Shown one piece after another: positions 1 through 59,309 of a stretch of DNA of 59,309 bases. Made by a program: the position numbers and the translations under genes. This stretch comes from a virus, in the IMG/VR virus record IMGVR_UViG_3300010392_000374, positions 1-59,309 of that record, one strand, 5' to 3'. The stretch's first letter is position 1. The number at the start of each line of letters is the position of its first letter. The notes below the pieces were generated by a model. That model searched no databases and had not been told where the DNA came from. It saw only the letters and a program-made list of their open reading frames with translations.

Positions 1-127
1 AACAACGCTCATTACCTTGAACGTATGCCTATGCGACACTACAAGCAAGGTTTAGAAGCAAGAGCTGTTACAGTCTCTAGTCCAAGGGTCTCTATGAATA
101 CCGGCGCACTATTGCGCAAGCCCTTGT
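1..127. repeat. Terminal direct repeat, left copy
   Basis: These 127 bases are identical to positions 59183-59309. The repeat lies inside an open reading frame that runs on without a break when the ends are joined, so it marks a circular contig. The length 127 equals a commonly used maximum assembly k-mer, so it is more likely an assembly overlap than a biological terminal repeat. The unit genome is then 59,182 bp. Confidence 0.97.
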
Positions 128-366
128 TGGCTTTGTATCGTAACGAGTACCCTAGTAAAGCGGAAGCTATTAGAACTTTGACAGAAAATTCTAAGTGTCA
201 AGCCATCGCTTTCGATAGAGAATTTTGTTTTGCTCGTAACTCTGATGGAGATATCTATGTAGAGTATCGCGGTAAGAAATGTGGATGGATTGACTATGAA
301 GGTAATACAAGACTTGGTCACAAGTTTAGTTTCCTTAAAGAGACTCTTGCTGAGAAAGGTATTTAA
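1..366 (+). CDS. Junction-spanning phage protein, C-terminal part
   Basis: This is the 3' part of a 192-residue protein whose start lies at 58970 at the other end of the window. The reading frame is open from base 1 (Asn-Asn-Ala-His) and enters the stop at 364-366, so the internal Met at 25 is not the start. The N-terminal half contains the peptide NNAHYLERMPMRHYKQG. I recognise no catalytic motif. It sits between the COOH-NH2 ligase (58103) and the amidoligase (368), with only one base before the latter, so it probably belongs to the same operon and function. It could be a partner or adaptor of those ligases; this is inference. Confidence 0.85.
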   Translation, partial: NNAHYLERMPMRHYKQGLEARAVTVSSPRVSMNTGALLRKPLLALYRNEYPSKAEAIRTLTENSKCQAIAFDREFCFARNSDGDIYVEYRGKKCGWIDYEGNTRLGHKFSFLKETLAEKGI

Positions 367-367
367 A

Positions 368-1240
368 ATGAAGATGACTTCTATTCTTGGTATGAATGTG
401 GTAGGTGGTGACGTAGGTCTTGAGCTTGAGATCGAAGGTCGCAATCTTCCTGCATACAACTTTGAACCGTGGCACGTAAAAGGGGATGGTTCACTTAGGA
501 ACGGTTATGAGTATGTAACTAACGGACCTGTGCTACATAGGAACGTGAGAGATCATCTCAACACACTATGGGATGCTTTTAAAGCTAACAACTCAAGGCT
601 TGATCTTAGTCATCGTACCAGTACTCATGTGCATGTCAATGTAACTGATCTCAATATCAACCATTACTTTAACTTGATCTGTACTTATCTTATCCTTGAA
701 GATATCCTTGTTCATTTCTGTGGAGACACTAGGGAGGGGAATAATTTCTGCCTTCGTGCTAAGGATGCGGAATATCTTATTGATACTTTGAGTAAGCTTG
801 CCGAACAAGGAGAGAAAGTATCCTTCCGAGATACTTATGAAGATCACCTTAAATACTCAGCGATGAACATTGCATGTACTCGTAGGTTTGGTAGTATTGA
901 GTTCAGAGCCATGAGAGGAACAGAAGACATTGATACTCTCGTAGCTTGGGTTGATATTCTCATGGGTATTAAATCTTTCGCTAAGCAATTCAAGCATCCT
1001 TTCGATATAATCACTGAGTTTTCTATGACTGAACCAATTGAGTTTGCTAAGAAAGTTCTAGGTAAACACTACGATCTTGTCACTAGTACACTTGATCAGC
1101 CTGTTGAGACTCTTCTCTTCGGAGGTATGCGTAGGTCTCAACAAGTTGCTCATTCGTTTCCATTCTCTAAAACTAAAGAGTGGAACAGAAAGCCTTTCAA
1201 ATCTTCCCTTAAATATAATCAACCATATCGAGGTGACTAA
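368..1240 (+). CDS. Amidoligase family protein (Amidoligase_2 type)
   Basis: This 290-residue protein is predicted to form amide bonds by ATP-dependent ligation of a carboxylate to an amine; the family has a glutamine-synthetase-like fold. Supporting motifs are GLELEIEG at residues 17-24 (paired acidic residues typical of the metal-ATP site), KGDGSL at 38-43, HVHVNV near 85-90 and SIEFRAMRGT near 178. I chose ATG 368 because it follows an AAAGG and the stop of the preceding gene; the frame is open further upstream but overlaps that gene. It is followed without a gap by an ATP-grasp ligase, and preceded across the circle junction by a second COOH-NH2 ligase and two glutamine amidotransferases. 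Its substrate is unknown. Confidence 0.85.
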   Translation: MKMTSILGMNVVGGDVGLELEIEGRNLPAYNFEPWHVKGDGSLRNGYEYVTNGPVLHRNVRDHLNTLWDAFKANNSRLDLSHRTSTHVHVNVTDLNINHYFNLICTYLILEDILVHFCGDTREGNNFCLRAKDAEYLIDTLSKLAEQGEKVSFRDTYEDHLKYSAMNIACTRRFGSIEFRAMRGTEDIDTLVAWVDILMGIKSFAKQFKHPFDIITEFSMTEPIEFAKKVLGKHYDLVTSTLDQPVETLLFGGMRRSQQVAHSFPFSKTKEWNRKPFKSSLKYNQPYRGD

Positions 1241-1995
1241 TGTCTGTAAATATCTACTCTCATTCCACAGGCTCTCGTGGATCTAAAGCACTGAGTGAAG
1301 CTTTAAAAGCGAAGCGTATTCGACACCAGAACTCCAACTATCGTGGTGGTATTGACAAGGTAGTAATCAACTGGGGTAGTCCGAATCTTCCACCGGAAGT
1401 ACTCAAGAGTAACGTATTGAATTCTCCGGAGTGTGTTGCTCTTGCTATCAACAAGCTGGACTTCTTTAATAATCTCCGCCTTGGAGATACTCGCACCCCA
1501 CCTTTCACTTCCAACCCTGAGACTGCAAAGACTTGGCTTAAAGAAGGAAAGACTGTTGTTGCTCGTACTATGCTTAGAGCTTCAGCTGGTCGTGGTATCG
1601 TACTTATGAATAAACCTGAAGACTTTGTTCAGGCTCAACTGTACACTGAGTATGTTAAGAAGGCCGATGAATACAGAGTTCATGTGTTCAATGGTGAAGT
1701 ATTGGACTATCAACGTAAGGCGCGTAACACTGAAGTGTCAGACGATGAAGTAAACTGGCAGATTCGTACACACGATAATGGCTTTATCTATATGCGAGAA
1801 GGGGTACAACCTCCGCAAGATGTAATTAATCAAGCCATATCTGCTGTTAAAGATTTAGATCTTGACTTCGGTGCGGTTGATGTGATATGGAACGCTAAGA
1901 AACAAGAAGCTTATGTGCTTGAGGTTAACACCGCTCCGGGTCTTGAAGGTACAACACTTCAGAAATATACAGAGGCATTTAAAGGAGTACTCTAA
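1240..1995 (+). CDS. ATP-grasp ligase (RimK-like)
   Basis: This 251-residue protein has the order of an ATP-grasp enzyme. An N-terminal pre-ATP region is followed by an ATP-binding stretch with RASAGRGIVLM around residue 111, then EYRVHVF around 139, FGAVDVIW around 214 and EVNTAPGLEG around 227, which carries the metal-binding Glu and Asn. Such enzymes join a carboxylate, through an acyl-phosphate, to an amine or thiol. The start codon overlaps the stop of the amidoligase and the stop overlaps the next start, so the three genes are translationally coupled. It probably acts in the same pathway as the amidoligases, for example adding an amino acid to a small molecule or peptide. Confidence 0.85.
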   Translation: MSVNIYSHSTGSRGSKALSEALKAKRIRHQNSNYRGGIDKVVINWGSPNLPPEVLKSNVLNSPECVALAINKLDFFNNLRLGDTRTPPFTSNPETAKTWLKEGKTVVARTMLRASAGRGIVLMNKPEDFVQAQLYTEYVKKADEYRVHVFNGEVLDYQRKARNTEVSDDEVNWQIRTHDNGFIYMREGVQPPQDVINQAISAVKDLDLDFGAVDVIWNAKKQEAYVLEVNTAPGLEGTTLQKYTEAFKGVL

Positions 1996-2618
1996 TGTCT
2001 GTTCAAACCCAACAAGAAACATTAATGTCTGTGTTGCCTATCCTTAGGTTGTTCGCAGATGATATTCTAATCTCTGGAGGTTGCCCAAGAGATTGGTACT
2101 TAGGTAAAGAGTGCACGGATGTAGATGTTTGGGTAAACGTAGGACATCTAAGTCAATCAGCTTTGACTCAACGTATTGAGTTCCTTTCTTATACGTTAGG
2201 TGTAGATATTAACTCAAAAGATTTGAACGACTATCGTGGTACGGACTCATCTTCTTATATCTATTCCTTGTATACGTTTGAGATTGAAGGGCTTAAGTTT
2301 GATCTGGTATGTACTAACGATATCACTAGCAGAATACCTCCAAACTTCTGCTCCAACATAAGTATGATCAGTCTTGATCTAGACAACATCATCCCACTCC
2401 CTTCTTCGGACTTCATGAGAGCTGTTAACAGCAAGTCTATTACTTATAAAAAGTATGTGACTGAAGATAGTAAATACTACAAGAAGATGAAAGAGAAGTT
2501 CCCTGAGTTTACTCATCAGTTGTCTAAGCAGACTCGTAAGAGCAAAGGGGCAACAGCTACTGCATACGTTGGTATAGATGAGATTCAGAGAATTCAAAAT
2601 GAATTGAGAGTTCGCTAA
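1995..2618 (+). CDS. Nucleotidyltransferase-fold protein (poly(A) polymerase/CCA-like)
   Basis: This 207-residue protein carries the signature of the class II nucleotidyltransferase fold: SGGCPRDWYLGK at about residues 28-39 followed by DVDVW at about 42-46. These correspond to the GG..RD and DxD metal-binding motifs of tRNA nucleotidyltransferases and poly(A) polymerases. The usual neck and tail RNA-binding domains are missing, so it is a minimal catalytic module or a substrate-specific adenylyltransferase. Its start overlaps the stop of the ATP-grasp gene and its stop abuts the RNA-ligase-like gene. The target could be RNA, a protein or a small molecule. Confidence 0.7.
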   Translation: MSVQTQQETLMSVLPILRLFADDILISGGCPRDWYLGKECTDVDVWVNVGHLSQSALTQRIEFLSYTLGVDINSKDLNDYRGTDSSSYIYSLYTFEIEGLKFDLVCTNDITSRIPPNFCSNISMISLDLDNIIPLPSSDFMRAVNSKSITYKKYVTEDSKYYKKMKEKFPEFTHQLSKQTRKSKGATATAYVGIDEIQRIQNELRVR

Positions 2619-3616
2619 TGCCATACAGAGAAATCACTAGCTATTCTGATCTTAGTTATACAGGATTCTTAGATTCCTGCTCTAAGAAGAAACTTCTTGA
2701 GAATGGTTCAGCTTGGGTTGCACTAGACTACCCCAAAGGTGCTCCACTGTCTATACACCTAGAGCACGATTCAATCCGGTGTGCCGGTAACACCTTGATG
2801 TATAACTATGGCGAAGATAACTCATATCACTACTATGGGTATCGAGAGATCAAGAAGAAAGAATGGTGGGAAGATTTAGTTCACTACCATTCATTACATA
2901 GATTTAAAATCCCAAAAGGAAAATCTATCGTGATCCATGGGCTTATCGTATCTCCACAAGTATCTCAATCGGATCATGCTTTAGCTTGTAAAACAGAGTA
3001 CTCTCCTTCTGTAGAGTTTATTGCTTTGGATATCTCTGACGTAAACTCTAAGTACATCAGCTATGAGAACTATATTAATTTCTGTGAAGAGTTTGGTATC
3101 CCTGTTCTTCCTGAGATTAAGACAGGTGGCTTCAAGCAATTGGCTAATATGGATCTCAAGGGTATTGATAGTAAAATCTGGAAGGAACTAACAGGAGAAC
3201 ACAAGAAAAATAACCCACTTCATAGAGTTATCCTGCGACCTATTCAGAATCTTTATAACGATACCTATAACAATCGTCCTATCTTTATCAAGAACGCATC
3301 GTATACGTACAACCTTGAGTCTCTCAATGTGAAACACAAAGACGTGGACTTCCAAGAGTTCTTCTTAGATGTACTTAACTTGATTGATAAAGAGGACTTC
3401 AAAGAAATTATCCCTGAAGGCACTATGAATAAGGGATATATCTCTAAAGAATCTGGTAAGCAATTCTCTAGGGTTCTTAAATATGTAGAAGATATTTATG
3501 GAATTAGAACTAGAGAAACCTTTAGTCTTTCTCAATGGAATAAACTCCAGAAGGAAGGACTAAGAAAAGCAACTCGCACCTTAAAAGATATAAAGAAAGA
3601 AAAGGAGGCAGCGTGA
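2618..3616 (+). CDS. Divergent RNA-ligase-like protein (Rnl2 type), probably inactive
   Basis: In this 332-residue protein I see an order of motifs resembling T4 Rnl2-type RNA ligases: a region ending in GAPLSIH near residue 45, KSIVIHGLIV near 108 (motif IIIa-like), EFIALDI near 135, FGIPVLPEI near 160, then HRVILRP near 203 and IFIKN near 222 (motif IV/V-like). The motif I lysine expected before GAPLSIH is not in place (the stretch reads LDYPKGAPL). The glutamate normally heading motif IV is His-Arg. It may therefore be a non-catalytic homologue, or a false match. It is coupled to the nucleotidyltransferase gene upstream. Confidence 0.45.
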   Translation: MPYREITSYSDLSYTGFLDSCSKKKLLENGSAWVALDYPKGAPLSIHLEHDSIRCAGNTLMYNYGEDNSYHYYGYREIKKKEWWEDLVHYHSLHRFKIPKGKSIVIHGLIVSPQVSQSDHALACKTEYSPSVEFIALDISDVNSKYISYENYINFCEEFGIPVLPEIKTGGFKQLANMDLKGIDSKIWKELTGEHKKNNPLHRVILRPIQNLYNDTYNNRPIFIKNASYTYNLESLNVKHKDVDFQEFFLDVLNLIDKEDFKEIIPEGTMNKGYISKESGKQFSRVLKYVEDIYGIRTRETFSLSQWNKLQKEGLRKATRTLKDIKKEKEAA

Positions 3617-3747
3617 GTGATTACGATCTAGAAGATCCACCATATGAAGAAGACTTGCAAGTATCTGAAGAAGAACTTGAAGATATTTTAGAAGATATTA
3701 GAAAGAACAATACATGTTTAAGAGATCTGTCACTGAAAGAATTGTAA
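3613..3747 (+). CDS. Small acidic protein, 44 residues, GTG start
   Basis: This short reading frame begins with GTG four bases before the stop of the preceding gene, behind a strong AAAGGAGG sequence, and overlaps the next gene by 34 bases. The product is very acidic, with about 18 Asp/Glu residues, and has no recognised domain. The tight GTGA overlap and strong ribosome binding site support it as a real gene. Small acidic phage proteins often act as DNA mimics or host-enzyme inhibitors, but nothing here shows that directly. Confidence 0.6.
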   Translation: MSDYDLEDPPYEEDLQVSEEELEDILEDIRKNNTCLRDLSLKEL

Positions 3748-4172
3748 TTCATTCCTCTCAATCAGTATCTGAGAGTAACTGGGGGGTTAAAGACCTAGAG
3801 AAATTCCTAGGCAAAACCATGTCTGGCTTTCATTATGTTATTAAACGAGATGGTTCTATCGAAGAAGGTATTAATATCTCTAACGTAGGCCATCATGCCC
3901 AAGGTTATGATTCCAAGTCTATTGGTATCTGCCTTGTAGGGGGTGCGAAGCGCAACGCCGCATCTCAATTAGTTTCCTCTTTCAACTATACTGAGGAACA
4001 ACTAAACTCTCTGTCCCACCTAGTAGATCATCTGCGTCTAAACAGATTCCCCACTATCAAACAGATCGTCGGCTTTAACGATGTATCAAAACACTCTGAC
4101 TCTCCTTGTTTCAATGTAACTGAATGGCTTGAGACTGGACAAGTAGAGGAGCTATCCGGAAGGAGCATTTAG
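3714..4172 (+). CDS. T7-lysozyme-like amidase homologue with altered active site
   Basis: This 152-residue protein aligns along its length with T7 gp3.5 (N-acetylmuramoyl-L-alanine amidase, 151 aa): IVIHSS (first zinc His), HYVIKRDGSIEEG, GYDSKSIGICLVGG and SDSPCFNV. Two key positions differ. The catalytic Tyr46 position of T7 (GYHF) is Phe here (GFHY), and the second zinc histidine (GHxDV in the family) is replaced in GFNDV. Amidase activity may be lost or altered. In T7 the protein also inhibits the phage RNA polymerase, but no such polymerase is present here. Its neighbours are replication genes, not lysis genes. Confidence 0.8.
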   Translation: MFKRSVTERIVIHSSQSVSESNWGVKDLEKFLGKTMSGFHYVIKRDGSIEEGINISNVGHHAQGYDSKSIGICLVGGAKRNAASQLVSSFNYTEEQLNSLSHLVDHLRLNRFPTIKQIVGFNDVSKHSDSPCFNVTEWLETGQVEELSGRSI

Positions 4173-4573
4173 TGTCAAGTAAAGAAACTCGGAAAGGAGA
4201 TATAGCCGAGTTAAAGTTTGCCTATGAAGCTAAGAAGAGAAACTATAATATCAGTTTCCCCGCTGGCTCAGACTCTGAGTATGATTTAATCCTTGAACAT
4301 AAAGGAAACACCAGCAGAGTACAGGTAAAATCAGTAAAGGCTATTGAAGAAAACCGGGACGCATATCGAGTCAACGTAACTCGTGGTACTAAGAAGAATA
4401 AACTATATACTAAAGAGGATTGTGATGTAGTTGCTGTCTATGTTCATGACATGGATTGTTTCTATTTCATTCCGGTTGAGAGACTTGAGGTATCAACAAT
4501 TAGATTGTATCCGCACCGGCCAGAAATTAAAGAGGGACTTGAGGATACTTATGAGAGATGGAGTGTGTTCTGA
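4172..4573 (+). CDS. PD-(D/E)XK nuclease-like protein
   Basis: This 133-residue protein starts with GTG overlapping the previous stop by one base. It has the layout of small PD-(D/E)XK nucleases: KGDIAELKFA (helix with Glu at about 13), a SEYDLIL strand with Asp at about 37, and VQVKS with the active-site Lys at about 53. The rest, including DVVAVYV and CFYFIPVE, matches the small endonuclease-like family often found near phage replication genes. It probably cuts or resolves DNA, for example host DNA or branched intermediates. The exact substrate cannot be read from the sequence. Confidence 0.65.
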   Translation: MSSKETRKGDIAELKFAYEAKKRNYNISFPAGSDSEYDLILEHKGNTSRVQVKSVKAIEENRDAYRVNVTRGTKKNKLYTKEDCDVVAVYVHDMDCFYFIPVERLEVSTIRLYPHRPEIKEGLEDTYERWSVF

Positions 4574-4851
4574 TGTCAGAAACTAAAGACCAAGAAATCT
4601 TTTACTTAAAAAATAAAGTAAAGAAATTGATCAATAGTTTAGTTGAATTAAAACATGAAAAAGTATTGCTTGAGGCTTGGGCACTTAAAGCTATTACTGT
4701 AGTCGAGTTCGCAGCAGGAGAAGGATTCACTCTTAAGTATCCTTACTATGATTCAGATGAGCTATTATTAGAAGGGGTAAAACTTTTAGGAGTGGAAACT
4801 TCAGAGGAAGTTAGACGTATCTTAGAAGATGAGGAGGAGACTAATAAGTAA
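4573..4851 (+). CDS. Small coiled-coil protein
   Basis: This 92-residue protein has a Lys- and Glu-rich helical N-terminal half (about residues 5-45) predicted to form a coiled coil, and an acidic C-terminus. ATG 4573 was chosen because it overlaps the preceding stop as TGATG. No domain is recognised. Its 3' end overlaps the start region of the primase-helicase, and its GAGGAGGAG near the stop serves as that gene's ribosome binding site. It may be a replication accessory protein by position only. Confidence 0.7.
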   Translation: MSETKDQEIFYLKNKVKKLINSLVELKHEKVLLEAWALKAITVVEFAAGEGFTLKYPYYDSDELLLEGVKLLGVETSEEVRRILEDEEETNK

Positions 4852-6463
4852 GAAATTCACTCAAGGGCCTTGTCCTTGTGGTACTTCATCGGACGCCTTC
4901 ACCGAATATAATGATGGCTCATACCACTGTTTTCGCTGCGGCGATAAAGATATTCCCAAAGAATTTCATAGGGAACATGCTCAAAAAATAAAAGAAGAAA
5001 GAGAGCAAAACTTGTTTGATCCAAAAGAAGGATGGAAGAACGCCAAGACAGAAGCGTTTACTTCTCGTGGGTTGACCACTGATACTGTTAAAAGATTTGG
5101 AGCTAGACTTTTTAGAGATGCTACAGGTAAGCCATCTCATATGTTGTTCCCTTTCGCTAATGAAAAGGGAGATGTTGTAGCTTATAAACGAAAAGGTATT
5201 CTTGAAAGAGACTACGGATTTCACGGTAAAGATAAAGATAATACAGTTTTATTTGGACAACACCTATTTCCAGCCGGAGGTAAATACATTACGATTACTG
5301 AAGGGGAAGTGGATGCAATGTCTTATTGGCAGATCGCTAAGTCCTCTAGAGTACCTGACCCTGCGGTTGTCTCATTAGCCAATGGTGCTAATAGTGTTAA
5401 GAAATCTTTTGAAAATAAAAACGTATACGAGTACGTCAATAGTTTTGAAAACATTATACTCTGTCTAGATAATGATAAACCCGGAAGAGAAGCTACTGAA
5501 GTTCTCATCAGTATGCTTGATCCTAAGAAGATCCGAGTAGTTAAACTAGACAGAAACTTTAAAGATGCTAACGAGTACTTACTCGCTGGTAAGTCTGATG
5601 AGTTTATGAAAGCTTGGTGGAACGCTGAGACTTATAAACCAAACTCAATCCTTACCTTTGATGAAGCTTGGCAGCAAGCTAAAGAGAGAAAGCTATCTAC
5701 ATCTTACCCCTACCCATGGAAAGGCTGGAACGATAAGTCTTATGGTGTACGTATGGGAGAGATGGTAGTTGTAACAGCAGACACTGGCGTAGGTAAGACA
5801 CAGATCTTCAGGGAATTAACTAAACACTTCTATGATACTACTCCGTTCTCTATGGGTGGTATCTTCCTTGAAGAAGTGCCAGCCGCATCTGTAGAGGGAC
5901 TTGTTAGTATGTACGTGAATGCTCCTATTCATTTGCCTGATGCGGAGTATGATAGGTTAGCTGCTGAGAAAATCGCTCAAGATCTTGGGAAGTCTAAAAG
6001 GTTATACTACTACGACGACTTTGGGTCTAATGAGATTGAGAACGTACTTAATAAGGTGCAGTTCTTTGTTAAAGTTCTAGGATGTAAGATGATCTTCCTA
6101 GATCACATCAGTATGATCGTATCAGACCAGAGACATTCTGATGAGCGCAAAGCACTCGATGAAATTGCTACAAGATTAAAGCAATCTACTATTGAGTGGG
6201 ATTATAACCTCCATATGATTGCACACCTTAACCGTGAAGGAGAAATTCGTGGTACTGCAAACATTGAGAAACTTGCTAACATCATCATTAACATTGAGCG
6301 AGACAAGGAAGCGGAAGACCCTAGGATTAGGAATACTACGCGGTGTCTCTTTAAGAAGAATCGCTTTAGTGGTCGCACTGGTTTTGCTAATGATCTCTAT
6401 TATGATGCGGTAACAGGACGAATGGAAGAAGTGTTTGAAGAAGTAGGAGAAGAAACAGAATGA
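4829..6463 (+). CDS. Primase-helicase, T7 gp4-like
   Basis: This bifunctional replication enzyme (up to 544 residues) unwinds DNA 5'-3' and lays primers. Domains in order: a zinc-binding motif CPCG...CFRCG (residues about 15-37); a TOPRIM primase core with EGEVDA near 158 and LDNDKPGRE near 212; a linker; and a DnaB-like RecA fold with Walker A DTGVGKT near 319, Walker B MIFLDHIS near 422 and HLNREGEIRGT near 470. The ATG at 4829 lies within its own putative Shine-Dalgarno. The better-placed start is ATA at 4844, seven bases after GGAGGAG, giving about 539 residues. The polymerase gene shows the same oddity. Confidence 0.95.
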   Translation: MRRRLISKKFTQGPCPCGTSSDAFTEYNDGSYHCFRCGDKDIPKEFHREHAQKIKEEREQNLFDPKEGWKNAKTEAFTSRGLTTDTVKRFGARLFRDATGKPSHMLFPFANEKGDVVAYKRKGILERDYGFHGKDKDNTVLFGQHLFPAGGKYITITEGEVDAMSYWQIAKSSRVPDPAVVSLANGANSVKKSFENKNVYEYVNSFENIILCLDNDKPGREATEVLISMLDPKKIRVVKLDRNFKDANEYLLAGKSDEFMKAWWNAETYKPNSILTFDEAWQQAKERKLSTSYPYPWKGWNDKSYGVRMGEMVVVTADTGVGKTQIFRELTKHFYDTTPFSMGGIFLEEVPAASVEGLVSMYVNAPIHLPDAEYDRLAAEKIAQDLGKSKRLYYYDDFGSNEIENVLNKVQFFVKVLGCKMIFLDHISMIVSDQRHSDERKALDEIATRLKQSTIEWDYNLHMIAHLNREGEIRGTANIEKLANIIINIERDKEAEDPRIRNTTRCLFKKNRFSGRTGFANDLYYDAVTGRMEEVFEEVGEETE

Positions 6464-6999
6464 GCGGTAAAGTTTGGGTAATCAGTGATTTACATTTTGG
6501 ACATGAAAATTGCTGCACTAAATTTAAAAAGAAAGATGGAACTCCATTAAGACCTTATCAATCTTCAAAGGAAATGGATGAGGCTATTGTAGAAAACTGG
6601 AACAGTGTAGTCAGAGAAGGAGATAATGTATTAGTTCTCGGAGATGTGGCTATGTGTGCTAAATCTTTCGATGCTAATATGCCTAAGCTTCTTGGTAGAA
6701 AATATCTTATACGAGGAAACCACGATGTATTTTCTGAAGGAAGATACCAAAGATATTTTAGTAGAATCTTAGGAGTATATGTGAGAGATAACTTTGCGTT
6801 CACTCATGTGCCTATCCACCCCGATAGTGGATCTCGTTGGTTAGGTAACGTACACGGACACGTACATTCTAATACTCTTGATGATCCTTTCTATATTAAT
6901 TGCAGTGTGGAGAACATTGGATTCACTCCAGTGGACTTTGAAGAGATTAAAGAGTTTAGAAAAAGTAAATCCGAAGAGATCTTTAGGAGAGACTTGTGA
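6460..6999 (+). CDS. Calcineurin-like metallophosphoesterase
   Basis: This 179-residue protein has all the metal-binding motifs of the calcineurin-like phosphoesterase family: SDLHFGH (residues 9-15), LGDVA near 61, RGNHD near 85-89, THVPIH near 115 and GHVHS near 132. It is a compact single-domain enzyme that hydrolyses phosphoesters. In phages, relatives are proposed to act as nucleases or cyclic nucleotide/2',3'-phosphate hydrolases. Its ATG overlaps the end of the primase-helicase gene by four bases, so it is co-translated with replication genes. Its substrate is unknown. Confidence 0.9.
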   Translation: MSGKVWVISDLHFGHENCCTKFKKKDGTPLRPYQSSKEMDEAIVENWNSVVREGDNVLVLGDVAMCAKSFDANMPKLLGRKYLIRGNHDVFSEGRYQRYFSRILGVYVRDNFAFTHVPIHPDSGSRWLGNVHGHVHSNTLDDPFYINCSVENIGFTPVDFEEIKEFRKSKSEEIFRRDL

Positions 7000-7127
7000 G
7001 TAAAACTTGCACTGAGTACGGACACAAGTGGAAAATGTGGAGATACTCCTCAGACGGGGAGTCTAAAGTTCGTGAGTGTTCTCGATGTGGTAAGACTGAG
7101 GAGAAACCTGTGAGAAAGGAAGAGTAG
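6996..7127 (+). CDS. Small zinc-ribbon-like protein, GTG start
   Basis: This 43-residue product starts with GTG overlapping the preceding stop (GTGA) behind a TAGGAGA. It contains a Cys at 5, HKW at 10-12 and a CSRCGK knuckle near residues 28-33, the arrangement of short phage zinc-ribbon proteins. It is probably a zinc-binding DNA- or protein-contact factor. No specific function is recognised. Confidence 0.6.
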   Translation: MSKTCTEYGHKWKMWRYSSDGESKVRECSRCGKTEEKPVRKEE

Positions 7128-7128
7128 A

Positions 7129-7212
7129 ATGATTATCTTTGGAATGACTATGTTTACATTGGGAAGTATCTTTGGATATCTTATGTGTAAGCTAGAGATC
7201 TTTGGAGATTGA
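7129..7212 (+). CDS. 27-residue single-span membrane peptide
   Basis: This tiny reading frame begins one base after the previous stop with GGAAGAG as ribosome binding site. The product is almost entirely hydrophobic (IIFGMTMFTLGSIFGYLM), with a short KLEIFGD tail, so it should span the inner membrane once. The compact spacing to both neighbours supports expression. No function can be assigned. Confidence 0.5.
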   Translation: MIIFGMTMFTLGSIFGYLMCKLEIFGD

Positions 7213-7216
7213 AACA

Positions 7217-7399
7217 ATGCCTAAGAAATATAACGTAGGTATTTATGAAGATGACATAATGTTAGGGTGGATTACTTTTGGAGATGTAGTAAAATCTTTT
7301 GATACTAAAGAGGAAGCCAAGAAGTGGATTAAAGAGGCTCACGAAGCTAGGCCTTTTAAGTACAGAGACTCATATGAATACTATTTAATGGAGAATTAA
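7217..7399 (+). CDS. Hypothetical 60-residue protein
   Basis: The product starts MPKKYNVGIYEDD and has a DTKEEAKKWIKEAHEA helix, the look of a small alpha/beta phage protein with no recognised family. ATG 7217 was preferred over the upstream in-frame codon at 7202, because it lies nine bases after GGAG and just after the stop of the membrane peptide gene. The gene sits between replication genes and is presumably co-transcribed with them. Confidence 0.65.
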   Translation: MPKKYNVGIYEDDIMLGWITFGDVVKSFDTKEEAKKWIKEAHEARPFKYRDSYEYYLMEN

Positions 7400-7400
7400 A

Positions 7401-7760
7401 ATGAATCAAACAGAAAAAAGATACATTATTAAACGAATTGATGAGATTGTCTCATCTAAGAGAGCAGAACTTAATAAGAAGTATAGAACGGATCGAGTTT
7501 ATTTAGATAATGATGGAGTTACTAAAGCTCTTATAGAGGGTAGGTTTACTCTTAAAGAGGCCCGAAAGGGGTATACGTCTAATTATTTGAGAGACTTCTT
7601 TGATTTTGACGAAGAAACTAAATCTAGCTTTGATCAAGAATCTTATCAAAAAGAATATGATAAAGTTCTTAAGAAATCTCAAGAGTTGAAAGACGAAGTA
7701 ATGCTTGGGCCAGACTCAGCAGAAGTTCTTAAGAAATTAAAACAACTTGAGAAAATGTAA
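7401..7760 (+). CDS. Hypothetical 119-residue helical protein
   Basis: This is a charged, Lys- and Glu-rich, largely helical protein without recognised motifs. It starts one base after the preceding stop. Its stop is immediately followed by the AAGGA that serves as ribosome binding site of the DNA polymerase at 7771, so polymerase translation may be coupled to it. It is not in frame with the polymerase, so it cannot provide its missing N-terminus. Confidence 0.7.
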   Translation: MNQTEKRYIIKRIDEIVSSKRAELNKKYRTDRVYLDNDGVTKALIEGRFTLKEARKGYTSNYLRDFFDFDEETKSSFDQESYQKEYDKVLKKSQELKDEVMLGPDSAEVLKKLKQLEKM

Positions 7761-7770
7761 GGAATAACCA

Positions 7771-9187
7771 ATAAGACACTTAGCTTTAGATATTGAAGCT
7801 GATAGTCTTATCGGACCAATGGGACAATTACCGTCCCGAATATGGTGTATATGTACTGAAGATTTAGAGACAGGAGAGAAGAGAGATTTTGTACTAGAAG
7901 AATGTTACACTGAGTTCCCGAAGTACGCCAAAGACTTCGATAGGTTCATCGCCCATAACGCTATCGGGTATGATATCCCTGTTCTGTCAGGTCGTACCGA
8001 GTTCTCATGTACATTAAACCAAGTCGTTGATACTTTAGTATTCTCTAAGATTATGAATCCCGATAGGCTCGGTGGACATTCTCTTGAGTCTTGGGGAGAA
8101 AGGTTTAAGTTTCCCAAAGGAGACTGGACAGACTTCTCTAGGTATTCTCCGGAGATGCTTAAGTATTGTAGACGAGATGTTGATCTTCTACGTAAAGTAT
8201 ACTTCAGATTAAAACAAGAACAAAACCACTATAAGGTGCCAGATAAGGCTATTAGATCTGAACACACTATTAAGTATTTAATTAATCAACAAGGTATTAA
8301 TGGTTTCGCTGTAGATACAGACGCCATTGATAGAATGCATAAGGAAGTTTCTGACAGAGCTAATGCTCTGGAGTTAGCTATCCTTAAGAACTTTAAGCCA
8401 ATTGCCAAACCTTTTAAGGGAAACCCCGAAGACTCCATAGTTACTCCTAAGTACAAGAAAGATGGAACTCTATCAGTAGTAGGTCTTAAGTTCTTAGAGG
8501 ATGATTGGGATAAAGTAGACGGGCCTATCACTCGTATTGAGTGGGTACCGTTTGATCTCCATAGTCCTCGTCAAGTTGTTGAACGTATGAATAAACTTGG
8601 ATGGAAACCTGAAGATAAAACTAAGGGACACATCGAAGCAATTAAGAAGTACAAACGAGGGGAGATTGACAAGGAGGCTCTTGAGAAATTTCAGGAGTAT
8701 GGTTGGAAAGTAAACGAGAAAAACTTACAGACATTACCTGAAGATGCTCCTGAGCAAGCTAGACATATCGCTGACTACGTTATGTTGAACTCTAGGCGTA
8801 AGCTTATTGAACAACAGTGGTGGCCTAACATCCAACCAGACGGAAGGATACATGGCTATTGTGATCCTTTAGGTGCTGGCACTCATAGGATGACACATAA
8901 CGGCCCTAACATGGCTAACATTCCCTCAGTCTTACTTGATAAGAAAACTGGTGAGCCTTTGAAGGGCTTTGAAGGCAGATACGGATGGGACTCTAGGGCT
9001 TGTTTTACGGTCGCTGACACGTCAACTCACGTTCTCTTTGGTACAGACGCCTCAGGTCTTGAGTTGCGTATGCTAGCCCACTTTATGGGAGACCCAGAGT
9101 ATGTTCAAGCAGTACTCGGAGATCCTCATACAGTTAACCAACACGCTGCTGGTTTGGATACCAGAGCCCAAGCTAAAACTTTCATCT
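7771..9187 (+). CDS. Family A DNA polymerase, exon 1 (ATA start)
   Basis: This encodes residues 1-472 plus one base of a T7 gp5-like polymerase of about 630 residues. It holds the 3'-5' exonuclease domain (DIEAD at residues 7-11, HNAIGYDIP, and YCRRDVDLL with a further catalytic Asp) and palm motif A (GTDASGLELR near 424). The exonuclease DxE requires translation to begin upstream of the first ATG (7819). A stop lies at 7765-7767, leaving ATA 7771 as the only candidate. It is seven bases after AAGGA. The exon ends inside motif B at KTFI plus the T of a Tyr codon, where a group I intron begins. Confidence 0.9.
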
Positions 9188-9284
9188 AAACTTATTGGAT
9201 GACTTCAGGGAAACCTGTCGATTAAAACTGGGTGAATTCAGGGGAAGTCTCTATGAGATAATCCTGAGCTAAGCCAAATAAAAA

Positions 9285-9313
9285 TTGCATTGAATATATT
9301 TTTATGGTATACT
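9285..9313 (+). promoter_or_regulatory. Sigma70-like promoter inside the intron
   Basis: TTGCAT, a 17-base spacer, and TATACT lie just upstream of the intron endonuclease, whose ATG (9332) follows AAGGAGAG. This gives the endonuclease its own host-type promoter independent of polymerase transcription. Confidence 0.6.
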
Positions 9314-9331
9314 CCCTTAAAAGGAGAGTAA

Positions 9332-9784
9332 ATGTACGCCATAAGAAATAAACCACAGTCTGAAATGACTGCCAACCCTAGTAAATATAGAGTTAAAGAG
9401 TTTAAAGAGAAGCCTTGTAAAGAGTGCGGTAATGTTTTTAGCCCAAAGGCTCCATCTCATTTACATTGTTCTCAAGAGTGTGCCGATAGATCATTAATGA
9501 CAGCGTATCTTTTAAGAAATTATAGTATAACTCTTAATGACTACGAGTACATGTTGAAAATTCAAAACAATAAATGTTCTATATGTAAAACTGAAGGGTT
9601 TGTAATGGACCCAAAAAGACATAAAGTAAAATTAGTTGTAGATCATTGTCACTCTACCGGAGAAGTTAGAGGGCTTTTATGCCACAACTGTAATAGAGCT
9701 TTAGGATTGTTGAAAGATAATGTAGATGTTTTATACAATGCAATAAACTATTTGGAAAGTGCAACGACTATCCGAAAGGAGTAG
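9332..9784 (+). CDS. Endonuclease VII-like HNH homing endonuclease
   Basis: This 150-residue protein probably cuts intron-less polymerase alleles to spread the intron. It has an N-terminal zinc-ribbon-like part (CKECGNVF ... HCSQEC, residues about 30-50) and a C-terminal recombination endonuclease VII-type HNH domain. That domain has CSICKTEG near 87, VVDHCHSTGEVRG near 107 with the catalytic DH, and CHNCNRALG near 122. It lies wholly inside the intron, and its 3' end overlaps the conserved R element of the ribozyme core, so coding and ribozyme sequences constrain one another. It follows a good AAGGAGAG and its own promoter. Confidence 0.9.
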   Translation: MYAIRNKPQSEMTANPSKYRVKEFKEKPCKECGNVFSPKAPSHLHCSQECADRSLMTAYLLRNYSITLNDYEYMLKIQNNKCSICKTEGFVMDPKRHKVKLVVDHCHSTGEVRGLLCHNCNRALGLLKDNVDVLYNAINYLESATTIRKE

Positions 9785-9900
9785 GGCCAAGTGGCTCGAA
9801 GCGCCCAGCCCCCTAGGGGTGATGATATAGTCTGCTCTGCATGGCGACATGTAGCTGCTAGTAAGCGGACTGAGATTAACGACCTCAGTTGAACACAAGG

Positions 9901-10376
9901 ATGCATTCCTCTACGGAGGCGGAGGAGCAAAGTTAGGACAGATTGTTGGTGGAGGGTATAAGGAAGGAATGGAGCTTAAGGAGAGATTTCTTGCTAAAAC
10001 CCCTGCTCTCAATAAGCTTATCAAGAAGATCGAAAGAGAAGCTAAAGAGAAAGGATATGTACGTGGTCTAGACGGCAGAGTCATTCACGTTCGATCTGCT
10101 CATGCGGCTCTTAATACTTTGCTTCAAGGTAACGGAGCAATTGTCTGTAAGTACTGGCTTATCTACATGATGAAGGGAATCATGAAGTATGGCCTTGATG
10201 CTAAACTAGTGGGATCCATACACGACGAATATGAAATTGAGTTGAACAAAAAAGATATTGATATGATGAAAAAAATTGCTAAAGCAGCAATGAAGAAAAC
10301 TGAAAAGGTCTTAGGAGTTACTTGCCCCCTTGATTGTGAATCAGGAGTGGGTACTAATTGGAGCGAAACTCATTAG
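9901..10376 (+). CDS. Family A DNA polymerase, exon 2
   Basis: This is the second exon of the T7-like DNA polymerase, reading from the second base of the Tyr codon (T at 9187 plus AT at 9901). It encodes AFLYGGGGAKLGQIVGGG (rest of motif B), GLDGRVIHVRSAHAALNTLL (fingers) and SIHDEYEIEL with the HDE of motif C near residue 580, ending in NWSETH. The two exons give about 630 residues, close to but shorter than T7 gp5 (704); the thioredoxin-binding loop region looks reduced. The internal ATG at 9969 is not a start. Confidence 0.9.
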
Positions 10377-10383
10377 ATTCCAC

Positions 10384-10412
10384 TTGACAAATCTTAAAAT
10401 CTATGATATAGA
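10384..10412 (+). promoter_or_regulatory. Sigma70-like promoter for the SSB operon
   Basis: TTGACA, a 17-base spacer and TATAGA lie between the polymerase stop and the ssDNA-binding protein gene. It is a near-consensus host promoter and would give the SSB extra transcription, fitting its need at high copy number. Confidence 0.75.
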
Positions 10413-10452
10413 TCTAATCAGATTAATAGCTAAGAATAATAAAGGAAAATAA

Positions 10453-10998
10453 ATGGCTAAGTCAAAACAAAAGAAACAATATAAAATTAAAGGTAGACTT
10501 CAATACTTTACTCCAGACCGTTGGAACTCTTTCTCTACTAAAGAGAACCCTAAGTATGAAGTACAGCTGACAAACATTGAAGAGTTCCCGGAGAACAAAG
10601 AAATCCTTCAGGCTTTCAAGATCCTCGGAGCAGCTACTCGTAAACAAGATAGAGCACCTGAATGGGGTGAAACTCTTACTGGTCGTTCTAACTATCCTAT
10701 TCCTACTATCGACGCCAAGAAGAATCCAATCCCTAAAGATCTCGGAATTGGCAACGGGAGTATTGCATACGTTCTCTTTGAACTGTACCCTACTCCGAAC
10801 AGTAATCACTCTGAATATGGCTTCGGTCCTCGTAAAGTACAAATCCTTGAGCTTGTAGAGTACGAGAAGACAGACAAAGATAGTAAAGCAGATGATATCT
10901 TCGGAGAAGAAGATGGGTTTGCTGCTGAAGTACCCGAAGAAGAAGAAGCTCCGTTCAATACTCAAGATGATGATCTAGACGATGACATTGAGCTTTAA
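10453..10998 (+). CDS. Single-stranded DNA-binding protein
   Basis: This 181-residue protein has a basic N-terminus (SKQKKQYKIKG) and a beta-rich OB-fold-like body with aromatic residues. It has a strongly acidic C-terminal tail (residues about 150-181, ending DDDLDDDIEL), the hallmark of replication SSBs such as T7 gp2.5, whose tail contacts the polymerase and helicase. The position directly after the polymerase and the presence of its own promoter agree. It coats single-stranded DNA during replication and recombination. The family assignment rests on architecture rather than on a specific motif. Confidence 0.75.
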   Translation: MAKSKQKKQYKIKGRLQYFTPDRWNSFSTKENPKYEVQLTNIEEFPENKEILQAFKILGAATRKQDRAPEWGETLTGRSNYPIPTIDAKKNPIPKDLGIGNGSIAYVLFELYPTPNSNHSEYGFGPRKVQILELVEYEKTDKDSKADDIFGEEDGFAAEVPEEEEAPFNTQDDDLDDDIEL

Positions 10999-11170
10999 AG
11001 AACTCTTTAGGTGGTCTGAGTTCAACGATGAGGAGGTTACTTATCGTAGCCTCTTCAGAGTTTCTCGGGAGGAACTTAAAGAGCCAATCTTTAGAGCAGC
11101 ATGTGTATCTGCCTTTAAAGATTCTCTAGAAGATTTTGCTAAAGAGATGGCAGAGAAGGAGTATAAGTAA
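10982..11170 (+). CDS. Hypothetical 62-residue protein
   Basis: This small, acidic, probably helical protein (EELKEPIFRAACVSAFKDSLEDFAKEMAEK) overlaps the SSB gene end by 17 bases and the next gene by one base. No family is recognised. Its position inside the SSB-nuclease operon suggests a replication or recombination accessory role only by association. Confidence 0.6.
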   Translation: MTLSFKELFRWSEFNDEEVTYRSLFRVSREELKEPIFRAACVSAFKDSLEDFAKEMAEKEYK

Positions 11171-11421
11171 TGGACCTAGAGTATGTAAAAGAGTTTTGTA
11201 GGTACTTTAAAGAAGAAATAATTCTATACGATATACAAGATCTTTATTTTATTCCAGAGTCTTCTGATTCTGGAGATTACTTTATTAAAGGACTCTATCT
11301 AGCTAAAGGAGATGTTAAAATGTTTGCTTTTAAAATACCCGATAGTATAGATCTAAGCATACACGATCTCGCTAATATGTCTTTAGTTCGTACTCTTAGT
11401 TCTCTCGGACATATCAGATGA
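11170..11421 (+). CDS. Hypothetical 83-residue protein
   Basis: This small protein with alternating hydrophobic strands (IILYDIQDLYFIP, YFIKGLYLAKG, MFAFKIP) suggests a small beta-sheet fold. It has no recognised family. It is coupled by one- and four-base overlaps to the genes on either side, within the operon leading to the Cas4-like nuclease. Confidence 0.65.
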   Translation: MDLEYVKEFCRYFKEEIILYDIQDLYFIPESSDSGDYFIKGLYLAKGDVKMFAFKIPDSIDLSIHDLANMSLVRTLSSLGHIR

Positions 11422-12284
11422 GTAAAACTGAAGAGAAAACCTTAGACACTCTTGTAGAAGATATCTATTCTATTGTAGAGAATGGTAAAGAGTTCTCTAA
11501 AGAATCTATTAGGAAACTATCACAGCGTATTGCATTGGTAGTTCACGATAGGTGGAAAGAGAGAACTGAAGAAGCTTCAGAGTTTCGTCTAAGACCTAGT
11601 AACATCGGCACTCCTGATAGAAAACTATGGTTTGATTCCAAAGTTCCTGCAGGAGAAAAGAAGTGGGAACCACAACAACTCCTGAACTTTTTCTTTGGAG
11701 ATGTTTGGGAAGAAATTCTTCTCTGGCTTGCTGAAGAGGCAGGACACAAAGTAGAGAACGTACAAGGTAAAGTCTCTATGGAGGGAATGCATGGTAGGAT
11801 GGATGCTAAGATTGATGGCGTTGTAGTAGATGTTAAGACTGCTGCCAATCCTACTAAGTTTACTTTAGGTACAGTTCTTAGAGAAGACCCTTATGGCTAT
11901 ATGCATCAAGCTGCGTTCTATACTCAAGCAGATGAAGGTAAAGACTTTGTGAATTGTGAGAACAACTTCGCTTGGTTGTCTTCAGATAAAATCGGAGGTC
12001 TTCACCTGTTAGAGTTAGATAGTATGGAGCTTCCAGACGCTAGAGGTAGAGTAAGGAAAGCTCGTAAGATCCTTAAGCTTGAAGAGCCACCTGAAGAGAA
12101 ATGCTTTAAGCCTGAACCGTATGGTAAGTCAGGTAATGAAATACTTAACAAGAACTGCACTTGGTGTCCTCATATTAAGGAATGCTGGAAGGGAGAACTT
12201 AGAGCCTTTCAATATGCCAATGGTGTTAAATACTTCACCAAGATAGAAAATGAACCTAATGTACCAGAAGTGGAGATAACATGA
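11418..12284 (+). CDS. Cas4/RecB-like PD-(D/E)XK exonuclease
   Basis: This 288-residue protein has the exonuclease core GRMDAKIDG near residue 127 and VVVDVKT near 136 (Asp...Asp-x-Lys), then MHQAAFYTQ near 165 (the QxxxY motif). A C-terminal cluster, CF near 228 plus CTWC and C near 246-257, suggests a Cas4/AddB-type Fe-S site. Such enzymes degrade single- or double-stranded ends and in T7-like phages replace gp6 for recombination and host DNA breakdown. It is located after the SSB and polymerase in a continuous operon. Confidence 0.85.
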   Translation: MSKTEEKTLDTLVEDIYSIVENGKEFSKESIRKLSQRIALVVHDRWKERTEEASEFRLRPSNIGTPDRKLWFDSKVPAGEKKWEPQQLLNFFFGDVWEEILLWLAEEAGHKVENVQGKVSMEGMHGRMDAKIDGVVVDVKTAANPTKFTLGTVLREDPYGYMHQAAFYTQADEGKDFVNCENNFAWLSSDKIGGLHLLELDSMELPDARGRVRKARKILKLEEPPEEKCFKPEPYGKSGNEILNKNCTWCPHIKECWKGELRAFQYANGVKYFTKIENEPNVPEVEIT

Positions 12285-12445
12285 GTGAGAAGCATAAACT
12301 ACTAGATGATATCCTATTAACTTTAGATAGAATTATTGATCTATGTCCTAAAGATTTTTCAGAGAGATCTAGGCTTCAAATGATTCAACTAGAAATTCAA
12401 AATCAACTTCTTACTCTGATCCTTAAGGAGAAAGATAATGTCTAG
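12281..12445 (+). CDS. Hypothetical 54-residue helical protein
   Basis: It starts at an ATGA overlap with the exonuclease stop and ends inside the next gene. The product is a single amphipathic helix-rich peptide (LLDDILLTLDRIID, LQLEIQNQ-like Leu/Ile pattern) compatible with coiled-coil dimerisation. There is no recognised family. It is supported by tight coupling on both sides. Confidence 0.55.
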   Translation: MSEKHKLLDDILLTLDRIIDLCPKDFSERSRLQMIQLEIQNQLLTLILKEKDNV

Positions 12446-12740
12446 AGAGACAATTCCTACCTTTAAGGATGTTAACTCTCCGTATACTCTAGGCTATCGT
12501 AGAGGATATTCTGATGCTACTGAAAAGGCTATTGAGAAGCTCACGAGTACCCCAGAGTATTCTCGTGAGATTGAGGAGTATCAAAGAGGACTTAACACGG
12601 GCGCTGAACTTACAGCGTACTCTATCCTAGAAGAACTAGACAAGCTGGAACGATTGAGTATTCAACCTCAAGTCCACTGGGCACGCTACTTTAGGAATTG
12701 GGTGGAACATGAAACAGGAGTTAAACTAAATGACAAGTAA
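12438..12740 (+). CDS. Hypothetical 100-residue protein
   Basis: It begins MSRETIPTFKDVN behind AAGGAGA. Its central part, YRRGYSDATEKAIEKL, is helical; the C-terminal part is rich in Trp/Tyr/His (VHWARYFRNWVEHETG). No known domain is recognised. It overlaps its neighbours by 8 and 11 bases within the recombination-nuclease operon. Confidence 0.65.
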   Translation: MSRETIPTFKDVNSPYTLGYRRGYSDATEKAIEKLTSTPEYSREIEEYQRGLNTGAELTAYSILEELDKLERLSIQPQVHWARYFRNWVEHETGVKLNDK

Positions 12741-12903
12741 AGATAAACAAATTACTTCCGGAGAGACTAAAGACTCCGGAGTTACTCTAACGAAAGAACA
12801 AGCAAGGAATGCTCTGGTGTTTCTTGAAAGATCTACCCTACAGGGTAAAGAAACTCCAGCGTTTAACTCGTTGGTTAAAGTATTACAAGACGGCCTTGCT
12901 TAA
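12730..12903 (+). CDS. Hypothetical 57-residue protein
   Basis: This short gene overlaps the preceding stop by 11 bases and shares its last base with the next ATG (TAATG). The product has a polar N-terminus and a helical C-terminus (LTKEQARNALVFLERSTLQG). Similar one-helix-hairpin peptides are common next to phage endonucleases, but I recognise no named family. Confidence 0.6.
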   Translation: MTSKDKQITSGETKDSGVTLTKEQARNALVFLERSTLQGKETPAFNSLVKVLQDGLA

Positions 12904-13244
12904 TGAAACCAAGATCAGCAAAGAACAAAGGGAAAAGATTCCAGAACTGGGTTCGTGACTTAATACTCGAAGTCTTCCCTGAGTTAGAAGCTGACGATGT
13001 TAGATCAACTTCTATGGGAGTGCAAGGAGAAGACATTCAGCTGTCACCTAAAGCCCGTAAGTATTTTCCTTACAACGTAGAGTGTAAAGCGAATAAGTCT
13101 TTTGCCGTATATAATATCATGCAACAAGCTGAAACCCACGGCACCAGCGCTCCCATAGCCTTTTTAAAGGGGGACAGGAAGAAGCCCCTCGTAGTTCTTT
13201 ATGCGGATGATTTCGTAGAACTACTCAAACAAACAAGAAAGTAA
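12903..13244 (+). CDS. Putative Holliday-junction-type PD-(D/E)XK endonuclease
   Basis: This 113-residue basic protein has the compact PD-(D/E)XK layout. An N-terminal KGKRFQNWVRDLI helix is followed by GVQGEDIQLS with an acidic pair near residue 40, then VECKANKSF near 60 with Glu-x-Lys, and PIAFLKGDRKKPLVVL. This is the arrangement of junction-resolving or endonuclease I-like enzymes found in many podoviruses. It would resolve branched replication intermediates before packaging. Its ATG overlaps the previous stop. Confidence 0.7.
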   Translation: MKPRSAKNKGKRFQNWVRDLILEVFPELEADDVRSTSMGVQGEDIQLSPKARKYFPYNVECKANKSFAVYNIMQQAETHGTSAPIAFLKGDRKKPLVVLYADDFVELLKQTRK

Positions 13245-13247
13245 ATT

Positions 13248-13574
13248 ATGACAGACCAATCTTTTGAGTTCCTTAAGAAACTCTTTGATGATAAAACTAA
13301 AGAACTAAATAATTCTATTATGCTGAACTTTGAACTCGTACTTCCAGAGGGTGGTGATAAAGATAACATGGATGACTACACTGTAGCTGTCTCTCACCTC
13401 GCTGGAGATTTCTCTGAAGAGATCCCGGAAGAACTCATCAATCATCTATATGGAATCACCATTGGACTTAAACATGGATATACCAGCCATCAAGATAAAC
13501 TAATGGAATGGTGTATGCATGAGTCAATGCAAGAAGAAACTGATGAGATTCCTGAGGGAGCTACGATTAACTAA
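13248..13574 (+). CDS. Hypothetical 108-residue protein
   Basis: This acidic protein has a region LNFELVLPEGGDKD followed by helices (ELINHLYGITIGLKHG). It has no recognised family. It starts three bases after the endonuclease stop and its stop overlaps the ribonucleotide reductase start (TAATG), so it is probably co-translated with that enzyme. Confidence 0.6.
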   Translation: MTDQSFEFLKKLFDDKTKELNNSIMLNFELVLPEGGDKDNMDDYTVAVSHLAGDFSEEIPEELINHLYGITIGLKHGYTSHQDKLMEWCMHESMQEETDEIPEGATIN

Positions 13575-15529
13575 TGAGTTTTAATAATCACTCGTATCCA
13601 GACTACGGTAGGTTTATTCACACTAGTAGATATGCGAGATGGATTGAAGAAGAAGGACGGCGGGAGACTTGGGAAGAAACAGTCTCTCGCTATTTTTCTT
13701 TCTTAGAGAAACATCTTAAAGAAAACAATGGATACACTTTAAGTAAAGAACTTAGGAAAGAATTAGAATCTGCTGTGGTAAACTTGGAAGTCATGCCGTC
13801 TATGAGATCTCTTATGACTGCAGGACCAGCACTTGAAAGGGATAACATCTGTGGATATAACTGCTCTTACGTGCCTGTCGATTCACCAAGAGCCTTCGAT
13901 GAAACCCTCTATGTACTTATGTGCGGAACTGGAGTTGGGTTCTCTGTTGAAAGGCAATTCGTCAGTAAGCTCCCAATCGTTAATGAACATTTCGAGAAAT
14001 CTGAGACGATTATCTCCGTGGCAGATAGTAAAGCAGGATGGGCCAGAGGTCTCAGAGAGCTTCTGTCTCTTCTATATTCCGGTCAAATACCAAATTGGGA
14101 TCTTAGCAGACTCAGACCTGCTGGCGCTAGGCTTAAAACATTTGGAGGCCGCTCTTCAGGACCTGAACCGCTTGACCAACTCTTCAGATTTACAGTGGGA
14201 TTGTTCCAAAAAGCAGCAGGAAGAAGGCTTACTTCTATTGAATGCCATGATCTCATGTGTAAGATCGGGGAAGTTGTCGTGGTCGGTGGCGTACGAAGAT
14301 CTGCCCTTATCTCCTTAAGTAATCTTACAGATGAACGTATGCGTCAAGCTAAGTCTGGTCAATGGTGGGAAGATAATCCCCAAAGATCTCTGGCTAATAA
14401 CTCAGTATGCTACACGGAGAAACCAGATGTTGAAATCTTTATGCAAGAATTTCTCTCACTTGTTCGTAGTAAGTCAGGAGAGAGAGGAATCTTTAACCGA
14501 GATGGAGCTAAGAAGTTTCTAGAAAAGAATGTACCCCGTAGGGATACTAACCATGAGTTCGGAACAAATCCGTGTTCGGAAATTATTCTTAGGCCATATC
14601 AATTTTGTAATCTAACCGAAGTAGTAGTTAGGCCAAAAGATACCTACGATGATCTATATAGGAAAGTAAGGATAGCTTCTATTATAGGTACTCTCCAATC
14701 TACTCTAACAAACTTTAAGTACCTTAGAAAGATCTGGAAAGACAATACCGAAGAGGAAAGACTTCTTGGTGTGAGCCTTACTGGAGTAATGGACCATGAA
14801 GTTCTTTCAGGGAACTCTAAAGGTTTCTCCATGGACTGTAATGGCCCAGTAACGGTGTCTCTTGAGGTTGCTTTATCAGACTTGAGAGAATTGTCTATTG
14901 AAACTAATAAACAATATGCTAAAGAAATTGGAATTAACCAATCTGCTGCAACTAATTGTCAGAAGCCTTCGGGAACTGTTAGCCAACTTGTTGATAGCGC
15001 TTCTGGTATTCATCCTCGTTATGCTGACTACTATATAAGAACTGTAAGAGGAGATATAAAAGATCCTCTGTCACAATTCCTTGTAGACCAAGGAGTTCCT
15101 TCAGAGCCTGATGTAATGAAACCTAATGATACTGTTGTGTTCAGTTTCCCCATGAAGTCCCCTGAAGTTTCCGTAAAGAGAAATGACAGGACTGCTATTC
15201 AACAGCTTGAACTTTGGAAGACTTATCAGCTCTATTGGTGTGAACACAAACCAAGTATTACTGTGTATGTAAGAGAAGAAGAGTGGCCTGAAGTACAGGC
15301 TTGGGTATATAAGAACTTTGATTTATGCTCGGGCGTTAGCTTCCTTCCGCATTCTGATCATACGTACCAGCAAGCTCCTTACCAAGAGATCGACAAAGAG
15401 ACTTATGAGAAACTCTTAGGCCAAATGCCAATGATTGATTGGGATAAACTAAAAGACTATGAAAAAGAAGATAACACTACAGGGTCTCAGGAGTTGGCTT
15501 GTGTAGGAAATTCTTGTGACATTGTTTAA
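13574..15529 (+). CDS. nrdJ: Class II (adenosylcobalamin-dependent) ribonucleotide reductase
   Basis: This 651-residue enzyme reduces ribonucleotides to deoxyribonucleotides with a cobalamin-generated thiyl radical. Active-site features: NICGYNC near residues 91-97 (redox Cys), NPCSE at 332-336 with the thiyl Cys334 and Glu336, and Cys345, eleven residues on, as the second redox Cys. The C-terminal CVGNSC, with Cys643 and Cys648, is the thioredoxin-exchange pair. The length and single chain match the monomeric Lactobacillus-type form, which acts on triphosphates. It needs host or environmental B12 but not oxygen. A strong terminator follows directly. Confidence 0.95.
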   Translation: MSFNNHSYPDYGRFIHTSRYARWIEEEGRRETWEETVSRYFSFLEKHLKENNGYTLSKELRKELESAVVNLEVMPSMRSLMTAGPALERDNICGYNCSYVPVDSPRAFDETLYVLMCGTGVGFSVERQFVSKLPIVNEHFEKSETIISVADSKAGWARGLRELLSLLYSGQIPNWDLSRLRPAGARLKTFGGRSSGPEPLDQLFRFTVGLFQKAAGRRLTSIECHDLMCKIGEVVVVGGVRRSALISLSNLTDERMRQAKSGQWWEDNPQRSLANNSVCYTEKPDVEIFMQEFLSLVRSKSGERGIFNRDGAKKFLEKNVPRRDTNHEFGTNPCSEIILRPYQFCNLTEVVVRPKDTYDDLYRKVRIASIIGTLQSTLTNFKYLRKIWKDNTEEERLLGVSLTGVMDHEVLSGNSKGFSMDCNGPVTVSLEVALSDLRELSIETNKQYAKEIGINQSAATNCQKPSGTVSQLVDSASGIHPRYADYYIRTVRGDIKDPLSQFLVDQGVPSEPDVMKPNDTVVFSFPMKSPEVSVKRNDRTAIQQLELWKTYQLYWCEHKPSITVYVREEEWPEVQAWVYKNFDLCSGVSFLPHSDHTYQQAPYQEIDKETYEKLLGQMPMIDWDKLKDYEKEDNTTGSQELACVGNSCDIV

Positions 15530-15539
15530 AACAACTAAC

Positions 15540-15576
15540 CCCGGAGATTCTCTAAAGTTTCTCCGGGTTTTCTTTT
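15540..15576 (+). terminator. Rho-independent terminator after RNR
   Basis: CCCGGAGA pairs with TCTCCGGG (8 bp) around a 12-base loop, followed by TTTTCTTTT. It lies between the RNR stop and the next gene and should end the replication operon transcript, or strongly attenuate it. Confidence 0.85.
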
Positions 15577-15588
15577 GGAGAAAGAAGA

Positions 15589-15798
15589 ATGAAACGATAT
15601 TTAGTTATTGACCCACCTGAAGGGTGGCTATATGGATTCCCTAAAAGATTCCGAGAGATGGAAGAAGGAGAAACTCTAAGTACTCGTAAAGACACACTAG
15701 AGGAGACTCATAAGTTTCTTGTAGAGAATGGGTATCCTAAAGAGAAACTTGAGAGTTGGGTAGGGTTTATTCGATTTTGGATTGATGAGGTAGAGTGA
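15589..15798 (+). CDS. Hypothetical 69-residue protein
   Basis: It starts behind TTGGAGAAAGA just after the RNR terminator. The product (MKRYLVIDPPEGWLYGFPKRF...) is small, with a short beta start and a helix KDTLEETHKFLVENG. Such short proteins are common in phages, but I know no function. It is coupled to the next gene by an overlapping TGATG. Confidence 0.65.
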   Translation: MKRYLVIDPPEGWLYGFPKRFREMEEGETLSTRKDTLEETHKFLVENGYPKEKLESWVGFIRFWIDEVE

Positions 15799-16016
15799 TG
15801 TATTTAAAAGTATTACCTGAGCCTAGAGGATATTATACTCTAGAGTTTTTCCCAGACGGTTGGGATAAACCTAAAGAGTCTCTTGTGTTTGAATCTCTAG
15901 CGTCTGTTACAGAAGAGATTGCTACAATGGCAGCACTGTGTCTAACACAAGAAGAAGATTTTGAACTGGACTTCCATTCCGGAGGACCTTACATGATGGA
16001 CTTCGGAGAAGACTGA
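15798..16016 (+). CDS. Hypothetical 72-residue protein
   Basis: This acidic protein has an N-terminal strand pattern (MYLKVLPEPRGYYTLEFFPDG) and an acidic C-terminus. ATG 15798 overlaps the previous stop and was chosen over an in-frame GTG three bases earlier. No family is recognised. Its stop overlaps the HD hydrolase start. Confidence 0.6.
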   Translation: MYLKVLPEPRGYYTLEFFPDGWDKPKESLVFESLASVTEEIATMAALCLTQEEDFELDFHSGGPYMMDFGED

Positions 16017-16570
16017 TGGGTACTCATATCAGAACTCTTAGGTATAAAGAGGTTGATTTCCTTAACCCAGATCTTAGTGAAGTATCCATTCAAGATATCA
16101 TTGATTCTCTTGTTAATGTTAATAGATTTACTGGACATACTCTACGTCCCTATCCTGTTCTAGAACATTTGATTAGGTGTCATGATCAAGCAGAGTTAGA
16201 GGGGAGAGGCACTGAAGCTAGGAAGTCTGCACTTATGCATGATACTCCTGAGTTTGCTGTAACAGATGTAGCTTCTCCTTTGAAGCAACTAATCCCAGAC
16301 TACAGGAAGTATGAAGATCTTATGGAACGGGCAATCGAGAAGAGGTTTAACTTTAAAGTTATTAGAAGTCTCTATAAAGACATCGACATAATTGCCTGTA
16401 GGACTGAATCAGTTGCGCTTAGAACTAAAGCGAGATTAGTTAACACCTATGATTGGGACTTTAGCAAACTTAGGGGGTTTGATTATGACAGAAACAATCA
16501 TCTTGCTTGGTGTGATAATCTTAAGAAAGAATTTTTAATTACGTTTAAGGAGTTATTTCCAAATGAGTGA
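16016..16570 (+). CDS. HD-domain phosphohydrolase (YfbR-like)
   Basis: This 184-residue protein has the metal-binding HD pattern. LEHLIRCHD near residue 48 is followed by ALMHDTPEFAVTDVASPLK near 72-90 with the His-Asp doublet, and a further Asp near 121. This is the layout of YfbR-type 5'-nucleotidases and of phage dNTP hydrolases related to DatZ. It probably trims a deoxynucleotide during pool remodelling, next to the RNR and the dNTP diphosphohydrolase-like gene it overlaps. The substrate preference cannot be read. Confidence 0.8.
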   Translation: MGTHIRTLRYKEVDFLNPDLSEVSIQDIIDSLVNVNRFTGHTLRPYPVLEHLIRCHDQAELEGRGTEARKSALMHDTPEFAVTDVASPLKQLIPDYRKYEDLMERAIEKRFNFKVIRSLYKDIDIIACRTESVALRTKARLVNTYDWDFSKLRGFDYDRNNHLAWCDNLKKEFLITFKELFPNE

Positions 16571-16949
16571 ACTTAAACCCGGACAAATAATACTAACAGA
16601 TAATGAAGGAAAACTTCTTACGTCTGACGATCCGAAGAATGTACTCAAGTACGACAAGGGTAAAGTTCGTATGGATCTTATACCTGAAGAGCTACTTATT
16701 GAAGTAGCAAAAGTACTAGAGTTTGGAGCTAATAAGTATTCCCCTAATGGTTGGAGACAAGGTATGGATTGGTCTAGAGTTTATGCAGCATTGATGAGAC
16801 ATATAACTGCATGGAATGCTGGAGAAGATCTTGACCCTGAGACCGGACTATCTCATATGGCTCACGCAGGGTGTTGCGTAGCTTTCTTACTTAATTATCA
16901 ATCCTTGGGGGTTGGGACCGATGACCGTTATAAAACTAGAGGAGTATAA
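16563..16949 (+). CDS. dATP/dGTP diphosphohydrolase-like protein (DUF5664 type)
   Basis: This 128-residue protein carries LKYDKGKVRMDLIPEELL near residue 28, EFGANKYSPNGWRQG near 53, the helical ALMRHITAWNAGED near 76 and LSHMAHAGCCVAFL near 95. This is the pattern of the phage family annotated as dATP/dGTP diphosphohydrolase, MazG-related all-alpha NTP pyrophosphatases. It would hydrolyse a dNTP to dNMP. It overlaps the HD hydrolase gene by eight bases, forming a nucleotide-pool pair downstream of the RNR. Confidence 0.75.
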   Translation: MSELKPGQIILTDNEGKLLTSDDPKNVLKYDKGKVRMDLIPEELLIEVAKVLEFGANKYSPNGWRQGMDWSRVYAALMRHITAWNAGEDLDPETGLSHMAHAGCCVAFLLNYQSLGVGTDDRYKTRGV

Positions 16950-16950
16950 T

Positions 16951-17106
16951 ATGCCTAAAGCACTTTGCCAACATGCATTTAATGCTGGATTCAAAGGATT
17001 CTATACAGCACAGCCTGAGGTCTGTCCTATTGAGGGCTTCTCAGATATCCAACAGAAAGAATATACTAGAGGCTGGCAAGCAGCTTACTTTAAGAATAGA
17101 GGCTGA
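16951..17106 (+). CDS. Small RMF-like protein
   Basis: This 51-residue protein starts at ATG 16951, eight bases after AGAGGAG; an upstream in-frame extension to 16912 overlaps the preceding gene and lacks a good site. It has the spacing of ribosome modulation factor-like peptides: a Gly-rich repeat (AFNAGFKGFYTA), a central Cys-Pro (VCPIEGF) and a terminal RGWQAAY. A role in binding ribosomes is suggested by similarity only. Confidence 0.5.
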   Translation: MPKALCQHAFNAGFKGFYTAQPEVCPIEGFSDIQQKEYTRGWQAAYFKNRG

Positions 17107-17108
17107 TA

Positions 17109-17420
17109 GTGAAAACTAAACAAATAAAAGTAGGGTTTAAAACTTATGAGGTTCAAGAGGGAACCTTTAAAGAAGGCCAAGGAAATATGGGATATCATGA
17201 CAGTATGGAAGGTATAATCTATATCGCTTCTAAAGATTTCCCTAACGAAGAGAATGTTAATACTTTGATTCATGAACTTCTTCATGCTCTTTGGAGAGAA
17301 TATAATCTTGATAGAGAGAACGAAGAACACTATGTGACAGTACTTGCTAATGGCCTTACAAGGTTGATGCAAGATAACCCTGAGATGTTTAAAGAGATGT
17401 TGAAAGATCTTAAACAATGA
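17109..17420 (+). CDS. Zincin-type metallopeptidase-like protein, GTG start
   Basis: This 103-residue protein contains LIHELLHALW near residue 57, a HExxH zinc motif, and a downstream EEHYVTVLANGL where Glu could be the third ligand. The layout fits small phage zincin peptidases of the ImmA/IrrE or SprT-like kind. It starts with GTG two bases after the previous stop. It may cleave a host or phage protein late in the early programme. No DNA-binding part is visible. Confidence 0.6.
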   Translation: MKTKQIKVGFKTYEVQEGTFKEGQGNMGYHDSMEGIIYIASKDFPNEENVNTLIHELLHALWREYNLDRENEEHYVTVLANGLTRLMQDNPEMFKEMLKDLKQ

Positions 17421-17641
17421 AACCTATTAGACAGTTCCTCTGCAACGAAGCAGATAGTTACATCCACATCAGACCTGAAGATAGTACTGTAAAGATTTCA
17501 GATTGTCACAGGTCAGCAACTCTTTGGTTTGATCTCTACGGAGGTAAACCTGCAATTCGTAAAGCAATTAAGAAACTCAATAGACTTATTGATCCCTTGC
17601 TTAAATATAAAGAGTATCTTGAAAAGAAATTGGAAGAGTAA
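17417..17641 (+). CDS. Hypothetical 74-residue protein
   Basis: It starts in an ATGA overlap with the preceding metallopeptidase-like gene. The N-terminal part resembles a small beta unit (YIHIRPEDSTVKISDC), and the C-terminal part is a basic helix (KAIKKLNRLIDPLLKYKEYLEKK). No family is recognised. Confidence 0.6.
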   Translation: MKPIRQFLCNEADSYIHIRPEDSTVKISDCHRSATLWFDLYGGKPAIRKAIKKLNRLIDPLLKYKEYLEKKLEE

Positions 17642-18061
17642 ATGATTAAAGTACATTACGTTATGACAATGGCGGTCTTCACAACACAGATGAAGAAAGA
17701 ACTGGACGAGCTTATTAACGATCTCCCATTCGGTTCACATATCTATGTTCAACTAGATCCTGTTTCTACCCCGTTCGACGAGTATGAACTTGAAGAACAA
17801 ATCAGATGTTGCTATGGTCCTAACGAGAATGAGATCTTATTGTTTGAAACCCCTAAGTCCACTCAAGTTGATATGCATAAGAAAAACTCCTCAAAGTCCG
17901 CTGAGGTCTCTGAGGAGTCTATCTTAGATTTAGTTGTTAATAGTCAAGTAAGTACTCTGGATTACCCAGATCAAGTAAGAGCTTGGCTTTTAGATTGGGT
18001 GCACGACCATGAGAACATCATGGCTTACTATCGGTTTGTGGTGCGTCCTTTGACTTCTTAA
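17642..18061 (+). CDS. Hypothetical 139-residue protein, last rightward gene
   Basis: This protein has an N-terminal hydrophobic strand and acidic helices (DELINDLPFGSHIYVQ). No family is recognised. It is the last gene of the rightward unit. Its 3' end overlaps the holin-like gene on the other strand by 44 bases, tail to tail, and its coding sequence contains the terminator for leftward transcription (17881-17918). Confidence 0.65.
   Translation: MIKVHYVMTMAVFTTQMKKELDELINDLPFGSHIYVQLDPVSTPFDEYELEEQIRCCYGPNENEILLFETPKSTQVDMHKKNSSKSAEVSEESILDLVVNSQVSTLDYPDQVRAWLLDWVHDHENIMAYYRFVVRPLTS
17881..17918 (-). terminator. Leftward rho-independent terminator inside the convergent gene
   Basis: Read on the minus strand, ACTCCTCA pairs with TGAGGAGT (8 bp) around a 17-base region that can pair further, followed by TTTTC. 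It lies 100 bp past the holin stop and should end the late leftward transcript, while also encoding part of the opposing protein. Confidence 0.65.
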
Positions 18062-18449
18062 TTCCCTGTGCCCACTTAATGACTTCACTTCTACCGAATG
18101 CAGCGGCGATAGCAACAGGCACCCCGTAAGTAATAAAATCCGGAGCATCCTGTAAAGCTTTCGTCCCTGCTTCCATATAAGGTTGAAGTGCTGGTACGTA
18201 GTGCATTAAGATGAAAGCCATGAAGAATAAAGTCCAACCCTCATCCTTCCAAGAACTATCGCTATTCTTCGTCTGAATAGTATCCCAATCAATATCAGCG
18301 GTATCAAGCTTATTAACTCTCTCGATCTTAGCCAACTCGATAGCTCTCTTAAGATCTCTTTTGGCTTTTACCCCATCGCTAATCATACCTACTAAGTCCC
18401 CTATGATGGGGATCTTACCAGTAAGTATAGTTTTTAAAAATCCTAACAT
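18018..18449 (-). CDS. Holin-like membrane protein (3TM holin family)
   Basis: This 143-residue protein has hydrophobic segments at about residues 71-88 (WTLFFMAFILMHYVPAL) and 107-125 (ITYGVPVAIAAAFG). It also has a weaker one near the N-terminus (MLGFLKTILTGKIPIIGDLVG), followed by a charged helix and a basic tail. This matches the 3TM holin family found in alphaproteobacterial phages and gene transfer agents. It would form the inner-membrane lesion that starts lysis. It is the last gene of the late unit, directly after a membrane coiled-coil protein, consistent with a lysis module. The murein hydrolase for lysis is not obvious. Confidence 0.7.
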   Translation of the reverse strand: MLGFLKTILTGKIPIIGDLVGMISDGVKAKRDLKRAIELAKIERVNKLDTADIDWDTIQTKNSDSSWKDEGWTLFFMAFILMHYVPALQPYMEAGTKALQDAPDFITYGVPVAIAAAFGRSEVIKWAQGIKKSKDAPQTDSKP

Positions 18450-18809
18450 TTACTTTCCTTCCTTCTTAGAGATCTCTTCTCTAAGATTGGATATCTCCCT
18501 AGTTAAATCTATAATTGATTCACTAAGTTTTTGAATAACAATATTCTGTTCTTTGATTGTGTCATTCTGTTCTTTAATAGTAGTATTCTGAGCATCAATC
18601 CTACCACCTAAGTTCTTATTCTGTATCTCAAACAGAGCCTTATGGTGATCTTGAGTTTGCTCAACAGAAGTTAGACGTATCTCTTGACTATCAAGTCTAT
18701 TATCAATAGCAGAGTAGAGACCAACAATGATAGCCCCAAGAGCTATTAAGTTACTTATGTTGATCTCTTTAGAGAACTTCCACCCTTGGGAGTCTTGGGG
18801 GTTATTCAT
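18450..18809 (-). CDS. Membrane-anchored coiled-coil protein (possible inner-membrane spanin)
   Basis: This 119-residue protein has one N-terminal transmembrane segment (residues about 19-36, LIALGAIIVGLYSAI). A long coiled coil then covers the rest, including a direct repeat of TIKEQND/TIKEQNI near residues 76-90. One membrane anchor plus a periplasmic coiled coil next to a holin is the architecture of i-spanins (Rz-like). No partner outer-membrane lipoprotein is visible, so a unimolecular role or another lysis accessory function is possible. Confidence 0.5.
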   Translation of the reverse strand: MNNPQDSQGWKFSKEINISNLIALGAIIVGLYSAIDNRLDSQEIRLTSVEQTQDHHKALFEIQNKNLGGRIDAQNTTIKEQNDTIKEQNIVIQKLSESIIDLTREISNLREEISKKEGK

Positions 18810-21800
18810 TAGTATCTCCTAGTATCATAGGAGAAGAACCTCCTTGTTTAGTTATCCTCTTGAGATCTCTCTCGGGATCCATTTTATCTAGACTAATAAG
18901 GAAACGAATCAGTATCTGTTTCTTTTGCTTTTCAAGCTTAGCTATCTCATCTCTCTTCTGATCTCCAGTGAGATCTTTAGATCTTGATATGTTAGCTTGA
19001 TTGTCATTGATCAGTCTAACTACTTGAGATACTTGTCCAACAAACGGATAGATATCTTTCACCTTACGAGGTACTCCAGTAGAATCTTCTACAATCCTTT
19101 CGAGTATTCTTTCCTTAATTAATCCTTCCCTTCTAGCAAGATTGTCTGTAGATTTCTGAATATCTTTTGCGGTCTGTTGCAGTTCGTAAAGCACTCTTGC
19201 TCCTTCCCTCAATTCAGAATAATCCAAAGCAAACCTTTTCTTAACATCTTCTAATGCGTAGACTATCGGATTCAAACTCTTAGGTTGTCCTCCAGCGGTC
19301 TTAGAAGGTCTCTCTCCATACTCATCAGGTCTCAGTGCTACATCTGCAGCGCTCTTGATCATACCTAACATCCCCGGAGTATAGCTGTTGATGTAATGGT
19401 CAGCAACTAATGGGTGGATGAAGGCAGCTCCTTCAGAGTCTCTGAACATACCATCAAGTTTCTTTGACATATCAGAGATGAAGATTGCTAAGTTATTAGT
19501 ATTAGCTCTGTACATTCTCTCCATGTTAACATTACTTTGATAATACTCAGGGACAATAGGTTCACCAAAGAAGTTCTCATTCTTAATAGCTTGTTCCCAA
19601 ACAGGGGCCAACATAGTAGGCATACCAACAGATGGAATAGAGTTAGTTGCCCATCTCTTAAGAGCCGCTAGAGTATCTTCCTTAGCATCATCTGATACAA
19701 CATCTCTTACAGCATTAGTCATAAGCTTTCCAAGAGACCCTACGTCATACGGAATAGGAACCAATACAAATGGAAGTTCATCATCCAACTCAGTAGGTTT
19801 ACCTTGCATCCAATCCTCTAAAGCTTTATTCATATCTTTAGGTAAGGGGATAATCGTATGTAATGCCTTCGTCTCTTCATCAATCTGAGAGTACTCAGGG
19901 TGTAGTCTTGCAAGCTCATCGGTGGCTAGATCATACATAGCCCATCCAGAGATTAGTGCTGCAGCTTTACCCGGTTGATTAGCAAGAGTTCTAAAGAACT
20001 TATATCCAGACTGCAAAGAAGCATTCAAGAACACTGTGTGATCTGCAAAGGTATTGAAGTTCTGATTAGCTCCTCTCTTCATGAAGTTAGTAGATACTTC
20101 GTTAGCAAAGAAAGCAGCAAGATCAGGAGAAGCGCCATGTTGTTTAGCTAAGTTGTATTCAGCGACACGAGAAGCTGTCTCAAGTCTAGTAACAATGTCA
20201 CTCCAACCTTGCATACCTTGGTTGTATACTCTCTTGACTAGATTGGTTTGAAGCTGCCTAGAGAATTTCTTATGTCCTTCTCCGGGAGCAAGCTTTCCGA
20301 GATCTTTAATCCTACGTGGAATAGTCTCAGATCTAGTTCCTCCGAGAACTCCAGAGAGAATCATCTCACGATACATCTCTTTGTTCTTAATTCCTTGCAC
20401 TAATCCTTTAGCAGAGGACCAGAGAGGAATAAAAGCAAAAGGAGAGTTAATACTTGCAGAGATCGTATCTCTTAATGAGTTGACCACAGCGAAGTTAGGG
20501 GCCTTGGTTACGAAGGCACCATAAAGTTTAGTGCCTTTTTTAGATTGCTCAGCAAAGAAGTCAATTGTCTTAGATACAAAACTATTAGAAGACTGAGTAG
20601 CACTCTTCATGTTAGCTGGCCCCATCCATTTCATAAATCTAGCAATGTCAGGATCAACTACTTCATAGAGTGTAGGCTTACCATCTCTAAAGACTACATC
20701 ATAGAACTTACCTTTAGCTTCTATTGAGTGATTAGCCGGAGCAAACTTCAAGAGTTCTTCAAGAGACATATCCTCTAAGTTCTTTGTGCTAAGCTCAAGC
20801 AGTTCGCTAGAGACAACTGAAGAGTCTCCACTCTCCGATAGCTCTTTGAGTTTAGTAGCAAGCGCTCCTTTTAGTTGAGTACGTAAGCTTTTGTTACTTG
20901 CGAGTTCTTGAGGGTTTAGCTTCTTAGCTGTTTGAGACGCAAGAAGTTTAGAACCTTCATCACCTCTGGTAGCCATACGATCTACTGTATCGTAGAAAGA
21001 TCTCTTAGCCATGTTAGCATTAGATTTAAACATAGTAGTGTATACATATTGAGAGATAGCTTCCAAAGGATTCATAAGTTCTACATCAAGGTTACCTTTG
21101 ATAGCTTTGAAACCATTACCTTTACCAACTGCTGCTTTAAACTCAAGACCATTAGGATCAATAAAGAATGGAGCATAGAAGTATTCTCCTTTAGAGTTCT
21201 TAGAGGCAGACACGATATTAGATACATCTTCTTTACTTAGAAGACCAGAGCGTCTAGCGTTCTCAAGAACACCCTGCATAAGAATACGGTATTCACCTAT
21301 GGCTTTATCAAACTTAACATTAGCTCTACCTTTAGAGATAACTTCAGGAGTTGTCTCTTTGAACTGGAGTACGTTAGAGATACCACGAGACTTAAGAATC
21401 TCAGATCTCTCTGCTTGAACCCAGTCTAAAAATTCTCTAGCTTCATCTAAAGTGAAGTCTTGTTCTTTGAAGATATTCCCTAAAGACTTAGTTGGGATAA
21501 TGTCAGGCTGTGCATGTACTGAGTCCAATCTTGCCATAGCAATAGGTACGTGGTCGAAACCTTCTTCCAAGAATCCTTGAGCCATAGCCATGGACTTGTT
21601 CATGTTCTGGTCAAAGAGAATAGCAGGAGTCACTGCAGGGTCGAGACCTTCTGGTACGTTTCTTGCTACAGTTTCTCCACTAAGTACTTTAGCCACTTCA
21701 GCGGGTTCAGCTCCGAACCCAATAGCTTTTCTTTGCCAGTCATCAATAAGAAGATTGGGACGAATATACTCAGCAAGAATTCTTCTGAATCCTTTGTTAG

Positions 21801-23079
21801 TTGCTCCTATCTTCTCAGAGATACCTTCAGAGTCCTTGGGAGTTCTAACTGGAAGAGTGTCTGCAGTTTCTACTACAGTCTCCATAGCAGAACTCATCCA
21901 GTCTTTAGCGGTACGACCAGACACCTTAGCTACTACATCATCTAGAGTTCCTTCTCTCTGCCACTTACGAACGTTATGAGAAGCGAGTACAGGGTCCATC
22001 TGACCATTACCATCAAGTACCTGCCTAGCAAGAACTCTTTCAAGAACTTCAGGATCTTGTTTCATTTCTGCTAAGACATCTTCAGGGTTACGGCCAGTAG
22101 AGTCTCTGATGATATCGTCAATGGTACCTTCTTCAAGAAGACTTCGTGTTTTAACTATTGCTTCTTGGTTGGTCATACCACGGCTGAGAAGATACTCTTC
22201 AAAGAGATATTGCTTACCACGGTCCGCTTCACCAAGGCCCACAAGTTCTTTCTCAATTTGATTAGTCTCAACAGCCTTACTAGCGCTGTACTTAGCGATC
22301 TTATTACCAACGTAAGAGAGCACCGGAGTAAGTACAGTTGCAACACCAGCCCCCTCTACAGCCATTTTAAATCTGTTGAGAGCTTCAGGGTCTGTAGGAT
22401 CTGTAGCTAGAAATTCAGTGATAGGGTTAGCAGCTTCAGGGAATTGCTGAACTAAGTTAGAGATGATAGGATCATTTGGATCAAACACAAGCTGTTCACC
22501 AATAAGTGCTCCTGCTTCTACCGAAAGAATTCCTGCGAGTCTAGCAGCCTTAGGTGCTGCCATGCCACCAAGCTTAAGAATAGCCTCAATGGCTTTAGGG
22601 GCACGAGCTACTTTAACTGCTGCACCTCCCGGAACAAGACCCACAGCTAACTGACCTAAGCCGCCGCCTATGGCTCCCGGAATACTTTCCGGAACATCAG
22701 TTTCAAATCTATCCACACTGAGTAGATAAGAAGAAGGGATTTCAATATCAGTATCAAACACAGAAGACAAAGTCTCTTGAAAGAAGTCAGCCATATTGTT
22801 GACGCCTTCTTTAGCGCCTTCAGGAATACCTTTGAAGAAATCTCCAACGCCATCCCAAAAACCGAAATCATCTTCTTGCTCTTCATCTTTAGAGATTTGC
22901 TCACGGAGAGATAAGTCGATTGTATTAAGTTCATCAATTCTTTTCCTGCGTTGAATCTCTTCATCTTCTTCAAGAGCAGAATAGAGTACGTCCACTGCCT
23001 CAGGTTTAATTGAAGCAGTGGGCTTAAGGATCTCTACAGGATCTGTATTCTTTAGGAAGTTTTGAAAGTAATTAGCCAT
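18802..23079 (-). CDS. Large internal virion protein (T7 gp16-like position)
   Basis: This 1425-residue protein is the longest in the genome. The N-terminal 100 residues are acidic and polar. A hydrophobic Gly/Ala-rich stretch (GAIGGGLGQLAVGLVPGG, about residue 135) could insert into membranes. The bulk is helical with several Ala-rich segments (AALISGWAMYDLA). In T7-like phages the equivalent protein (gp16) is ejected and forms part of a channel across the cell envelope. Here the peptidoglycan-cutting domain is not in this protein but in the partner encoded two genes upstream. The assignment rests on size, position and composition. Confidence 0.7.
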   Translation of the reverse strand: MANYFQNFLKNTDPVEILKPTASIKPEAVDVLYSALEEDEEIQRRKRIDELNTIDLSLREQISKDEEQEDDFGFWDGVGDFFKGIPEGAKEGVNNMADFFQETLSSVFDTDIEIPSSYLLSVDRFETDVPESIPGAIGGGLGQLAVGLVPGGAAVKVARAPKAIEAILKLGGMAAPKAARLAGILSVEAGALIGEQLVFDPNDPIISNLVQQFPEAANPITEFLATDPTDPEALNRFKMAVEGAGVATVLTPVLSYVGNKIAKYSASKAVETNQIEKELVGLGEADRGKQYLFEEYLLSRGMTNQEAIVKTRSLLEEGTIDDIIRDSTGRNPEDVLAEMKQDPEVLERVLARQVLDGNGQMDPVLASHNVRKWQREGTLDDVVAKVSGRTAKDWMSSAMETVVETADTLPVRTPKDSEGISEKIGATNKGFRRILAEYIRPNLLIDDWQRKAIGFGAEPAEVAKVLSGETVARNVPEGLDPAVTPAILFDQNMNKSMAMAQGFLEEGFDHVPIAMARLDSVHAQPDIIPTKSLGNIFKEQDFTLDEAREFLDWVQAERSEILKSRGISNVLQFKETTPEVISKGRANVKFDKAIGEYRILMQGVLENARRSGLLSKEDVSNIVSASKNSKGEYFYAPFFIDPNGLEFKAAVGKGNGFKAIKGNLDVELMNPLEAISQYVYTTMFKSNANMAKRSFYDTVDRMATRGDEGSKLLASQTAKKLNPQELASNKSLRTQLKGALATKLKELSESGDSSVVSSELLELSTKNLEDMSLEELLKFAPANHSIEAKGKFYDVVFRDGKPTLYEVVDPDIARFMKWMGPANMKSATQSSNSFVSKTIDFFAEQSKKGTKLYGAFVTKAPNFAVVNSLRDTISASINSPFAFIPLWSSAKGLVQGIKNKEMYREMILSGVLGGTRSETIPRRIKDLGKLAPGEGHKKFSRQLQTNLVKRVYNQGMQGWSDIVTRLETASRVAEYNLAKQHGASPDLAAFFANEVSTNFMKRGANQNFNTFADHTVFLNASLQSGYKFFRTLANQPGKAAALISGWAMYDLATDELARLHPEYSQIDEETKALHTIIPLPKDMNKALEDWMQGKPTELDDELPFVLVPIPYDVGSLGKLMTNAVRDVVSDDAKEDTLAALKRWATNSIPSVGMPTMLAPVWEQAIKNENFFGEPIVPEYYQSNVNMERMYRANTNNLAIFISDMSKKLDGMFRDSEGAAFIHPLVADHYINSYTPGMLGMIKSAADVALRPDEYGERPSKTAGGQPKSLNPIVYALEDVKKRFALDYSELREGARVLYELQQTAKDIQKSTDNLARREGLIKERILERIVEDSTGVPRKVKDIYPFVGQVSQVVRLINDNQANISRSKDLTGDQKRDEIAKLEKQKKQILIRFLISLDKMDPERDLKRITKQGGSSPMILGDTNE

Positions 23080-23384
23080 TATTTATTTTCTGATCTTTGC
23101 ATTGCAGCTTTAACTGCTTCTTCTATTGTAGAGTAACTTGGAAGTTTCTGCCCTTGCTTTACTCTTTCGATTGCTCGTAAGATAGCAGTCTCTTCTATGT
23201 CTTCGTCCATATCTCCGGAGAGTATTCTTTCAATATTCTCTTTAGATTGACCTTTAACTAAGGTAGGGATATTAGTAGGTTTACCATCATTAAGCCTTGG
23301 ATCAGTAACTGTGATGGATCTCTCAGTGGAGAAGGAGCCGTCAGGATTATCAAATCTTCCCAGCTCCCCTTCCAAGGCGGACAT
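23079..23384 (-). CDS. Small virion-associated protein
   Basis: This 101-residue protein begins FDNPDGSFSTERSITVTDPRL and contains DGKPTNIPTLVKGQ and a C-terminal helix ending SYSTIEEAVKAAMQRS. This motif order occurs as a short domain within, or next to, large internal virion proteins of podoviruses. It sits exactly between the two large internal virion protein genes with one-base overlaps. It is probably a structural accessory, and here a separate gene rather than a fused domain. Confidence 0.6.
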   Translation of the reverse strand: MSALEGELGRFDNPDGSFSTERSITVTDPRLNDGKPTNIPTLVKGQSKENIERILSGDMDEDIEETAILRAIERVKQGQKLPSYSTIEEAVKAAMQRSENK

Positions 23385-25588
23385 TACTTTCCCGGCGAAG
23401 ACTCCTTGAGTTCTTTAGCGATTAACATTGCGTTGTTGATAGCTCTAGCCCCAGTTTGGAATGCATAGTTGGAATCGAGTAACTCTTCAATAGCTACCTC
23501 CCAATCTTTATTCTCTACTGCAGCAAGGAACTTCTTGAAACCTCGGAGGTCTCCCTCTCCTACGTTGTAAGTAAGATCTACAAGAACCTTTTGAATTCTT
23601 TCAGGAAGTTCATCATATCCTTTTACGATACGTTTAGCGTCATTAGTAGCTTCGGCAATATCCATAGCTAGGAGTTGTTGAGCTTCTTCTTCTTTAAGTT
23701 CTCTTCGACCTCTCATGATATCATCCGCAGCAGTTTCTCCTACAACTTCAGCAAGAGTCTGTTCAGCTCCCGGACGATCTACATTGAAACCAATACCGAT
23801 GGTTTTATGTCCAGTAGAATCTTCATACACCTTAGCATGAAACCCTCCCTCGTTTTCCGTAATAAGACCCTCAAGAGTTTCATCATCAGGATCACCACGG
23901 AACTTAGCAGACAACATGTTACGAGAAAGCTTACTATCCATCTTACCTCGTTTCTCAGCAGCCTTAATAAGTTTAGTGGCTACGAGTTGGCCCTCATCTG
24001 AGAAAGCATTCAATAGTTTCAGATCCATAGCGTAAGCATCTCCTAGTACGTTCTTAATAGATTTCTTTAGGTTCTCTGGAGACATAGAGTCTACAAGAGA
24101 TTTAGCAGACTGAGTAATATAATCTTTCATAGATCTTTGAGTAGGCTCAGAGATAAGTCCTGAGAGTTCTTGAGTAGCTGCACCTTCAGAGGATAACGTT
24201 GGAGTCTCTTCAGTGACAGTTACTCCCGGTTCAACAGTTGCCTCTAATGGCATCTTTTCTTCAAGAATATCTACAGGTGAAGTCGGAGCTGTTAATCCTA
24301 CCATCTCTCCTGAGTTAGGCTCAGGGAACTCTAGAGACCCTGTGGTTTGAAGTTCTTCTCTCCAACCTGCAAGCTTAGTCTGTACTTCTCTACGTCTGCG
24401 GGGAGCCAAGGAATAGATTTGATCTTTTAAGATAGAATTGTATTCTTCCTGATTAGTAGCTCTTGATTTAGCATAGTTATCCGCATCAATTAACCACTCC
24501 CCATTGGCATCATCTACCATGATATCCACTGCATTCTCATCTGCGATTGTAGAGAAAGCCCTGACTGCAGACTCAAATATATCTGGATCATTGTTAAACT
24601 CTAGAAGTACATTCTCCATATCTTTAAAGAGAGGATTAGTTTTAGGTTTTCCTTTTTCATCTAGAATTACGTTTCCTTTTTCATCCTTACGAAGTCTGGA
24701 GATTTTAGGCGTTTCGGTAATATCGCCACCAGCCTGTATTCTCTCCATAATATTTTGGAACGGTTCACTGTTGGAAAAACTTGCAAGTCTGTCTTCAGCT
24801 CTAGCCATAGCAGTGTTAACGTCTTGCCCCCGCGATACTCCTTCTACAGCAAGCTGAGTAGCGAAAGATCTGAAGGCACTATTGAGTTCATTGATAGGCT
24901 GAAGGTTAGCATTAAACTCTCCGTCTCTTCCTCCGATACGAGGGAACAATCCTTCATTACGGAAACGATCTTCAATAGTATTGATATCTTCAGTGGATAC
25001 TTTTCTCTTAAGATCCTTCAAGCCCGGACCAGAAACACCGGAGCCGACTACCGGGCCTACTGCAGAGGTCTGACTAGTCTGTCTAGTTTGCTCAGGAGTA
25101 AACCCAAGCATCTGATTAACTTCTCTTTCACTTGGGAGTTTCCTAGGAGAGAATACATCTAAGAGACCTCCAGAGATTCCTTTGCGCTCAGGTGCAGTAG
25201 GAATGAAGTCGGTAGGTTGTGGAGTTTGAGGCTCAGGACCAAACAAGTTTTGAGTATCTTGAGCCAGTCTAGAACCTTGAGATCTCTCAGGTTCTATAAA
25301 GTTCTCTCTAAGATACTTAAGAATATCTTCCTGACTTTTCCATCCGACTACATCTCCAGCCTGAATAACTTGATCAGAAGAAAACGTAGACTGTTTAAGA
25401 ATATCATTAGCAGTTTGAATCTTAGCTTGTCTAATTGCTTTATTCTTTTTGTAATTAGTTACTTCAGTGTTGAATGCTTTAGCTCCGTTCTGAATACTAA
25501 GCATCTTCCACTGTTCAGCCTCTTTCATTCTCTCTTGAGTTCTTTGTGCAGCCCCACCTAAGAAGGCTCCCCAACCGAATACACTCAT
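23384..25588 (-). CDS. Internal virion protein with C-terminal GH24 lysozyme domain
   Basis: This 734-residue virion protein is predicted to open the peptidoglycan during DNA entry. Residues 1-560 are polar and helical. The C-terminal domain (about 570-725) matches T4-type lysozyme: ENEGGFHAKVYEDSTGHKT includes the catalytic Glu, then Asp and Thr at T4-like spacing (E11/D20/T26), followed by IGIGFNVDR and DLTYNVGEG. In T7 a transglycosylase does this job in gp16; here a muramidase in a different internal protein does. No signal or export sequence is visible. Confidence 0.85.
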   Translation of the reverse strand: MSVFGWGAFLGGAAQRTQERMKEAEQWKMLSIQNGAKAFNTEVTNYKKNKAIRQAKIQTANDILKQSTFSSDQVIQAGDVVGWKSQEDILKYLRENFIEPERSQGSRLAQDTQNLFGPEPQTPQPTDFIPTAPERKGISGGLLDVFSPRKLPSEREVNQMLGFTPEQTRQTSQTSAVGPVVGSGVSGPGLKDLKRKVSTEDINTIEDRFRNEGLFPRIGGRDGEFNANLQPINELNSAFRSFATQLAVEGVSRGQDVNTAMARAEDRLASFSNSEPFQNIMERIQAGGDITETPKISRLRKDEKGNVILDEKGKPKTNPLFKDMENVLLEFNNDPDIFESAVRAFSTIADENAVDIMVDDANGEWLIDADNYAKSRATNQEEYNSILKDQIYSLAPRRRREVQTKLAGWREELQTTGSLEFPEPNSGEMVGLTAPTSPVDILEEKMPLEATVEPGVTVTEETPTLSSEGAATQELSGLISEPTQRSMKDYITQSAKSLVDSMSPENLKKSIKNVLGDAYAMDLKLLNAFSDEGQLVATKLIKAAEKRGKMDSKLSRNMLSAKFRGDPDDETLEGLITENEGGFHAKVYEDSTGHKTIGIGFNVDRPGAEQTLAEVVGETAADDIMRGRRELKEEEAQQLLAMDIAEATNDAKRIVKGYDELPERIQKVLVDLTYNVGEGDLRGFKKFLAAVENKDWEVAIEELLDSNYAFQTGARAINNAMLIAKELKESSPGK

Positions 25589-25589
25589 A

Positions 25590-26075
25590 TTACATTCCTT
25601 CTGGTTTCTGCATGAAACCTTGATCTTCTTCAGGAGACTCTAAAGTTTCTACTGCTTGTACTACTTGTCTCTCTCCACGAGACAAATCATCAGGAGAGAT
25701 ATTCTGAGCTGGGTTTGTTCTGAATTCAGTGGATACTACTGGTTTAACTCCAGCCTTCTGTGCCATATGAACTAAGATAGCTAGTACAGATGGGGTTATG
25801 ATTGGCATTAACTGTACAGGAATTACCCCTTCTCCCATCATACTCTGGACTAATACGTTAGAGATAGAATCAATTGGCACTCCCTCGTCCATAGCATCTA
25901 AGATCTTATTAGTTGCACTTGGTCTGCTCATAGATTTAAACAGAATATTAATTGCTTCTTCTGCGTTGGTAGTTTGTGGAGGTCTATCAAATGGATACTT
26001 TCCGGGTTCAATCGTCATAGATTCTCCGGGGATAGGTCCATTAAATTGTTCTTCTCTAAAGTCTAACTTAGCCAT
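25590..26075 (-). CDS. Virion-module protein of unknown function
   Basis: This 161-residue protein includes GPIPGESMTIEPGKYPFDRPP near the N-terminus, a Met/Ile-rich hydrophobic middle (IPVQLMPIITPSVLAILV) and a polar C-terminus. I chose ATG 26075, which overlaps the previous stop as ATGGCTAA; an in-frame ATG 12 bases upstream is possible. Located among internal virion protein genes, it is probably a minor virion component, but no family is firmly recognised. Confidence 0.6.
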   Translation of the reverse strand: MAKLDFREEQFNGPIPGESMTIEPGKYPFDRPPQTTNAEEAINILFKSMSRPSATNKILDAMDEGVPIDSISNVLVQSMMGEGVIPVQLMPIITPSVLAILVHMAQKAGVKPVVSTEFRTNPAQNISPDDLSRGERQVVQAVETLESPEEDQGFMQKPEGM

Positions 26076-26397
26076 TGTTTTCTTCATCCTGATCTAATAG
26101 TGATTGTTGTACTCGTCTTGCTAACTCGAAAGCATCTGTACCTTGATCCATAGCAGAGGCTAGTTTAATATCTTTTCCAGCTACTTCCGCTTTAGTTACT
26201 CCACGTTGAGAACTAAGAATCGCAGGAGTAATACTTCCAGAGTCTGTGACTGGAGACATAAACCCTTGGGAGCTTGGGACTACAATAGCTCCACCGCCAC
26301 CACCTCCAGTTGGTTTAACAATTTTATTGGCAATGTTTTTACCGACCCCGCCTACGATGCCGCCTACTAATCCTGCTGCAAGTGTTCCAATAGCCAT
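26068..26397 (-). CDS. Glycine-rich hydrophobic virion-module protein
   Basis: This 109-residue protein begins MAIGTLAAGLVGGIVGGVG, a Gly/Ala-rich hydrophobic segment. A six-Gly run follows, then a polar helical C-terminus. Such small proteins occur with podovirus internal core proteins and may insert in membranes during ejection. It overlaps its neighbours slightly and is part of the late unit. Confidence 0.55.
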   Translation of the reverse strand: MAIGTLAAGLVGGIVGGVGKNIANKIVKPTGGGGGGAIVVPSSQGFMSPVTDSGSITPAILSSQRGVTKAEVAGKDIKLASAMDQGTDAFELARRVQQSLLDQDEENNG

Positions 26398-26789
26398 TAT
26401 AATTTCTTTCTATAAATTGTGGACACAGCATCATATCCTTTTCTTTTATAAAGCTCGTCTACTTTAGGAGTACCTTGTAATGATTCCATATGAATCTCAA
26501 TAGCTCCTTGTTCTCTAGACCAGTCTTCAAATTTTTTAAATACTTTCAAAGAATCTTTAGTAGGTTCTTTAGAAAACCAGAAGATCTCTTTAGAGAGAAT
26601 CTTAAGAGGATCTCCGAAGTAATGATGAAGACCCCCTACGAAGATTGTTTTGTCTGTACACTCTATAAAGATAGACGGAGAAGAGTAACACAACTCAAAG
26701 AGATCTTGAAGGGACTCATCAGTAGACTCAGGCATATCTCCATTGGCGATTGCCATCTTAGTCAATTCAATTTCTTTCTCATACATCAT
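26397..26789 (-). CDS. GNAT-like acetyltransferase-fold protein (T7 gp13-like)
   Basis: This 130-residue protein has the end of a GNAT fold: IEIHMESLQGTPKVDELYKRKGYDAVSTIYRKKL spans about residues 96-130, with the ELYKRKGY helix-turn typical of acetyl-CoA-binding acetyltransferases. An earlier IFVGGLHHYF strand is also present. T7 gp13 is a comparable GNAT-like protein made with the internal virion proteins. Whether it acetylates anything is unknown; the pyrophosphate-binding loop is not clear. Confidence 0.6.
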   Translation of the reverse strand: MMYEKEIELTKMAIANGDMPESTDESLQDLFELCYSSPSIFIECTDKTIFVGGLHHYFGDPLKILSKEIFWFSKEPTKDSLKVFKKFEDWSREQGAIEIHMESLQGTPKVDELYKRKGYDAVSTIYRKKL

Positions 26790-28864
26790 CCGGGAAATGC
26801 CTCTTCACCTGTATCATCAAAGAACCCTGACCCTAAGTCTACCCCAGAGCTTCCTCCAGAATCTCCTCCTCCACCTCCTCCGAAGATACCTCCGAAGTCA
26901 ATGTCATCTACAATTCCTCCAATCACATCCGAAGCCAGAGAACCAAGGAAGCTAGAGTTTCTAGCCTTCTGTTCATTGCTTTGAAGTCTAAGGTTAGTGT
27001 TAGCTTGAAGTTCTGCAATAGATCTTCTTACTGCTCTTTCTTCAGCATTCTCAGAGGATTGGAAGTTGAATGCTTCACGATCTCTAGCTAACGTAACGAG
27101 GTTAGCCATAGCTGCGTTAGAGATACCTAAGAGATTCTGGGAGTTAACTAAGTTAGCTTGATTCTCCAGTGCAGTGTTAGCTGTGTTAATTCTACGAAGA
27201 TAATCAATATTAGACTGTTGAACTAACAGAGCGTTCTCAGCATTAAACTTCTGTCTTTGAAACTGCATGTTAGAGTTGAACTGTTGAGCACTTAAGCTTT
27301 GAGAAGCATTAAATTCTTTAGCTCTTTGTCCCAACTCTGTCATAAACTTAGAGGTCTCTAGAGTATTCTGAGTGTTTAAGTTTCTTGCTACGTTAATAGC
27401 AGCTTGGTCGGACATAAGAGTCTGTAGTCTAGCTTGAGAGTTAACAATAGCAGCTTGTTGTTGCCTATCTAAGTTAGACATATCCATTGAGAGAAACGCT
27501 TGAGCGTTCTGAATGTTTGCTTGTTGCCTAGCAGTCATGTTAGTAGTCTCTACAGTTAGAGAGTTTCTAGCATTCTCAATTCGAGCAGCAAGGGTAGCAT
27601 CCATATTGCTAGTATCAATCTGAAGATTCTGTCTAGCTTCCTCGATAGCAGCTTGTTGAGCAAACCCAGCATTGGAAGTAGCTCTTGCTAAAGCATTCTG
27701 AGCATTCTGAATAGCAACCTGTTGCTCATTATTTAAGTTAGTGATATCAATCTGGAGAGCAGCATTAGCATTCTGAATGTTAGCTTGTTGCTGATTCTGA
27801 AGATTAGTAATATCTAACTGTGCAATATGAGAGGCCCTGAGGGCACCCAAGGCAGCAGTCTGGCTGAGCTTCTCCATGTTCATAGTCTGGAAGACTTGAG
27901 CATCTTGAGCAGCGATAGGCAGAGCAGCTTGCATCAACGCAGCAGTAATACCTTCAGCAGCCATAGAAGAAGCCCCAAGCCCTCTGGCTGCCAGTTTCTG
28001 TTCAGCAGCCCTTACAGCAGCAGCAGCCCAAGGAGGAGTACCAGAACCTACGTCAGACATAAGTCTAGTGTATTGTTCCTGCACAGTGGCCCTAGGGTCT
28101 ACAGGGAAGTTAATAAGACGATCTCTCTCTTCTTCGAGAGCTGCCTTCATCTCCGGAGATTCTGTTGCAGTTGCTGCGGTAGCTTGAGCGGCTTGGCTTA
28201 ACTGACCTCTGATAGTTTGAATCTCAGGAAGTTCCTCAATTTGAGCAGCAGGTATGTTAGCTCTTGAGAGAATCTGAGGGATTTCAATATCAGGAATACC
28301 GGCCATTTGAGCAGCTTGCACGAGTGACTCGGGAGATACTTGCCCGAGCGCTGCAGTGACTTCAGGGGTTAAATGTCCGATCTTAACTGCTTCAACCAGC
28401 GGTACTTCAATTCCATCAGGGCCAGAAACCATTACACTGTTAACGTCTACAGTTGGGACACTACCAAGTTGAACTCCTTGCATCATCTCTTCGGATGATA
28501 ACTGCTGTTGGGTAGGGTCAAACTCAGCCCCTCCCGGAAGAGAGGGGGTTTGAGTCTGCCTAGTAAGCATTTGGATAAGGGCATCTGCAGGGAGTTCAGA
28601 TGTTTGTTGTCCAGATGTAGTTGTGGTTGTAGTCTGAGTTCCTGTATTACCAGCAGGAGTGTTCTGAGCTGGTCCTTCTCTTACTGGCATCCCGGTTGTG
28701 TGTGTAACTGCTCCCGGCCCCATGGTTTGAAACATAGGGGAACTCTGGAGACTAGCTAGAGAGCTGATACCGCCGGGGTTATTGTTACCGAGAATACGGA
28801 CAATATCATTCTCTGTGCCAGTGACACCTTTTTCATTTATTTTTTTATCTAGTTCTATAGCCAC
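26786..28864 (-). CDS. Large repetitive internal virion/tail protein, GTG start
   Basis: In this 692-residue protein the first 110 residues are rich in Thr/Gly/Pro. The centre (about residues 345-480) holds at least six roughly 22-residue repeats with the consensus NLxxxQQAxIxNAxxxL, rich in Gln, Asn and Ala. The C-terminus is Gly-rich. It probably forms a long helical bundle, as an internal core or tail rod protein. GTG 28864 is seven bases after AAGGAG and 25 bases downstream of a strong promoter. It is the first gene of an internally promoted late sub-operon. Confidence 0.75.
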   Translation of the reverse strand: MAIELDKKINEKGVTGTENDIVRILGNNNPGGISSLASLQSSPMFQTMGPGAVTHTTGMPVREGPAQNTPAGNTGTQTTTTTTSGQQTSELPADALIQMLTRQTQTPSLPGGAEFDPTQQQLSSEEMMQGVQLGSVPTVDVNSVMVSGPDGIEVPLVEAVKIGHLTPEVTAALGQVSPESLVQAAQMAGIPDIEIPQILSRANIPAAQIEELPEIQTIRGQLSQAAQATAATATESPEMKAALEEERDRLINFPVDPRATVQEQYTRLMSDVGSGTPPWAAAAVRAAEQKLAARGLGASSMAAEGITAALMQAALPIAAQDAQVFQTMNMEKLSQTAALGALRASHIAQLDITNLQNQQQANIQNANAALQIDITNLNNEQQVAIQNAQNALARATSNAGFAQQAAIEEARQNLQIDTSNMDATLAARIENARNSLTVETTNMTARQQANIQNAQAFLSMDMSNLDRQQQAAIVNSQARLQTLMSDQAAINVARNLNTQNTLETSKFMTELGQRAKEFNASQSLSAQQFNSNMQFQRQKFNAENALLVQQSNIDYLRRINTANTALENQANLVNSQNLLGISNAAMANLVTLARDREAFNFQSSENAEERAVRRSIAELQANTNLRLQSNEQKARNSSFLGSLASDVIGGIVDDIDFGGIFGGGGGGDSGGSSGVDLGSGFFDDTGEEAFPG

Positions 28865-28888
28865 AGACTATCTCCTTAATTCTTTGAT

Positions 28889-28917
28889 AGTATACACTAA
28901 TTCTACCCTCTTGTCAA
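28889..28917 (-). promoter_or_regulatory. Sigma70-like promoter for internal virion protein genes
   Basis: On the minus strand TTGACA, a 17-base spacer and TATACT lie just upstream of the GTG start at 28864. It is near-consensus and sits in the only gap between the fibre genes and the internal virion protein genes, so it likely boosts the latter. Confidence 0.8.
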
Positions 28918-28920
28918 GGA

Positions 28921-30099
28921 TTAAGCGCCGTTGTCGGAACGTGAGAGTTCAGCCCAAACATTCCCCCCTATGTTGATCAAAGTAATGGTGTCTTGGATAT
29001 TATCTAAAGAGAAATCACCGGACAGTGCTAAATTCCCTACATTGTCCTTAACTACGATAGTTCTTCCTCCATTATTAGCTCTCAGTACAAGAGTGTCTCC
29101 ATCCGATCCACCATTGATAGTCTCTAAATCATCTGTTGCTGCATCCGCTTCAGTGTCTACTGTGTGATAAGATTTTGTAACAGTGATGACCCCAGAGGAA
29201 ATGGTGAGTTCCGTTGGAGAAGAAAGGTTAAGAGATCCTTGAGCAATAATATCTCCCCCAAAAGTTGCAGATAGTGAACTAGGGTTAAACACTACATAAT
29301 CATTCGTACCGATGATGGAAGGAGCTAGCTTTAATTTATTACTATCGGATCTATCTACCCCTAGAGTACCCACTGTGCTTCCATTTATTCTAAATCTCAC
29401 TGTAGAGTCTCCTGAGCCTGTGTTATCAATAGCTAATTGAGATTCACTACTGGCCGCCCCTAAAAGAGCTAATTGGGTAAGAGTTGCACCAGAGACAAGA
29501 GTCATTGTCTGCACACCACCAACAGACCATCCAAGAGTATTCACAGCGGATCTATACATACCTAGGTTGGTATTTCCGGGAGCGAAAGTAGGAGCCGCTG
29601 CGGAGCCTGCGCCGAAAGCTAAAACTCCAGTTCCTACGGCCCCTCCGTCTTTCAAAAGCACACTATCTACAGTCACCCCAGAGTCTGCTGTAAATTCTCC
29701 AATAGTGTTGACAGAGAGAGTAGAACCAAGGGTCATCACCTCAGCTCCACCTGAAGTAACTCCTATCTGAGTATTGCTTTTATTGTAAAAACCGAGTTCC
29801 GTACTACCAGAAAAAGTCACAGTTGGTGTCGTTCCTGCTCCATTGGCTACAATTACTTTTCCGTTTTTTAACAACGTGGAATCAATCGTAACTCCCGCAT
29901 CCGTAGTAGATTCTGCAATCACATCTACAGACAAAGTACCTCCGATATCTGCATCTCCAGTGAAATCTACATTAGGGAATGTAATAGTCCCATCAGCAAT
30001 ATCTTGCCAGTATTGAAGCTCTCTGGTTTTAAGTAAGCCAGTATAGCCGAGAGCGCCGAGAGCATTATACTTAGCATTGAGTAATCTTTGATTAGACAT
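28921..30099 (-). CDS. Tail fibre-like protein
   Basis: This 392-residue protein has a short helical N-terminus (YNALGALGYTGLLKTRELQYW) like other fibres of this module. Beta-rich, Ser/Thr/Gly/Asn-rich repeats follow (DSGVTVDSVLLKDGG, DAGVTIDSTLLKNGK; FYNKSNTQIGVTSGG, MYRSAVNTLGWSVGG), typical of trimeric phage fibres. It lacks a recognisable chaperone domain or lyase motif. It probably contributes to host recognition at the tail or head surface. Confidence 0.7.
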   Translation of the reverse strand: MSNQRLLNAKYNALGALGYTGLLKTRELQYWQDIADGTITFPNVDFTGDADIGGTLSVDVIAESTTDAGVTIDSTLLKNGKVIVANGAGTTPTVTFSGSTELGFYNKSNTQIGVTSGGAEVMTLGSTLSVNTIGEFTADSGVTVDSVLLKDGGAVGTGVLAFGAGSAAAPTFAPGNTNLGMYRSAVNTLGWSVGGVQTMTLVSGATLTQLALLGAASSESQLAIDNTGSGDSTVRFRINGSTVGTLGVDRSDSNKLKLAPSIIGTNDYVVFNPSSLSATFGGDIIAQGSLNLSSPTELTISSGVITVTKSYHTVDTEADAATDDLETINGGSDGDTLVLRANNGGRTIVVKDNVGNLALSGDFSLDNIQDTITLINIGGNVWAELSRSDNGA

Positions 30100-30108
30100 A
30101 TTTAATCC

Positions 30109-30912
30109 TTATAAGTTAAATTGATATAGTGTTCCTGTACCCTTTGCGGTGTACATTTTAGTTCCTCTGTCATTAAACCAGATACCAGTACCCCCTCCAG
30201 AAGTATACGTGCTGGTTTCAGAAGCGCCAGAGAAAGACCATGGAGTTGGGCAAGTAATTAAGAAAGTGTTACTACTGACCCTATCTACATAGAAAGCCCT
30301 AGTTCCATCCGGCTTAAAGAAGATACCATGTGGTTGAGTACCAGAACAAGAGAAAGTATTGCTATCACTAGTCGCTGTAGTTACGTCCCAAGGAGTACTT
30401 AGAGTGTATCTAGAAATTCTATCTAATGTGGATTGACCAGTTGTTACAAACATGTAAGTACCAGTAGGGTCTATGTAGACACCTGATGGTGCAAACCCAA
30501 GAACAAACTCCCCTGTTAGACTGCACGTAGAGATGTCTCCAGCGGAACTCATGGTAAACTGATAAATAGACCCAGATGCTTCGGAGTCTAAAGGGGTTCC
30601 TACGTAAGCATAGGTCTCTGTAGGGTCTACGAATATGCACCTCAGAGTGTTATCATCAGGAGTAATAGCAGAGGCAGCATCATAAGAAAGTGAAGCATAT
30701 GACCCAGACCCTAGGTTATCTGTTTGAGATAGTGAATACTGATACAATAACCCAGTAGTTTGTCCTGCTACATATAGAGTATCTCCGGCTGAGTTTAGAT
30801 GAGCACCTTGAGCTGAAGTATCTTGAGAGGAAACATCTAAAGTAATTCCCTGGTCTACAACTTGTACGAAACTCCAAGGGAAAGATGAGTTACCTATAAG
30901 CATCTGTAACAT
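30109..30912 (-). CDS. Beta-propeller-like tail protein
   Basis: This 267-residue protein consists of repeated blades of about 45 residues with the pattern GIFFKPDGTRAFYVDR / GVYIDPTGTYMFVTT / IFVDPTETYAYVG. Each is followed by a YTLSTPWDVTTAT-like strand. Such propeller repeats occur in tail-associated and secreted binding proteins. Its last base overlaps the fibre gene at 30912, and it lies between two fibre genes, suggesting a receptor- or polysaccharide-binding role. Confidence 0.65.
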   Translation of the reverse strand: MLQMLIGNSSFPWSFVQVVDQGITLDVSSQDTSAQGAHLNSAGDTLYVAGQTTGLLYQYSLSQTDNLGSGSYASLSYDAASAITPDDNTLRCIFVDPTETYAYVGTPLDSEASGSIYQFTMSSAGDISTCSLTGEFVLGFAPSGVYIDPTGTYMFVTTGQSTLDRISRYTLSTPWDVTTATSDSNTFSCSGTQPHGIFFKPDGTRAFYVDRVSSNTFLITCPTPWSFSGASETSTYTSGGGTGIWFNDRGTKMYTAKGTGTLYQFNL

Positions 30913-32297
30913 TAGCTAGACCACCCAAGCATTCCTTTGAAGGAAGTTCCTGCATCTGTAGTCAAGAAAGTAATCACGTAAGATTCTCCGCTTGCTAAAG
31001 TAGGAGCGCCAGCAGCACCCCAGTCAACTGTCCCCGGCCAAGTGATCGTATGTGCTCCGCCTAAAGTTAACTCAAGAGTATAGATAGAAGACACTCCAGC
31101 GGGTACGTTAGCAAAAGTAAACGTAGTATTTCCAGAGGTAGTTTTAGTTCCAATGTTTCCGTTATTGAAATCTAAAGCAGTAGCAACTGAAGCTGTAGTA
31201 TACCCTAGGTCCTTGAGAGTAACGTTCTCAAGAGTACCGAAAGTAACTGTGTCTGTCGTCCCGAGATCTTGATCAATAGAGGCCAGATTAGAACTATAAG
31301 CTTGAACATCTGTACCAATGACAAGACCTAAAGTAGATCTAGCAGCAGAAGAACTGGAGTCGTCAAGCAAGGATCTTGCAAAGGACGTTAGAGTAGTGAC
31401 CGCGTAAGTATCGCTAGCAGTCGTATAGATCATTCTATCCGCCGCCGTAGTTAACCCGGAGATACTTTGGAGTCCTGCATCGTATGCTTGTACGTTAGTT
31501 CCAATAGCAACCCCTAGGGTAGTTCTTGCAGTAGCTGCGCTAGAGTCATCCAAGAGAGATCTTGCAAAGGACGTAAGGTCTGTAACTGCATAAGTATCAC
31601 TGGCGGTCGTATAGATCATCTTGTCCGCTGCAGTTGTTAGGCCAGAGATAGAAGCAAGTCCTGCGTCATAAGCTTGTACATCAGTACCTATAGCGACTCC
31701 TAGAGTATATCTAGCAGCAGCAGACGTAGTATCATCAAGTAAAGACCTAGCGAATGACGTGAGATCTGTAACTGCATAAGTATCACTGGCAGTCGTATAA
31801 ATCATCTTATCAGCAGCCGTAGTAAGTCCTGAGATAGAGGTCAGTCCTGCGTCAAGAGTCTGAGCACCGATAGTTGTTCTTACTGTAGCTGCATCAGAAT
31901 CATCTAGAATAGTTCTAGCGAAAGATGTTAAGTCGGCTACCGCGTAAGTATCTAAAGCTGTCGTATAGATCATCTTATCAGCAGATGTAGTCAAACCTGC
32001 AATTGAAGCTAGTCCAGCATCGTATGCCTGTACGTCCGTATCAATCTCTAGACCAAGAGAGATTTGTGCTTCCGATTGAGTAGTTGCTCCAGTTCCTCCG
32101 TTAGTAATAGGGAGAGTGCCAGAGACAGAAGAAGTAAGGGAAATCTTTGGACCATTGCCAGATGAACCATCGTGAGCATGTCCAGTAGTAGCATCAAAGG
32201 CAGCCTCTAGCTGATCAAATTCATCATTAAAATGTGCAGCCTCAATAGTATTCCCTGTGGCTATATCGCCAGAGGATTGTCTAGTATAACCTGCCAT
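30912..32297 (-). CDS. Tail fibre protein with 62-residue tandem repeats
   Basis: This 461-residue protein has an N-terminal FNDEFDQLEAAFDATTGHAHDG segment with a TNGGTGATT motif, seen in many phage fibres. It continues with about four and a half tandem repeats of roughly 62 residues (AYDAGLASISGLTTAADKM, IYTTASDTYAV, LTSFARSLLDD). The C-terminal roughly 90 residues form a different beta-rich domain (FANVPAGVSSIYTLELTLGG) likely exposed for binding. The repeat number may vary between strains. Confidence 0.75.
   Translation of the reverse strand: MAGYTRQSSGDIATGNTIEAAHFNDEFDQLEAAFDATTGHAHDGSSGNGPKISLTSSVSGTLPITNGGTGATTQSEAQISLGLEIDTDVQAYDAGLASIAGLTTSADKMIYTTALDTYAVADLTSFARTILDDSDAATVRTTIGAQTLDAGLTSISGLTTAADKMIYTTASDTYAVTDLTSFARSLLDDTTSAAARYTLGVAIGTDVQAYDAGLASISGLTTAADKMIYTTASDTYAVTDLTSFARSLLDDSSAATARTTLGVAIGTNVQAYDAGLQSISGLTTAADRMIYTTASDTYAVTTLTSFARSLLDDSSSSAARSTLGLVIGTDVQAYSSNLASIDQDLGTTDTVTFGTLENVTLKDLGYTTASVATALDFNNGNIGTKTTSGNTTFTFANVPAGVSSIYTLELTLGGAHTITWPGTVDWGAAGAPTLASGESYVITFLTTDAGTSFKGMLGWSS
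31290..32055 (-). repeat. Tandem 186-bp coding repeats in the fibre gene
   Basis: Units recur every 186 bp (62 codons); the DAG/VQAY segment appears near 31302, 31488, 31674 and 32025, with a divergent copy near 31855. The nucleotide sequences are diverged by synonymous changes, so these are old duplications kept by selection on the protein. Confidence 0.8.
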
Positions 32298-32299
32298 TA

Positions 32300-33805
32300 T
32301 TATCTCCTATCATTTGTAGAGAACTCTACTGTTATGTTTTGAACAGAGAAGCTCCCTAAAGAATCATTTGCGTTTATAAGGAAAGATACGTTATTACCTG
32401 ACCCTACTAAATTATTTTTAGAAGTTACTGCGAAGTTTTCACCATAGACAGCAGCCCCATACGTTGAAGACATATCTCCATAGAAATCAAACACTGTGTC
32501 TCCAGTCCCTAATTGGATAGCTGGAGGTTGAATCGTACCAGAGTCTAAGTAATTAAAAGTATACTGAAGAACTGGTGAAACATTTGCCTGAGCGAATAAG
32601 TATATTCTGCCTTTGTACAGTGTCTTTCGTATTTCATTATCCCCTAAGGGCCAATAAGGAAATCTTATATAAGCATTAATATCTACTGAATTAAAGCTAT
32701 TGCCCTGTTCTTGCTGATATACATACCCATCATATCCTGCGTGTACTACAGTTTCAACATTGTTATGTATGTTAGAGTCAGAGTAAACGCAATTAATACC
32801 TTTAAGCCTATACCATTCCATAGTAATGGAACCTTGAGAACTCAATCGAATCCCACCCAGCAGCCCCAGACCTTCTATCTCATCTATGTCAGACTTACCA
32901 ACGAATACTCTATATTGAGATTTCTCTCTTACTACTGCAGAAGATACATCCCAAGCAGAATTTCTAAAAGGAAGAGATTCCATAGTATCTGGGATATTTC
33001 TAGTGATACTCTCAAGTTGTATATCTCCAATCCTATCCGTACCTGAGATAGTTCTTACTCCGTCATAGGCCACATAGTAAATATCTCCAGACAGTTCCCT
33101 AATAGTTTTATTAGATACAATTCCAAGTCGATCTGTCACTGTGGTTAAAGAGAAATCTGCAGAACTAGTCCCTACAAGTTTATCTATAGAGTTAGTCCCG
33201 AATACGTATAAGGCATTTCTCCAAATAGCTAGACCTGTCTTCTCTGTTCCTGTATTAATGACTGCAGCGCCATTAGCTACTGTATAATCTGTTTCATCAT
33301 TAGGTGAAGAAATAACTAATTGGTTGCCATCAGTGAAACACATATGGTTAGAGAAAGATTTTACTGAGGTAGCTGTAGGGGCAGACGACAGTGTAGTAAC
33401 AGTAGTTCCATCATAAGTGATCGGTCGGTTAGTGCCATCCACTAGAATTATCTTTTCAGAACTCCAGTTATATCTATCACACATATAGTGGGACGTAGGA
33501 GTATATGGTTGGGTATGGATAAGAGTCCAACCAGAGCCTGAGCTTCGGTAAATCTTATCGTTCCTACAGGCTAGTACGAAACCCAAGAAAGGAAAAATCC
33601 CTAAGATCTCCCCAGTTCCCGGGACAACTTCAGTGTCATACTTAGCATGTCCCATAATCTTTCTGTACCCACCGATAGAGGAAGGTTCAAAGTTCTGAGC
33701 TTCTCGTAAGCTTCCCGGAAAGTTTGCCCCTTGCTCTAACGGAGGAAGGTTTTCAATAAGTCCACCTTCAAAGCTTACAGTGTATGTACTCCACCTATCT
33801 ACCAT
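32300..33805 (-). CDS. Short-tail stabilisation protein (P22 gp10/T7 gp12-like)
   Basis: This 501-residue protein starts SFEGGLIENLPPLEQGANFPGS and contains LREAQNFEPSSIGGYRKIMG. These segments are typical of podovirus tail tube or stabilisation proteins, which close the tail below the adaptor. The body is a beta-propeller-like run of strands (GILGIFPFLGFVLACRND, GLAIWRNALYVFGTN, DIYYVAYDGVRTISG). It is directly downstream of the adaptor gene, the conserved order in podoviruses. Confidence 0.75.
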   Translation of the reverse strand: MVDRWSTYTVSFEGGLIENLPPLEQGANFPGSLREAQNFEPSSIGGYRKIMGHAKYDTEVVPGTGEILGIFPFLGFVLACRNDKIYRSSGSGWTLIHTQPYTPTSHYMCDRYNWSSEKIILVDGTNRPITYDGTTVTTLSSAPTATSVKSFSNHMCFTDGNQLVISSPNDETDYTVANGAAVINTGTEKTGLAIWRNALYVFGTNSIDKLVGTSSADFSLTTVTDRLGIVSNKTIRELSGDIYYVAYDGVRTISGTDRIGDIQLESITRNIPDTMESLPFRNSAWDVSSAVVREKSQYRVFVGKSDIDEIEGLGLLGGIRLSSQGSITMEWYRLKGINCVYSDSNIHNNVETVVHAGYDGYVYQQEQGNSFNSVDINAYIRFPYWPLGDNEIRKTLYKGRIYLFAQANVSPVLQYTFNYLDSGTIQPPAIQLGTGDTVFDFYGDMSSTYGAAVYGENFAVTSKNNLVGSGNNVSFLINANDSLGSFSVQNITVEFSTNDRR

Positions 33806-34542
33806 TAGAAGGCTCCATTGTATGCTCTACGTTTCCCCGGAGATCTTGCGAGTTCTGAACTAGATCTAGTGTCATATACGTATTCTTTATTATTAATAAG
33901 AAGAGTGCGCATAGCGCGAAGCCCTTCATTAAATCTGCTGTTCTCAATACTCGCGGCTTGTTCATTAGATCTAAACATATATACATAATAAAGAGCACCA
34001 GATACTATAAGGTGGTCGAAAGCCGTAGGGATGTTAGTGGTGTCTGAGTGTAGAGACAGATCATCTGGTGTTGCCCAGTAGCCATATTCAACCACGTATG
34101 CTTTATCTGGTACAGTACTGAACCCCATTTTATTATCTTGAGTTCTATATACGTAGTCAGGGATTCCTCCCTCACCAGTCTCTAGGTCTTTATCTCGTTC
34201 TCTAAACCTAGCAATCCATTCATCGTAATCTATTAAGTATAAGTTCTTAGCAGGTACGCTTAGTGCATCACTTTTTTGAATTAAAAAGGAATCCCAGTCA
34301 GGAACTTTTAAGTCTGCTGGAAATGAGTAAACCGCCTGATCGGCGGTGAGAGTTTGGGTCGTATCAGTATAATTGAACGGCCAAGTATTTTGATGTTGAT
34401 TTATTCGTCTAATGGAATCAATGACGGCATCTTTAGCCACAGCAGAGAATCCAGTAGCTGCTCCGAAAGTCAAAGAAGTTAATTCAATATCGTTAACTCT
34501 TCGGATGACTTTATTGGTTAAGTCTAGAAATGTTGATCCCAT
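33805..34542 (-). CDS. Tail adaptor protein (P22 gp4/T7 gp11-like)
   Basis: This 245-residue protein begins GSTFLDLTNKVIRRVNDIEL and has VAKDAVIDSIRRINQHQNTWPF with a downstream beta domain (YSFPADLKVPDWDSF). This is the helical hairpin plus beta pattern of podovirus head-to-tail adaptors. ATG 34542 lies six bases after TTGGAG; a TTG four codons upstream is less likely. Located between the head proteins and the tail stabilisation protein. Confidence 0.7.
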   Translation of the reverse strand: MGSTFLDLTNKVIRRVNDIELTSLTFGAATGFSAVAKDAVIDSIRRINQHQNTWPFNYTDTTQTLTADQAVYSFPADLKVPDWDSFLIQKSDALSVPAKNLYLIDYDEWIARFRERDKDLETGEGGIPDYVYRTQDNKMGFSTVPDKAYVVEYGYWATPDDLSLHSDTTNIPTAFDHLIVSGALYYVYMFRSNEQAASIENSRFNEGLRAMRTLLINNKEYVYDTRSSSELARSPGKRRAYNGAF

Positions 34543-34604
34543 ATCAAACTCCAAGTAGATATAGAAAAGGGAGAGGACTTAACCCCTCCCCTATCTTTAT
34601 TTTA

Positions 34605-35087
34605 TTAACCAGCGTCTTTAGCAGACTGAGGGCGAGGCTTAGAGTTGTAGTCAGTAACTTCAAAGAGTACTTCTACTTCCCAATCGTCATTCGCACTCGA
34701 TGCCGTAACCACTTTAAGCTGAAGTACATCAGCAGAGGTATACAGAATCTTTTGGCTAAACACGCCGTTGGTTCCTTGAGCAGCAAAACCTGCCGTAGTA
34801 CCATCCGCACCGTCTACAAACTCATCTGCCGTGGAGCCATCTCCAAGGTCAAACGTAAGAGTCGTTCCGGTATCTGCAGTGAGTACGTTAAGTGTGGCGA
34901 AACCAACCGTGGTACCTGCAGGAATGGTGCAGACTTGGATCAGGTCGTTAGCAGCAAGAGCCGATCCTTTAGCATCAGCAGCATCAGCACCTCTGAGTCT
35001 TACACTAACAACACCCGGTTGTTTCGTATTGAAGTTACCCAGACCAGCGCCAGTACCGCCTTGCTTAAGAGTAGAAACAGTAGCCAT
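34605..35087 (-). CDS. Putative capsid decoration protein
   Basis: This 160-residue Ala/Thr/Gly-rich protein has a beta-rich body (VVSVRLRGADAADA, LIQVCTIPAGTTVGFATLNV, TLTFDLGDGSTADEFVDG) and no helices of note. Its size and its place directly after the major capsid gene fit a head decoration or accessory protein. Like the coat gene, it uses a more GC-rich, biased codon set than its neighbours, a sign of high expression. Confidence 0.6.
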   Translation of the reverse strand: MATVSTLKQGGTGAGLGNFNTKQPGVVSVRLRGADAADAKGSALAANDLIQVCTIPAGTTVGFATLNVLTADTGTTLTFDLGDGSTADEFVDGADGTTAGFAAQGTNGVFSQKILYTSADVLQLKVVTASSANDDWEVEVLFEVTDYNSKPRPQSAKDAG

Positions 35088-35111
35088 GTATTATTCTCCT
35101 ATCTTACTATC

Positions 35112-36077
35112 TTATGCCGACGGCGAGTGGTAAATTGCACCAACGAGACCTTCAGGACGAAGGACTTTACGGCCATACATGTGAAGACCACGAACGATAT
35201 CTGCGAACGAATCGGTGGAGCGGAAAGATTCCACTTTGTTGATCTGTTCTGCAGTAGCAGTCGAGGACATATGACCAGCGAGGATCCAACCATAATCCGA
35301 AGAGGACGTACCCGACGGACCAGAACCAGCTTTCAGAAGGTTGTTGGATTTGTAGAGCTTGAAGCCACGAAGTTCACCTTCAGACACCATACCATTACGG
35401 AGGATACCTTTTTCAGTGTAGTCGTTGTTGAGGATCTTAGAGTTCTCATCGCTGAGTTTCTCATAGAATACCGGATCAGCTACGAGCCAGCGTTGATCGC
35501 CGGGGACGTTAGCTTCATCGAGCAGACGTTGGAAACGAGCAAGAAGGCTGAGAGCCGAGAAAGATGCGGAGTTATCTTCCGAGCCGTCCGTCACAACTTC
35601 AATCGGGTTTGCCGTGGTACCAATCTTGTGAGCAGCATAGCTGACTTCACCATCAGTAATACCAACTTGCGTGGTCATGTATTCAAGAACTTCTCGGTCA
35701 TATTCCGTAGCAAGCTGATAAGCTGCACGGTCAGTAGCCATCGACTCCCAGTTAAGGTGAGCTTGTTTAGTCTCGATGTCATCTACTTTGAACGAGAAAG
35801 AGTTTGCCTTATCAATGGTCAGAACAATTTCATCGTCTTGAAGATCTTGTGGGCTTACGGTCTTACCACGTACATACGAGGATACCGATACGTTAGGTTC
35901 TTTGATGATTTTTACAGTATCACCGAACTCAGCAATGTCTCCGAAGTAATCGCTATTAGTAATCTCTTGGACTACGTTTGTTTTGCGGAATGCGATCTGA
36001 GCCATTTTGGAGTAGATCGTCGGAGAGAAATTACCATTAGGTAGGTTGCCGTAACCGGCGACTTTATCAAAAGCCAT
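35112..36077 (-). CDS. Major capsid protein
   Basis: This 321-residue protein resembles P22-type coat proteins of the HK97 fold: NGNFSPTIYSKMAQIAFRK at the N-terminus, GDTVKIIKEPNVSVSSYV (E-loop region), YDREVLEYMTTQ, LLDEANVPGDQRWLVADP (A-domain) and GFKLYKSNNL. It follows the scaffold gene in the standard order. Codon usage is more GC-rich than in the rest of the genome, consistent with the most abundant virion protein. Confidence 0.9.
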   Translation of the reverse strand: MAFDKVAGYGNLPNGNFSPTIYSKMAQIAFRKTNVVQEITNSDYFGDIAEFGDTVKIIKEPNVSVSSYVRGKTVSPQDLQDDEIVLTIDKANSFSFKVDDIETKQAHLNWESMATDRAAYQLATEYDREVLEYMTTQVGITDGEVSYAAHKIGTTANPIEVVTDGSEDNSASFSALSLLARFQRLLDEANVPGDQRWLVADPVFYEKLSDENSKILNNDYTEKGILRNGMVSEGELRGFKLYKSNNLLKAGSGPSGTSSSDYGWILAGHMSSTATAEQINKVESFRSTDSFADIVRGLHMYGRKVLRPEGLVGAIYHSPSA

Positions 36078-36126
36078 ATTATTTCTCCATAAAATATTTT
36101 TTATTGTGGCGTCTATAACGGCTCAG

Positions 36127-36170
36127 GTTTATACGGTAGTCCTTGCGGGGCGTAAATACTGAGGTAGGTT
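36127..36170 (-). other. Hairpin between scaffold and coat genes
   Basis: On the minus strand CTCAGTATTTACG and CGTATAAACCTGAG form an imperfect stem around a GC-rich loop (CCCCGCAAGG). There is no following T-run, so it is not a standard terminator. It may stabilise or process the mRNA upstream of the coat gene and separate scaffold from coat expression levels. Confidence 0.5.
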
Positions 36171-36180
36171 AGTTGCCGAA

Positions 36181-37056
36181 TCATTCATTAGCGCGATATC
36201 TTCCTTCGCGTTGAGCTTTCTTAATACTCTGGAAGTTCGCCTTAAAGTCTTCATCAGACATTTTTCTAATCTCAGAGTCTTTCCAGATTTTTCTATCACC
36301 GGTGTTATCTGGAGCAACATCTGATACACTTGACTTAGAGATGCTTGCCGCAGCAGCAGCCTCTTCATCTTTCTTTTGTCTCTTAGGTTGAGGTTCTTCT
36401 CTAGTGCCTAAGAGTCCTTTCTCTGCTTTGAACAGAGTAATTGCTTTAATAGCAGCAGCAGCGTTGGAGCTATTATACACAGCGGTAGGAATCCAATCAA
36501 GACCATCTTTGCCTTGTTCATCTACCCACGAATGGAAGTCTGGGTCCTGACTGAGTTGATCAAAGTCTTTGTGAACCGCTTTTACTTTCTGAAGAGCAGA
36601 CTCTTTAGTAAGTTGCTTCTCTTTTTCTTCCATCTGTTTAAGCTTAGCTTTGAGATCTTCAACAGCTGCGCTTGAGTATTTATCTGCTTTCTGACTCGCG
36701 ATAGTTTCAATTACTTTCGCAATCTCAGGGTGATCTTCTCTCCACTTATCAAGTTCTTCTTTGCTAGTGGGGAGTGTTACACTCGAATTCTTTTGAGCTT
36801 CTTCTAGTTCAGCTCTCATCTTTTCTAGTTCAGATTTGTATGAATCTTCTTTTTGCTGTGCATGTCTACGAAGTTCACCATATCTGCTTGCCCAGTTTCT
36901 CTGAGCCTCATCGAGGTGCTCATTCTTTAGAGCCTCTTGGATCTCTACTTCTTCAGGATCTTCGGAAGCCTTGAGCCTATCTTCTTTAAGTTTATTTACT
37001 TCTTCTTCTAGTTCAGAAGTGTCTACTTGTTTACCTCGATATTGTTTAGTCATCAT
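36181..37056 (-). CDS. Scaffolding protein
   Basis: This 291-residue, highly charged, Glu/Lys/Ala-rich and almost entirely helical protein has coiled-coil segments (SELEEEVNKLKEDRLKASE; YKSELEKMRAELEEAQKN; DLKAKLKQMEEKEKQLTKE) and a basic C-terminus (AQREGRYRANE). A helix-rich charged protein with a basic tail between portal and coat is the usual picture of a podovirus scaffold that directs procapsid assembly. No protease is seen nearby. Confidence 0.8.
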   Translation of the reverse strand: MMTKQYRGKQVDTSELEEEVNKLKEDRLKASEDPEEVEIQEALKNEHLDEAQRNWASRYGELRRHAQQKEDSYKSELEKMRAELEEAQKNSSVTLPTSKEELDKWREDHPEIAKVIETIASQKADKYSSAAVEDLKAKLKQMEEKEKQLTKESALQKVKAVHKDFDQLSQDPDFHSWVDEQGKDGLDWIPTAVYNSSNAAAAIKAITLFKAEKGLLGTREEPQPKRQKKDEEAAAAASISKSSVSDVAPDNTGDRKIWKDSEIRKMSDEDFKANFQSIKKAQREGRYRANE

Positions 37057-37103
37057 TATATAATCTCCTCGGGGCCTTTCGGGTGGCCGATAATGTTTGT
37101 ATA

Positions 37104-37131
37104 GTTATATTCAAAAGAACTTTAAAGTCAA
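37104..37131 (-). promoter_or_regulatory. Sigma70-like promoter for scaffold and coat genes
   Basis: On the minus strand TTGACT, a 16-base spacer and TATAAC precede the scaffold gene. A GC-rich hairpin (GGCC ... GGCC) follows before the start codon. It would raise head protein expression above the level read from the upstream packaging genes. Confidence 0.6.
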
Positions 37132-37139
37132 ATAAAAAA

Positions 37140-37760
37140 TTACAATCTTCTAGAAATAACTAAATGAGATCCTACTTCTCCAGTTACATTAGAAGTATCT
37201 GTTTTATTTTTAGCCCAAACTTCCACTCTATCATCTGTATCTAAATCTGCAATTGTCATAATAGATACGTTTTCTATTCTGCTAGACCCTGTACTACTCT
37301 TAATCGTGGTTGTAACTTCAGGACCTATTTCTGTATATCCGGCAGAAGAGGAATCATACTTTCTAAGCTGTACAGCTACATCATCATTTTCTCCACCAGA
37401 AATAGAAAGAGATAGGAAGATATTAAACTTATCAGAATCTCCTAAGTAAGTTATTTCGTTATTTCCTGTCTGAGAAAATCCGCTAGCTTCAGAAACAGTA
37501 GTAGTTCCCGCGAGTTTGTACAAAGTATTTGACTCAGAGATTGTAGTTGCAGAAGAAGAAGTCAAGCTCCAAGTAATTCCTGTATGTGGTCCGGTTAGTA
37601 TAGAATCTAGAAAATCTTTCTGAGCTTGAGTAATAAGATAATATCCGTCAGTATCCTGTAAGGAATCCCAGTAGTTTCTACGTCTTTCGTTCATAAGAGG
37701 GTGAGTAAAACCTAACCTCTCACAAGCATCATATTCAGATTTTATATATGCTTCCGTCAT
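37140..37760 (-). CDS. Putative head or tail fibre protein
   Basis: This 206-residue protein has an N-terminal part (ACERLGFTHPLMNERRRNYW) and a linker TQAQKDFLDSIL. Its C-terminal domain is rich in Thr/Ser and beta strands (FNIFLSLSISGGENDDVAVQL), resembling trimeric jelly-roll fibre tips. The short helical N-terminus parallels that of the fibre at 28921-30099. Placed between portal and scaffold, it may be a capsid-attached fibre. Confidence 0.5.
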   Translation of the reverse strand: MTEAYIKSEYDACERLGFTHPLMNERRRNYWDSLQDTDGYYLITQAQKDFLDSILTGPHTGITWSLTSSSATTISESNTLYKLAGTTTVSEASGFSQTGNNEITYLGDSDKFNIFLSLSISGGENDDVAVQLRKYDSSSAGYTEIGPEVTTTIKSSTGSSRIENVSIMTIADLDTDDRVEVWAKNKTDTSNVTGEVGSHLVISRRL

Positions 37761-37969
37761 GATTCAAGTATTGCTTTAATGTCGTATAGTTTCTTCTTGT
37801 CTGCTTTGATCTGTCCTTGAAGTTCTCTTACAGTATCTATATCTTTAGCTGTGACTAGATCTTCTTTAGCATCACTGATACAGCCTTCAAGATAATCTTT
37901 AAGTACTTCAACCCCAGTCTTAGTTAGATGCTTAAGAAGCTGAATACGTTCAGTCTGATTACTCTTCAC
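37757..37969 (-). CDS. Hypothetical 70-residue helical protein
   Basis: This small all-helical protein (LLKHLTKTGVEVLKDYLEG, REKQ-type charged helix near the C-terminus) overlaps the portal gene by 11 bases and the fibre gene by four. Many podoviruses have an equivalent short coiled protein after the portal, sometimes considered head-associated; no function is established here. Confidence 0.55.
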   Translation of the reverse strand: MKSNQTERIQLLKHLTKTGVEVLKDYLEGCISDAKEDLVTAKDIDTVRELQGQIKADKKKLYDIKAILES

Positions 37970-40004
37970 TTACTTCTCCTGTATTTCCAGAGAACTGTGG
38001 TGTTCCGGGAGCAGGTGCTCCAGCCACCCCAGCGATCTCATTAGCTGGATTAGTCTCTCCATTCATTCCCTCAGTTTGTTGTCCCCCACCTTGTTGTGAT
38101 TGTAGCATCTTGGCTTTAATAGCTGCATCCTCTTCGCTCAAGGTAACCTTATCCGGGTCTAGGTCGAGAACTTTAGCAATCTCTCTGAGTACATACTCAT
38201 CGTTAATTCTCATAGCTAGGTTCTGATAAGATCCAGTTACTTGGAGGAACTGAAGCAGCCTCTGACTTAGAGACTCTTTAGACAGTAGAGAAGAAACACC
38301 ATTGGCTTTAATCTCTAGATCCCCTGCATATTTAATCTCATCAAAGTCGAACTGCATGTTGAAAGCAAAGTGAGCTTTAGCTAAAGGCTCTAATAGATAG
38401 TCATCAATGTTTTTAATAACTGTCTTAATAGAGAGAGTAGCAGCACCTAGCAACATAGAGATACCTGAAGCAGTTCTTCCTACGCCTGAGATACCTGTCT
38501 GTCCATGAAGTGCGGAAGGAATACCAGTGGTTTCGTCTGCCAACTGTCTGGCCCTATCATACATCTGCATATTAGTTTGCCCAGTATTCTGGAAGGTAGT
38601 GCTGAAGATAGCTTGACCCGGAGCGCCTCCTTGGCGTCTAAAGATTTTACCGGGATAGATGCTCATGTCTTGGCCGGGGACGAGATTCTCTTCATCTACT
38701 TCCAGAAGTACGTTACCTGCAAGAGCGGCATTATCAATAGCCATACGAGTAAAGCCATTCATAAGTCTTTGAGAGTCGTCCATATTCTCTGGGAGTCCTA
38801 CTCCAAAGAAGTTGTACGGGTCTTCCTCATAAGGAACTCTGTAGTAGGGAATACGCATAGGTTTGAATGGATTAATTACCAGCCTGATAATCTCTCCGTT
38901 GCATACCCAACAGTTCACATGGAGCTGGTCAGCATCTTCATAGCCTTCAGGTACTTCAAAACCTTCAACCATATCCAGAAGATCTTTATCAATAACTCCC
39001 CAGTATTCTAGAACGAGATACCTGTTCTTGGTGGAAGGATCAGATCCATCTCTAATCTCAGTCTCCCAGTATTCATCTTGATAGTTAGCCCCTTTGTCTA
39101 TAGCTTTCTCGATTCTTTCCTCACGGAAGAAAGGTTGCTTTCTCAACTTAGCCAGCTCACTTCTAGATTTACGGTGGCGTTCAATGATCCATTCACAGTC
39201 ATCCATACAAGTAGCATCAGGGTCTGGATAGATATTCCATACAGATACGTGAGAGGTGATAGGAACTACTTTCTTAACAGGATCATAGTTACCTTCGTCA
39301 TCCCAACGAGGATACTCTTTAGTCGAGTAGAGAGGACCTTTAATGATACCAGTACCAAGCATTACACACTCAAGCAGAGTCTTCTTAAGATTACTAGCAC
39401 CATTGGATTCAACCATCTGGTCTCTAATCTTTTTCTGGATTCTCTCTGCTTCCATTTTAGCTGGGTCTAGTTGCTTCTGACCTTTCTTAAGTGCAGGGCC
39501 TTCTTCAGCCTTAGCACCATTGAAGAGAGAAGCAATCATACGAGAAGCTCGATCAGTTAAAGACTCACCGCGTACCGCATCATTACCATCGCCAGCAAAA
39601 CCAATAACATCTACAGGTTCAGACTCTTCGTACTTCTCAGTTGTGGTAGGGTCAATGTGAGCGTTATCTGTGGCACCCTCAGGGACTGGAGTAGGTTCGA
39701 TAGAGATAGGTACTTTGTTTTCACTCAGTATAATATCAAGGATCTGTCCATAAGCCGCAAGAGTTTTAGTTTTAGTGATCTTAATAAATACTTTAGATTT
39801 TTCAGTATCAAGAAAAGGAGAATACTCTCCCTTATAGTTCTGATACCATCGTAGCATTTTCTCTTCGATCTCTCGTTTGTTTGTTTTAGATTTATTGTAA
39901 CAAGAAACAACATGGGCCGCTACAGGACCAAGCTCCATCTCTGTACTATCTTCATCTCCATCCTCTAAAACTAAAGGATTAGTGATTGTAGTTTCGTCTT
40001 CCAT
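37959..40004 (-). CDS. Portal protein
   Basis: This 681-residue protein forms the dodecameric ring through which DNA enters and leaves. Typical features are VWNIYPDPDATCMDDCEWIIER near residue 255, YRVPYEEDPYNFFGVGLPE near 385, RLMNGFTRMAIDNA near 410 and VGRTASGISMLLG near 505, all features of large podovirus portals. The N-terminal 100 residues are acidic and the C-terminal 45 are Gln/Gly-rich and probably disordered. Order after the large terminase is standard. Confidence 0.9.
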   Translation of the reverse strand: MEDETTITNPLVLEDGDEDSTEMELGPVAAHVVSCYNKSKTNKREIEEKMLRWYQNYKGEYSPFLDTEKSKVFIKITKTKTLAAYGQILDIILSENKVPISIEPTPVPEGATDNAHIDPTTTEKYEESEPVDVIGFAGDGNDAVRGESLTDRASRMIASLFNGAKAEEGPALKKGQKQLDPAKMEAERIQKKIRDQMVESNGASNLKKTLLECVMLGTGIIKGPLYSTKEYPRWDDEGNYDPVKKVVPITSHVSVWNIYPDPDATCMDDCEWIIERHRKSRSELAKLRKQPFFREERIEKAIDKGANYQDEYWETEIRDGSDPSTKNRYLVLEYWGVIDKDLLDMVEGFEVPEGYEDADQLHVNCWVCNGEIIRLVINPFKPMRIPYYRVPYEEDPYNFFGVGLPENMDDSQRLMNGFTRMAIDNAALAGNVLLEVDEENLVPGQDMSIYPGKIFRRQGGAPGQAIFSTTFQNTGQTNMQMYDRARQLADETTGIPSALHGQTGISGVGRTASGISMLLGAATLSIKTVIKNIDDYLLEPLAKAHFAFNMQFDFDEIKYAGDLEIKANGVSSLLSKESLSQRLLQFLQVTGSYQNLAMRINDEYVLREIAKVLDLDPDKVTLSEEDAAIKAKMLQSQQGGGQQTEGMNGETNPANEIAGVAGAPAPGTPQFSGNTGEVSEE

Positions 40005-40013
40005 ATTTATTCC

Positions 40014-42005
40014 TTAGTGTCCGAATACTGGATCAATAACTCTAGGGGCTGTTGACCCAGTCATAGATCTTATTAGTTTTGATTTAGCAGTTCTTGGTCT
40101 GCTTCTTAATCCATAATGTAATGCATCGTAAGCGTGATCTTCAGAGTTCTTCTTAGCTACCTTCTCAGGATCATTAGGATCCACCTGAAGCATAGGAAGA
40201 GTTCTAATTAGGTTCACACAAGTGTTGAAGATAAACAATGAAGGAGATCTTATTGGATTACCTTGCTCATCTACCTTACCAGTTTCTTTGAGAGCTAGAT
40301 ACCTGTGTACTGCTTGCTTACCTGCAGCTCTAGACCCTTGAGATTTATCGGCTGGTTTGAAACCAACTACACCATTTTTTCTTAGAGTCTTATTAATTGT
40401 TTCAAATATAGTAGGACCAGTAACTCCTCGGCTATCCTTAGTAGATCCGTCGATAACTCCGTACTCTACATAATCCTTAGCTTCTTTCTCTATACGTACA
40501 ATGTTTTCAGCCCATTCTTTATCGTAGACATTCTGGCCGTACCATTCTCTGTACACATAAATATTACCATCCCAGTCTACAGCCATCCATAGTACACAGA
40601 ACGGAGAAGAGAACCCCCAGTCAGCTGCTCTAAACTTCAGCCAGCTACCGGGGACTCTAAAGGGTTCAATAACATGAACTGTTCTGTCGAACTCAGGAAA
40701 CGCCCCTTCAGCTACTACGTCCCAGTTACCTTCTAGCATTTGTTTACGTTGAATATCTGACAGAGTAGCAAGAGCTGCTACGTAGGATTCATCGTGAAGG
40801 AGAGTAGGGTTATCCCACACTCTTGCCGGGATGTACTTAAGAGTTCTCTTGGTTTCTACATGTTGTTTAGTGAGAGGGTTGTAGAACTTAGCCAGTTCAA
40901 AGAAGGTGGTGTTAGCTGGAGCGGGATCAATAAACTTTGATTTCACCCAAGCTGAGCCTACGTTACCGGGGTTGCCAGTACATCTAATGTAGGTAGGGAG
41001 AGTAGGATCTGTAGAACGAACAGAGGATTTTACCAGATCATAAACCTCAGAGTTTGGATACTGAGGAAGCTCATCAATACCTACCCATGTATATGCTTGT
41101 CCTCGATAGCGTTCAGCATCATCTGCATTCTCTGCATAACCAAATTCAATTCTAGCTCCAGAAGGGAAGTTCCAGATTTTATCTGTTTCATGATACTTAG
41201 CCCCAGGGTATGCTTTAGGATACAGCTTCTTAGTGAGGTGAATGATGTCCCTAAGTTCTGGCATGGTCCTACGGATGTAAAGACCACGGAAGTTTCCATT
41301 ACCACAGTAACGAAGGGGATCTGCAATCAGAGCATAGGTCTTGCCACCACCACGAGCACCGCCATAGAATACTTCGTCTTCAGTTGCTGCAAGGAAATCT
41401 TCCTGAGGTCCCTCGTTTGGCTTGAAGATAATATCTTGTTCTTCTTCAAAGATCTCTTCTTGGATATCTGCAGGGATCTCGATAGATCCTTTAGTTTCCT
41501 GATCTAATCCTTTAACAAGATTCTTAAGTCTGTTTCTACTATTGGTTAGCTGTCGTTTATGTTCTTTAAGCTTTAGCTTCTCGCGTATAATCTTTTTCTC
41601 TTCAGAAGACTTAGCATCTTTAAAAGAGTCTTGATTCCTTGCTTCATTCCCTACGTGACTCAAGCCATGGCTCGGGGTAGGAAGCATTGTAGTTTCTACT
41701 TGAGAATAGAACTCCTCTACTTCAGAGAAGTCTGTGTTCTTAAAGATCTCATTGTCACGTTTAATTCTTTTGTTTAAACCAGTATGAGTAATACTCTCTC
41801 CGGTCTTAGACGTAAGCCATTCAGCCATCTCTCGAGATGACCGACCTTCTTTGAGATAGTCTTTAGCCATCTCAAGATAGTCGAGCTTTTCTGGGACAGG
41901 GATAAACTTAGTCTTATCTTCATTGAAGACAAAACCCCACGGACATCTTGTAGTCCGGTAGGGTTTATCTATTGCCCACCATCTATAGTGAATTAAACTT
42001 GCCAT
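40014..42005 (-). CDS. terL: Terminase large subunit with N-terminal helix-turn-helix extension
   Basis: This 663-residue packaging motor and nuclease has Walker A GGARGGGKT near residue 214, Walker B VGIDE near 307, and nuclease acidic residues in AADWGF near 460, VIDGS near 518 and DHAYDALHYG near 622. The first roughly 200 residues are extra compared with a typical TerL. They include KDYLKEGRSSREMAEWLTS and THTGLNKRIKRDNEIF, which look like a helix-turn-helix, then a charged coiled coil. This fused DNA-binding part may help recognise the packaging start together with TerS. Confidence 0.9.
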   Translation of the reverse strand: MASLIHYRWWAIDKPYRTTRCPWGFVFNEDKTKFIPVPEKLDYLEMAKDYLKEGRSSREMAEWLTSKTGESITHTGLNKRIKRDNEIFKNTDFSEVEEFYSQVETTMLPTPSHGLSHVGNEARNQDSFKDAKSSEEKKIIREKLKLKEHKRQLTNSRNRLKNLVKGLDQETKGSIEIPADIQEEIFEEEQDIIFKPNEGPQEDFLAATEDEVFYGGARGGGKTYALIADPLRYCGNGNFRGLYIRRTMPELRDIIHLTKKLYPKAYPGAKYHETDKIWNFPSGARIEFGYAENADDAERYRGQAYTWVGIDELPQYPNSEVYDLVKSSVRSTDPTLPTYIRCTGNPGNVGSAWVKSKFIDPAPANTTFFELAKFYNPLTKQHVETKRTLKYIPARVWDNPTLLHDESYVAALATLSDIQRKQMLEGNWDVVAEGAFPEFDRTVHVIEPFRVPGSWLKFRAADWGFSSPFCVLWMAVDWDGNIYVYREWYGQNVYDKEWAENIVRIEKEAKDYVEYGVIDGSTKDSRGVTGPTIFETINKTLRKNGVVGFKPADKSQGSRAAGKQAVHRYLALKETGKVDEQGNPIRSPSLFIFNTCVNLIRTLPMLQVDPNDPEKVAKKNSEDHAYDALHYGLRSRPRTAKSKLIRSMTGSTAPRVIDPVFGH

Positions 42006-42008
42006 GGA

Positions 42009-42308
42009 TTAAACTGCGTAATGTACTGCGATAGCTACAACTGCTGGTACTGCCCATTCGAGAACGGTGGGGAATTTTACAACAGCCTTAGCTCTTTCTT
42101 TAATTACGTTAACTGCTTCTTTAGCTGAAGCTTTGAAGTCTGCCCATGAGGTAAACTTAAGAGTTCCGCCCTTGATGTTTGTCTTCTGCTGTCCAAGTTC
42201 TCTACCTACGTAGAAACCTACAGCAACCAGCCAATGTGCTCCTAGTGCAGTGATAACAGCAACTAATACACTGTGTGAAACTACACCTGCAATTTGATTC
42301 TTATTCAT
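42009..42308 (-). CDS. Small two-span membrane protein between the terminase genes
   Basis: This 99-residue protein has transmembrane segments near residues 9-34 (VSHSVLVAVITALGAHWLVAV) and at the C-terminus (LEWAVPAVVAIAVHYAV), with a basic amphipathic middle. ATG 42308 overlaps the TerS stop (ATGAATAA). In T7-like phages the holin and spanin genes surround the terminase genes, so this could be a second holin or a lysis accessory. The 3TM holin at 18018 makes its role uncertain. Confidence 0.6.
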   Translation of the reverse strand: MNKNQIAGVVSHSVLVAVITALGAHWLVAVGFYVGRELGQQKTNIKGGTLKFTSWADFKASAKEAVNVIKERAKAVVKFPTVLEWAVPAVVAIAVHYAV

Positions 42309-42687
42309 TATCATTCTTTCTTTTCTCTGGAAGGATGAAGATACCATTTGGTGCTTCAACTTCGTGTTTAACTTTCTCTTGTTTTGCAAGACCAATACGA
42401 TCAAGTACTGCTGTGGTGGCTGCAAGGAGTTCTCTGTTTCCGGGCTTGGTGGGATCTGTTAAGATTCCTAGGAGTCCACTAACTGCCTGTGGTGCTCCGG
42501 ATGTAAGCTCTGCTTGCGCTCTTTCAATAATCAGCTGCATGACGAATGGAGTGAATGCTTGTGAGAACTTAGTAGTGGGTGAGTATCCCGCAATGTTCAT
42601 AGCCTCTCGCTTATTGCCATTGACTTCAAACATCGCATCTACAAGTTTCTCTTGCATCTCTGTTGGTTTGTTTTGAGTTTTAATCAT
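42301..42687 (-). CDS. terS: Terminase small subunit
   Basis: In this 128-residue protein the N-terminal half (TEMQEKLVDAMFEVNGNKREA, MNIAGYSPTTKFSQ) is the helix-turn-helix typical of TerS DNA recognition. It is followed by an oligomerisation helix pair and ELLAATTAVLDRIGLAKQEK. The C-terminal peptide NGIFILPEK is also common in T7-like small terminases. It precedes TerL with one membrane protein gene between, similar to the T7 order. Confidence 0.75.
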   Translation of the reverse strand: MIKTQNKPTEMQEKLVDAMFEVNGNKREAMNIAGYSPTTKFSQAFTPFVMQLIIERAQAELTSGAPQAVSGLLGILTDPTKPGNRELLAATTAVLDRIGLAKQEKVKHEVEAPNGIFILPEKRKNDNE

Positions 42688-42726
42688 TTGTTTCTTTCTC
42701 TGGGGATAGGATTAGTATCTCAGCCC

Positions 42727-42999
42727 TTAATCCTTTTTGTCCCTATCCTTAGGTAGCTTATGATGTTCCTCTAACATATCTTCTTCCATAAGCATGTCAT
42801 AGATTTCCCTAGTGGTGTAGTGACGGCCATGCCATTCACTGTCAGGGTTTTTACCAAGTTCGTTGATGTGGTTCTTTACATAAAGTATATCGCTGTGGTG
42901 CATCTCAATTCCTACAAGTTGATCATCTGGATCATCAGCCAATCTAGAAAAGACTTCGCTGAGTAGGGCTGAGTATTCTGAGTCGTTTGTTATATTCAT
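42727..42999 (-). CDS. Hypothetical 90-residue protein
   Basis: This acidic protein is rich in His and Asp/Glu (VGIEMHHSDILYVKNHINEL; MLMEEDMLEEHHKLPKDRDKKD). No family is recognised; the scattered histidines could bind metal. It is the third gene of the leftward unit, just before the terminase genes, and starts two bases after the stop of the 56-residue gene. Confidence 0.65.
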   Translation of the reverse strand: MNITNDSEYSALLSEVFSRLADDPDDQLVGIEMHHSDILYVKNHINELGKNPDSEWHGRHYTTREIYDMLMEEDMLEEHHKLPKDRDKKD

Positions 43000-43001
43000 T
43001 T

Positions 43002-43172
43002 TTATTCTTTTGTCAAGGATCTAATTCTAGTTCCTGTAGAATCCTGTAGATAAACTTCCAAGTTCCCTTGAGGTCCTCTTTGTTCTTCCAACTTGTATCC
43101 TTCTGCTTTCCAATTAGGGTTTTCTTCTCGTAGATCTTCTAAGATCTGTTTCATTAGTTCTGTCTCGGTCAT
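43002..43172 (-). CDS. Hypothetical 56-residue protein
   Basis: This small reading frame has its ATG (43172) seven bases after CTAGAGG. The product is a charged helix (MTETELMKQILEDLREENPNW) followed by a short beta part with GNLEVYLQDSTGTRIRSL. No family is recognised. It is preceded by a structured leader element (43184-43290) that recurs before another phage gene at 50323. Confidence 0.6.
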   Translation of the reverse strand: MTETELMKQILEDLREENPNWKAEGYKLEEQRGPQGNLEVYLQDSTGTRIRSLTKE

Positions 43173-43183
43173 TCAAATACCTC

Positions 43184-43290
43184 TAGGATTAATTTTAAGG
43201 GCCACTGAGAGGCCATCTCTTTCTTTTTGGTACCAGCATAGCTGAACTATTAGAGATGACGTCTCACGGTACCTTAAAATTGATTTAAGA
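43184..43290 (-). promoter_or_regulatory. Structured leader element, copy 1
   Basis: On the minus strand the segment runs from AATTTTAAGGTACC to GGCCCTTAAAATTAATCCTAG and can close on itself by an AT-rich stem of about 12 bp, enclosing smaller hairpins (GAGA/TCTC pairs). It ends just before the gene at 43172. A closely similar end, CCTTAAAATTAATTCTAGGAG, precedes the gene at 50323. It may act as a promoter-leader or translational control element. Confidence 0.5.
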
Positions 43291-43482
43291 ATCTCTTCCA
43301 CCTACAGGTGTTAATTCAATGCAGGTGTATGTTATGTCTTTACCGGTCTCTTTAGATAACTCTGGAGCTGCAACAGAGCCAATCTCTTTACATTTCTCTA
43401 GATTCTCCACAGATTGCCCATAGACTAGCTGAGGATCTCCAGAGTTTATACCAATAAAGGATAATATTACCATTAATTTCAT
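43285..43482 (-). CDS. Small secreted or membrane-anchored protein
   Basis: This 65-residue product starts MKLMVILSFIGINSGDPQLVYGQ, a signal-peptide-like N-terminus. About 40 residues follow with two cysteines (EKCKEI, TYTCIEL). ATG 43482 follows AAAGGAAA; an ATG at 43497 behind AAGGGG is also possible. It is the first gene of the leftward unit, directly under its own operator-containing promoter, so it is probably early and may act in the periplasm. Confidence 0.55.
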   Translation of the reverse strand: MKLMVILSFIGINSGDPQLVYGQSVENLEKCKEIGSVAAPELSKETGKDITYTCIELTPVGGRDS

Positions 43483-43514
43483 TTTATTTCCTTTCATTCC
43501 CCTTGATTGCCTGT

Positions 43515-43543
43515 AGTTTACCACACTATCGTGTGTTTTGCAA
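43515..43543 (-). promoter_or_regulatory. Promoter with inverted-repeat operator
   Basis: On the minus strand TTGCAA, a 17-base spacer and TAAACT form a sigma70-like promoter. The spacer contains the perfect inverted repeat CACAC-GATA-GTGTG (43522-43535), a likely repressor-binding site between -35 and -10. It drives the first leftward gene. Confidence 0.6.
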
Positions 43544-43544
43544 C

Positions 43545-43592
43545 AGGAAAAATAAAATAAAAGCCCTACTTAAGAGATTCTTAAGGGGCTTT
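43545..43592 (-). terminator. Leftward terminator or attenuator in the control region
   Basis: On the minus strand AAAGCCC pairs with GGGCTTT and an inner CTTAAGA/TCTTAAG stem continues, followed by TTTTATTTTATTTTT. It is located 175 bp after the strong leftward promoter and just before the operator-promoter, so transcripts from the first promoter would end here unless antitermination occurs. Confidence 0.7.
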
Positions 43593-43766
43593 AGGGTATC
43601 TTAGGAGTTTCTTTAGAGATATCTCTTAAGATCTTTAGAGTTTCCTAGAGTATCTCCTAAGTATTTAAGGTATTACTTAGGTAGTAATGGTAATACTCTA
43701 GGTAAACTCTGTAGTATCTAACTGAATAGAGTCTTAAGAGTATCTCTTAAGTATCTTATAAGATAT

Positions 43767-43794
43767 ATTATACACACTTTTGAGAATCTGTCAA
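43767..43794 (-). promoter_or_regulatory. Near-consensus leftward sigma70 promoter
   Basis: On the minus strand TTGACA, a 16-base spacer and a perfect TATAAT occur. It is the best match to the host housekeeping promoter in the genome and points towards the leftward (structural) unit. A terminator-like hairpin lies about 175 bp downstream. Confidence 0.8.
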
Positions 43795-43813
43795 GTATAT
43801 TTCTTATAAGACC

Positions 43814-43881
43814 GGCGAGGGTAACCCAGAAATACCCCTAAGTAACCCCCGAGTGTCTCTGGTAACTGGGTAGATCTCGCC
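43814..43881. other. Long imperfect hairpin in the control region
   Basis: GGCGAG pairs with CTCGCC and, after a small internal loop, TAACCCAG pairs with CTGGGTA with one bulge, enclosing about 36 nt rich in C runs. It is more GC-rich than its surroundings. It may be an origin structure, a small RNA or a regulator site. Confidence 0.5.
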
Positions 43882-44272
43882 AGTAGTCGTTTGGAAACTC
43901 CTAAAATCTCCTGAGATTCTCTAGGGTTTTACTATTAAGATACTTATGGGGTATTGTGGTACCTTAGGAGATACTTTGGAGATACTTGGGGTTAATAGGT
44001 TTACAACCTTCAGGTGATATTTTCTCATAAGCCAGTATAATAGTAACGTACACACCCCCCAGTGGCCCCTAGAGACCCCCTTAAGTTACCTTATAACATA
44101 TCCTCCCGAGTATCTCCCGAGAAACTCTAGGGATACTGCGGGGTTCTCAAGAGATACTTAGGGGAACTAACTAGTATATTCACCCAAAAGGGTTAATGGG
44201 GAGGACTGTAGAGGGACTTAGGGGTTATACTATAACATATCCCCCAAGTTTCCCTTAAGCTTCTCCCAAGAC

Positions 44273-44288
44273 TGGTACGGTACTTGCA
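44273..44288 (+). promoter_or_regulatory. Sigma54-type promoter, distal copy
   Basis: TGGTACGGTACTTGCA matches the sigma54 -24/-12 consensus (TGGYAC-N5-TTGCW) with the invariant GG and GC separated by exactly 10 bases. It points to the rightward early genes. No activator gene is recognised in the phage. Confidence 0.55.
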
Positions 44289-44314
44289 TTATGTTCTCTC
44301 TCTGTTCTCAATAG

Positions 44315-44400
44315 GCCCTAGAATTAGTTTTAAGGGGCCCCTAGGGCGTATCTCTATCTTTCAGGTAGGGTGATACCGGGAACTAGAGAGTTATGAAAGG
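44315..44400 (-). promoter_or_regulatory. Structured leader element, copy 2 (divergent)
   Basis: CTAGAATTAGTTTTAAGGGGCC, then TATCTCTATCTTTCAGGTA, resembles copy 1 at 43184 in the same orientation (CTAGGATTAATTTTAAGGGCC, then CATCTCTTTCTTTTTGGTA). No gene follows closely on the minus strand. It may be a regulator-binding or structural relic. Confidence 0.4.
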
Positions 44401-44425
44401 TTCCTTGTTTGTTCTCTTTATGTTC

Positions 44426-44441
44426 TGGCACACTTCTTGCT
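44426..44441 (+). promoter_or_regulatory. Sigma54-type promoter, proximal copy
   Basis: TGGCACACTTCTTGCT is a near-perfect sigma54 -24/-12 element with GG-N10-GC spacing. The start site expected about 12 bases past GC would be near 44452, exactly where the repeated sequence ACTATTTAGTTTCTTT begins, 150 bp upstream of the first rightward gene. Confidence 0.6.
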
Positions 44442-44456
44442 ACGCGTACACAGGTA

Positions 44457-44481
44457 CTATTTAGTTTCTTTAGAGTACTGT
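44457..44481 (+). repeat. Early-region repeat, copy A
   Basis: The segment from ACTATTTAGTTTCTTT to GAGTACTG differs at only about three positions from 45611-45635 (ACTATCTAGTTTCTTT to GAATACTG). Each copy lies upstream of a small early gene, so it may be a transcript start or RNA-processing site. Confidence 0.55.
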
Positions 44482-44602
44482 TAAGTTTTTCTTATGAGTA
44501 TCGTTAGAAAATCTAGTTTGAGAAGTCCCTTAGGATATGAGAAGGTAGGGACATGGTGAAGGAACACAGGGGATTGGCCCTTGTGCTAACGGAGTAGCCG
44601 AT

Positions 44603-44818
44603 ATGAGCAACTATAAGCTTTTGCGCATTAGTGCGCCTAATTCCTCTAATGCGGGGAACTTCTGGATCATGGACAACACTGGTCTAGAAGTCCGTACATG
44701 GGATAACCGAGAAGAAGCCCTAGATATGGCTATGGCCTATCTCGACAACGGGCAATATGCCATGGAAGTTGTATACATTCCTTCCGGTATCTCTTGGCGT
44801 ATCAAGAGGAGCAACTAA
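44603..44818 (+). CDS. First rightward early gene, hypothetical 71-residue protein
   Basis: This small protein (MSNYKLLRISAPNSSNAGN...) contains NREEALDMAMAYLDNG and WRIKRSN, an alpha/beta mini-domain with no known family. It is behind CGGAG, about 160 bp downstream of the proximal sigma54-type promoter. Early position suggests a host take-over function. Codon use here is more GC-rich than in most of the genome. Confidence 0.7.
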   Translation: MSNYKLLRISAPNSSNAGNFWIMDNTGLEVRTWDNREEALDMAMAYLDNGQYAMEVVYIPSGISWRIKRSN

Positions 44819-45120
44819 TGGCTAAACAATCATACAAGGTTATTACCTTGGCAGATGGTACAAGACACCGGGCAATCTCTTGCCCTACTCGTAAGACTAT
44901 CCCAAGCGCCCCTAGCGGTATCTCTAAAGGTACTGTTAAGGCCCCTGAGGTGAAGCTAACGAGGTCTCAGAAGAAGCTACGACGGGAGCAAGCCCGGATA
45001 ATGAGGGAAGCACAGTTCGCTGCCCGAGAATATCCCAAGGGCAAGGGCCAAAGGTCAGGCACGCTTAGTTCATCCTTTGAACGCTGCCTAATGGCGAAGC
45101 CCTCTAAGTCTCAGAAATAA
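44818..45120 (+). CDS. Basic early protein, 100 residues
   Basis: This Lys/Arg-rich protein starts at ATG 44818 overlapping the previous stop (TAATG); an in-frame ATG eight codons earlier lies inside the preceding gene. It has LTRSQKKLRREQARIMREAQ as a strongly basic helix and a CPTRK sequence near residue 22. A nucleic-acid or ribosome-binding role is plausible from composition only. Its stop codon forms part of the following terminator stem. Confidence 0.65.
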   Translation: MAKQSYKVITLADGTRHRAISCPTRKTIPSAPSGISKGTVKAPEVKLTRSQKKLRREQARIMREAQFAAREYPKGKGQRSGTLSSSFERCLMAKPSKSQK

Positions 45121-45137
45121 CCCTACGGGGTTATTTT
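45116..45137 (+). terminator. Terminator after the first early genes
   Basis: AATAACCC pairs with GGGTTATT (8 bp) around TACG, followed by TTTT. It should end most transcripts of the first two early genes and separates them from the non-coding stretch downstream. Confidence 0.75.
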
Positions 45138-45144
45138 CCCCTGT

Positions 45145-45600
45145 TAGCCTCGTTAAGAATATGTTAAGACCTTTAGCGTATTTTTAACCGGACTGACAAA
45201 TCAGTGTCCGCCGCTTTAGTCCTAACTGCCATAGGCGACGAGGGCGAGGCAAGCCGCAAGGCAGGTGCGACTAGATAGTTTCAGTCTTAACTAGGGCCAT
45301 CCGATACCGGCCTTAAACGTATCGGTGACGCTAGACGCCAGAAAGCCGTGGTGTCACAGTGAGCATATATGTGAACGGTAGCGTGAACGTGTACGCTTAA
45401 AGCTTGCCTTAGCGCCCTTAGGGTATCTTTCGAGATAACTTAAGAGATAAGACTTCGGACTGTAGCGTTAAGCACAATGGCCTAGACCTGACAAGTCTAA
45501 CCATAGTTATACGGGATACCTAACCAGCTTTGGCAACAATCCAATAGGGGACACCAAAGCAACCGGGGAAGCTAGACTTCCGTTAACCGGCGAGGTAAAT
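45145..45600 (+). ncRNA. Candidate structured non-coding RNA
   Basis: This stretch of about 450 bp has no credible reading frame and is more GC-rich than its surroundings. It holds several strong hairpins: CGGAC/GTCCG at 45189-45210, CCGATAC/GTATCGG at 45301-45325, TATCT-TTCG-AGATA at 45424-45437, and nested ATGG/CCAT with TAGAC/GTCTA at 45477-45504. The density of stems and a stable UUCG loop suggest a folded RNA. Large ornate RNAs such as GOLLD and ROOL occur in phages near tRNAs, but I cannot confirm membership. Confidence 0.45.
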
Positions 45601-45610
45601 AATTCACATA

Positions 45611-45635
45611 TACTATCTAGTTTCTTTTGAATACT
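45611..45635 (+). repeat. Early-region repeat, copy B
   Basis: This is a near-identical copy of 44457-44481 (ACTAT-T/C-TAGTTTCTTT). It directly precedes the long hairpin leader of the 60-residue gene. Confidence 0.55.
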
Positions 45636-45727
45636 GAGTTGGAAGCTGAAGCATAATCGGAATAATGCGCAAATTCTAGACCCTTGAGAACCAGACTATA
45701 GAGGCTGGCAGCTTCCTACTGAGTATT
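45630..45727 (+). promoter_or_regulatory. Structured leader of the 60-residue gene (L1)
   Basis: AATACT pairs with AGTATT and GGAAGCTG pairs with CAGCTTCC, giving 14 bp in two blocks that enclose about 60 nt with smaller stems (CCAG/CTGG). The flanks TACTGAGTTGG and CCTACTGA recur around a second, unrelated stem at 46763-46898, so both look like one leader type. Confidence 0.55.
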
Positions 45728-45752
45728 TAGATTAACTGGAAAGGAATTAAAC

Positions 45753-45935
45753 ATGACCTTCAAATCGCCCCGAGTTAACGGCATTAAGGTTGCCAAAGTT
45801 AACGGCCATTCCGTTGGCGCAATTTCTCATGACGTTATCCCGCCAATGCCAACAGTTCATCTGTCGGATAAATGCCAAGTGACGTTTGCGACTAAGAAAA
45901 CCATGGCGGAAACACTTAACGAGTGTTACGCCTAA
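45753..45935 (+). CDS. Small early protein, 60 residues
   Basis: The product is MTFKSPRVNGIKVAKVNGHSV... with CQVTFATKKTMAETLNECYA at the C-terminus. It is behind AAAGGAA and between a structured leader and a strong terminator, so it has its own small transcription unit. No family is recognised. This one-gene arrangement suggests dose-controlled early expression. Confidence 0.65.
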   Translation: MTFKSPRVNGIKVAKVNGHSVGAISHDVIPPMPTVHLSDKCQVTFATKKTMAETLNECYA

Positions 45936-45951
45936 GATACTATAGTTAACG

Positions 45952-45991
45952 CCCTAGAGTTTCCTAACAAGATACTCTAGGGTTTTTCTTT
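45952..45991 (+). terminator. Terminator after the 60-residue gene
   Basis: CCCTAGAGT pairs with ACTCTAGGG (9 bp) around a 13-base loop, followed by TTTTTCTTT. It is a strong intrinsic terminator. Confidence 0.85.
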
Positions 45992-46061
45992 AGAGAACTT
46001 AAAGAGATTAACTAATGGTGGTTAGTCTCTCCAAGTCCTCTTATCGAAAGGGAAAAAGAAG

Positions 46062-46601
46062 ATGGCTACTGAAAAAGAAAAAGCTGCATTCGCGGCTAAA
46101 GACTTCGATAAACAAATGCTTCCTACTATTCGCAAAACTGGTACAAAACTGCGTGAGTTTGTCCAGATTGCAATGGTACATGCTCATGAAGAATATGTAC
46201 AAGGTAAGCGCGACTTTGACGCTATGGCGCGGCTTCTCAATGCGGTTTATGCAGGGTTTACCCTTCGGACTGCCAAAGTTGTGGCCTCGTACATCAAGGA
46301 ACACGGTCCTTATGCGGTAGAATTCCGCAAAGATCCTAAGACTAAGGCCGAGCGCTGGTATGTCAAGGAAGATAAATCGGAAGATGCTGTTGCATTCGAT
46401 CAGATGAAAATCCAATGGTATAATTGGGACAATGGCAAAGCCAAGCAGGAACTGAAGAACGAGGAAGATTTCCTCAAGATGATCCAGCGTGTTGCCAATG
46501 ACAAGGAACACAAGCGCTTCAACGCGAAGGCTGTGGCAGTGGCTAACAAGACGCTGACTTTCCTGACGGAAGAAACTCAGGCTGACAACATCGCCGCCTA
46601 A
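46062..46601 (+). CDS. Early protein of 179 residues, probably highly expressed
   Basis: This Lys/Ala-rich, mainly helical protein contains DKQMLPTIRKTGTKLREFVQ, MARLLNAVYAGFTLRTAKVV and an aromatic IQWYNWDNGKAK. No family is recognised. Its codon choice is more GC-rich than most of the genome, and it has its own leader and a strong terminator downstream, all signs of high expression. It may be a DNA- or host-polymerase-binding early protein, but that is inference. Confidence 0.7.
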   Translation: MATEKEKAAFAAKDFDKQMLPTIRKTGTKLREFVQIAMVHAHEEYVQGKRDFDAMARLLNAVYAGFTLRTAKVVASYIKEHGPYAVEFRKDPKTKAERWYVKEDKSEDAVAFDQMKIQWYNWDNGKAKQELKNEEDFLKMIQRVANDKEHKRFNAKAVAVANKTLTFLTEETQADNIAA

Positions 46602-46621
46602 TATTCTAGGTGGATAACTGA

Positions 46622-46672
46622 CCCAAGAGTTTACCTTTAGTTTTCTTTAGGTATTCTCTTGGGTTTTCTTTT
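46622..46672 (+). terminator. Terminator after the 179-residue gene
   Basis: CCCAAGAG pairs with CTCTTGGG (8 bp) around an internal AT-rich hairpin (ACCT/AGGT), followed by TTTTCTTTT. The loop resembles the early repeat (TTTAGTTTTCTTTAGG). Confidence 0.8.
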
Positions 46673-46719
46673 GGTGAAACTTACAGTAATTCCAGCTCTG
46701 CAACTGAGCGTGCTAGCAA

Positions 46720-46905
46720 GTCCGGCGGGAACTTGTGGAATAAATCCCGCCACTTAACTTCTTAGTATTGAGTTGGTTAGTGAATAGATAAGGACGTAAA
46801 CTGCCTCTGTAAAGGTGAGTCCTTTGGTTTGCATTACAGTGCATTCCATAAACATACTAATAGGCCCTTGATCGGGAGGTGTCACTAACCTACTGAAAAC
46901 TAAGG
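46720..46905 (+). promoter_or_regulatory. Structured leader upstream of the 58-residue gene (L2)
   Basis: GGCGGGA pairs with TCCCGCC near 46723-46750. GGTTAGTGA (46774) pairs with TCACTAACC (46882), closing about 100 nt that contain CTGTAA/TTACAG and AAAGG/CCTTT stems. Flanks GTATTGAGTTGG and CCTACTGA match those of L1 at 45630. It is a non-coding regulatory RNA or leader candidate. Confidence 0.5.
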
Positions 46906-46914
46906 AGATTTCCA

Positions 46915-47091
46915 ATGACCAAGGTTAACTGTTACAGTGAACTAAATGAGTTCACTCAAACGTTTAAGAACCTGAACGCTGCTGTCTATTTCGCACGTAG
47001 CTGGAGTAAATCTATTGATCATTGCGCTGTTGTAACTCACAACGGAAAGTTCTTTGGTCAGTATGGACACCGGGTAGATATGAAATGCTAG
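46915..47091 (+). CDS. Hypothetical 58-residue protein
   Basis: The product MTKVNCYSELNEFTQTFK... contains LNAAVYFARSWSKSIDHCAVV and THNGKFFGQYG, a small alpha/beta protein of unknown family. It starts behind AAGGAGA after the L2 leader. It is the first gene of the accessory region that runs to 55 kb. Confidence 0.65.
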   Translation: MTKVNCYSELNEFTQTFKNLNAAVYFARSWSKSIDHCAVVTHNGKFFGQYGHRVDMKC

Positions 47092-47148
47092 AGAAAATCT
47101 GTCTAGCTGTCGCTGTAGTTCTTGCAAGTATTCACTGGAGTATCTGAC

Positions 47149-47322
47149 ATGGAACTAGTCTTTTTATTCTTAGCTTTCATATTAGGTATCTTACATTTTA
47201 ATTGGTGGATAAAAAACTTTCACCAAGAGTATGTTCTTGCTTTCATGGTGATACACTTAACCTTCTCTTTTCTTTCTTTATTGTTCTGTCCTTTCTATTT
47301 CTATATGGAGTATTTAAGATGA
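47149..47322 (+). CDS. Small two-span membrane protein
   Basis: This 57-residue protein has hydrophobic segments MELVFLFLAFILGILHF and AFMVIHLTFSFLSLLFCPF separated by NWWIKNFHQEY. ATG 47149 was chosen; the frame is open nine codons further upstream. It ends in an ATGA overlap with another membrane protein gene. Membrane location is clear, function unknown. Confidence 0.6.
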   Translation: MELVFLFLAFILGILHFNWWIKNFHQEYVLAFMVIHLTFSFLSLLFCPFYFYMEYLR

Positions 47323-47618
47323 GCATAGTATTTATATTTATCTTCTCTGCCCTTGTCTCAGCAGTTCTTTTCTTTATCTATTCTTTGATCAAGATTGAGG
47401 TTTGGTATCGACATGCCGGACACGCAATAGATCTTTGGGGTAAATGCATACACGAAATCATTAAAAGAGAACTAGATATTTCTTTTCTTGAGCCTCAAAA
47501 TATCTACCAAAGGTACAAGAAAGATAGTTACAACTATATGAGTATCTTTAAATGGACCTTTGAAGATTTCTTTCCCGGATACAAGGAAGAACTAGACAAC
47601 CTACTATCGGAGAAGTAA
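47319..47618 (+). CDS. Membrane-anchored protein, 99 residues
   Basis: An N-terminal transmembrane segment (SIVFIFIFSALVSAVLFFIY) is followed by a soluble, aromatic-rich part (KIEVWYRHAGHAIDLWG, KWTFEDFFPGYKEELDN). ATG 47319 overlaps the previous stop. No family is recognised. Together with its neighbours it forms a run of envelope-directed small proteins. Confidence 0.6.
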   Translation: MSIVFIFIFSALVSAVLFFIYSLIKIEVWYRHAGHAIDLWGKCIHEIIKRELDISFLEPQNIYQRYKKDSYNYMSIFKWTFEDFFPGYKEELDNLLSEK

Positions 47619-47619
47619 C

Positions 47620-48096
47620 ATGGCCTATAAGAAAACTATCTTAGTCGCGACTTCAGCGGCACTATTCGCACTGGCGTTCTCACAAGCTACCCTAGCGATG
47701 GACCCTCCGAAGGAACTCACTCGTATTCAACGAGAAGGTAACGCATACTATAGGGTAGACTTGAAAGCGGCTAACCTAAGCTCTCGTGTGTCTGACTATA
47801 GGATTCATAACGCTTGGCAGGTGTTGCCTAAGAATACACCGGCATCTTGCACTAATACAGTTGCAATCAAAGTTAAGAAGATTGTAGAGAACACTGAGTA
47901 TAAACCTTTGGTGTTTGTCTATCAGACGAAAGGCTCGGGCATTCCTCTCTATCATACTGTTGTTGCAGTGCTTACTCCTGATAGTGGATGGTGGGTGCTT
48001 GGTAACTCCACGAATTATGTTAGGTATTACAAAGACTTAAGTGCTTTCAAGAACCTTGAAGTGGGAACGCTTGAGTACTTTAGGGAAAGGAACTAG
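47620..48096 (+). CDS. Exported transglutaminase-like cysteine protease (BTLCP-like)
   Basis: This 158-residue protein has a clear signal peptide (KKTILVATSAALFALAFS, cleavage after QATLA). The mature part shows CTNTVAIKVKKI near residue 77, LYHTVVAVLTPDSG near 113 and WWVLGNSTNYV near 127. This Cys-His-Asn/Asp order, with VLGN for VLDN, resembles bacterial transglutaminase-like cysteine proteinases. It would act in the periplasm or envelope on a host protein. The match is by motif order only. Confidence 0.45.
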   Translation: MAYKKTILVATSAALFALAFSQATLAMDPPKELTRIQREGNAYYRVDLKAANLSSRVSDYRIHNAWQVLPKNTPASCTNTVAIKVKKIVENTEYKPLVFVYQTKGSGIPLYHTVVAVLTPDSGWWVLGNSTNYVRYYKDLSAFKNLEVGTLEYFRERN

Positions 48097-48098
48097 AG

Positions 48099-48272
48099 AT
48101 GGGCACGATAGAATTTACTATGCTTCTTCTAGTACATATCATACTTTTAGGTGTGACTGTTTGGCATCAAGCAATATCATATACGGCTAAAAACTTCGGA
48201 TGGTTTTTACTTTTCACTGCTCTATCTATAGTAGTTATTCTAAAAACTATCTTACTATTTGAGGAACTTTAA
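48099..48272 (+). CDS. Small two-span membrane protein
   Basis: This 57-residue protein has hydrophobic segments FTMLLLVHIILLGVTVW and FGWFLLFTALSIVVILKTIL. It starts two bases after the protease-like gene and is followed closely by the next gene. It may be membrane-bound and act with the exported neighbour. No family is recognised. Confidence 0.6.
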   Translation: MGTIEFTMLLLVHIILLGVTVWHQAISYTAKNFGWFLLFTALSIVVILKTILLFEEL

Positions 48273-48274
48273 CT

Positions 48275-48703
48275 ATGACTGAGGTAAAACCTTTTGGTGA
48301 GCTGTCTCGTGAAGAGAAGCTTGAACTGTTGACCGCTTGGGTTGATGGGAAGACTATCGAGTTTTTCTCTCGTGTTAAAGAACAGTGGGAAAAGATCGCT
48401 GCCCCATCTTGGGTGGAAAATTCCCAGTATCGCATCGCTCTCACACCAGACTCAATCGACTGGTCTCATGTGTCTCCTGATCTTAAGTATATAGCTAGAG
48501 ATTTAAACGGAGAAGTATGGATTTACAACCATAAACCTAAATTGGACAGAAGTAGTAATCGTTGGCTATCTGATGCTGATATTATTGCTTCTAACTACGG
48601 CAGAAAAATACTTTGGGATGAAAGACATGGCTGTGTGTTCTCCTCCTACGTTCGCGGCACAGTATATTGGAAAGATTCTCTGGTAGAGAGACCAAGAACA
48701 TGA
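48275..48703 (+). CDS. Hypothetical protein with IDWSHV motif
   Basis: In this 142-residue protein an N-terminal LSREEKLELLTAWVDGKTIEFFSR helix-strand is followed by PDSIDWSHVSPDLKYIARD and GEVWIYNHKP. The IDWS segment recalls the IDWSKP start of three proteins at 50323-52317, suggesting a related module. No catalytic motif is recognised. Confidence 0.6.
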   Translation: MTEVKPFGELSREEKLELLTAWVDGKTIEFFSRVKEQWEKIAAPSWVENSQYRIALTPDSIDWSHVSPDLKYIARDLNGEVWIYNHKPKLDRSSNRWLSDADIIASNYGRKILWDERHGCVFSSYVRGTVYWKDSLVERPRT

Positions 48704-48891
48704 GTAATCTCAAGACGTACACCATAACAGTAATACCTAAAGGGACTTCTCTTAAAGAATGTTCTATTAAAATTAAGTCATCGAAGAGACCCACTGTTTA
48801 TGAATCCTATGAGGGATATAAACAAGTGCTTACTGTTGAGGACGGTATGGTTGCTTCTCTTACTGGAGACGGAGCAATCTTGATCTCTTAG
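48700..48891 (+). CDS. Hypothetical 63-residue protein
   Basis: It starts at an ATGA overlap (48700) with the preceding stop. The product is beta-rich (KTYTITVIPKGTSLKECSIKI, VLTVEDGMVASLTGDGAILIS), suggesting a small beta-barrel-like fold. It lies directly before the tRNA-Thr gene. No family is recognised. Confidence 0.55.
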   Translation: MSNLKTYTITVIPKGTSLKECSIKIKSSKRPTVYESYEGYKQVLTVEDGMVASLTGDGAILIS

Positions 48892-48898
48892 AGTTCTC

Positions 48899-48974
48899 GG
48901 GCGTATAGCTCAATGGTAGAGATGTCCGCTCGTAACGGATAGGTCGGTGAGTTCGATTCTCCCTGCGCCCACCA
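48899..48974 (+). tRNA. tRNA-Thr (CGT)
   Basis: A cloverleaf is visible: acceptor GGGCGTA/TGCGCCC, D arm GCTCAATGGTAGAG, anticodon loop CTCGTAA with anticodon CGT, T loop GTTCGATTC and an encoded CCA. It reads ACG. Confidence 0.95.
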
Positions 48975-48994
48975 CTAAACAAGAAGGTACTGTC

Positions 48995-49210
48995 ATGTGG
49001 TCATATAGGTGTCACTCATTTTTACAGAGGCTTCTATCCCCTATTGAGAGGATTCTTAAGTTTCTCCATAGATTGAGTTGGACTTACGCTCACTATAGAA
49101 ATGGAAGTTTTCCTTATCAGTTTCCAGATAGACCAAGGCTTCGCTGGAAGAACCAATCGTTTATTGAGTGCGTGAAAGAAGCTTGGCAGTCTTCAGGATT
49201 AGACGAATGA
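48995..49210 (+). CDS. Hypothetical 71-residue basic protein
   Basis: The product starts MWSYRCHSFLQRLLSPIERIL and is basic and aromatic-rich, ending in FIECVKEAWQSSGLDE. ATG 48995 is used; the open frame upstream runs through the tRNA. Common small phage proteins with this look have no known function. It overlaps the next start (ATGA). Confidence 0.55.
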   Translation: MWSYRCHSFLQRLLSPIERILKFLHRLSWTYAHYRNGSFPYQFPDRPRLRWKNQSFIECVKEAWQSSGLDE

Positions 49211-49764
49211 ACATATTCTTTCTCGACATGGACCCCAAGAAGTGCGCTGAGTACCACTGCAACAAACACGTAGTGAAGATGATTGTTGAGTATGCTCAGC
49301 TGTTATCTACTGCTCATCGTATGCTCGATGGTACTCGTAAGTTAGTTAAAGAAAAAGATAAGTGGAAGTGGCGTTGGGTACTCTCTGATAGTCGACAAGA
49401 TATTCTTTTGAAGGACACTCATCATGAGCACCCTTCGGCAGTATGGGTTCGTGAATGTTCTTCTAATTATTATTGGCTAAGGAATTTATTTCTAGATTTG
49501 CTTGAAGAATATTCATTCCGATACGGAAAAACACATAAGTATAAGTCACTTGCAGAACATTTGTGTCCACTACCGAACAGAATTTTGGTAAAGACTTTGT
49601 GTAGTCCTCCTTCTTTAGCCATGCCCGATGAGTACAAGACCGAGGATGCTGTCGAGTCCTATCGAGAATACTACCGCAAGGGTAAGACAGAGTTACTTCA
49701 ATATAAAAACCGGGAGATTCCCACTTGGATACTTGGAAGTATCCCGCATAAGGAACTAACATGA
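49207..49764 (+). CDS. Conserved phage protein (His/Cys-rich N-terminus)
   Basis: This 185-residue protein begins MNIFFLDMDPKKCAEYHCNK, then HVVKMIVEYAQLLSTAHRML, HHEHPSAVWVRE and NYYWLRNLFLDLLEEY. I know this signature from many phage genomes as a conserved protein of unknown function; some annotations suggest a pyrimidine-dimer glycosylase-like relationship, which I cannot support from motifs. Conserved His/Asp/Cys residues suggest an enzyme. Confidence 0.75.
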   Translation: MNIFFLDMDPKKCAEYHCNKHVVKMIVEYAQLLSTAHRMLDGTRKLVKEKDKWKWRWVLSDSRQDILLKDTHHEHPSAVWVRECSSNYYWLRNLFLDLLEEYSFRYGKTHKYKSLAEHLCPLPNRILVKTLCSPPSLAMPDEYKTEDAVESYREYYRKGKTELLQYKNREIPTWILGSIPHKELT

Positions 49765-50219
49765 AAACCGTAGAAGAAATTCAGAAAGAACTTGACAAGA
49801 AAACCCTTGAGATTCAAGAACTTAAGAGGACTCTTGAGGAAGCTAAGAAGATCAACAGATTTACTTCTATAGGTTCTTCTGTATACACTTTGTGTGCTGA
49901 TGGTAGTGCTCACGCTATTATTTATAAAGACGATTTGTATGATAGGAAAACTGTTGACCAAGGTTCCCTCTTCCGTACCCGCGAGGAGGCTGAAGAAGAA
50001 CGAGATCGTCGTGCGCTACTCGCGAAGGCTAGAAAGCTAGGCGCTAAGTACGGAAAGAGTCCTTATAAAAGATGGGTTATCCGTAGTTGCAACGTTTCTG
50101 GTTTGTATATTAGTCCTATGACGTGTCCCGGCATGGGTGAAGTATACTTCCCCTCAAGAGAATCAGTTCAAAAGTTCCTTCATGAGAACTATGACGAGAT
50201 TCTCCGACTGTTCTTTTAA
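49761..50219 (+). CDS. Conserved phage protein with N-terminal coiled coil
   Basis: This 152-residue protein has a coiled coil at residues 3-30 (VEEIQKELDKKTLEIQELKRTL), then a globular domain with GSSVYTLCADGSAHAIIYKDD, LFRTREEAEEERDRRALLAKA and GEVYFPSRESVQKFL. This domain occurs widely in phages without assigned function. It overlaps the preceding gene by four bases (ATGA). Confidence 0.7.
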   Translation: MKTVEEIQKELDKKTLEIQELKRTLEEAKKINRFTSIGSSVYTLCADGSAHAIIYKDDLYDRKTVDQGSLFRTREEAEEERDRRALLAKARKLGAKYGKSPYKRWVIRSCNVSGLYISPMTCPGMGEVYFPSRESVQKFLHENYDEILRLFF

Positions 50220-50230
50220 ACCTACCTAGA

Positions 50231-50315
50231 ACGCTCAAGTCTACTCTCTCGGCTACCCACGTACCAGAGAGTATTGAGTTGCGCTCTGGCGGTACCTTAA
50301 AATTAATTCTAGGAG
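50231..50315 (+). promoter_or_regulatory. Structured leader element, copy 3
   Basis: A hairpin CCAGAG/CTCTGG surrounds GTATTGAGTTG. GGTACCTTAAAATTAATTC and a TAGGAG ribosome binding site then run into ATG 50323. The 3' half matches copy 1 at 43184-43290 (opposite strand) almost base for base, and AGTATTGAGTTG also occurs in leader L2. Confidence 0.5.
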
Positions 50316-50322
50316 TATTCTA

Positions 50323-50736
50323 ATGAAGAAGATAGACTGGAGTAAACCCGTAAGAGTAAAAGACCTCCTATATCCGGTGAGGGTAATCTGTAAAGATCGT
50401 AAGAGATATGATAAGAAACAGAGTGTACTCTGCCTTGTAGACTCAGACCATACAGAGGAAATCTGTAGCTATATGCTGGACGGAGAATCTATAGATAACT
50501 CCTATCCTTTAGAGAACTACACACCGGAGTCTGTTGAGTGGCAGGTAGTAGCAACAACATACCCAACAGGTCTTCATCTATGGATGTCCTCTCCGGTCTT
50601 AGACGTACACAAGGAAGTAAATCGTATCCATAGAGAGACTACGGCTGTAATTATCGGTGTGTTCAAGCGTACTTGGACGGATGATCCTTCAAAGAAAACT
50701 ACACAGTTCATTCCCATTGATCAACTGAATGGATAG
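50323..50736 (+). CDS. IDWSKP-family protein 1
   Basis: In this 137-residue protein the N-terminus KKIDWSKPVRVKD defines a small paralogous family with the genes at 50741 and 51868. It continues with a beta-rich part (YPVRVICKDRK, VLCLVDSDHTEEICSYML) and ESVEWQVVATTYPTG. It is probably a small beta-sandwich protein; no activity is known. It is preceded by leader element copy 3. Confidence 0.65.
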   Translation: MKKIDWSKPVRVKDLLYPVRVICKDRKRYDKKQSVLCLVDSDHTEEICSYMLDGESIDNSYPLENYTPESVEWQVVATTYPTGLHLWMSSPVLDVHKEVNRIHRETTAVIIGVFKRTWTDDPSKKTTQFIPIDQLNG

Positions 50737-50740
50737 ACAG

Positions 50741-51196
50741 ATGAAAAAGATTGATTGGAGTAAGCCTCTCAGGTTTACTAATCAAACCACACAAAGAGGA
50801 ACGCCTGTGTTTATAGGTAAATCCTTTTATTCTAGTACTCTTATGTTCTATTATGAATCTGCAACAGGTATTCCCGGAAGGGTAGATGAATACGGAAGAG
50901 TTAAAGGTTACAACGGAAGTATTCCTGTTATCGAGAACGTACCGGAAGAACGTAAAGCGTATCGCGTACTGTATCTCAACTCGGTATTCCAAGAGGACCT
51001 TACAAGAGCACCTTACTACTCTGTTACTTCTATCTCTGTTGCAGAACTCAAGCGTACTCTAGAGACTCTTCAAAGAAATGATCCTGATGTTCGTATCTTT
51101 GGAGTACTCCAGAGTAACTTTGTAGATTCTACAATAGAATCTCTTGAGTTTATTCCTAAAGAATCTCTTGAGGAATTCCTTAAGAGTAATACTTAG
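50741..51196 (+). CDS. IDWSKP-family protein 2
   Basis: In this 151-residue protein ATG 50741 gives KKIDWSKPLRFTNQTTQRG, matching its neighbour's N-terminus; the frame opens 12 bases earlier. It contains VPEERKAYRVLYLNSVFQ, aligned with the equivalent VPEKTIEYRVRCL of the third member. The C-terminal half has helices (VAELKRTLETLQRNDPDV). Function unknown. Confidence 0.65.
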   Translation: MKKIDWSKPLRFTNQTTQRGTPVFIGKSFYSSTLMFYYESATGIPGRVDEYGRVKGYNGSIPVIENVPEERKAYRVLYLNSVFQEDLTRAPYYSVTSISVAELKRTLETLQRNDPDVRIFGVLQSNFVDSTIESLEFIPKESLEEFLKSNT

Positions 51197-51260
51197 GTAG
51201 TAGTAAGGGATACTCTAGAGTATCTATATAGATATCTTATAAGTATCTTAAGAGATGCGC
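51193..51260 (+). repeat. Dispersed intergenic repeat related to the control region
   Basis: TACTTAGGTAGTAGTAAGGG and ATACTCTAG resemble 43674-43701 (TTACTTAGGTAGTAATGG, ATACTCTAG). Both are followed by TATCTTATAAG and CTTAAGAGAT words. It lies in the 90-bp gap before the gene at 51287 and may be a regulator-binding site or transcript-processing hairpin. Confidence 0.5.
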
Positions 51261-51286
51261 ACACGTACACGTAAAGGAAAACCACC

Positions 51287-51544
51287 ATGCTCAAAGTAAC
51301 TGAAACAAATAGTAAGACTGAGAAGAAGCCTTTGACGTTCCCTAGGTTGATGAGAGGAAGGCAGACGGGAGCTATTTATTTAGTGACTCGAATAAATGTA
51401 AATCAATCAGAGCTAACAGTCCTTAAAGAAGCAGGTCTCAGTAAGCTCCTTGGAGATAAGTTTAAGATACCTAGTAAAGATGTTGAAAAATTCTACGAGG
51501 ACTACGAAGGAACTCTGGAGATTTCTAATGACGTATCATCCTGA
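51287..51544 (+). CDS. Hypothetical 85-residue protein
   Basis: This basic N-terminus (TETNSKTEKKPLTFPRLMRGR) is followed by an alpha/beta unit (GAIYLVTRINVNQSELTVL). No family is recognised. It begins behind AAAGGAAA after a repeat-containing gap and overlaps the next gene by 17 bases. Confidence 0.55.
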   Translation: MLKVTETNSKTEKKPLTFPRLMRGRQTGAIYLVTRINVNQSELTVLKEAGLSKLLGDKFKIPSKDVEKFYEDYEGTLEISNDVSS

Positions 51545-51866
51545 CTCTTGGGTAGTTCTTAAGTTCATTACTCCGAAGAGAACTTACTATAAAGTGTTAG
51601 GTTCGTGGTCTGGTGGTTTCACTACAGGAGATAGTTGGAGAATGAACTCTGGAATCACAGGAGTAGAACTCACCAAGAACTCTTACGATTTCCATGGGTA
51701 CTCCGGAAGTGTATATTCATGTGGGAAGAACTCTTACGGTACTAATATGTACACTCAAGGAGTTCTTGATGGTTGGATCGAAGAAGGAAAACTTAGGGGT
51801 ATGACTATTGAAGTTATGCCTGAGAATACTAAGTGGAACTCTTTGGATTACTCGGGAGTACTTTAA
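51528..51866 (+). CDS. Conserved phage protein, 112 residues
   Basis: The protein starts MTYHPDSWVVLKF at ATG 51528, seven bases after TGGAG, and contains YYKVLGSWSGGFTTGDSWRM, NSGITGVE and SYDFHGYSGSVYSC. I recognise this glycine/serine/tyrosine-rich pattern from other phage genomes as an unassigned family. The C-terminal half has GWIEEGKLRGMTIEV. Confidence 0.65.
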   Translation: MTYHPDSWVVLKFITPKRTYYKVLGSWSGGFTTGDSWRMNSGITGVELTKNSYDFHGYSGSVYSCGKNSYGTNMYTQGVLDGWIEEGKLRGMTIEVMPENTKWNSLDYSGVL

Positions 51867-51867
51867 A

Positions 51868-52317
51868 ATGAGCACTAAGACGATTGATTGGAGTAAGCCT
51901 ATCCGTTTTCGAGTGGCTGGATACTGGCATCATAAAATACATGTAGTGGGTATCAGCCCTTTGTACCCCCTTCATGTGGTTATTCAAAGTGGCTTAACTA
52001 AAAGTTACTATGTAGTGAACAAAGAGACCGGAGAGAATATTTCAGTGTTAGATAACACTTCAGTGAGATCTTCTCAAGAGTTCTCAGTGGAGAACGTACC
52101 CGAGAAAACTATAGAGTATCGAGTAAGGTGTCTTACTAAAAGAGGAAGAGATAATCTTACAACTACTAAGTGGGTGGACTCCTCTCTTCAAGACGCATTA
52201 GATTCTTTGCAAGCCTGTATAAAAAACTACGATGCCGTATGGATTGAAGAGATTGTCTTTGAAGATGGCAAAGTAACTAAAGTTAATATTCTCAACCTAA
52301 CTCAAGGTAAATCTTAA
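51868..52317 (+). CDS. IDWSKP-family protein 3
   Basis: In this 149-residue protein ATG 51868 gives STKTIDWSKPIRFRVAGYW. Beta-rich segments follow (KIHVVGISPLYPLHVVIQS), then ENVPEKTIEYRVRCL and a helical SSLQDALDSLQACIKNYDAV. It shares the order of motifs of the two proteins at 50323 and 50741, so the three arose by duplication. It directly precedes tRNA-Arg. Confidence 0.65.
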   Translation: MSTKTIDWSKPIRFRVAGYWHHKIHVVGISPLYPLHVVIQSGLTKSYYVVNKETGENISVLDNTSVRSSQEFSVENVPEKTIEYRVRCLTKRGRDNLTTTKWVDSSLQDALDSLQACIKNYDAVWIEEIVFEDGKVTKVNILNLTQGKS

Positions 52318-52324
52318 CAGCATA

Positions 52325-52402
52325 GCCCACGTAGCTCAACTGGATAGTAGCGACAGTCTTCTAAACTGTAGGTTGGGGGTTCGAGTCCTCCCGTGGGCAC
52401 CA
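52325..52402 (+). tRNA. tRNA-Arg (TCT)
   Basis: Acceptor GCCCACG/CGTGGGC, anticodon arm ACAGT-CTTCTAA-ACTGT with anticodon TCT, T loop GTTCGAGTC and encoded CCA. It reads AGA, a codon common in this phage and rare in GC-rich hosts. Confidence 0.95.
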
Positions 52403-52420
52403 TAAATTCAGGAGCCCTTT

Positions 52421-52765
52421 ATGGTCACAGTTAAAGAACACCCTAATTGCTGTGGTATGTATCTCATGTATGGTTTCTACACTAACCAATACGATGCATC
52501 AGCGGGTAACGATGAATATATTACTCAAGAGTTTCTCTCTAGAATGAGAGAATGGAGCTATCACTTTCAGGGCAAACTTGTAGAGATCACACTGAACAAT
52601 TCTCAAATGGAAAACTATCCAAAGCTTATCCAAGAGATGAAGAACCATGGATTCAAGAGAGTTAACATCTTTATAAACAGCAATCACAATAGCGTAGTGA
52701 ACGTATTTCATAGGACTGGAGAGTACTCTGGAGAAGTTCCTACTAATAGAATCTTGGAGTATTAG
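52421..52765 (+). CDS. CCG-family protein 1
   Basis: This 114-residue protein has the defining pattern of a four-member paralogous family: CCGMYLMYGF near residue 8, VEITLNNSQMENYPKLIQEM in the middle, GFKRVNIF, then NSNHNSVVNVFHRTG near the C-terminus. The conserved Cys-Cys-Gly and the terminal Asn/His could form a metal or catalytic site. It follows tRNA-Arg by 18 bases. No known family is recognised. Confidence 0.65.
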   Translation: MVTVKEHPNCCGMYLMYGFYTNQYDASAGNDEYITQEFLSRMREWSYHFQGKLVEITLNNSQMENYPKLIQEMKNHGFKRVNIFINSNHNSVVNVFHRTGEYSGEVPTNRILEY

Positions 52766-52767
52766 AA

Positions 52768-53094
52768 ATGGTTAATTACCTTACCTTTAACTATGATAAT
52801 GGATGTTGTGGTATATACCACCTTAGCGGGTTTAATAGTGACGAGTTTGCTTCATCAGATCTAAAAAATAATCTTAAAGAAGGCGGAGATTATTCCCGAC
52901 ATAAAAAACTTTTCACGATTACACTTACTTCCTATCAAATGGAAGACCTACCTAAGACTCTTAAAGTAATGAAAGAGATTGGGTTTGAAAGGGTATCAGT
53001 GTTTAGGAACAATGGAGGTAATGTCTGCAATACTTTCCATCTTCTGAATAATAAGTGCGGAGATAATCTTACAGGTTTTTACCCGGACTATTGA
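52768..53094 (+). CDS. CCG-family protein 2
   Basis: In this 108-residue paralogue the matching segments are CCGIYHLSGFNSDEF, FTITLTSYQMEDLPKTLKVM, GFERVSVFRNNGGN and VCNTFHLL. It starts two bases after the preceding family member and ends eight bases before tRNA-Gly. The differing central region suggests divergence in target. Confidence 0.65.
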   Translation: MVNYLTFNYDNGCCGIYHLSGFNSDEFASSDLKNNLKEGGDYSRHKKLFTITLTSYQMEDLPKTLKVMKEIGFERVSVFRNNGGNVCNTFHLLNNKCGDNLTGFYPDY

Positions 53095-53102
53095 GATTAA
53101 CT

Positions 53103-53177
<75 letters not shown>

Positions 53178-53197
53178 AAACCTTAAAGGAAAACTAA

Positions 53198-53329
53198 ATG
53201 AAACTTGTAACAGAAGAACAACAGAAACTTATCAACCGTATGACCAACTGGCAGAACAGCCAATGGAAACGTGCTGGTGCTAAGCCTGAAGAAGCTGAGA
53301 AGTTCCTGTCTTTGAAGAAGGAAGGCTAG
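53198..53329 (+). CDS. Small 43-residue helical protein
   Basis: This short frame behind AAAGGAAA encodes a mostly helical basic peptide (MKLVTEEQQKLINRMTNWQN, then KPEEAEKFLSLKKEG). It is the only frame in the gap between tRNA-Gly and the next gene and is well spaced. No function is recognised. Confidence 0.5.
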   Translation: MKLVTEEQQKLINRMTNWQNSQWKRAGAKPEEAEKFLSLKKEG

Positions 53330-53331
53330 AG

Positions 53332-53646
53332 ATGGTCCAGTTCTCACAACTTAGCATATGCCCCACTGTTTGTTATTTAAGTACTGAAGATGGAGGCCCT
53401 AAGATTTGGATTAGGAATGAACATGTAGCTAGTGCTATAGTTGGGTATCTAACTAATACGTATGGACTACACCAAAAACCTAAAGCTATTAAACCGACCA
53501 AGAGAGTACTCATGGTAAAAGAATCCTCATCAGACTCTATGACTGATAAGATTAACTCTTTTTTGAAAGACGGATGGGAACTTAAGGGTAACCCTTTCAT
53601 GTCTCATGGGTACTGGTGTCAACTGATGGAGAAAACTGATGCTTAG
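53332..53646 (+). CDS. Hypothetical protein with DUF1737-like C-terminus
   Basis: This 104-residue protein has a C-terminal part (MTDKINSFLKDGWELKGNP followed by YWCQLM) that resembles the small DUF1737-type domain, in which an INxxLxxGWxxxGxP motif is typical. The N-terminal half has two cysteines (ICPTVCYLS) and IWIRNEHVASAIVGYL. Function unknown. It overlaps the third CCG-family gene by eight bases. Confidence 0.5.
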   Translation: MVQFSQLSICPTVCYLSTEDGGPKIWIRNEHVASAIVGYLTNTYGLHQKPKAIKPTKRVLMVKESSSDSMTDKINSFLKDGWELKGNPFMSHGYWCQLMEKTDA

Positions 53647-54061
53647 TTTGGTAGGGCACGGAGGACACTGCTGTGGTATGTCCCATATCCATAGTTTCTT
53701 TCTGGATCCGGGGAATAGTTACACCAACAGACCTCCAGTAACTGAAGAAGTCCTCATCAAAAAACTGAAAGAAAGAATAGCTGAGATTACTGAGAATACT
53801 AACGAAGATTTTGATCCCGAGTACGATGACGAAGATGATTGGAATGAAGAGAGTCTTTACTCTTTTCGGTCTCATCTGTTTGAGGTGGTACTAACAAATG
53901 ATCAGATGAATTACCTCCCCGAAGTTCTCAAGGAGATGAAACTCATGGGGTTCGTTAGAGTTAATCGTTTCTATAACAGTAACTCAGGAAGTATCTGTAA
54001 CGTATTCCATCTGACTACTAATCAAGAAAACTTACAGGACTCTGAAGAGATAGAGTTCTAA
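53639..54061 (+). CDS. CCG-family protein 3
   Basis: This is the longest family member at 140 residues. It has HCCGMSHIHSFFLDPGN at the N-terminus, an acidic insertion (DFDPEYDDEDDWNEE) not found in the others, then FEVVLTNDQMNYLPEVLKEM, GFVRVNRFYNSNSGS and ICNVFHLT. It ends seven bases before tRNA-Leu. The acidic insertion may alter its partner. Confidence 0.65.
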   Translation: MLSLVGHGGHCCGMSHIHSFFLDPGNSYTNRPPVTEEVLIKKLKERIAEITENTNEDFDPEYDDEDDWNEESLYSFRSHLFEVVLTNDQMNYLPEVLKEMKLMGFVRVNRFYNSNSGSICNVFHLTTNQENLQDSEEIEF

Positions 54062-54067
54062 TTAGTT

Positions 54068-54152
54068 GCCCGCATGGCGAAACTGCTAGACGCGCGAGGC
54101 TTAAAACCTTGTTCCTTAGGGAGTGCCGGTTGGAATCCGGCTGCGGGCACCA
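54068..54152 (+). tRNA. tRNA-Leu (TAA)
   Basis: A class II tRNA with a long variable arm: acceptor GCCCGCA/TGCGGGC, anticodon arm CGAGG-CTTAAAA-CCTTG with anticodon TAA, T loop GTTGGAATC and encoded CCA. It reads TTA (and TTG), used frequently in the phage. Confidence 0.93.
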
Positions 54153-54170
54153 AAAACTTAGGAGAATAAA

Positions 54171-54473
54171 ATGCCTTGGACAAATAATCATGGCGGACGT
54201 TGCTGTGGGGTTACTCACATTGCAGGTATTGGATCAGGTCCATATTGGGATGGTAAATCGAAAACATTCCTTAGTTCGTTTAGTTTTAGTAGGTCTCATT
54301 TGTATGAGATAGTTTTAACCGATCACCAAATGGAACACCTACCTAAGACTCTTGCTAAGATGAAACAACTTAAGTTCAAAAGAGTTTCTCGATTCCTTAA
54401 TTCCAATTCCGGGAACTACTGTAACGTATTTCACAAGCACCCAGTTGCTCGGAAGAAATCTCCGGAGTACTAA
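54171..54473 (+). CDS. CCG-family protein 4
   Basis: In this 100-residue paralogue GGRCCGVTHIAGIGSG, YEIVLTDHQMEHLPKTLAKM, FKRVSRFLNSNSGN and YCNVFHKH align with the three upstream members. It starts 18 bases after tRNA-Leu, repeating the tRNA-then-CCG-gene spacing seen after tRNA-Arg. The lowest-divergence block is NSNSGxxCNVFH. Confidence 0.65.
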   Translation: MPWTNNHGGRCCGVTHIAGIGSGPYWDGKSKTFLSSFSFSRSHLYEIVLTDHQMEHLPKTLAKMKQLKFKRVSRFLNSNSGNYCNVFHKHPVARKKSPEY

Positions 54474-54476
54474 GAT

Positions 54477-54686
54477 ATGATTCTACTTTCTATTCTTGTA
54501 GTGTTCTTTCTTTTCCTTCTTCTATCTTTACATTTAGATGATGTAGTAACCAGAAAAAACTATTATGAAGGTGGGTGTCCGTGGTATTTAGATATAGGGG
54601 CTTTAGTTTCCTATATAATAACTATTGTTCTAGGTGTATCTTTCCTAGTTCTTCTTGTTAAATTTCTATGGAGTATGTCACTATGA
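54477..54686 (+). CDS. Small two-span membrane protein
   Basis: This 69-residue protein has hydrophobic segments ILLSILVVFFLFLLLSLHL and LVSYIITIVLGVSFLVLLVKFL, separated by a polar loop with YYEGGCPWY. It ends with an ATGA overlap to the next gene. Membrane location is clear; no family is recognised. Confidence 0.65.
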   Translation: MILLSILVVFFLFLLLSLHLDDVVTRKNYYEGGCPWYLDIGALVSYIITIVLGVSFLVLLVKFLWSMSL

Positions 54687-54997
54687 GTAAGAAACCTAAG
54701 TGGATTGTAGTTCTTAATGGAAACTCAGAAGAAACTAAAGAGGAGTTCCTAAAAGAACTAGAGAAGTACGACAATACATATCTTGAGTATGAGGATGAAG
54801 AAGGAGATTATCACGAACTAGAGTATGAGATTGCAGTAGCACGAGAAGGCACTCATGGTTGCTCTTCGTGTGGCTGGCAAGACCACAATAAAATCATTCT
54901 TCTGGATTGTGAATCAAATACCAACAAACGAGGGGTGATACACTTTCTTGATATTGCAGAAGAGTTCGCCGCCCTGCTTAACTCTAAAGATCTTTAG
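54683..54997 (+). CDS. Acidic protein with CSSCGW motif
   Basis: In this 104-residue protein ATG 54683 overlaps the previous stop. It contains KPKWIVVLNGNSEETKEEFL, a long acidic stretch (YLEYEDEEGDYHELEYEI) and HGCSSCGWQDHNK, a possible single zinc knuckle or redox CxxC. It lies 11 bases before the cyclotransferase gene that opens the amide-bond cluster. Confidence 0.6.
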   Translation: MSKKPKWIVVLNGNSEETKEEFLKELEKYDNTYLEYEDEEGDYHELEYEIAVAREGTHGCSSCGWQDHNKIILLDCESNTNKRGVIHFLDIAEEFAALLNSKDL

Positions 54998-55007
54998 GGG
55001 CGATTAA

Positions 55008-55364
55008 ATGAAACTTCTAGTGTATGGTACACTTAAGCGTGGGCGCGGTAACAACTTCCACCTTGAGACCTCTAAGTTCCTAAGAGAAGACTTAACGGCT
55101 AATGCTAGCTACTTCATGACACACGTAGGTTTCCCTCAAGTGTCTGAAAAAGAGGATGGACATTTCATCAAAGGGGAACTCTGGGAAGTAAGTGAACATG
55201 ATCTCCCTCATGTAGATAGGCTTGAAGGTCACCCTGATTGGTATGAACGTAAAGAAGTGGAGCTTATGTCCGGTGAGAAAGCTTGGATGTACATCATGCC
55301 TGAAGAAATTCAGAGCGGATATAAAGTCATGGAGGATGAACAGAATGTTCAAACTTGGGGGTAG
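55008..55364 (+). CDS. Gamma-glutamylcyclotransferase-like protein (AIG2/GGCT fold)
   Basis: This 118-residue protein begins KLLVYGTLKRGRGNN, the YGTLxxG signature of the GGCT fold. It has VDRLEGHPDWYERKEVEL, with the acidic catalytic Glu near residue 75. Such enzymes release gamma-glutamyl groups as 5-oxoproline, or cleave gamma-glutamylamines. It opens the phage amide-bond gene cluster and may trim or recycle a gamma-glutamyl intermediate made by the ligases downstream. Confidence 0.8.
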   Translation: MKLLVYGTLKRGRGNNFHLETSKFLREDLTANASYFMTHVGFPQVSEKEDGHFIKGELWEVSEHDLPHVDRLEGHPDWYERKEVELMSGEKAWMYIMPEEIQSGYKVMEDEQNVQTWG

Positions 55365-56331
55365 TCCATTTACTCCAGAGGACTTTAAAGAAGGAACTGA
55401 TTTAGCTTTAGTAGCTTCTGCTATTGAGTATCTTAATAGTACTGAACATAGGAAAATAGATAGATACTCTGACTCTAAAGAATTGTTATCTGAGTATGAA
55501 GCTCACCATGCACACTTCCTGTTGTCCTATGCTACAGGTCTTCATAGCTACCGTAAAGGAGGTTGTCATTACAATCTACAATACACAGACTCTGGGTGTC
55601 ACTTAGTATCTACTAAAGTTACTATGAGTATGGTTGCTAAGGAAGACTTGGTAGACCTGAAACTGTATTATGATTGGCTGATGAATGAATCCCCTTGGGC
55701 TGATGCGTTTCTTTCTAAGACATACCATGAAGACTATCCTTGGTTGTTCTTACGTACAGATATCCCTTCAAATTTCCTAGCCTCTGCTTGTATTGCTTCA
55801 AGGCAAACTTGGGAAAATGGTAGCAGATTCACACTGTGGAGATCTCTTGTAAATAAAGGTCTGGATAAAAGTTATGCCTTTTTCCTTATGTGTTCTTTCG
55901 GATACGGTGGATTCTACACAGGAAGCTTAGGCCATTGCCCATTGTTTCCCTTTGCTCTTCAGAGAACTCAAGCTCTTAGCTTTGCTCGTAAGCAATACTT
56001 GAGAGATAAACGTAAAGCTCGCCCACTCTATGTGAATAACACCGTCTATTCTTCAGATTACGTTAAAGTATATGACGTATTCAGAGATGAGTCCAATGAG
56101 TTCACCTCAGATCTTTTCGATAAACTTCTTGATGGTATTCAGAAGTATGATCTACCAGCTAAAGCCAGTGTTCTATTTAATGGCACTAAGAAAACTCTGG
56201 AGTTTACCAACCCCTTATCTAAAAAGAAATACCCTTATCCAGACTTTGGTAAGATTCTTACCAGTCACTTGGATAAGTTCACTGATCTTCTAAAGGAGAT
56301 ACAGCCAAAGGAGTTTAGCAATGGCACATAA
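55345..56331 (+). CDS. Unknown protein within the amide-bond cluster
   Basis: This 328-residue protein is assigned ATG 55345, nine bases after GGAGG; it overlaps the cyclotransferase gene by 20 bases. It contains LSEYEAHHAHFLLSYATG, ACIASRQTWENGSRFTLWRS, FFLMCSFGYGGFYTGS and a C-terminal beta/helix part. No known family is recognised. Its invariant place between a cyclotransferase and a glutamine amidotransferase suggests that it is a substrate carrier or binding protein of the pathway; this is inference. Confidence 0.65.
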   Translation: MFKLGGSPFTPEDFKEGTDLALVASAIEYLNSTEHRKIDRYSDSKELLSEYEAHHAHFLLSYATGLHSYRKGGCHYNLQYTDSGCHLVSTKVTMSMVAKEDLVDLKLYYDWLMNESPWADAFLSKTYHEDYPWLFLRTDIPSNFLASACIASRQTWENGSRFTLWRSLVNKGLDKSYAFFLMCSFGYGGFYTGSLGHCPLFPFALQRTQALSFARKQYLRDKRKARPLYVNNTVYSSDYVKVYDVFRDESNEFTSDLFDKLLDGIQKYDLPAKASVLFNGTKKTLEFTNPLSKKKYPYPDFGKILTSHLDKFTDLLKEIQPKEFSNGT

Positions 56332-56956
56332 AGTGTATATGCCAGTACCAACCGCCTCAGTGTCTCTAATGTTTAAGAACAGGGGGTGGGAAATTACTTC
56401 CTTTGATGAAGCTGATGTTATTCAGTTCACTGGAGGGGCAGACATCTCTCCCTCTCTATACGGAGAACTACCCCATCATCTTACTACATGTGATCCTCAA
56501 AGGGATATGGTAGAGAGGGCTGTGTTTCTTAAAGCAGTAGAGAAAAAGAAAGTTATTGCAGGAATCTGTCGAGGTGGTCAGTTCTTGAATGTTATGAACG
56601 GAGGTAGACTCTGGCAAGATGTAGATGAACACGGAACCACTCATCCTATTCACGTTCTAGCCCATAAGTTCTTCGACATAAAACTTGAGAGAACTATCCA
56701 AGCCACTAGCACCCACCATCAGATGATGATTCCTGCTTCTCATGCGGAACTCATTGCTTATGCTAAACGTTCTAAGTATAAAACTACAGTGGACTCTAAA
56801 GGTAGACCTACTAAAATTAAGGTAGACGGTACCTCTAATAAGGATGCTGAGATTTTATACTACAGAGACACTAAAAGTATTTGTTTTCAACCCCACCCTG
56901 AGTATAGTCACGCTTCAAAAGATTTGACTAACTTGTACTTTCAACTAATCTCTTAA
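56321..56956 (+). CDS. Class I glutamine amidotransferase (peptidase C26/PuuD-like)
   Basis: This 211-residue protein has the elements of the class I GATase triad: AGICRGGQFLNV near residue 86 with the nucleophilic Cys, and FQPHPEYSH near 188 with the catalytic His and Glu. TSTHHQMMI near 130 is typical of the gamma-glutamyl-GABA hydrolase branch. It would hydrolyse a gamma-glutamyl amide or supply ammonia. It overlaps the preceding gene by 11 bases. Confidence 0.85.
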   Translation: MAHKVYMPVPTASVSLMFKNRGWEITSFDEADVIQFTGGADISPSLYGELPHHLTTCDPQRDMVERAVFLKAVEKKKVIAGICRGGQFLNVMNGGRLWQDVDEHGTTHPIHVLAHKFFDIKLERTIQATSTHHQMMIPASHAELIAYAKRSKYKTTVDSKGRPTKIKVDGTSNKDAEILYYRDTKSICFQPHPEYSHASKDLTNLYFQLIS

Positions 56957-56968
56957 CAAGGAAAAGAT

Positions 56969-58093
56969 ATGTGTGGTATCGTAGGAGCTATCGGCTCTCT
57001 GTCTCATAAACATGAAGAAGCATTCCGCTTTCTTCTTTGGTTGGATACCTTGCGGGGTATGGACTCAACCGGAGCTGTATCTATTGATCCTACTAATGGT
57101 AGATACAAGATGGAAAAATCAGTAGCATCTGGTTTTGAATTGCTAACCCCTAAAGGTCTCAACAGTCGTAGCTTTGATTGGGATTCCAAACGATTTGAAA
57201 GGATCACTCAAGGGGCTAATCAAATCCTTATTGGTCACAACCGCGCGGCAACTCGTGGTGTAGTGAAACAATCAAATGCCCATCCGTTCCATATTGGTGC
57301 GTTCCTTGGTGTTCACAATGGTACACTTCACGGCCAACATAAACTTCCAGACTACCACGACTTTGAAGTTGATAGTGAAAACATCATCCATTCTTTTGAT
57401 AAGATTGGAGAGAAAGAAACTCTTGAGCTTATTCATGGTGCGTATGCTCTAGTCTGGTGGAACGGTAGAGATAAGACGGTTAATTTTGCTCGTAATAAAG
57501 AACGTCCAATGTTTATGTGCGTAACTAAAGACGCTAAAGTTATCTTCTTCGCTTCTGAAAAGGGTATGCTTCAGATGGCGATGGATCGTTACGAGATTGA
57601 AGTTGATAAATATGAGCAGCTTCCTGTTGGACAGCTCTATAAGTTTACTATCCCTAAGAGGGGAGATGAGTTCACTAAACCGAAAGTGACACCCTTCACG
57701 GTTTTTACCTACACGACTACCTCTCGCTCTGTGGGGAACACGAGTACCTCCCCTTGGGCTGGCCGTGACAAAAAGCAAGAGCAAAAACTCCTCGACAAAC
57801 CTGCCAATAATGTGGTTGATATTGGTGGCAACTCTAGTCGCTTTAATCATAAAGAGTTTTTCTTTGCTCCATTAAAAACATCTAGTGTCTCATGGTCTCT
57901 AGGTGAAGGAGGTAGGGAAGTAACAGAGAAAGAAATGATTAACATCCTTGGATGCGGTTGTGCTAATTGTAGCAAACCTACTCCATTTCTTGCTCTTGAG
58001 ACTGTAAGCTTCTTCGGAGGTGATCAGTATCTTTGTAATGTTTGCATGGATGGGATTAAGAAAGATGATAGATTCCACCAGCATATCCACTAG
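56969..58093 (+). CDS. Class II glutamine amidotransferase with C-terminal zinc ribbon
   Basis: This 374-residue protein has an N-terminal nucleophile domain (MCGIVGAIGS with Cys2), then LRGMDSTGAVS, IGHNRAATRG and VHNGTLHG, matching GlmS/PurF-type GATases that release ammonia from glutamine. No synthetase domain follows. Instead a Thr/Ser/Pro linker leads to a C-terminal cysteine cluster (GCGCANCSK and CNVCMDG), probably a zinc-bound module. It would feed ammonia to the separate ligases of the cluster. Confidence 0.85.
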   Translation: MCGIVGAIGSLSHKHEEAFRFLLWLDTLRGMDSTGAVSIDPTNGRYKMEKSVASGFELLTPKGLNSRSFDWDSKRFERITQGANQILIGHNRAATRGVVKQSNAHPFHIGAFLGVHNGTLHGQHKLPDYHDFEVDSENIIHSFDKIGEKETLELIHGAYALVWWNGRDKTVNFARNKERPMFMCVTKDAKVIFFASEKGMLQMAMDRYEIEVDKYEQLPVGQLYKFTIPKRGDEFTKPKVTPFTVFTYTTTSRSVGNTSTSPWAGRDKKQEQKLLDKPANNVVDIGGNSSRFNHKEFFFAPLKTSSVSWSLGEGGREVTEKEMINILGCGCANCSKPTPFLALETVSFFGGDQYLCNVCMDGIKKDDRFHQHIH

Positions 58094-58102
58094 GAGAATT
58101 AA

Positions 58103-58960
58103 ATGAAGATTAGTATTGGTTCTGATCCTGAAGTTTTTGTCTATAACAGAAACACAGGAAACGTGGTGTCTCCTCATACGTTCTCAACAGGAGATAAAGA
58201 TAAGCCCGAACTTATCGAAGGTCTTGATGGCTATGGCCTACAGGTAGATGGCTTCGCTCTGGAGTACAACACAGCTCCAGTGGAGGTAGACCTTACAGAT
58301 CCCAAGAGTAGAGCAAGAGGGCCTGATCAATTTGCCTCCCGGTCTAATCTTATGCTTGGTGAAATTTACAATCGAATTAGTAACACTAAGCTTAAAGGAA
58401 GCAGATATCTTGATCTTTATCAAAAGTCTATGGTGACTATCCCCGAAGATATCTTTAAAGATGCTCCGGATAAAGTTAAAGAGCTTGGATGTGATCCAGA
58501 TTATAACGCATGGACTGGAGAACAAAACAATCCACCTAAACCTGAAGAACCTATCAGAGCAGCGGGTGGACATATTCATGTAGGTTGGACCAAAGATCAA
58601 GACGTAACTGATGCAGCTCACCTTGGGTTGTGTAAGAGCGCTGTTCGCCAGCTTGACTTCACTCTTGGTCTCATGTCTGTGATTCGAGACGTGAGAGGTA
58701 TGGACCGCCGTAAGCTCTACGGAAAAGCTGGAGCATTTCGTCCCAAGTCTTATGGTGTTGAGTACCGTTCTCTGTCTAACTTCTGGATCTTCAACAGTGG
58801 GATTGCAGGAAGAGTAGCTTCTCTTGTCTTCCGATCCATGGATGATCTTACTAATGGTGTTGTCTATGAGGAAATTTATGGAGACCCTCAACATGCCATC
58901 AACAATGGAGACTCTAAGTATGCTAAAGAGTTCTTCAAAGCTCAAGGCTTAAGTTACTAA
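58103..58960 (+). CDS. COOH-NH2 ligase, phiEco32 type 2 (amidoligase superfamily)
   Basis: This 285-residue protein has IGSDPEVFVYN at the N-terminus (acidic metal-binding pair), VDGFALEYNTAPVEV near residue 49, AGGHIHVGW near 154, and YGKAGAFRPKSYGVEYRSLS near 212-230. These are the Glu/His/Arg elements of the glutamine-synthetase-like ligase family found in phages. It would ligate a carboxylate and an amine using ATP. It is the second, distinct amidoligase of this genome, nine bases after the GATase gene. Confidence 0.85.
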   Translation: MKISIGSDPEVFVYNRNTGNVVSPHTFSTGDKDKPELIEGLDGYGLQVDGFALEYNTAPVEVDLTDPKSRARGPDQFASRSNLMLGEIYNRISNTKLKGSRYLDLYQKSMVTIPEDIFKDAPDKVKELGCDPDYNAWTGEQNNPPKPEEPIRAAGGHIHVGWTKDQDVTDAAHLGLCKSAVRQLDFTLGLMSVIRDVRGMDRRKLYGKAGAFRPKSYGVEYRSLSNFWIFNSGIAGRVASLVFRSMDDLTNGVVYEEIYGDPQHAINNGDSKYAKEFFKAQGLSY

Positions 58961-58969
58961 AGGTGTGAA

Positions 58970-59309
58970 ATGTTTTCAAACTCTATCACAAGCAGAGACC
59001 TATCACAAAAGATCTTTAACACTATCGTCTTGTACGATAATCTTCCTGTGTTCGTAACAGATATCACTGAAGCTCGTATGGTTTACTTCCATGCTCTTGA
59101 TGGTTCGGAGATTATCAAAGCCAAGTATGATAGTCCCAAGTTCAACTACAAGCCCTTCCCTCTTGGGTATGTTAACGTAGCGAACAACGCTCATTACCTT
59201 GAACGTATGCCTATGCGACACTACAAGCAAGGTTTAGAAGCAAGAGCTGTTACAGTCTCTAGTCCAAGGGTCTCTATGAATACCGGCGCACTATTGCGCA
59301 AGCCCTTGT
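58970..59309 (+). CDS. Junction-spanning phage protein, N-terminal part
   Basis: ATG 58970 begins the 192-residue protein that continues at position 128 after circularisation (stop at 364-366). The start follows AAAGGTG by four bases. The N-terminal part (SNSITSRDLSQKIFNTIVLYD, DNLPVFVTDITEARMVYFHA) is an alpha/beta domain without recognised motifs. Its place between the two amidoligase genes suggests a shared pathway. Confidence 0.85.
   Translation, partial: MFSNSITSRDLSQKIFNTIVLYDNLPVFVTDITEARMVYFHALDGSEIIKAKYDSPKFNYKPFPLGYVNVANNAHYLERMPMRHYKQGLEARAVTVSSPRVSMNTGALLRKPL
59183..59309. repeat. Terminal direct repeat, right copy
   Basis: Identical to positions 1-127. It shows the contig is circularly closed or terminally redundant, with a unit length of 59,182 bp. 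Confidence 0.97.

Follow-up and report, generated by a model that had tools for sequence, protein, structure and literature searches.

A known phage amide-bond gene cassette in an IMG/VR virus record: its constant core, two uncharacterized families and a linked family of small proteins

In RIO-1-like phages a seven-gene “peptidoglycan modification cassette” has been described and hypothesized to prevent superinfection, and phiEco32, 7-11, PA11, tf, MR299-2, LUZ24, PaP3 and CW02 are named as carriers (PMC5498523). The same paper mentions a recycling role and credits the cassette to Hardies 2013 and Iyer. The description “peptidoglycan modification” is repeated for a LUZ24-like phage (PMC11945000), and in phage PSA-HP1 the cassette genes, predicted as wall genes, are expressed immediately after infection (PMC7082346). 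In the literature searched, we found no experiment on the cassette product, on a wall change or on superinfection exclusion, and no paper establishing the product in phages, just as a sequence-only reading of the DNA analyzed here had stated. This gene set is found in the annotations of phiEco32, LUZ24, tf, CW02 and O4, and the cassette is therefore not new. The link to predicted phage amidoligase neighborhoods drawn in that reading was right, and its gene identities hold as well; the whole cassette, however, had already been described, and its idea of a carrier protein found no support (see below). New are the definition of the core including two uncharacterized families, a linked family of small proteins and the phage-restricted distribution.

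The window, i.e., the whole stretch of 59,309 nucleotides from the virus record IMGVR_UViG_3300010392_000374, carries a direct repeat of 127 bp at both ends, its last 127 bp being identical to bases 1–127. Since 127 is a common assembler k-mer length, the repeat is probably an assembly overlap and not a biological terminus, and removal of one copy gives a circle of 59,182 bp. No close relative of this phage is present among the phage records. Six consecutive open reading frames on the plus strand run from position 55008 into the circle junction, and the cassette continues past it with the rest of the sixth gene, encoding a protein that we named U192, followed by an Amidoligase_2 gene and a gene for an ATP-grasp ligase that ends at position 1995. 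The interval 55008–59309, given earlier for the cluster, thus holds the six genes as described and cuts the operon in two. Neighboring cassette genes are spaced by −20 to +12 nt throughout, and these overlaps or gaps of 1–12 nt suggest that the eight genes probably form one transcription unit. A nucleotidyltransferase gene (1995–2618) follows with the same kind of overlap, as does a gene (2618–3616) whose product matches RNA ligase very weakly. An ordinary phage amidase (3714–4172) is the sole wall enzyme seen near the cassette, and primase/helicase, DNA polymerase and other genes lie downstream at 4829–12284. COOH-NH2 ligase, amidoligase, ATP-grasp ligase, glutamine amidotransferase and gamma-glutamyl cyclotransferase (GGCT) are present in one operon among transcription and replication genes, as is typical for the phage amidoligase cassette. 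It was thereby confirmed that the window carries an intact copy of the known phage amide-bond gene cassette.

The first gene (55008–55364) encodes a putative GGACT-type gamma-glutamyl cyclotransferase of 118 amino acids (Pfam GGACT, 6.3e-19), which aligns with the GGCTs of other cassettes across the YGTL and RLEG motifs. The third (56321–56956) encodes a predicted class I glutaminase (GATase) of the Peptidase_C26 (PuuD-like) type (Pfam, 1.1e-19) with a Cys-His-Glu triad, C83, H192 and E194, that is invariant among the homologs; the closest PDB relatives are the C26 proteins 3fij and 7d4r. The fourth (56969–58093) encodes a class II (Ntn) glutaminase (Pfam GATase_6, 4.8e-17), which starts with MCGIVGA and thus has the Cys nucleophile right after Met1, together with conserved residues of the glutamine site. 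At its C-terminus it has a Cys4 zinc ribbon, noticed already from the sequence alone, of which Cys 331, 334, 356 and 359 are each present in at least 90% of 16 homologs.

Family matches were obtained for all three ATP-dependent ligases as well. The fifth gene (58103–58960) encodes a glutamine-synthetase-like COOH-NH2 ligase type 2 (PF14395), with 40.1 bits against a cut-off of 25 in Pfam (3.2e-10), a match to PHROG 3815 (7e-57) and 34 invariant alignment columns kept. The Amidoligase_2 protein (PF12224) scores 34.9 bits against a cut-off of 22 (1.9e-08) with conserved ExExE, HxH and ExR motifs; its gene extends from about 368 to 1240 on the plus strand, the GTG at 281 in the mechanically called reading frame being an unlikely start. 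The ATP-grasp ligase (1240–1995, plus strand) is probably of the RimK/R2K type, scoring just above the cut-off for R2K_2 (26.5 against 26.2 bits, 6.8e-06) and below it for RimK (20.5 against 21 bits, 3.8e-04), and it strongly matches PHROG 2599 (4.5e-89). Its K72, R109, E228 and N230 occupy invariant positions of the homolog alignment. By sequence, its best PDB relatives are alpha-L-glutamate ligases, and its likeness to D-Ala-D-Ala ligase is weaker than that to RimK. For COOH-NH2 ligase and Amidoligase_2 no solved relative is detectable by sequence in the PDB, and therefore their specificity cannot be read from it. Judged by residues conserved in alignments with homologs from CW02, O4, LUZ24, tf, phiEco32, CVT22, KIT05, Phriendly, Pecta and others, the cassette enzymes retain the expected catalytic residues.

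Two members of the cassette belong to uncharacterized families. The second gene (55345–56331) encodes U328, a protein of 328 amino acids from an ATG; an alternative TTG start at 55222 would give 369 amino acids. In the viral library it significantly matches phage proteins that lack a name or a characterization, several of them from cassette-bearing phages, and Pfam gave no convincing family for any of 43 members, only stray matches at most. A profile search of the PDB returned chance-level matches alone. The AlphaFold model has a pLDDT of 73.6 overall and of about 90 over the core, with good values across residues 51–180 or so, and finds no fold match in the PDB. C74 and R153 are invariant in the family, and E157 and H197 are kept in 42 and 37 of 43 homologs, respectively. 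This Cys/Arg/Glu/His set resembles a catalytic or ligand site more than it does a carrier, and because of it we regard U328 as a candidate thiol enzyme and probably one more enzyme of the pathway, acting through its conserved Cys. The sequence-only reading had singled it out as a possible substrate or carrier, an idea that neither these residues nor the confidently modeled core support, and no carrier feature was found in it. The sixth product, U192, comprises N-terminal codons up to the circle junction (58970–59309 of the window) and 121 C-terminal codons (1–366), which on the circle (58970–59182 plus 1–366, plus strand) join to one reading frame of 192 amino acids, as had been expected of this gene. 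A Pfam scan revealed no convincing family beyond stray matches, and a profile search of the PDB yielded chance-level matches alone. The model of a homolog is of very high confidence (pLDDT 96.0), and the PDB structures that it resembles most are largely EF-P, eIF5A or HEX-1. With E-values of 0.07–1 and poor superposition, this likeness is taken as a hint at a beta-barrel fold and not as a relationship.

The window shares its gene set with the RIO-1/PSA-HP1-like podoviruses and with the Zobellviridae CW02, O4 and CVT22, the latter having the same order: U328, GATase I, GATase II, ligase, U192, amidoligase, ATP-grasp. The identity to these cassettes is low, with 34–39% for the ligase and about 20% for U328. 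The GGACT gene precedes U328 in the window, whereas it follows the ATP-grasp gene in CW02, and the window differs further by four genes upstream that encode small proteins of a family we named CCG. With phiEco32, LUZ24 and tf it has ligase, U192, amidoligase, GATase II, ATP-grasp and GGCT in common. In that version, however, GATase II is located after the amidoligase, a class I GATase and U328 are undetectable, and two other uncharacterized proteins are encoded upstream of the ligase. We considered these (LUZ24 gp14/gp15, tf_17/18 and phiEco32 gp87/88) as U328 homologs, but the HMM does not support this, the best of them being phiEco32 gp87 with an E-value of 0.37 in the full set of reading frames.

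Searches for related loci with single window proteins or with U328 or U192 alignments retrieved no loci, whereas the ligase alignment fetched 80 viral contigs from IMG/VR. All 80 loci were therefore selected for the ligase and unselected for its partners, and with contig ends accounted for, class II GATase and Amidoligase_2 are present in 79 of 79 testable loci each, U192 in 79 of 80, ATP-grasp in 78 of 79, class I GATase in 73 of 74 and U328 in 62 of 70. U328 is followed directly by the class I GATase at 61 loci. As class II GATase, U192, amidoligase and ATP-grasp are found at 78–79 of 79–80 loci, the grouping is far beyond chance. The constant core consists of seven genes, U328, GATase I, GATase II, ligase, U192, Amidoligase_2 and ATP-grasp, so that U328 and U192 are regular, near-constant members. 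Both checks proposed with the sequence-only reading, conservation of the motif residues and co-occurrence of the genes including that of the 328-residue protein, hence came out in its favor. A GGCT gene accompanies the ligase at only 16 of 67 testable loci, and the GGACT of the window can be regarded as an optional member.

The ligase occurs in 312 phage records, among them phages of E. coli, Pseudomonas, Vibrio and Klebsiella. Among 84,980 bacterial and archaeal genomes only 11 loci were found, all of them in metagenome-assembled contigs, and therefore the complete cassette is essentially a phage trait. Eight of the 11 hold several phage-type cassette genes and one (L107) the ligase only. The other two (L109 and L111), on contigs that are cellular or viral, have a related COOH-NH2 ligase with C26 glutaminase and GGCT genes as in the window, but lack U192, amidoligase, ATP-grasp and GATase II.

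The four CCG paralogs of the window (52421–52765, 52768–53094, 53639–54061 and 54171–54473, all on the plus strand) have an N-terminal CCG motif in common and are interleaved with tRNA genes; a Pfam scan gave no convincing family for them, stray matches at most. A profile built from these four detects relatives beside many cassettes, directly upstream of U328, GATase I, GATase II or GGCT. The family is thus cassette-associated, and the neighborhood of the cassette begins about 2.6 kb before position 55008; that CCG proteins also belong to the pathway is what we infer. They are often present in multiple copies and occur in seven of eight cassettes without U328 compared to 16 of 62 with it (Fisher p = 0.0013). 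U328 and CCG proteins both have a Cys motif, but hhalign gave a probability of only 0.2% for their homology, and therefore solely a functional replacement of U328 by CCG is proposed.

Pairs of an amide ligase and a C26, class II or GGCT-type remover of a gamma-glutamyl group are known from PuuA/PuuD, EgtA/EgtC and the butirosin enzymes BtrJ/BtrG. PuuD and EgtC remove the gamma-glutamyl group after PuuA and EgtA have acted, and BtrG releases it as 5-oxoproline in butirosin synthesis. These systems use other ligase families; the cassette of the window combines three predicted ligases and is phage-borne. Since the families found here comprise ATP-dependent amide formation together with glutamine and gamma-glutamyl handling, a pathway built on glutamate and glutamine is the simplest model. 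We consider it somewhat more probable than all else together (roughly 0.55) that the eight genes are one co-transcribed pathway by which infected cells come to make a compound with an amide or gamma-glutamyl linkage. It is best read as an early pathway of amide ligation based on glutamate and glutamine, where “early” refers to immediate expression recorded in PSA-HP1 only. Genes, gene order, intact catalytic residues and strong conservation as a unit are the direct observations behind it, and the reduced set of ligase, C26 and GGCT on the two metagenome-assembled contigs supports it. Each of the three ligases would form one amide bond, and the two glutaminases might supply them with ammonia or, by analogy to PuuD and EgtC, strip off gamma-glutamyl groups. 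GGACT, where present, could release the gamma-glutamyl group as 5-oxoproline like BtrG; as it is found near the ligase in only 16 of 67 loci, such a removal driven by GGACT is not essential. U328 may be the further enzyme, and U192 perhaps acts as non-catalytic partner or acceptor, both being guesses. As to substrate and target, a precursor of the host envelope would be most plausible, or else a soluble metabolite directed at the host.

The published idea of an early remodeling of the peptide side chains of host peptidoglycan, with up to three unusual linkages that block superinfection, is stated in both PMC5498523 and PMC11945000, and it agrees with three ligases from peptide-bond-forming families and with the immediate expression of predicted wall genes in PSA-HP1 (PMC7082346). 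However, no cassette protein scored above the cut-off for murein-specific families (Mur, Ddl, endopeptidase) in Pfam and PHROG scans, the wall enzyme nearby is just the ordinary amidase, the ATP-grasp ligase resembles RimK more than D-Ala-D-Ala ligase, and the literature searched holds no experimental test, so we consider this rather unlikely. Still more doubtful is a protein modification in which amino acids would be added, in the manner of RimK, to a protein of the host or the phage, the substrates being U192, CCG or further small proteins of the phage. The RimK-type affinity of the ATP-grasp ligase would suit it, R2K ligases are predicted to modify proteins (PMC4431377), and many small proteins are encoded in or beside the cassettes, some with common C-terminal tails and CCG in multiple copies. 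Two glutaminases and a cyclotransferase, however, suit small-molecule chemistry better, the likeness of U192 to EF-P/eIF5A is not significant, and the tails contain the ribosome-binding site of the next gene, the window having no tail family at all. It is a long shot that small phage proteins are scaffolds or targets of the ligases in a carrier or tag system, in which U328 and U192 would recognize or transfer. Equally speculatively, the scaffolds would be the multi-copy CCG proteins in the window and, in relatives of the Citrovirus type and others, the small proteins with common tails. Little speaks for a catabolic role, the cleavage or recycling of gamma-glutamyl bonds of glutamine, glutathione or peptides for nitrogen and glutamate: three hydrolase families act on glutamine or gamma-glutamyl bonds and recycling is mentioned in PMC5498523, but three ATP-consuming ligases would then be unneeded, yet they are, with class II GATase and U192, the most constant members. 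A modification of DNA bases or nucleotides by an amino-acid-derived group is highly improbable: the cassette does adjoin replication genes, but no hydroxymethylase, thymidylate-synthase-like or base-exchange gene is among the window genes scanned, a subset of the reading frames.

For the amide-ligation pathway, the core list together with the linked small-protein family offers a concrete gene set with which to reconstitute it. Should its product turn out to be a modified wall, a metabolite aimed at the host or a tag on proteins, the cassette would represent an unrecognized and widespread strategy of early takeover.

A common C-terminal tail is found at ten related loci on many of the small proteins encoded in the cassette region. 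Its sequence is uniform within each genome but varies from one genome to another, being LEEN, LENK, LENE, LEND, MENE, FKGN (two loci), LDEVF, VERLV or EDIWL. The bodies of the tailed proteins are unrelated in most loci, and a fair share of them is paralogous in the LDEVF, VERLV and EDIWL loci. Nothing similar was seen in stretches of T7, N4, T4 and SPO1, in phiEco32, in O4 or in the window. The tails are tied to the cassette by proximity alone. Tagging of the Pup/PafA type, with a small tag, a fixed C-terminal Gln/Glu motif and a GS-fold ligase, does not apply, since the window has no common tail and the tails of the relatives differ and have no common last residue. We first read the shared tails as tags, but the codons show that the Shine-Dalgarno (SD) sequence of the next gene largely coincides with them, and selection by SD alone still mostly recovers the same tail residues. 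Counts of synonymous tail codons were excluded from the evidence, as they are biased by picking members by their amino acid motif. In several genes without a directly following start, the tail residues are kept by SD-poor synonymous codons, and therefore conservation may act at both levels, the nucleotide SD and the amino acid sequence.

Upstream of the amidoligase cassette, the window encodes four paralogues of the CCG family (52421-54473), small proteins with an N-terminal CCG motif, among which genes for tRNA-Arg, tRNA-Gly and tRNA-Leu are interspersed, and members of this family widely flank amidoligase cassettes. A C-[FYC]-[GA] motif is also present near the N-terminus of uncharacterised proteins encoded 5' of the COOH-NH2 ligase gene in LUZ24 (L004; gp14/gp15), tf (L005; tf_17/tf_18) and phiEco32 (L015; phi32_87/phi32_88). 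The CCG family and U328, the 328-residue cassette protein, have such a motif as well; homology of the LUZ24, tf and phiEco32 proteins to either is not detectable. In ten related loci (L001, L002, L009, L010, L013, L023, L042, L056, L081, and L094), 5-14 small proteins per genome, whose bodies are mostly unrelated, share an identical C-terminal tail, as in the stretch L009:4388-14270. The tail is genome-specific, with one sequence per genome and another in other genomes (LEEN, LENK, LENE, LEND, MENE, FKGN, LDEVF, VERLV, and EDIWL were seen), it overlaps the ribosome-binding site of the next gene, and it is partly conserved at the protein level.

Two MAG contigs, L109 and L111 (Geobacteraceae and Stahlbacteria), contain only the ligase, the C26 glutaminase and the GGCT of the cassette, possibly as a reduced cellular or divergent viral module. 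In the window, the cassette is directly followed, with overlapping ends, by genes for a nucleotidyltransferase and a protein with a very weak RNA-ligase match (1995-3616), which possibly act in tRNA repair; the phage has four tRNA genes. Further downstream, the DNA polymerase appears to be encoded by two separate ORFs, one at 7819-9189 and the other at 9969-10376 (7819-10376 overall), and an endonuclease VII-like gene (9332-9784) lies in the gap; this arrangement suggests an intron or a gene-splitting mobile element. The record ends in an exact 127-bp repeat (1-127 and 59183-59309), which is probably an overlap from circular assembly; 127 is a common assembler k-mer length.
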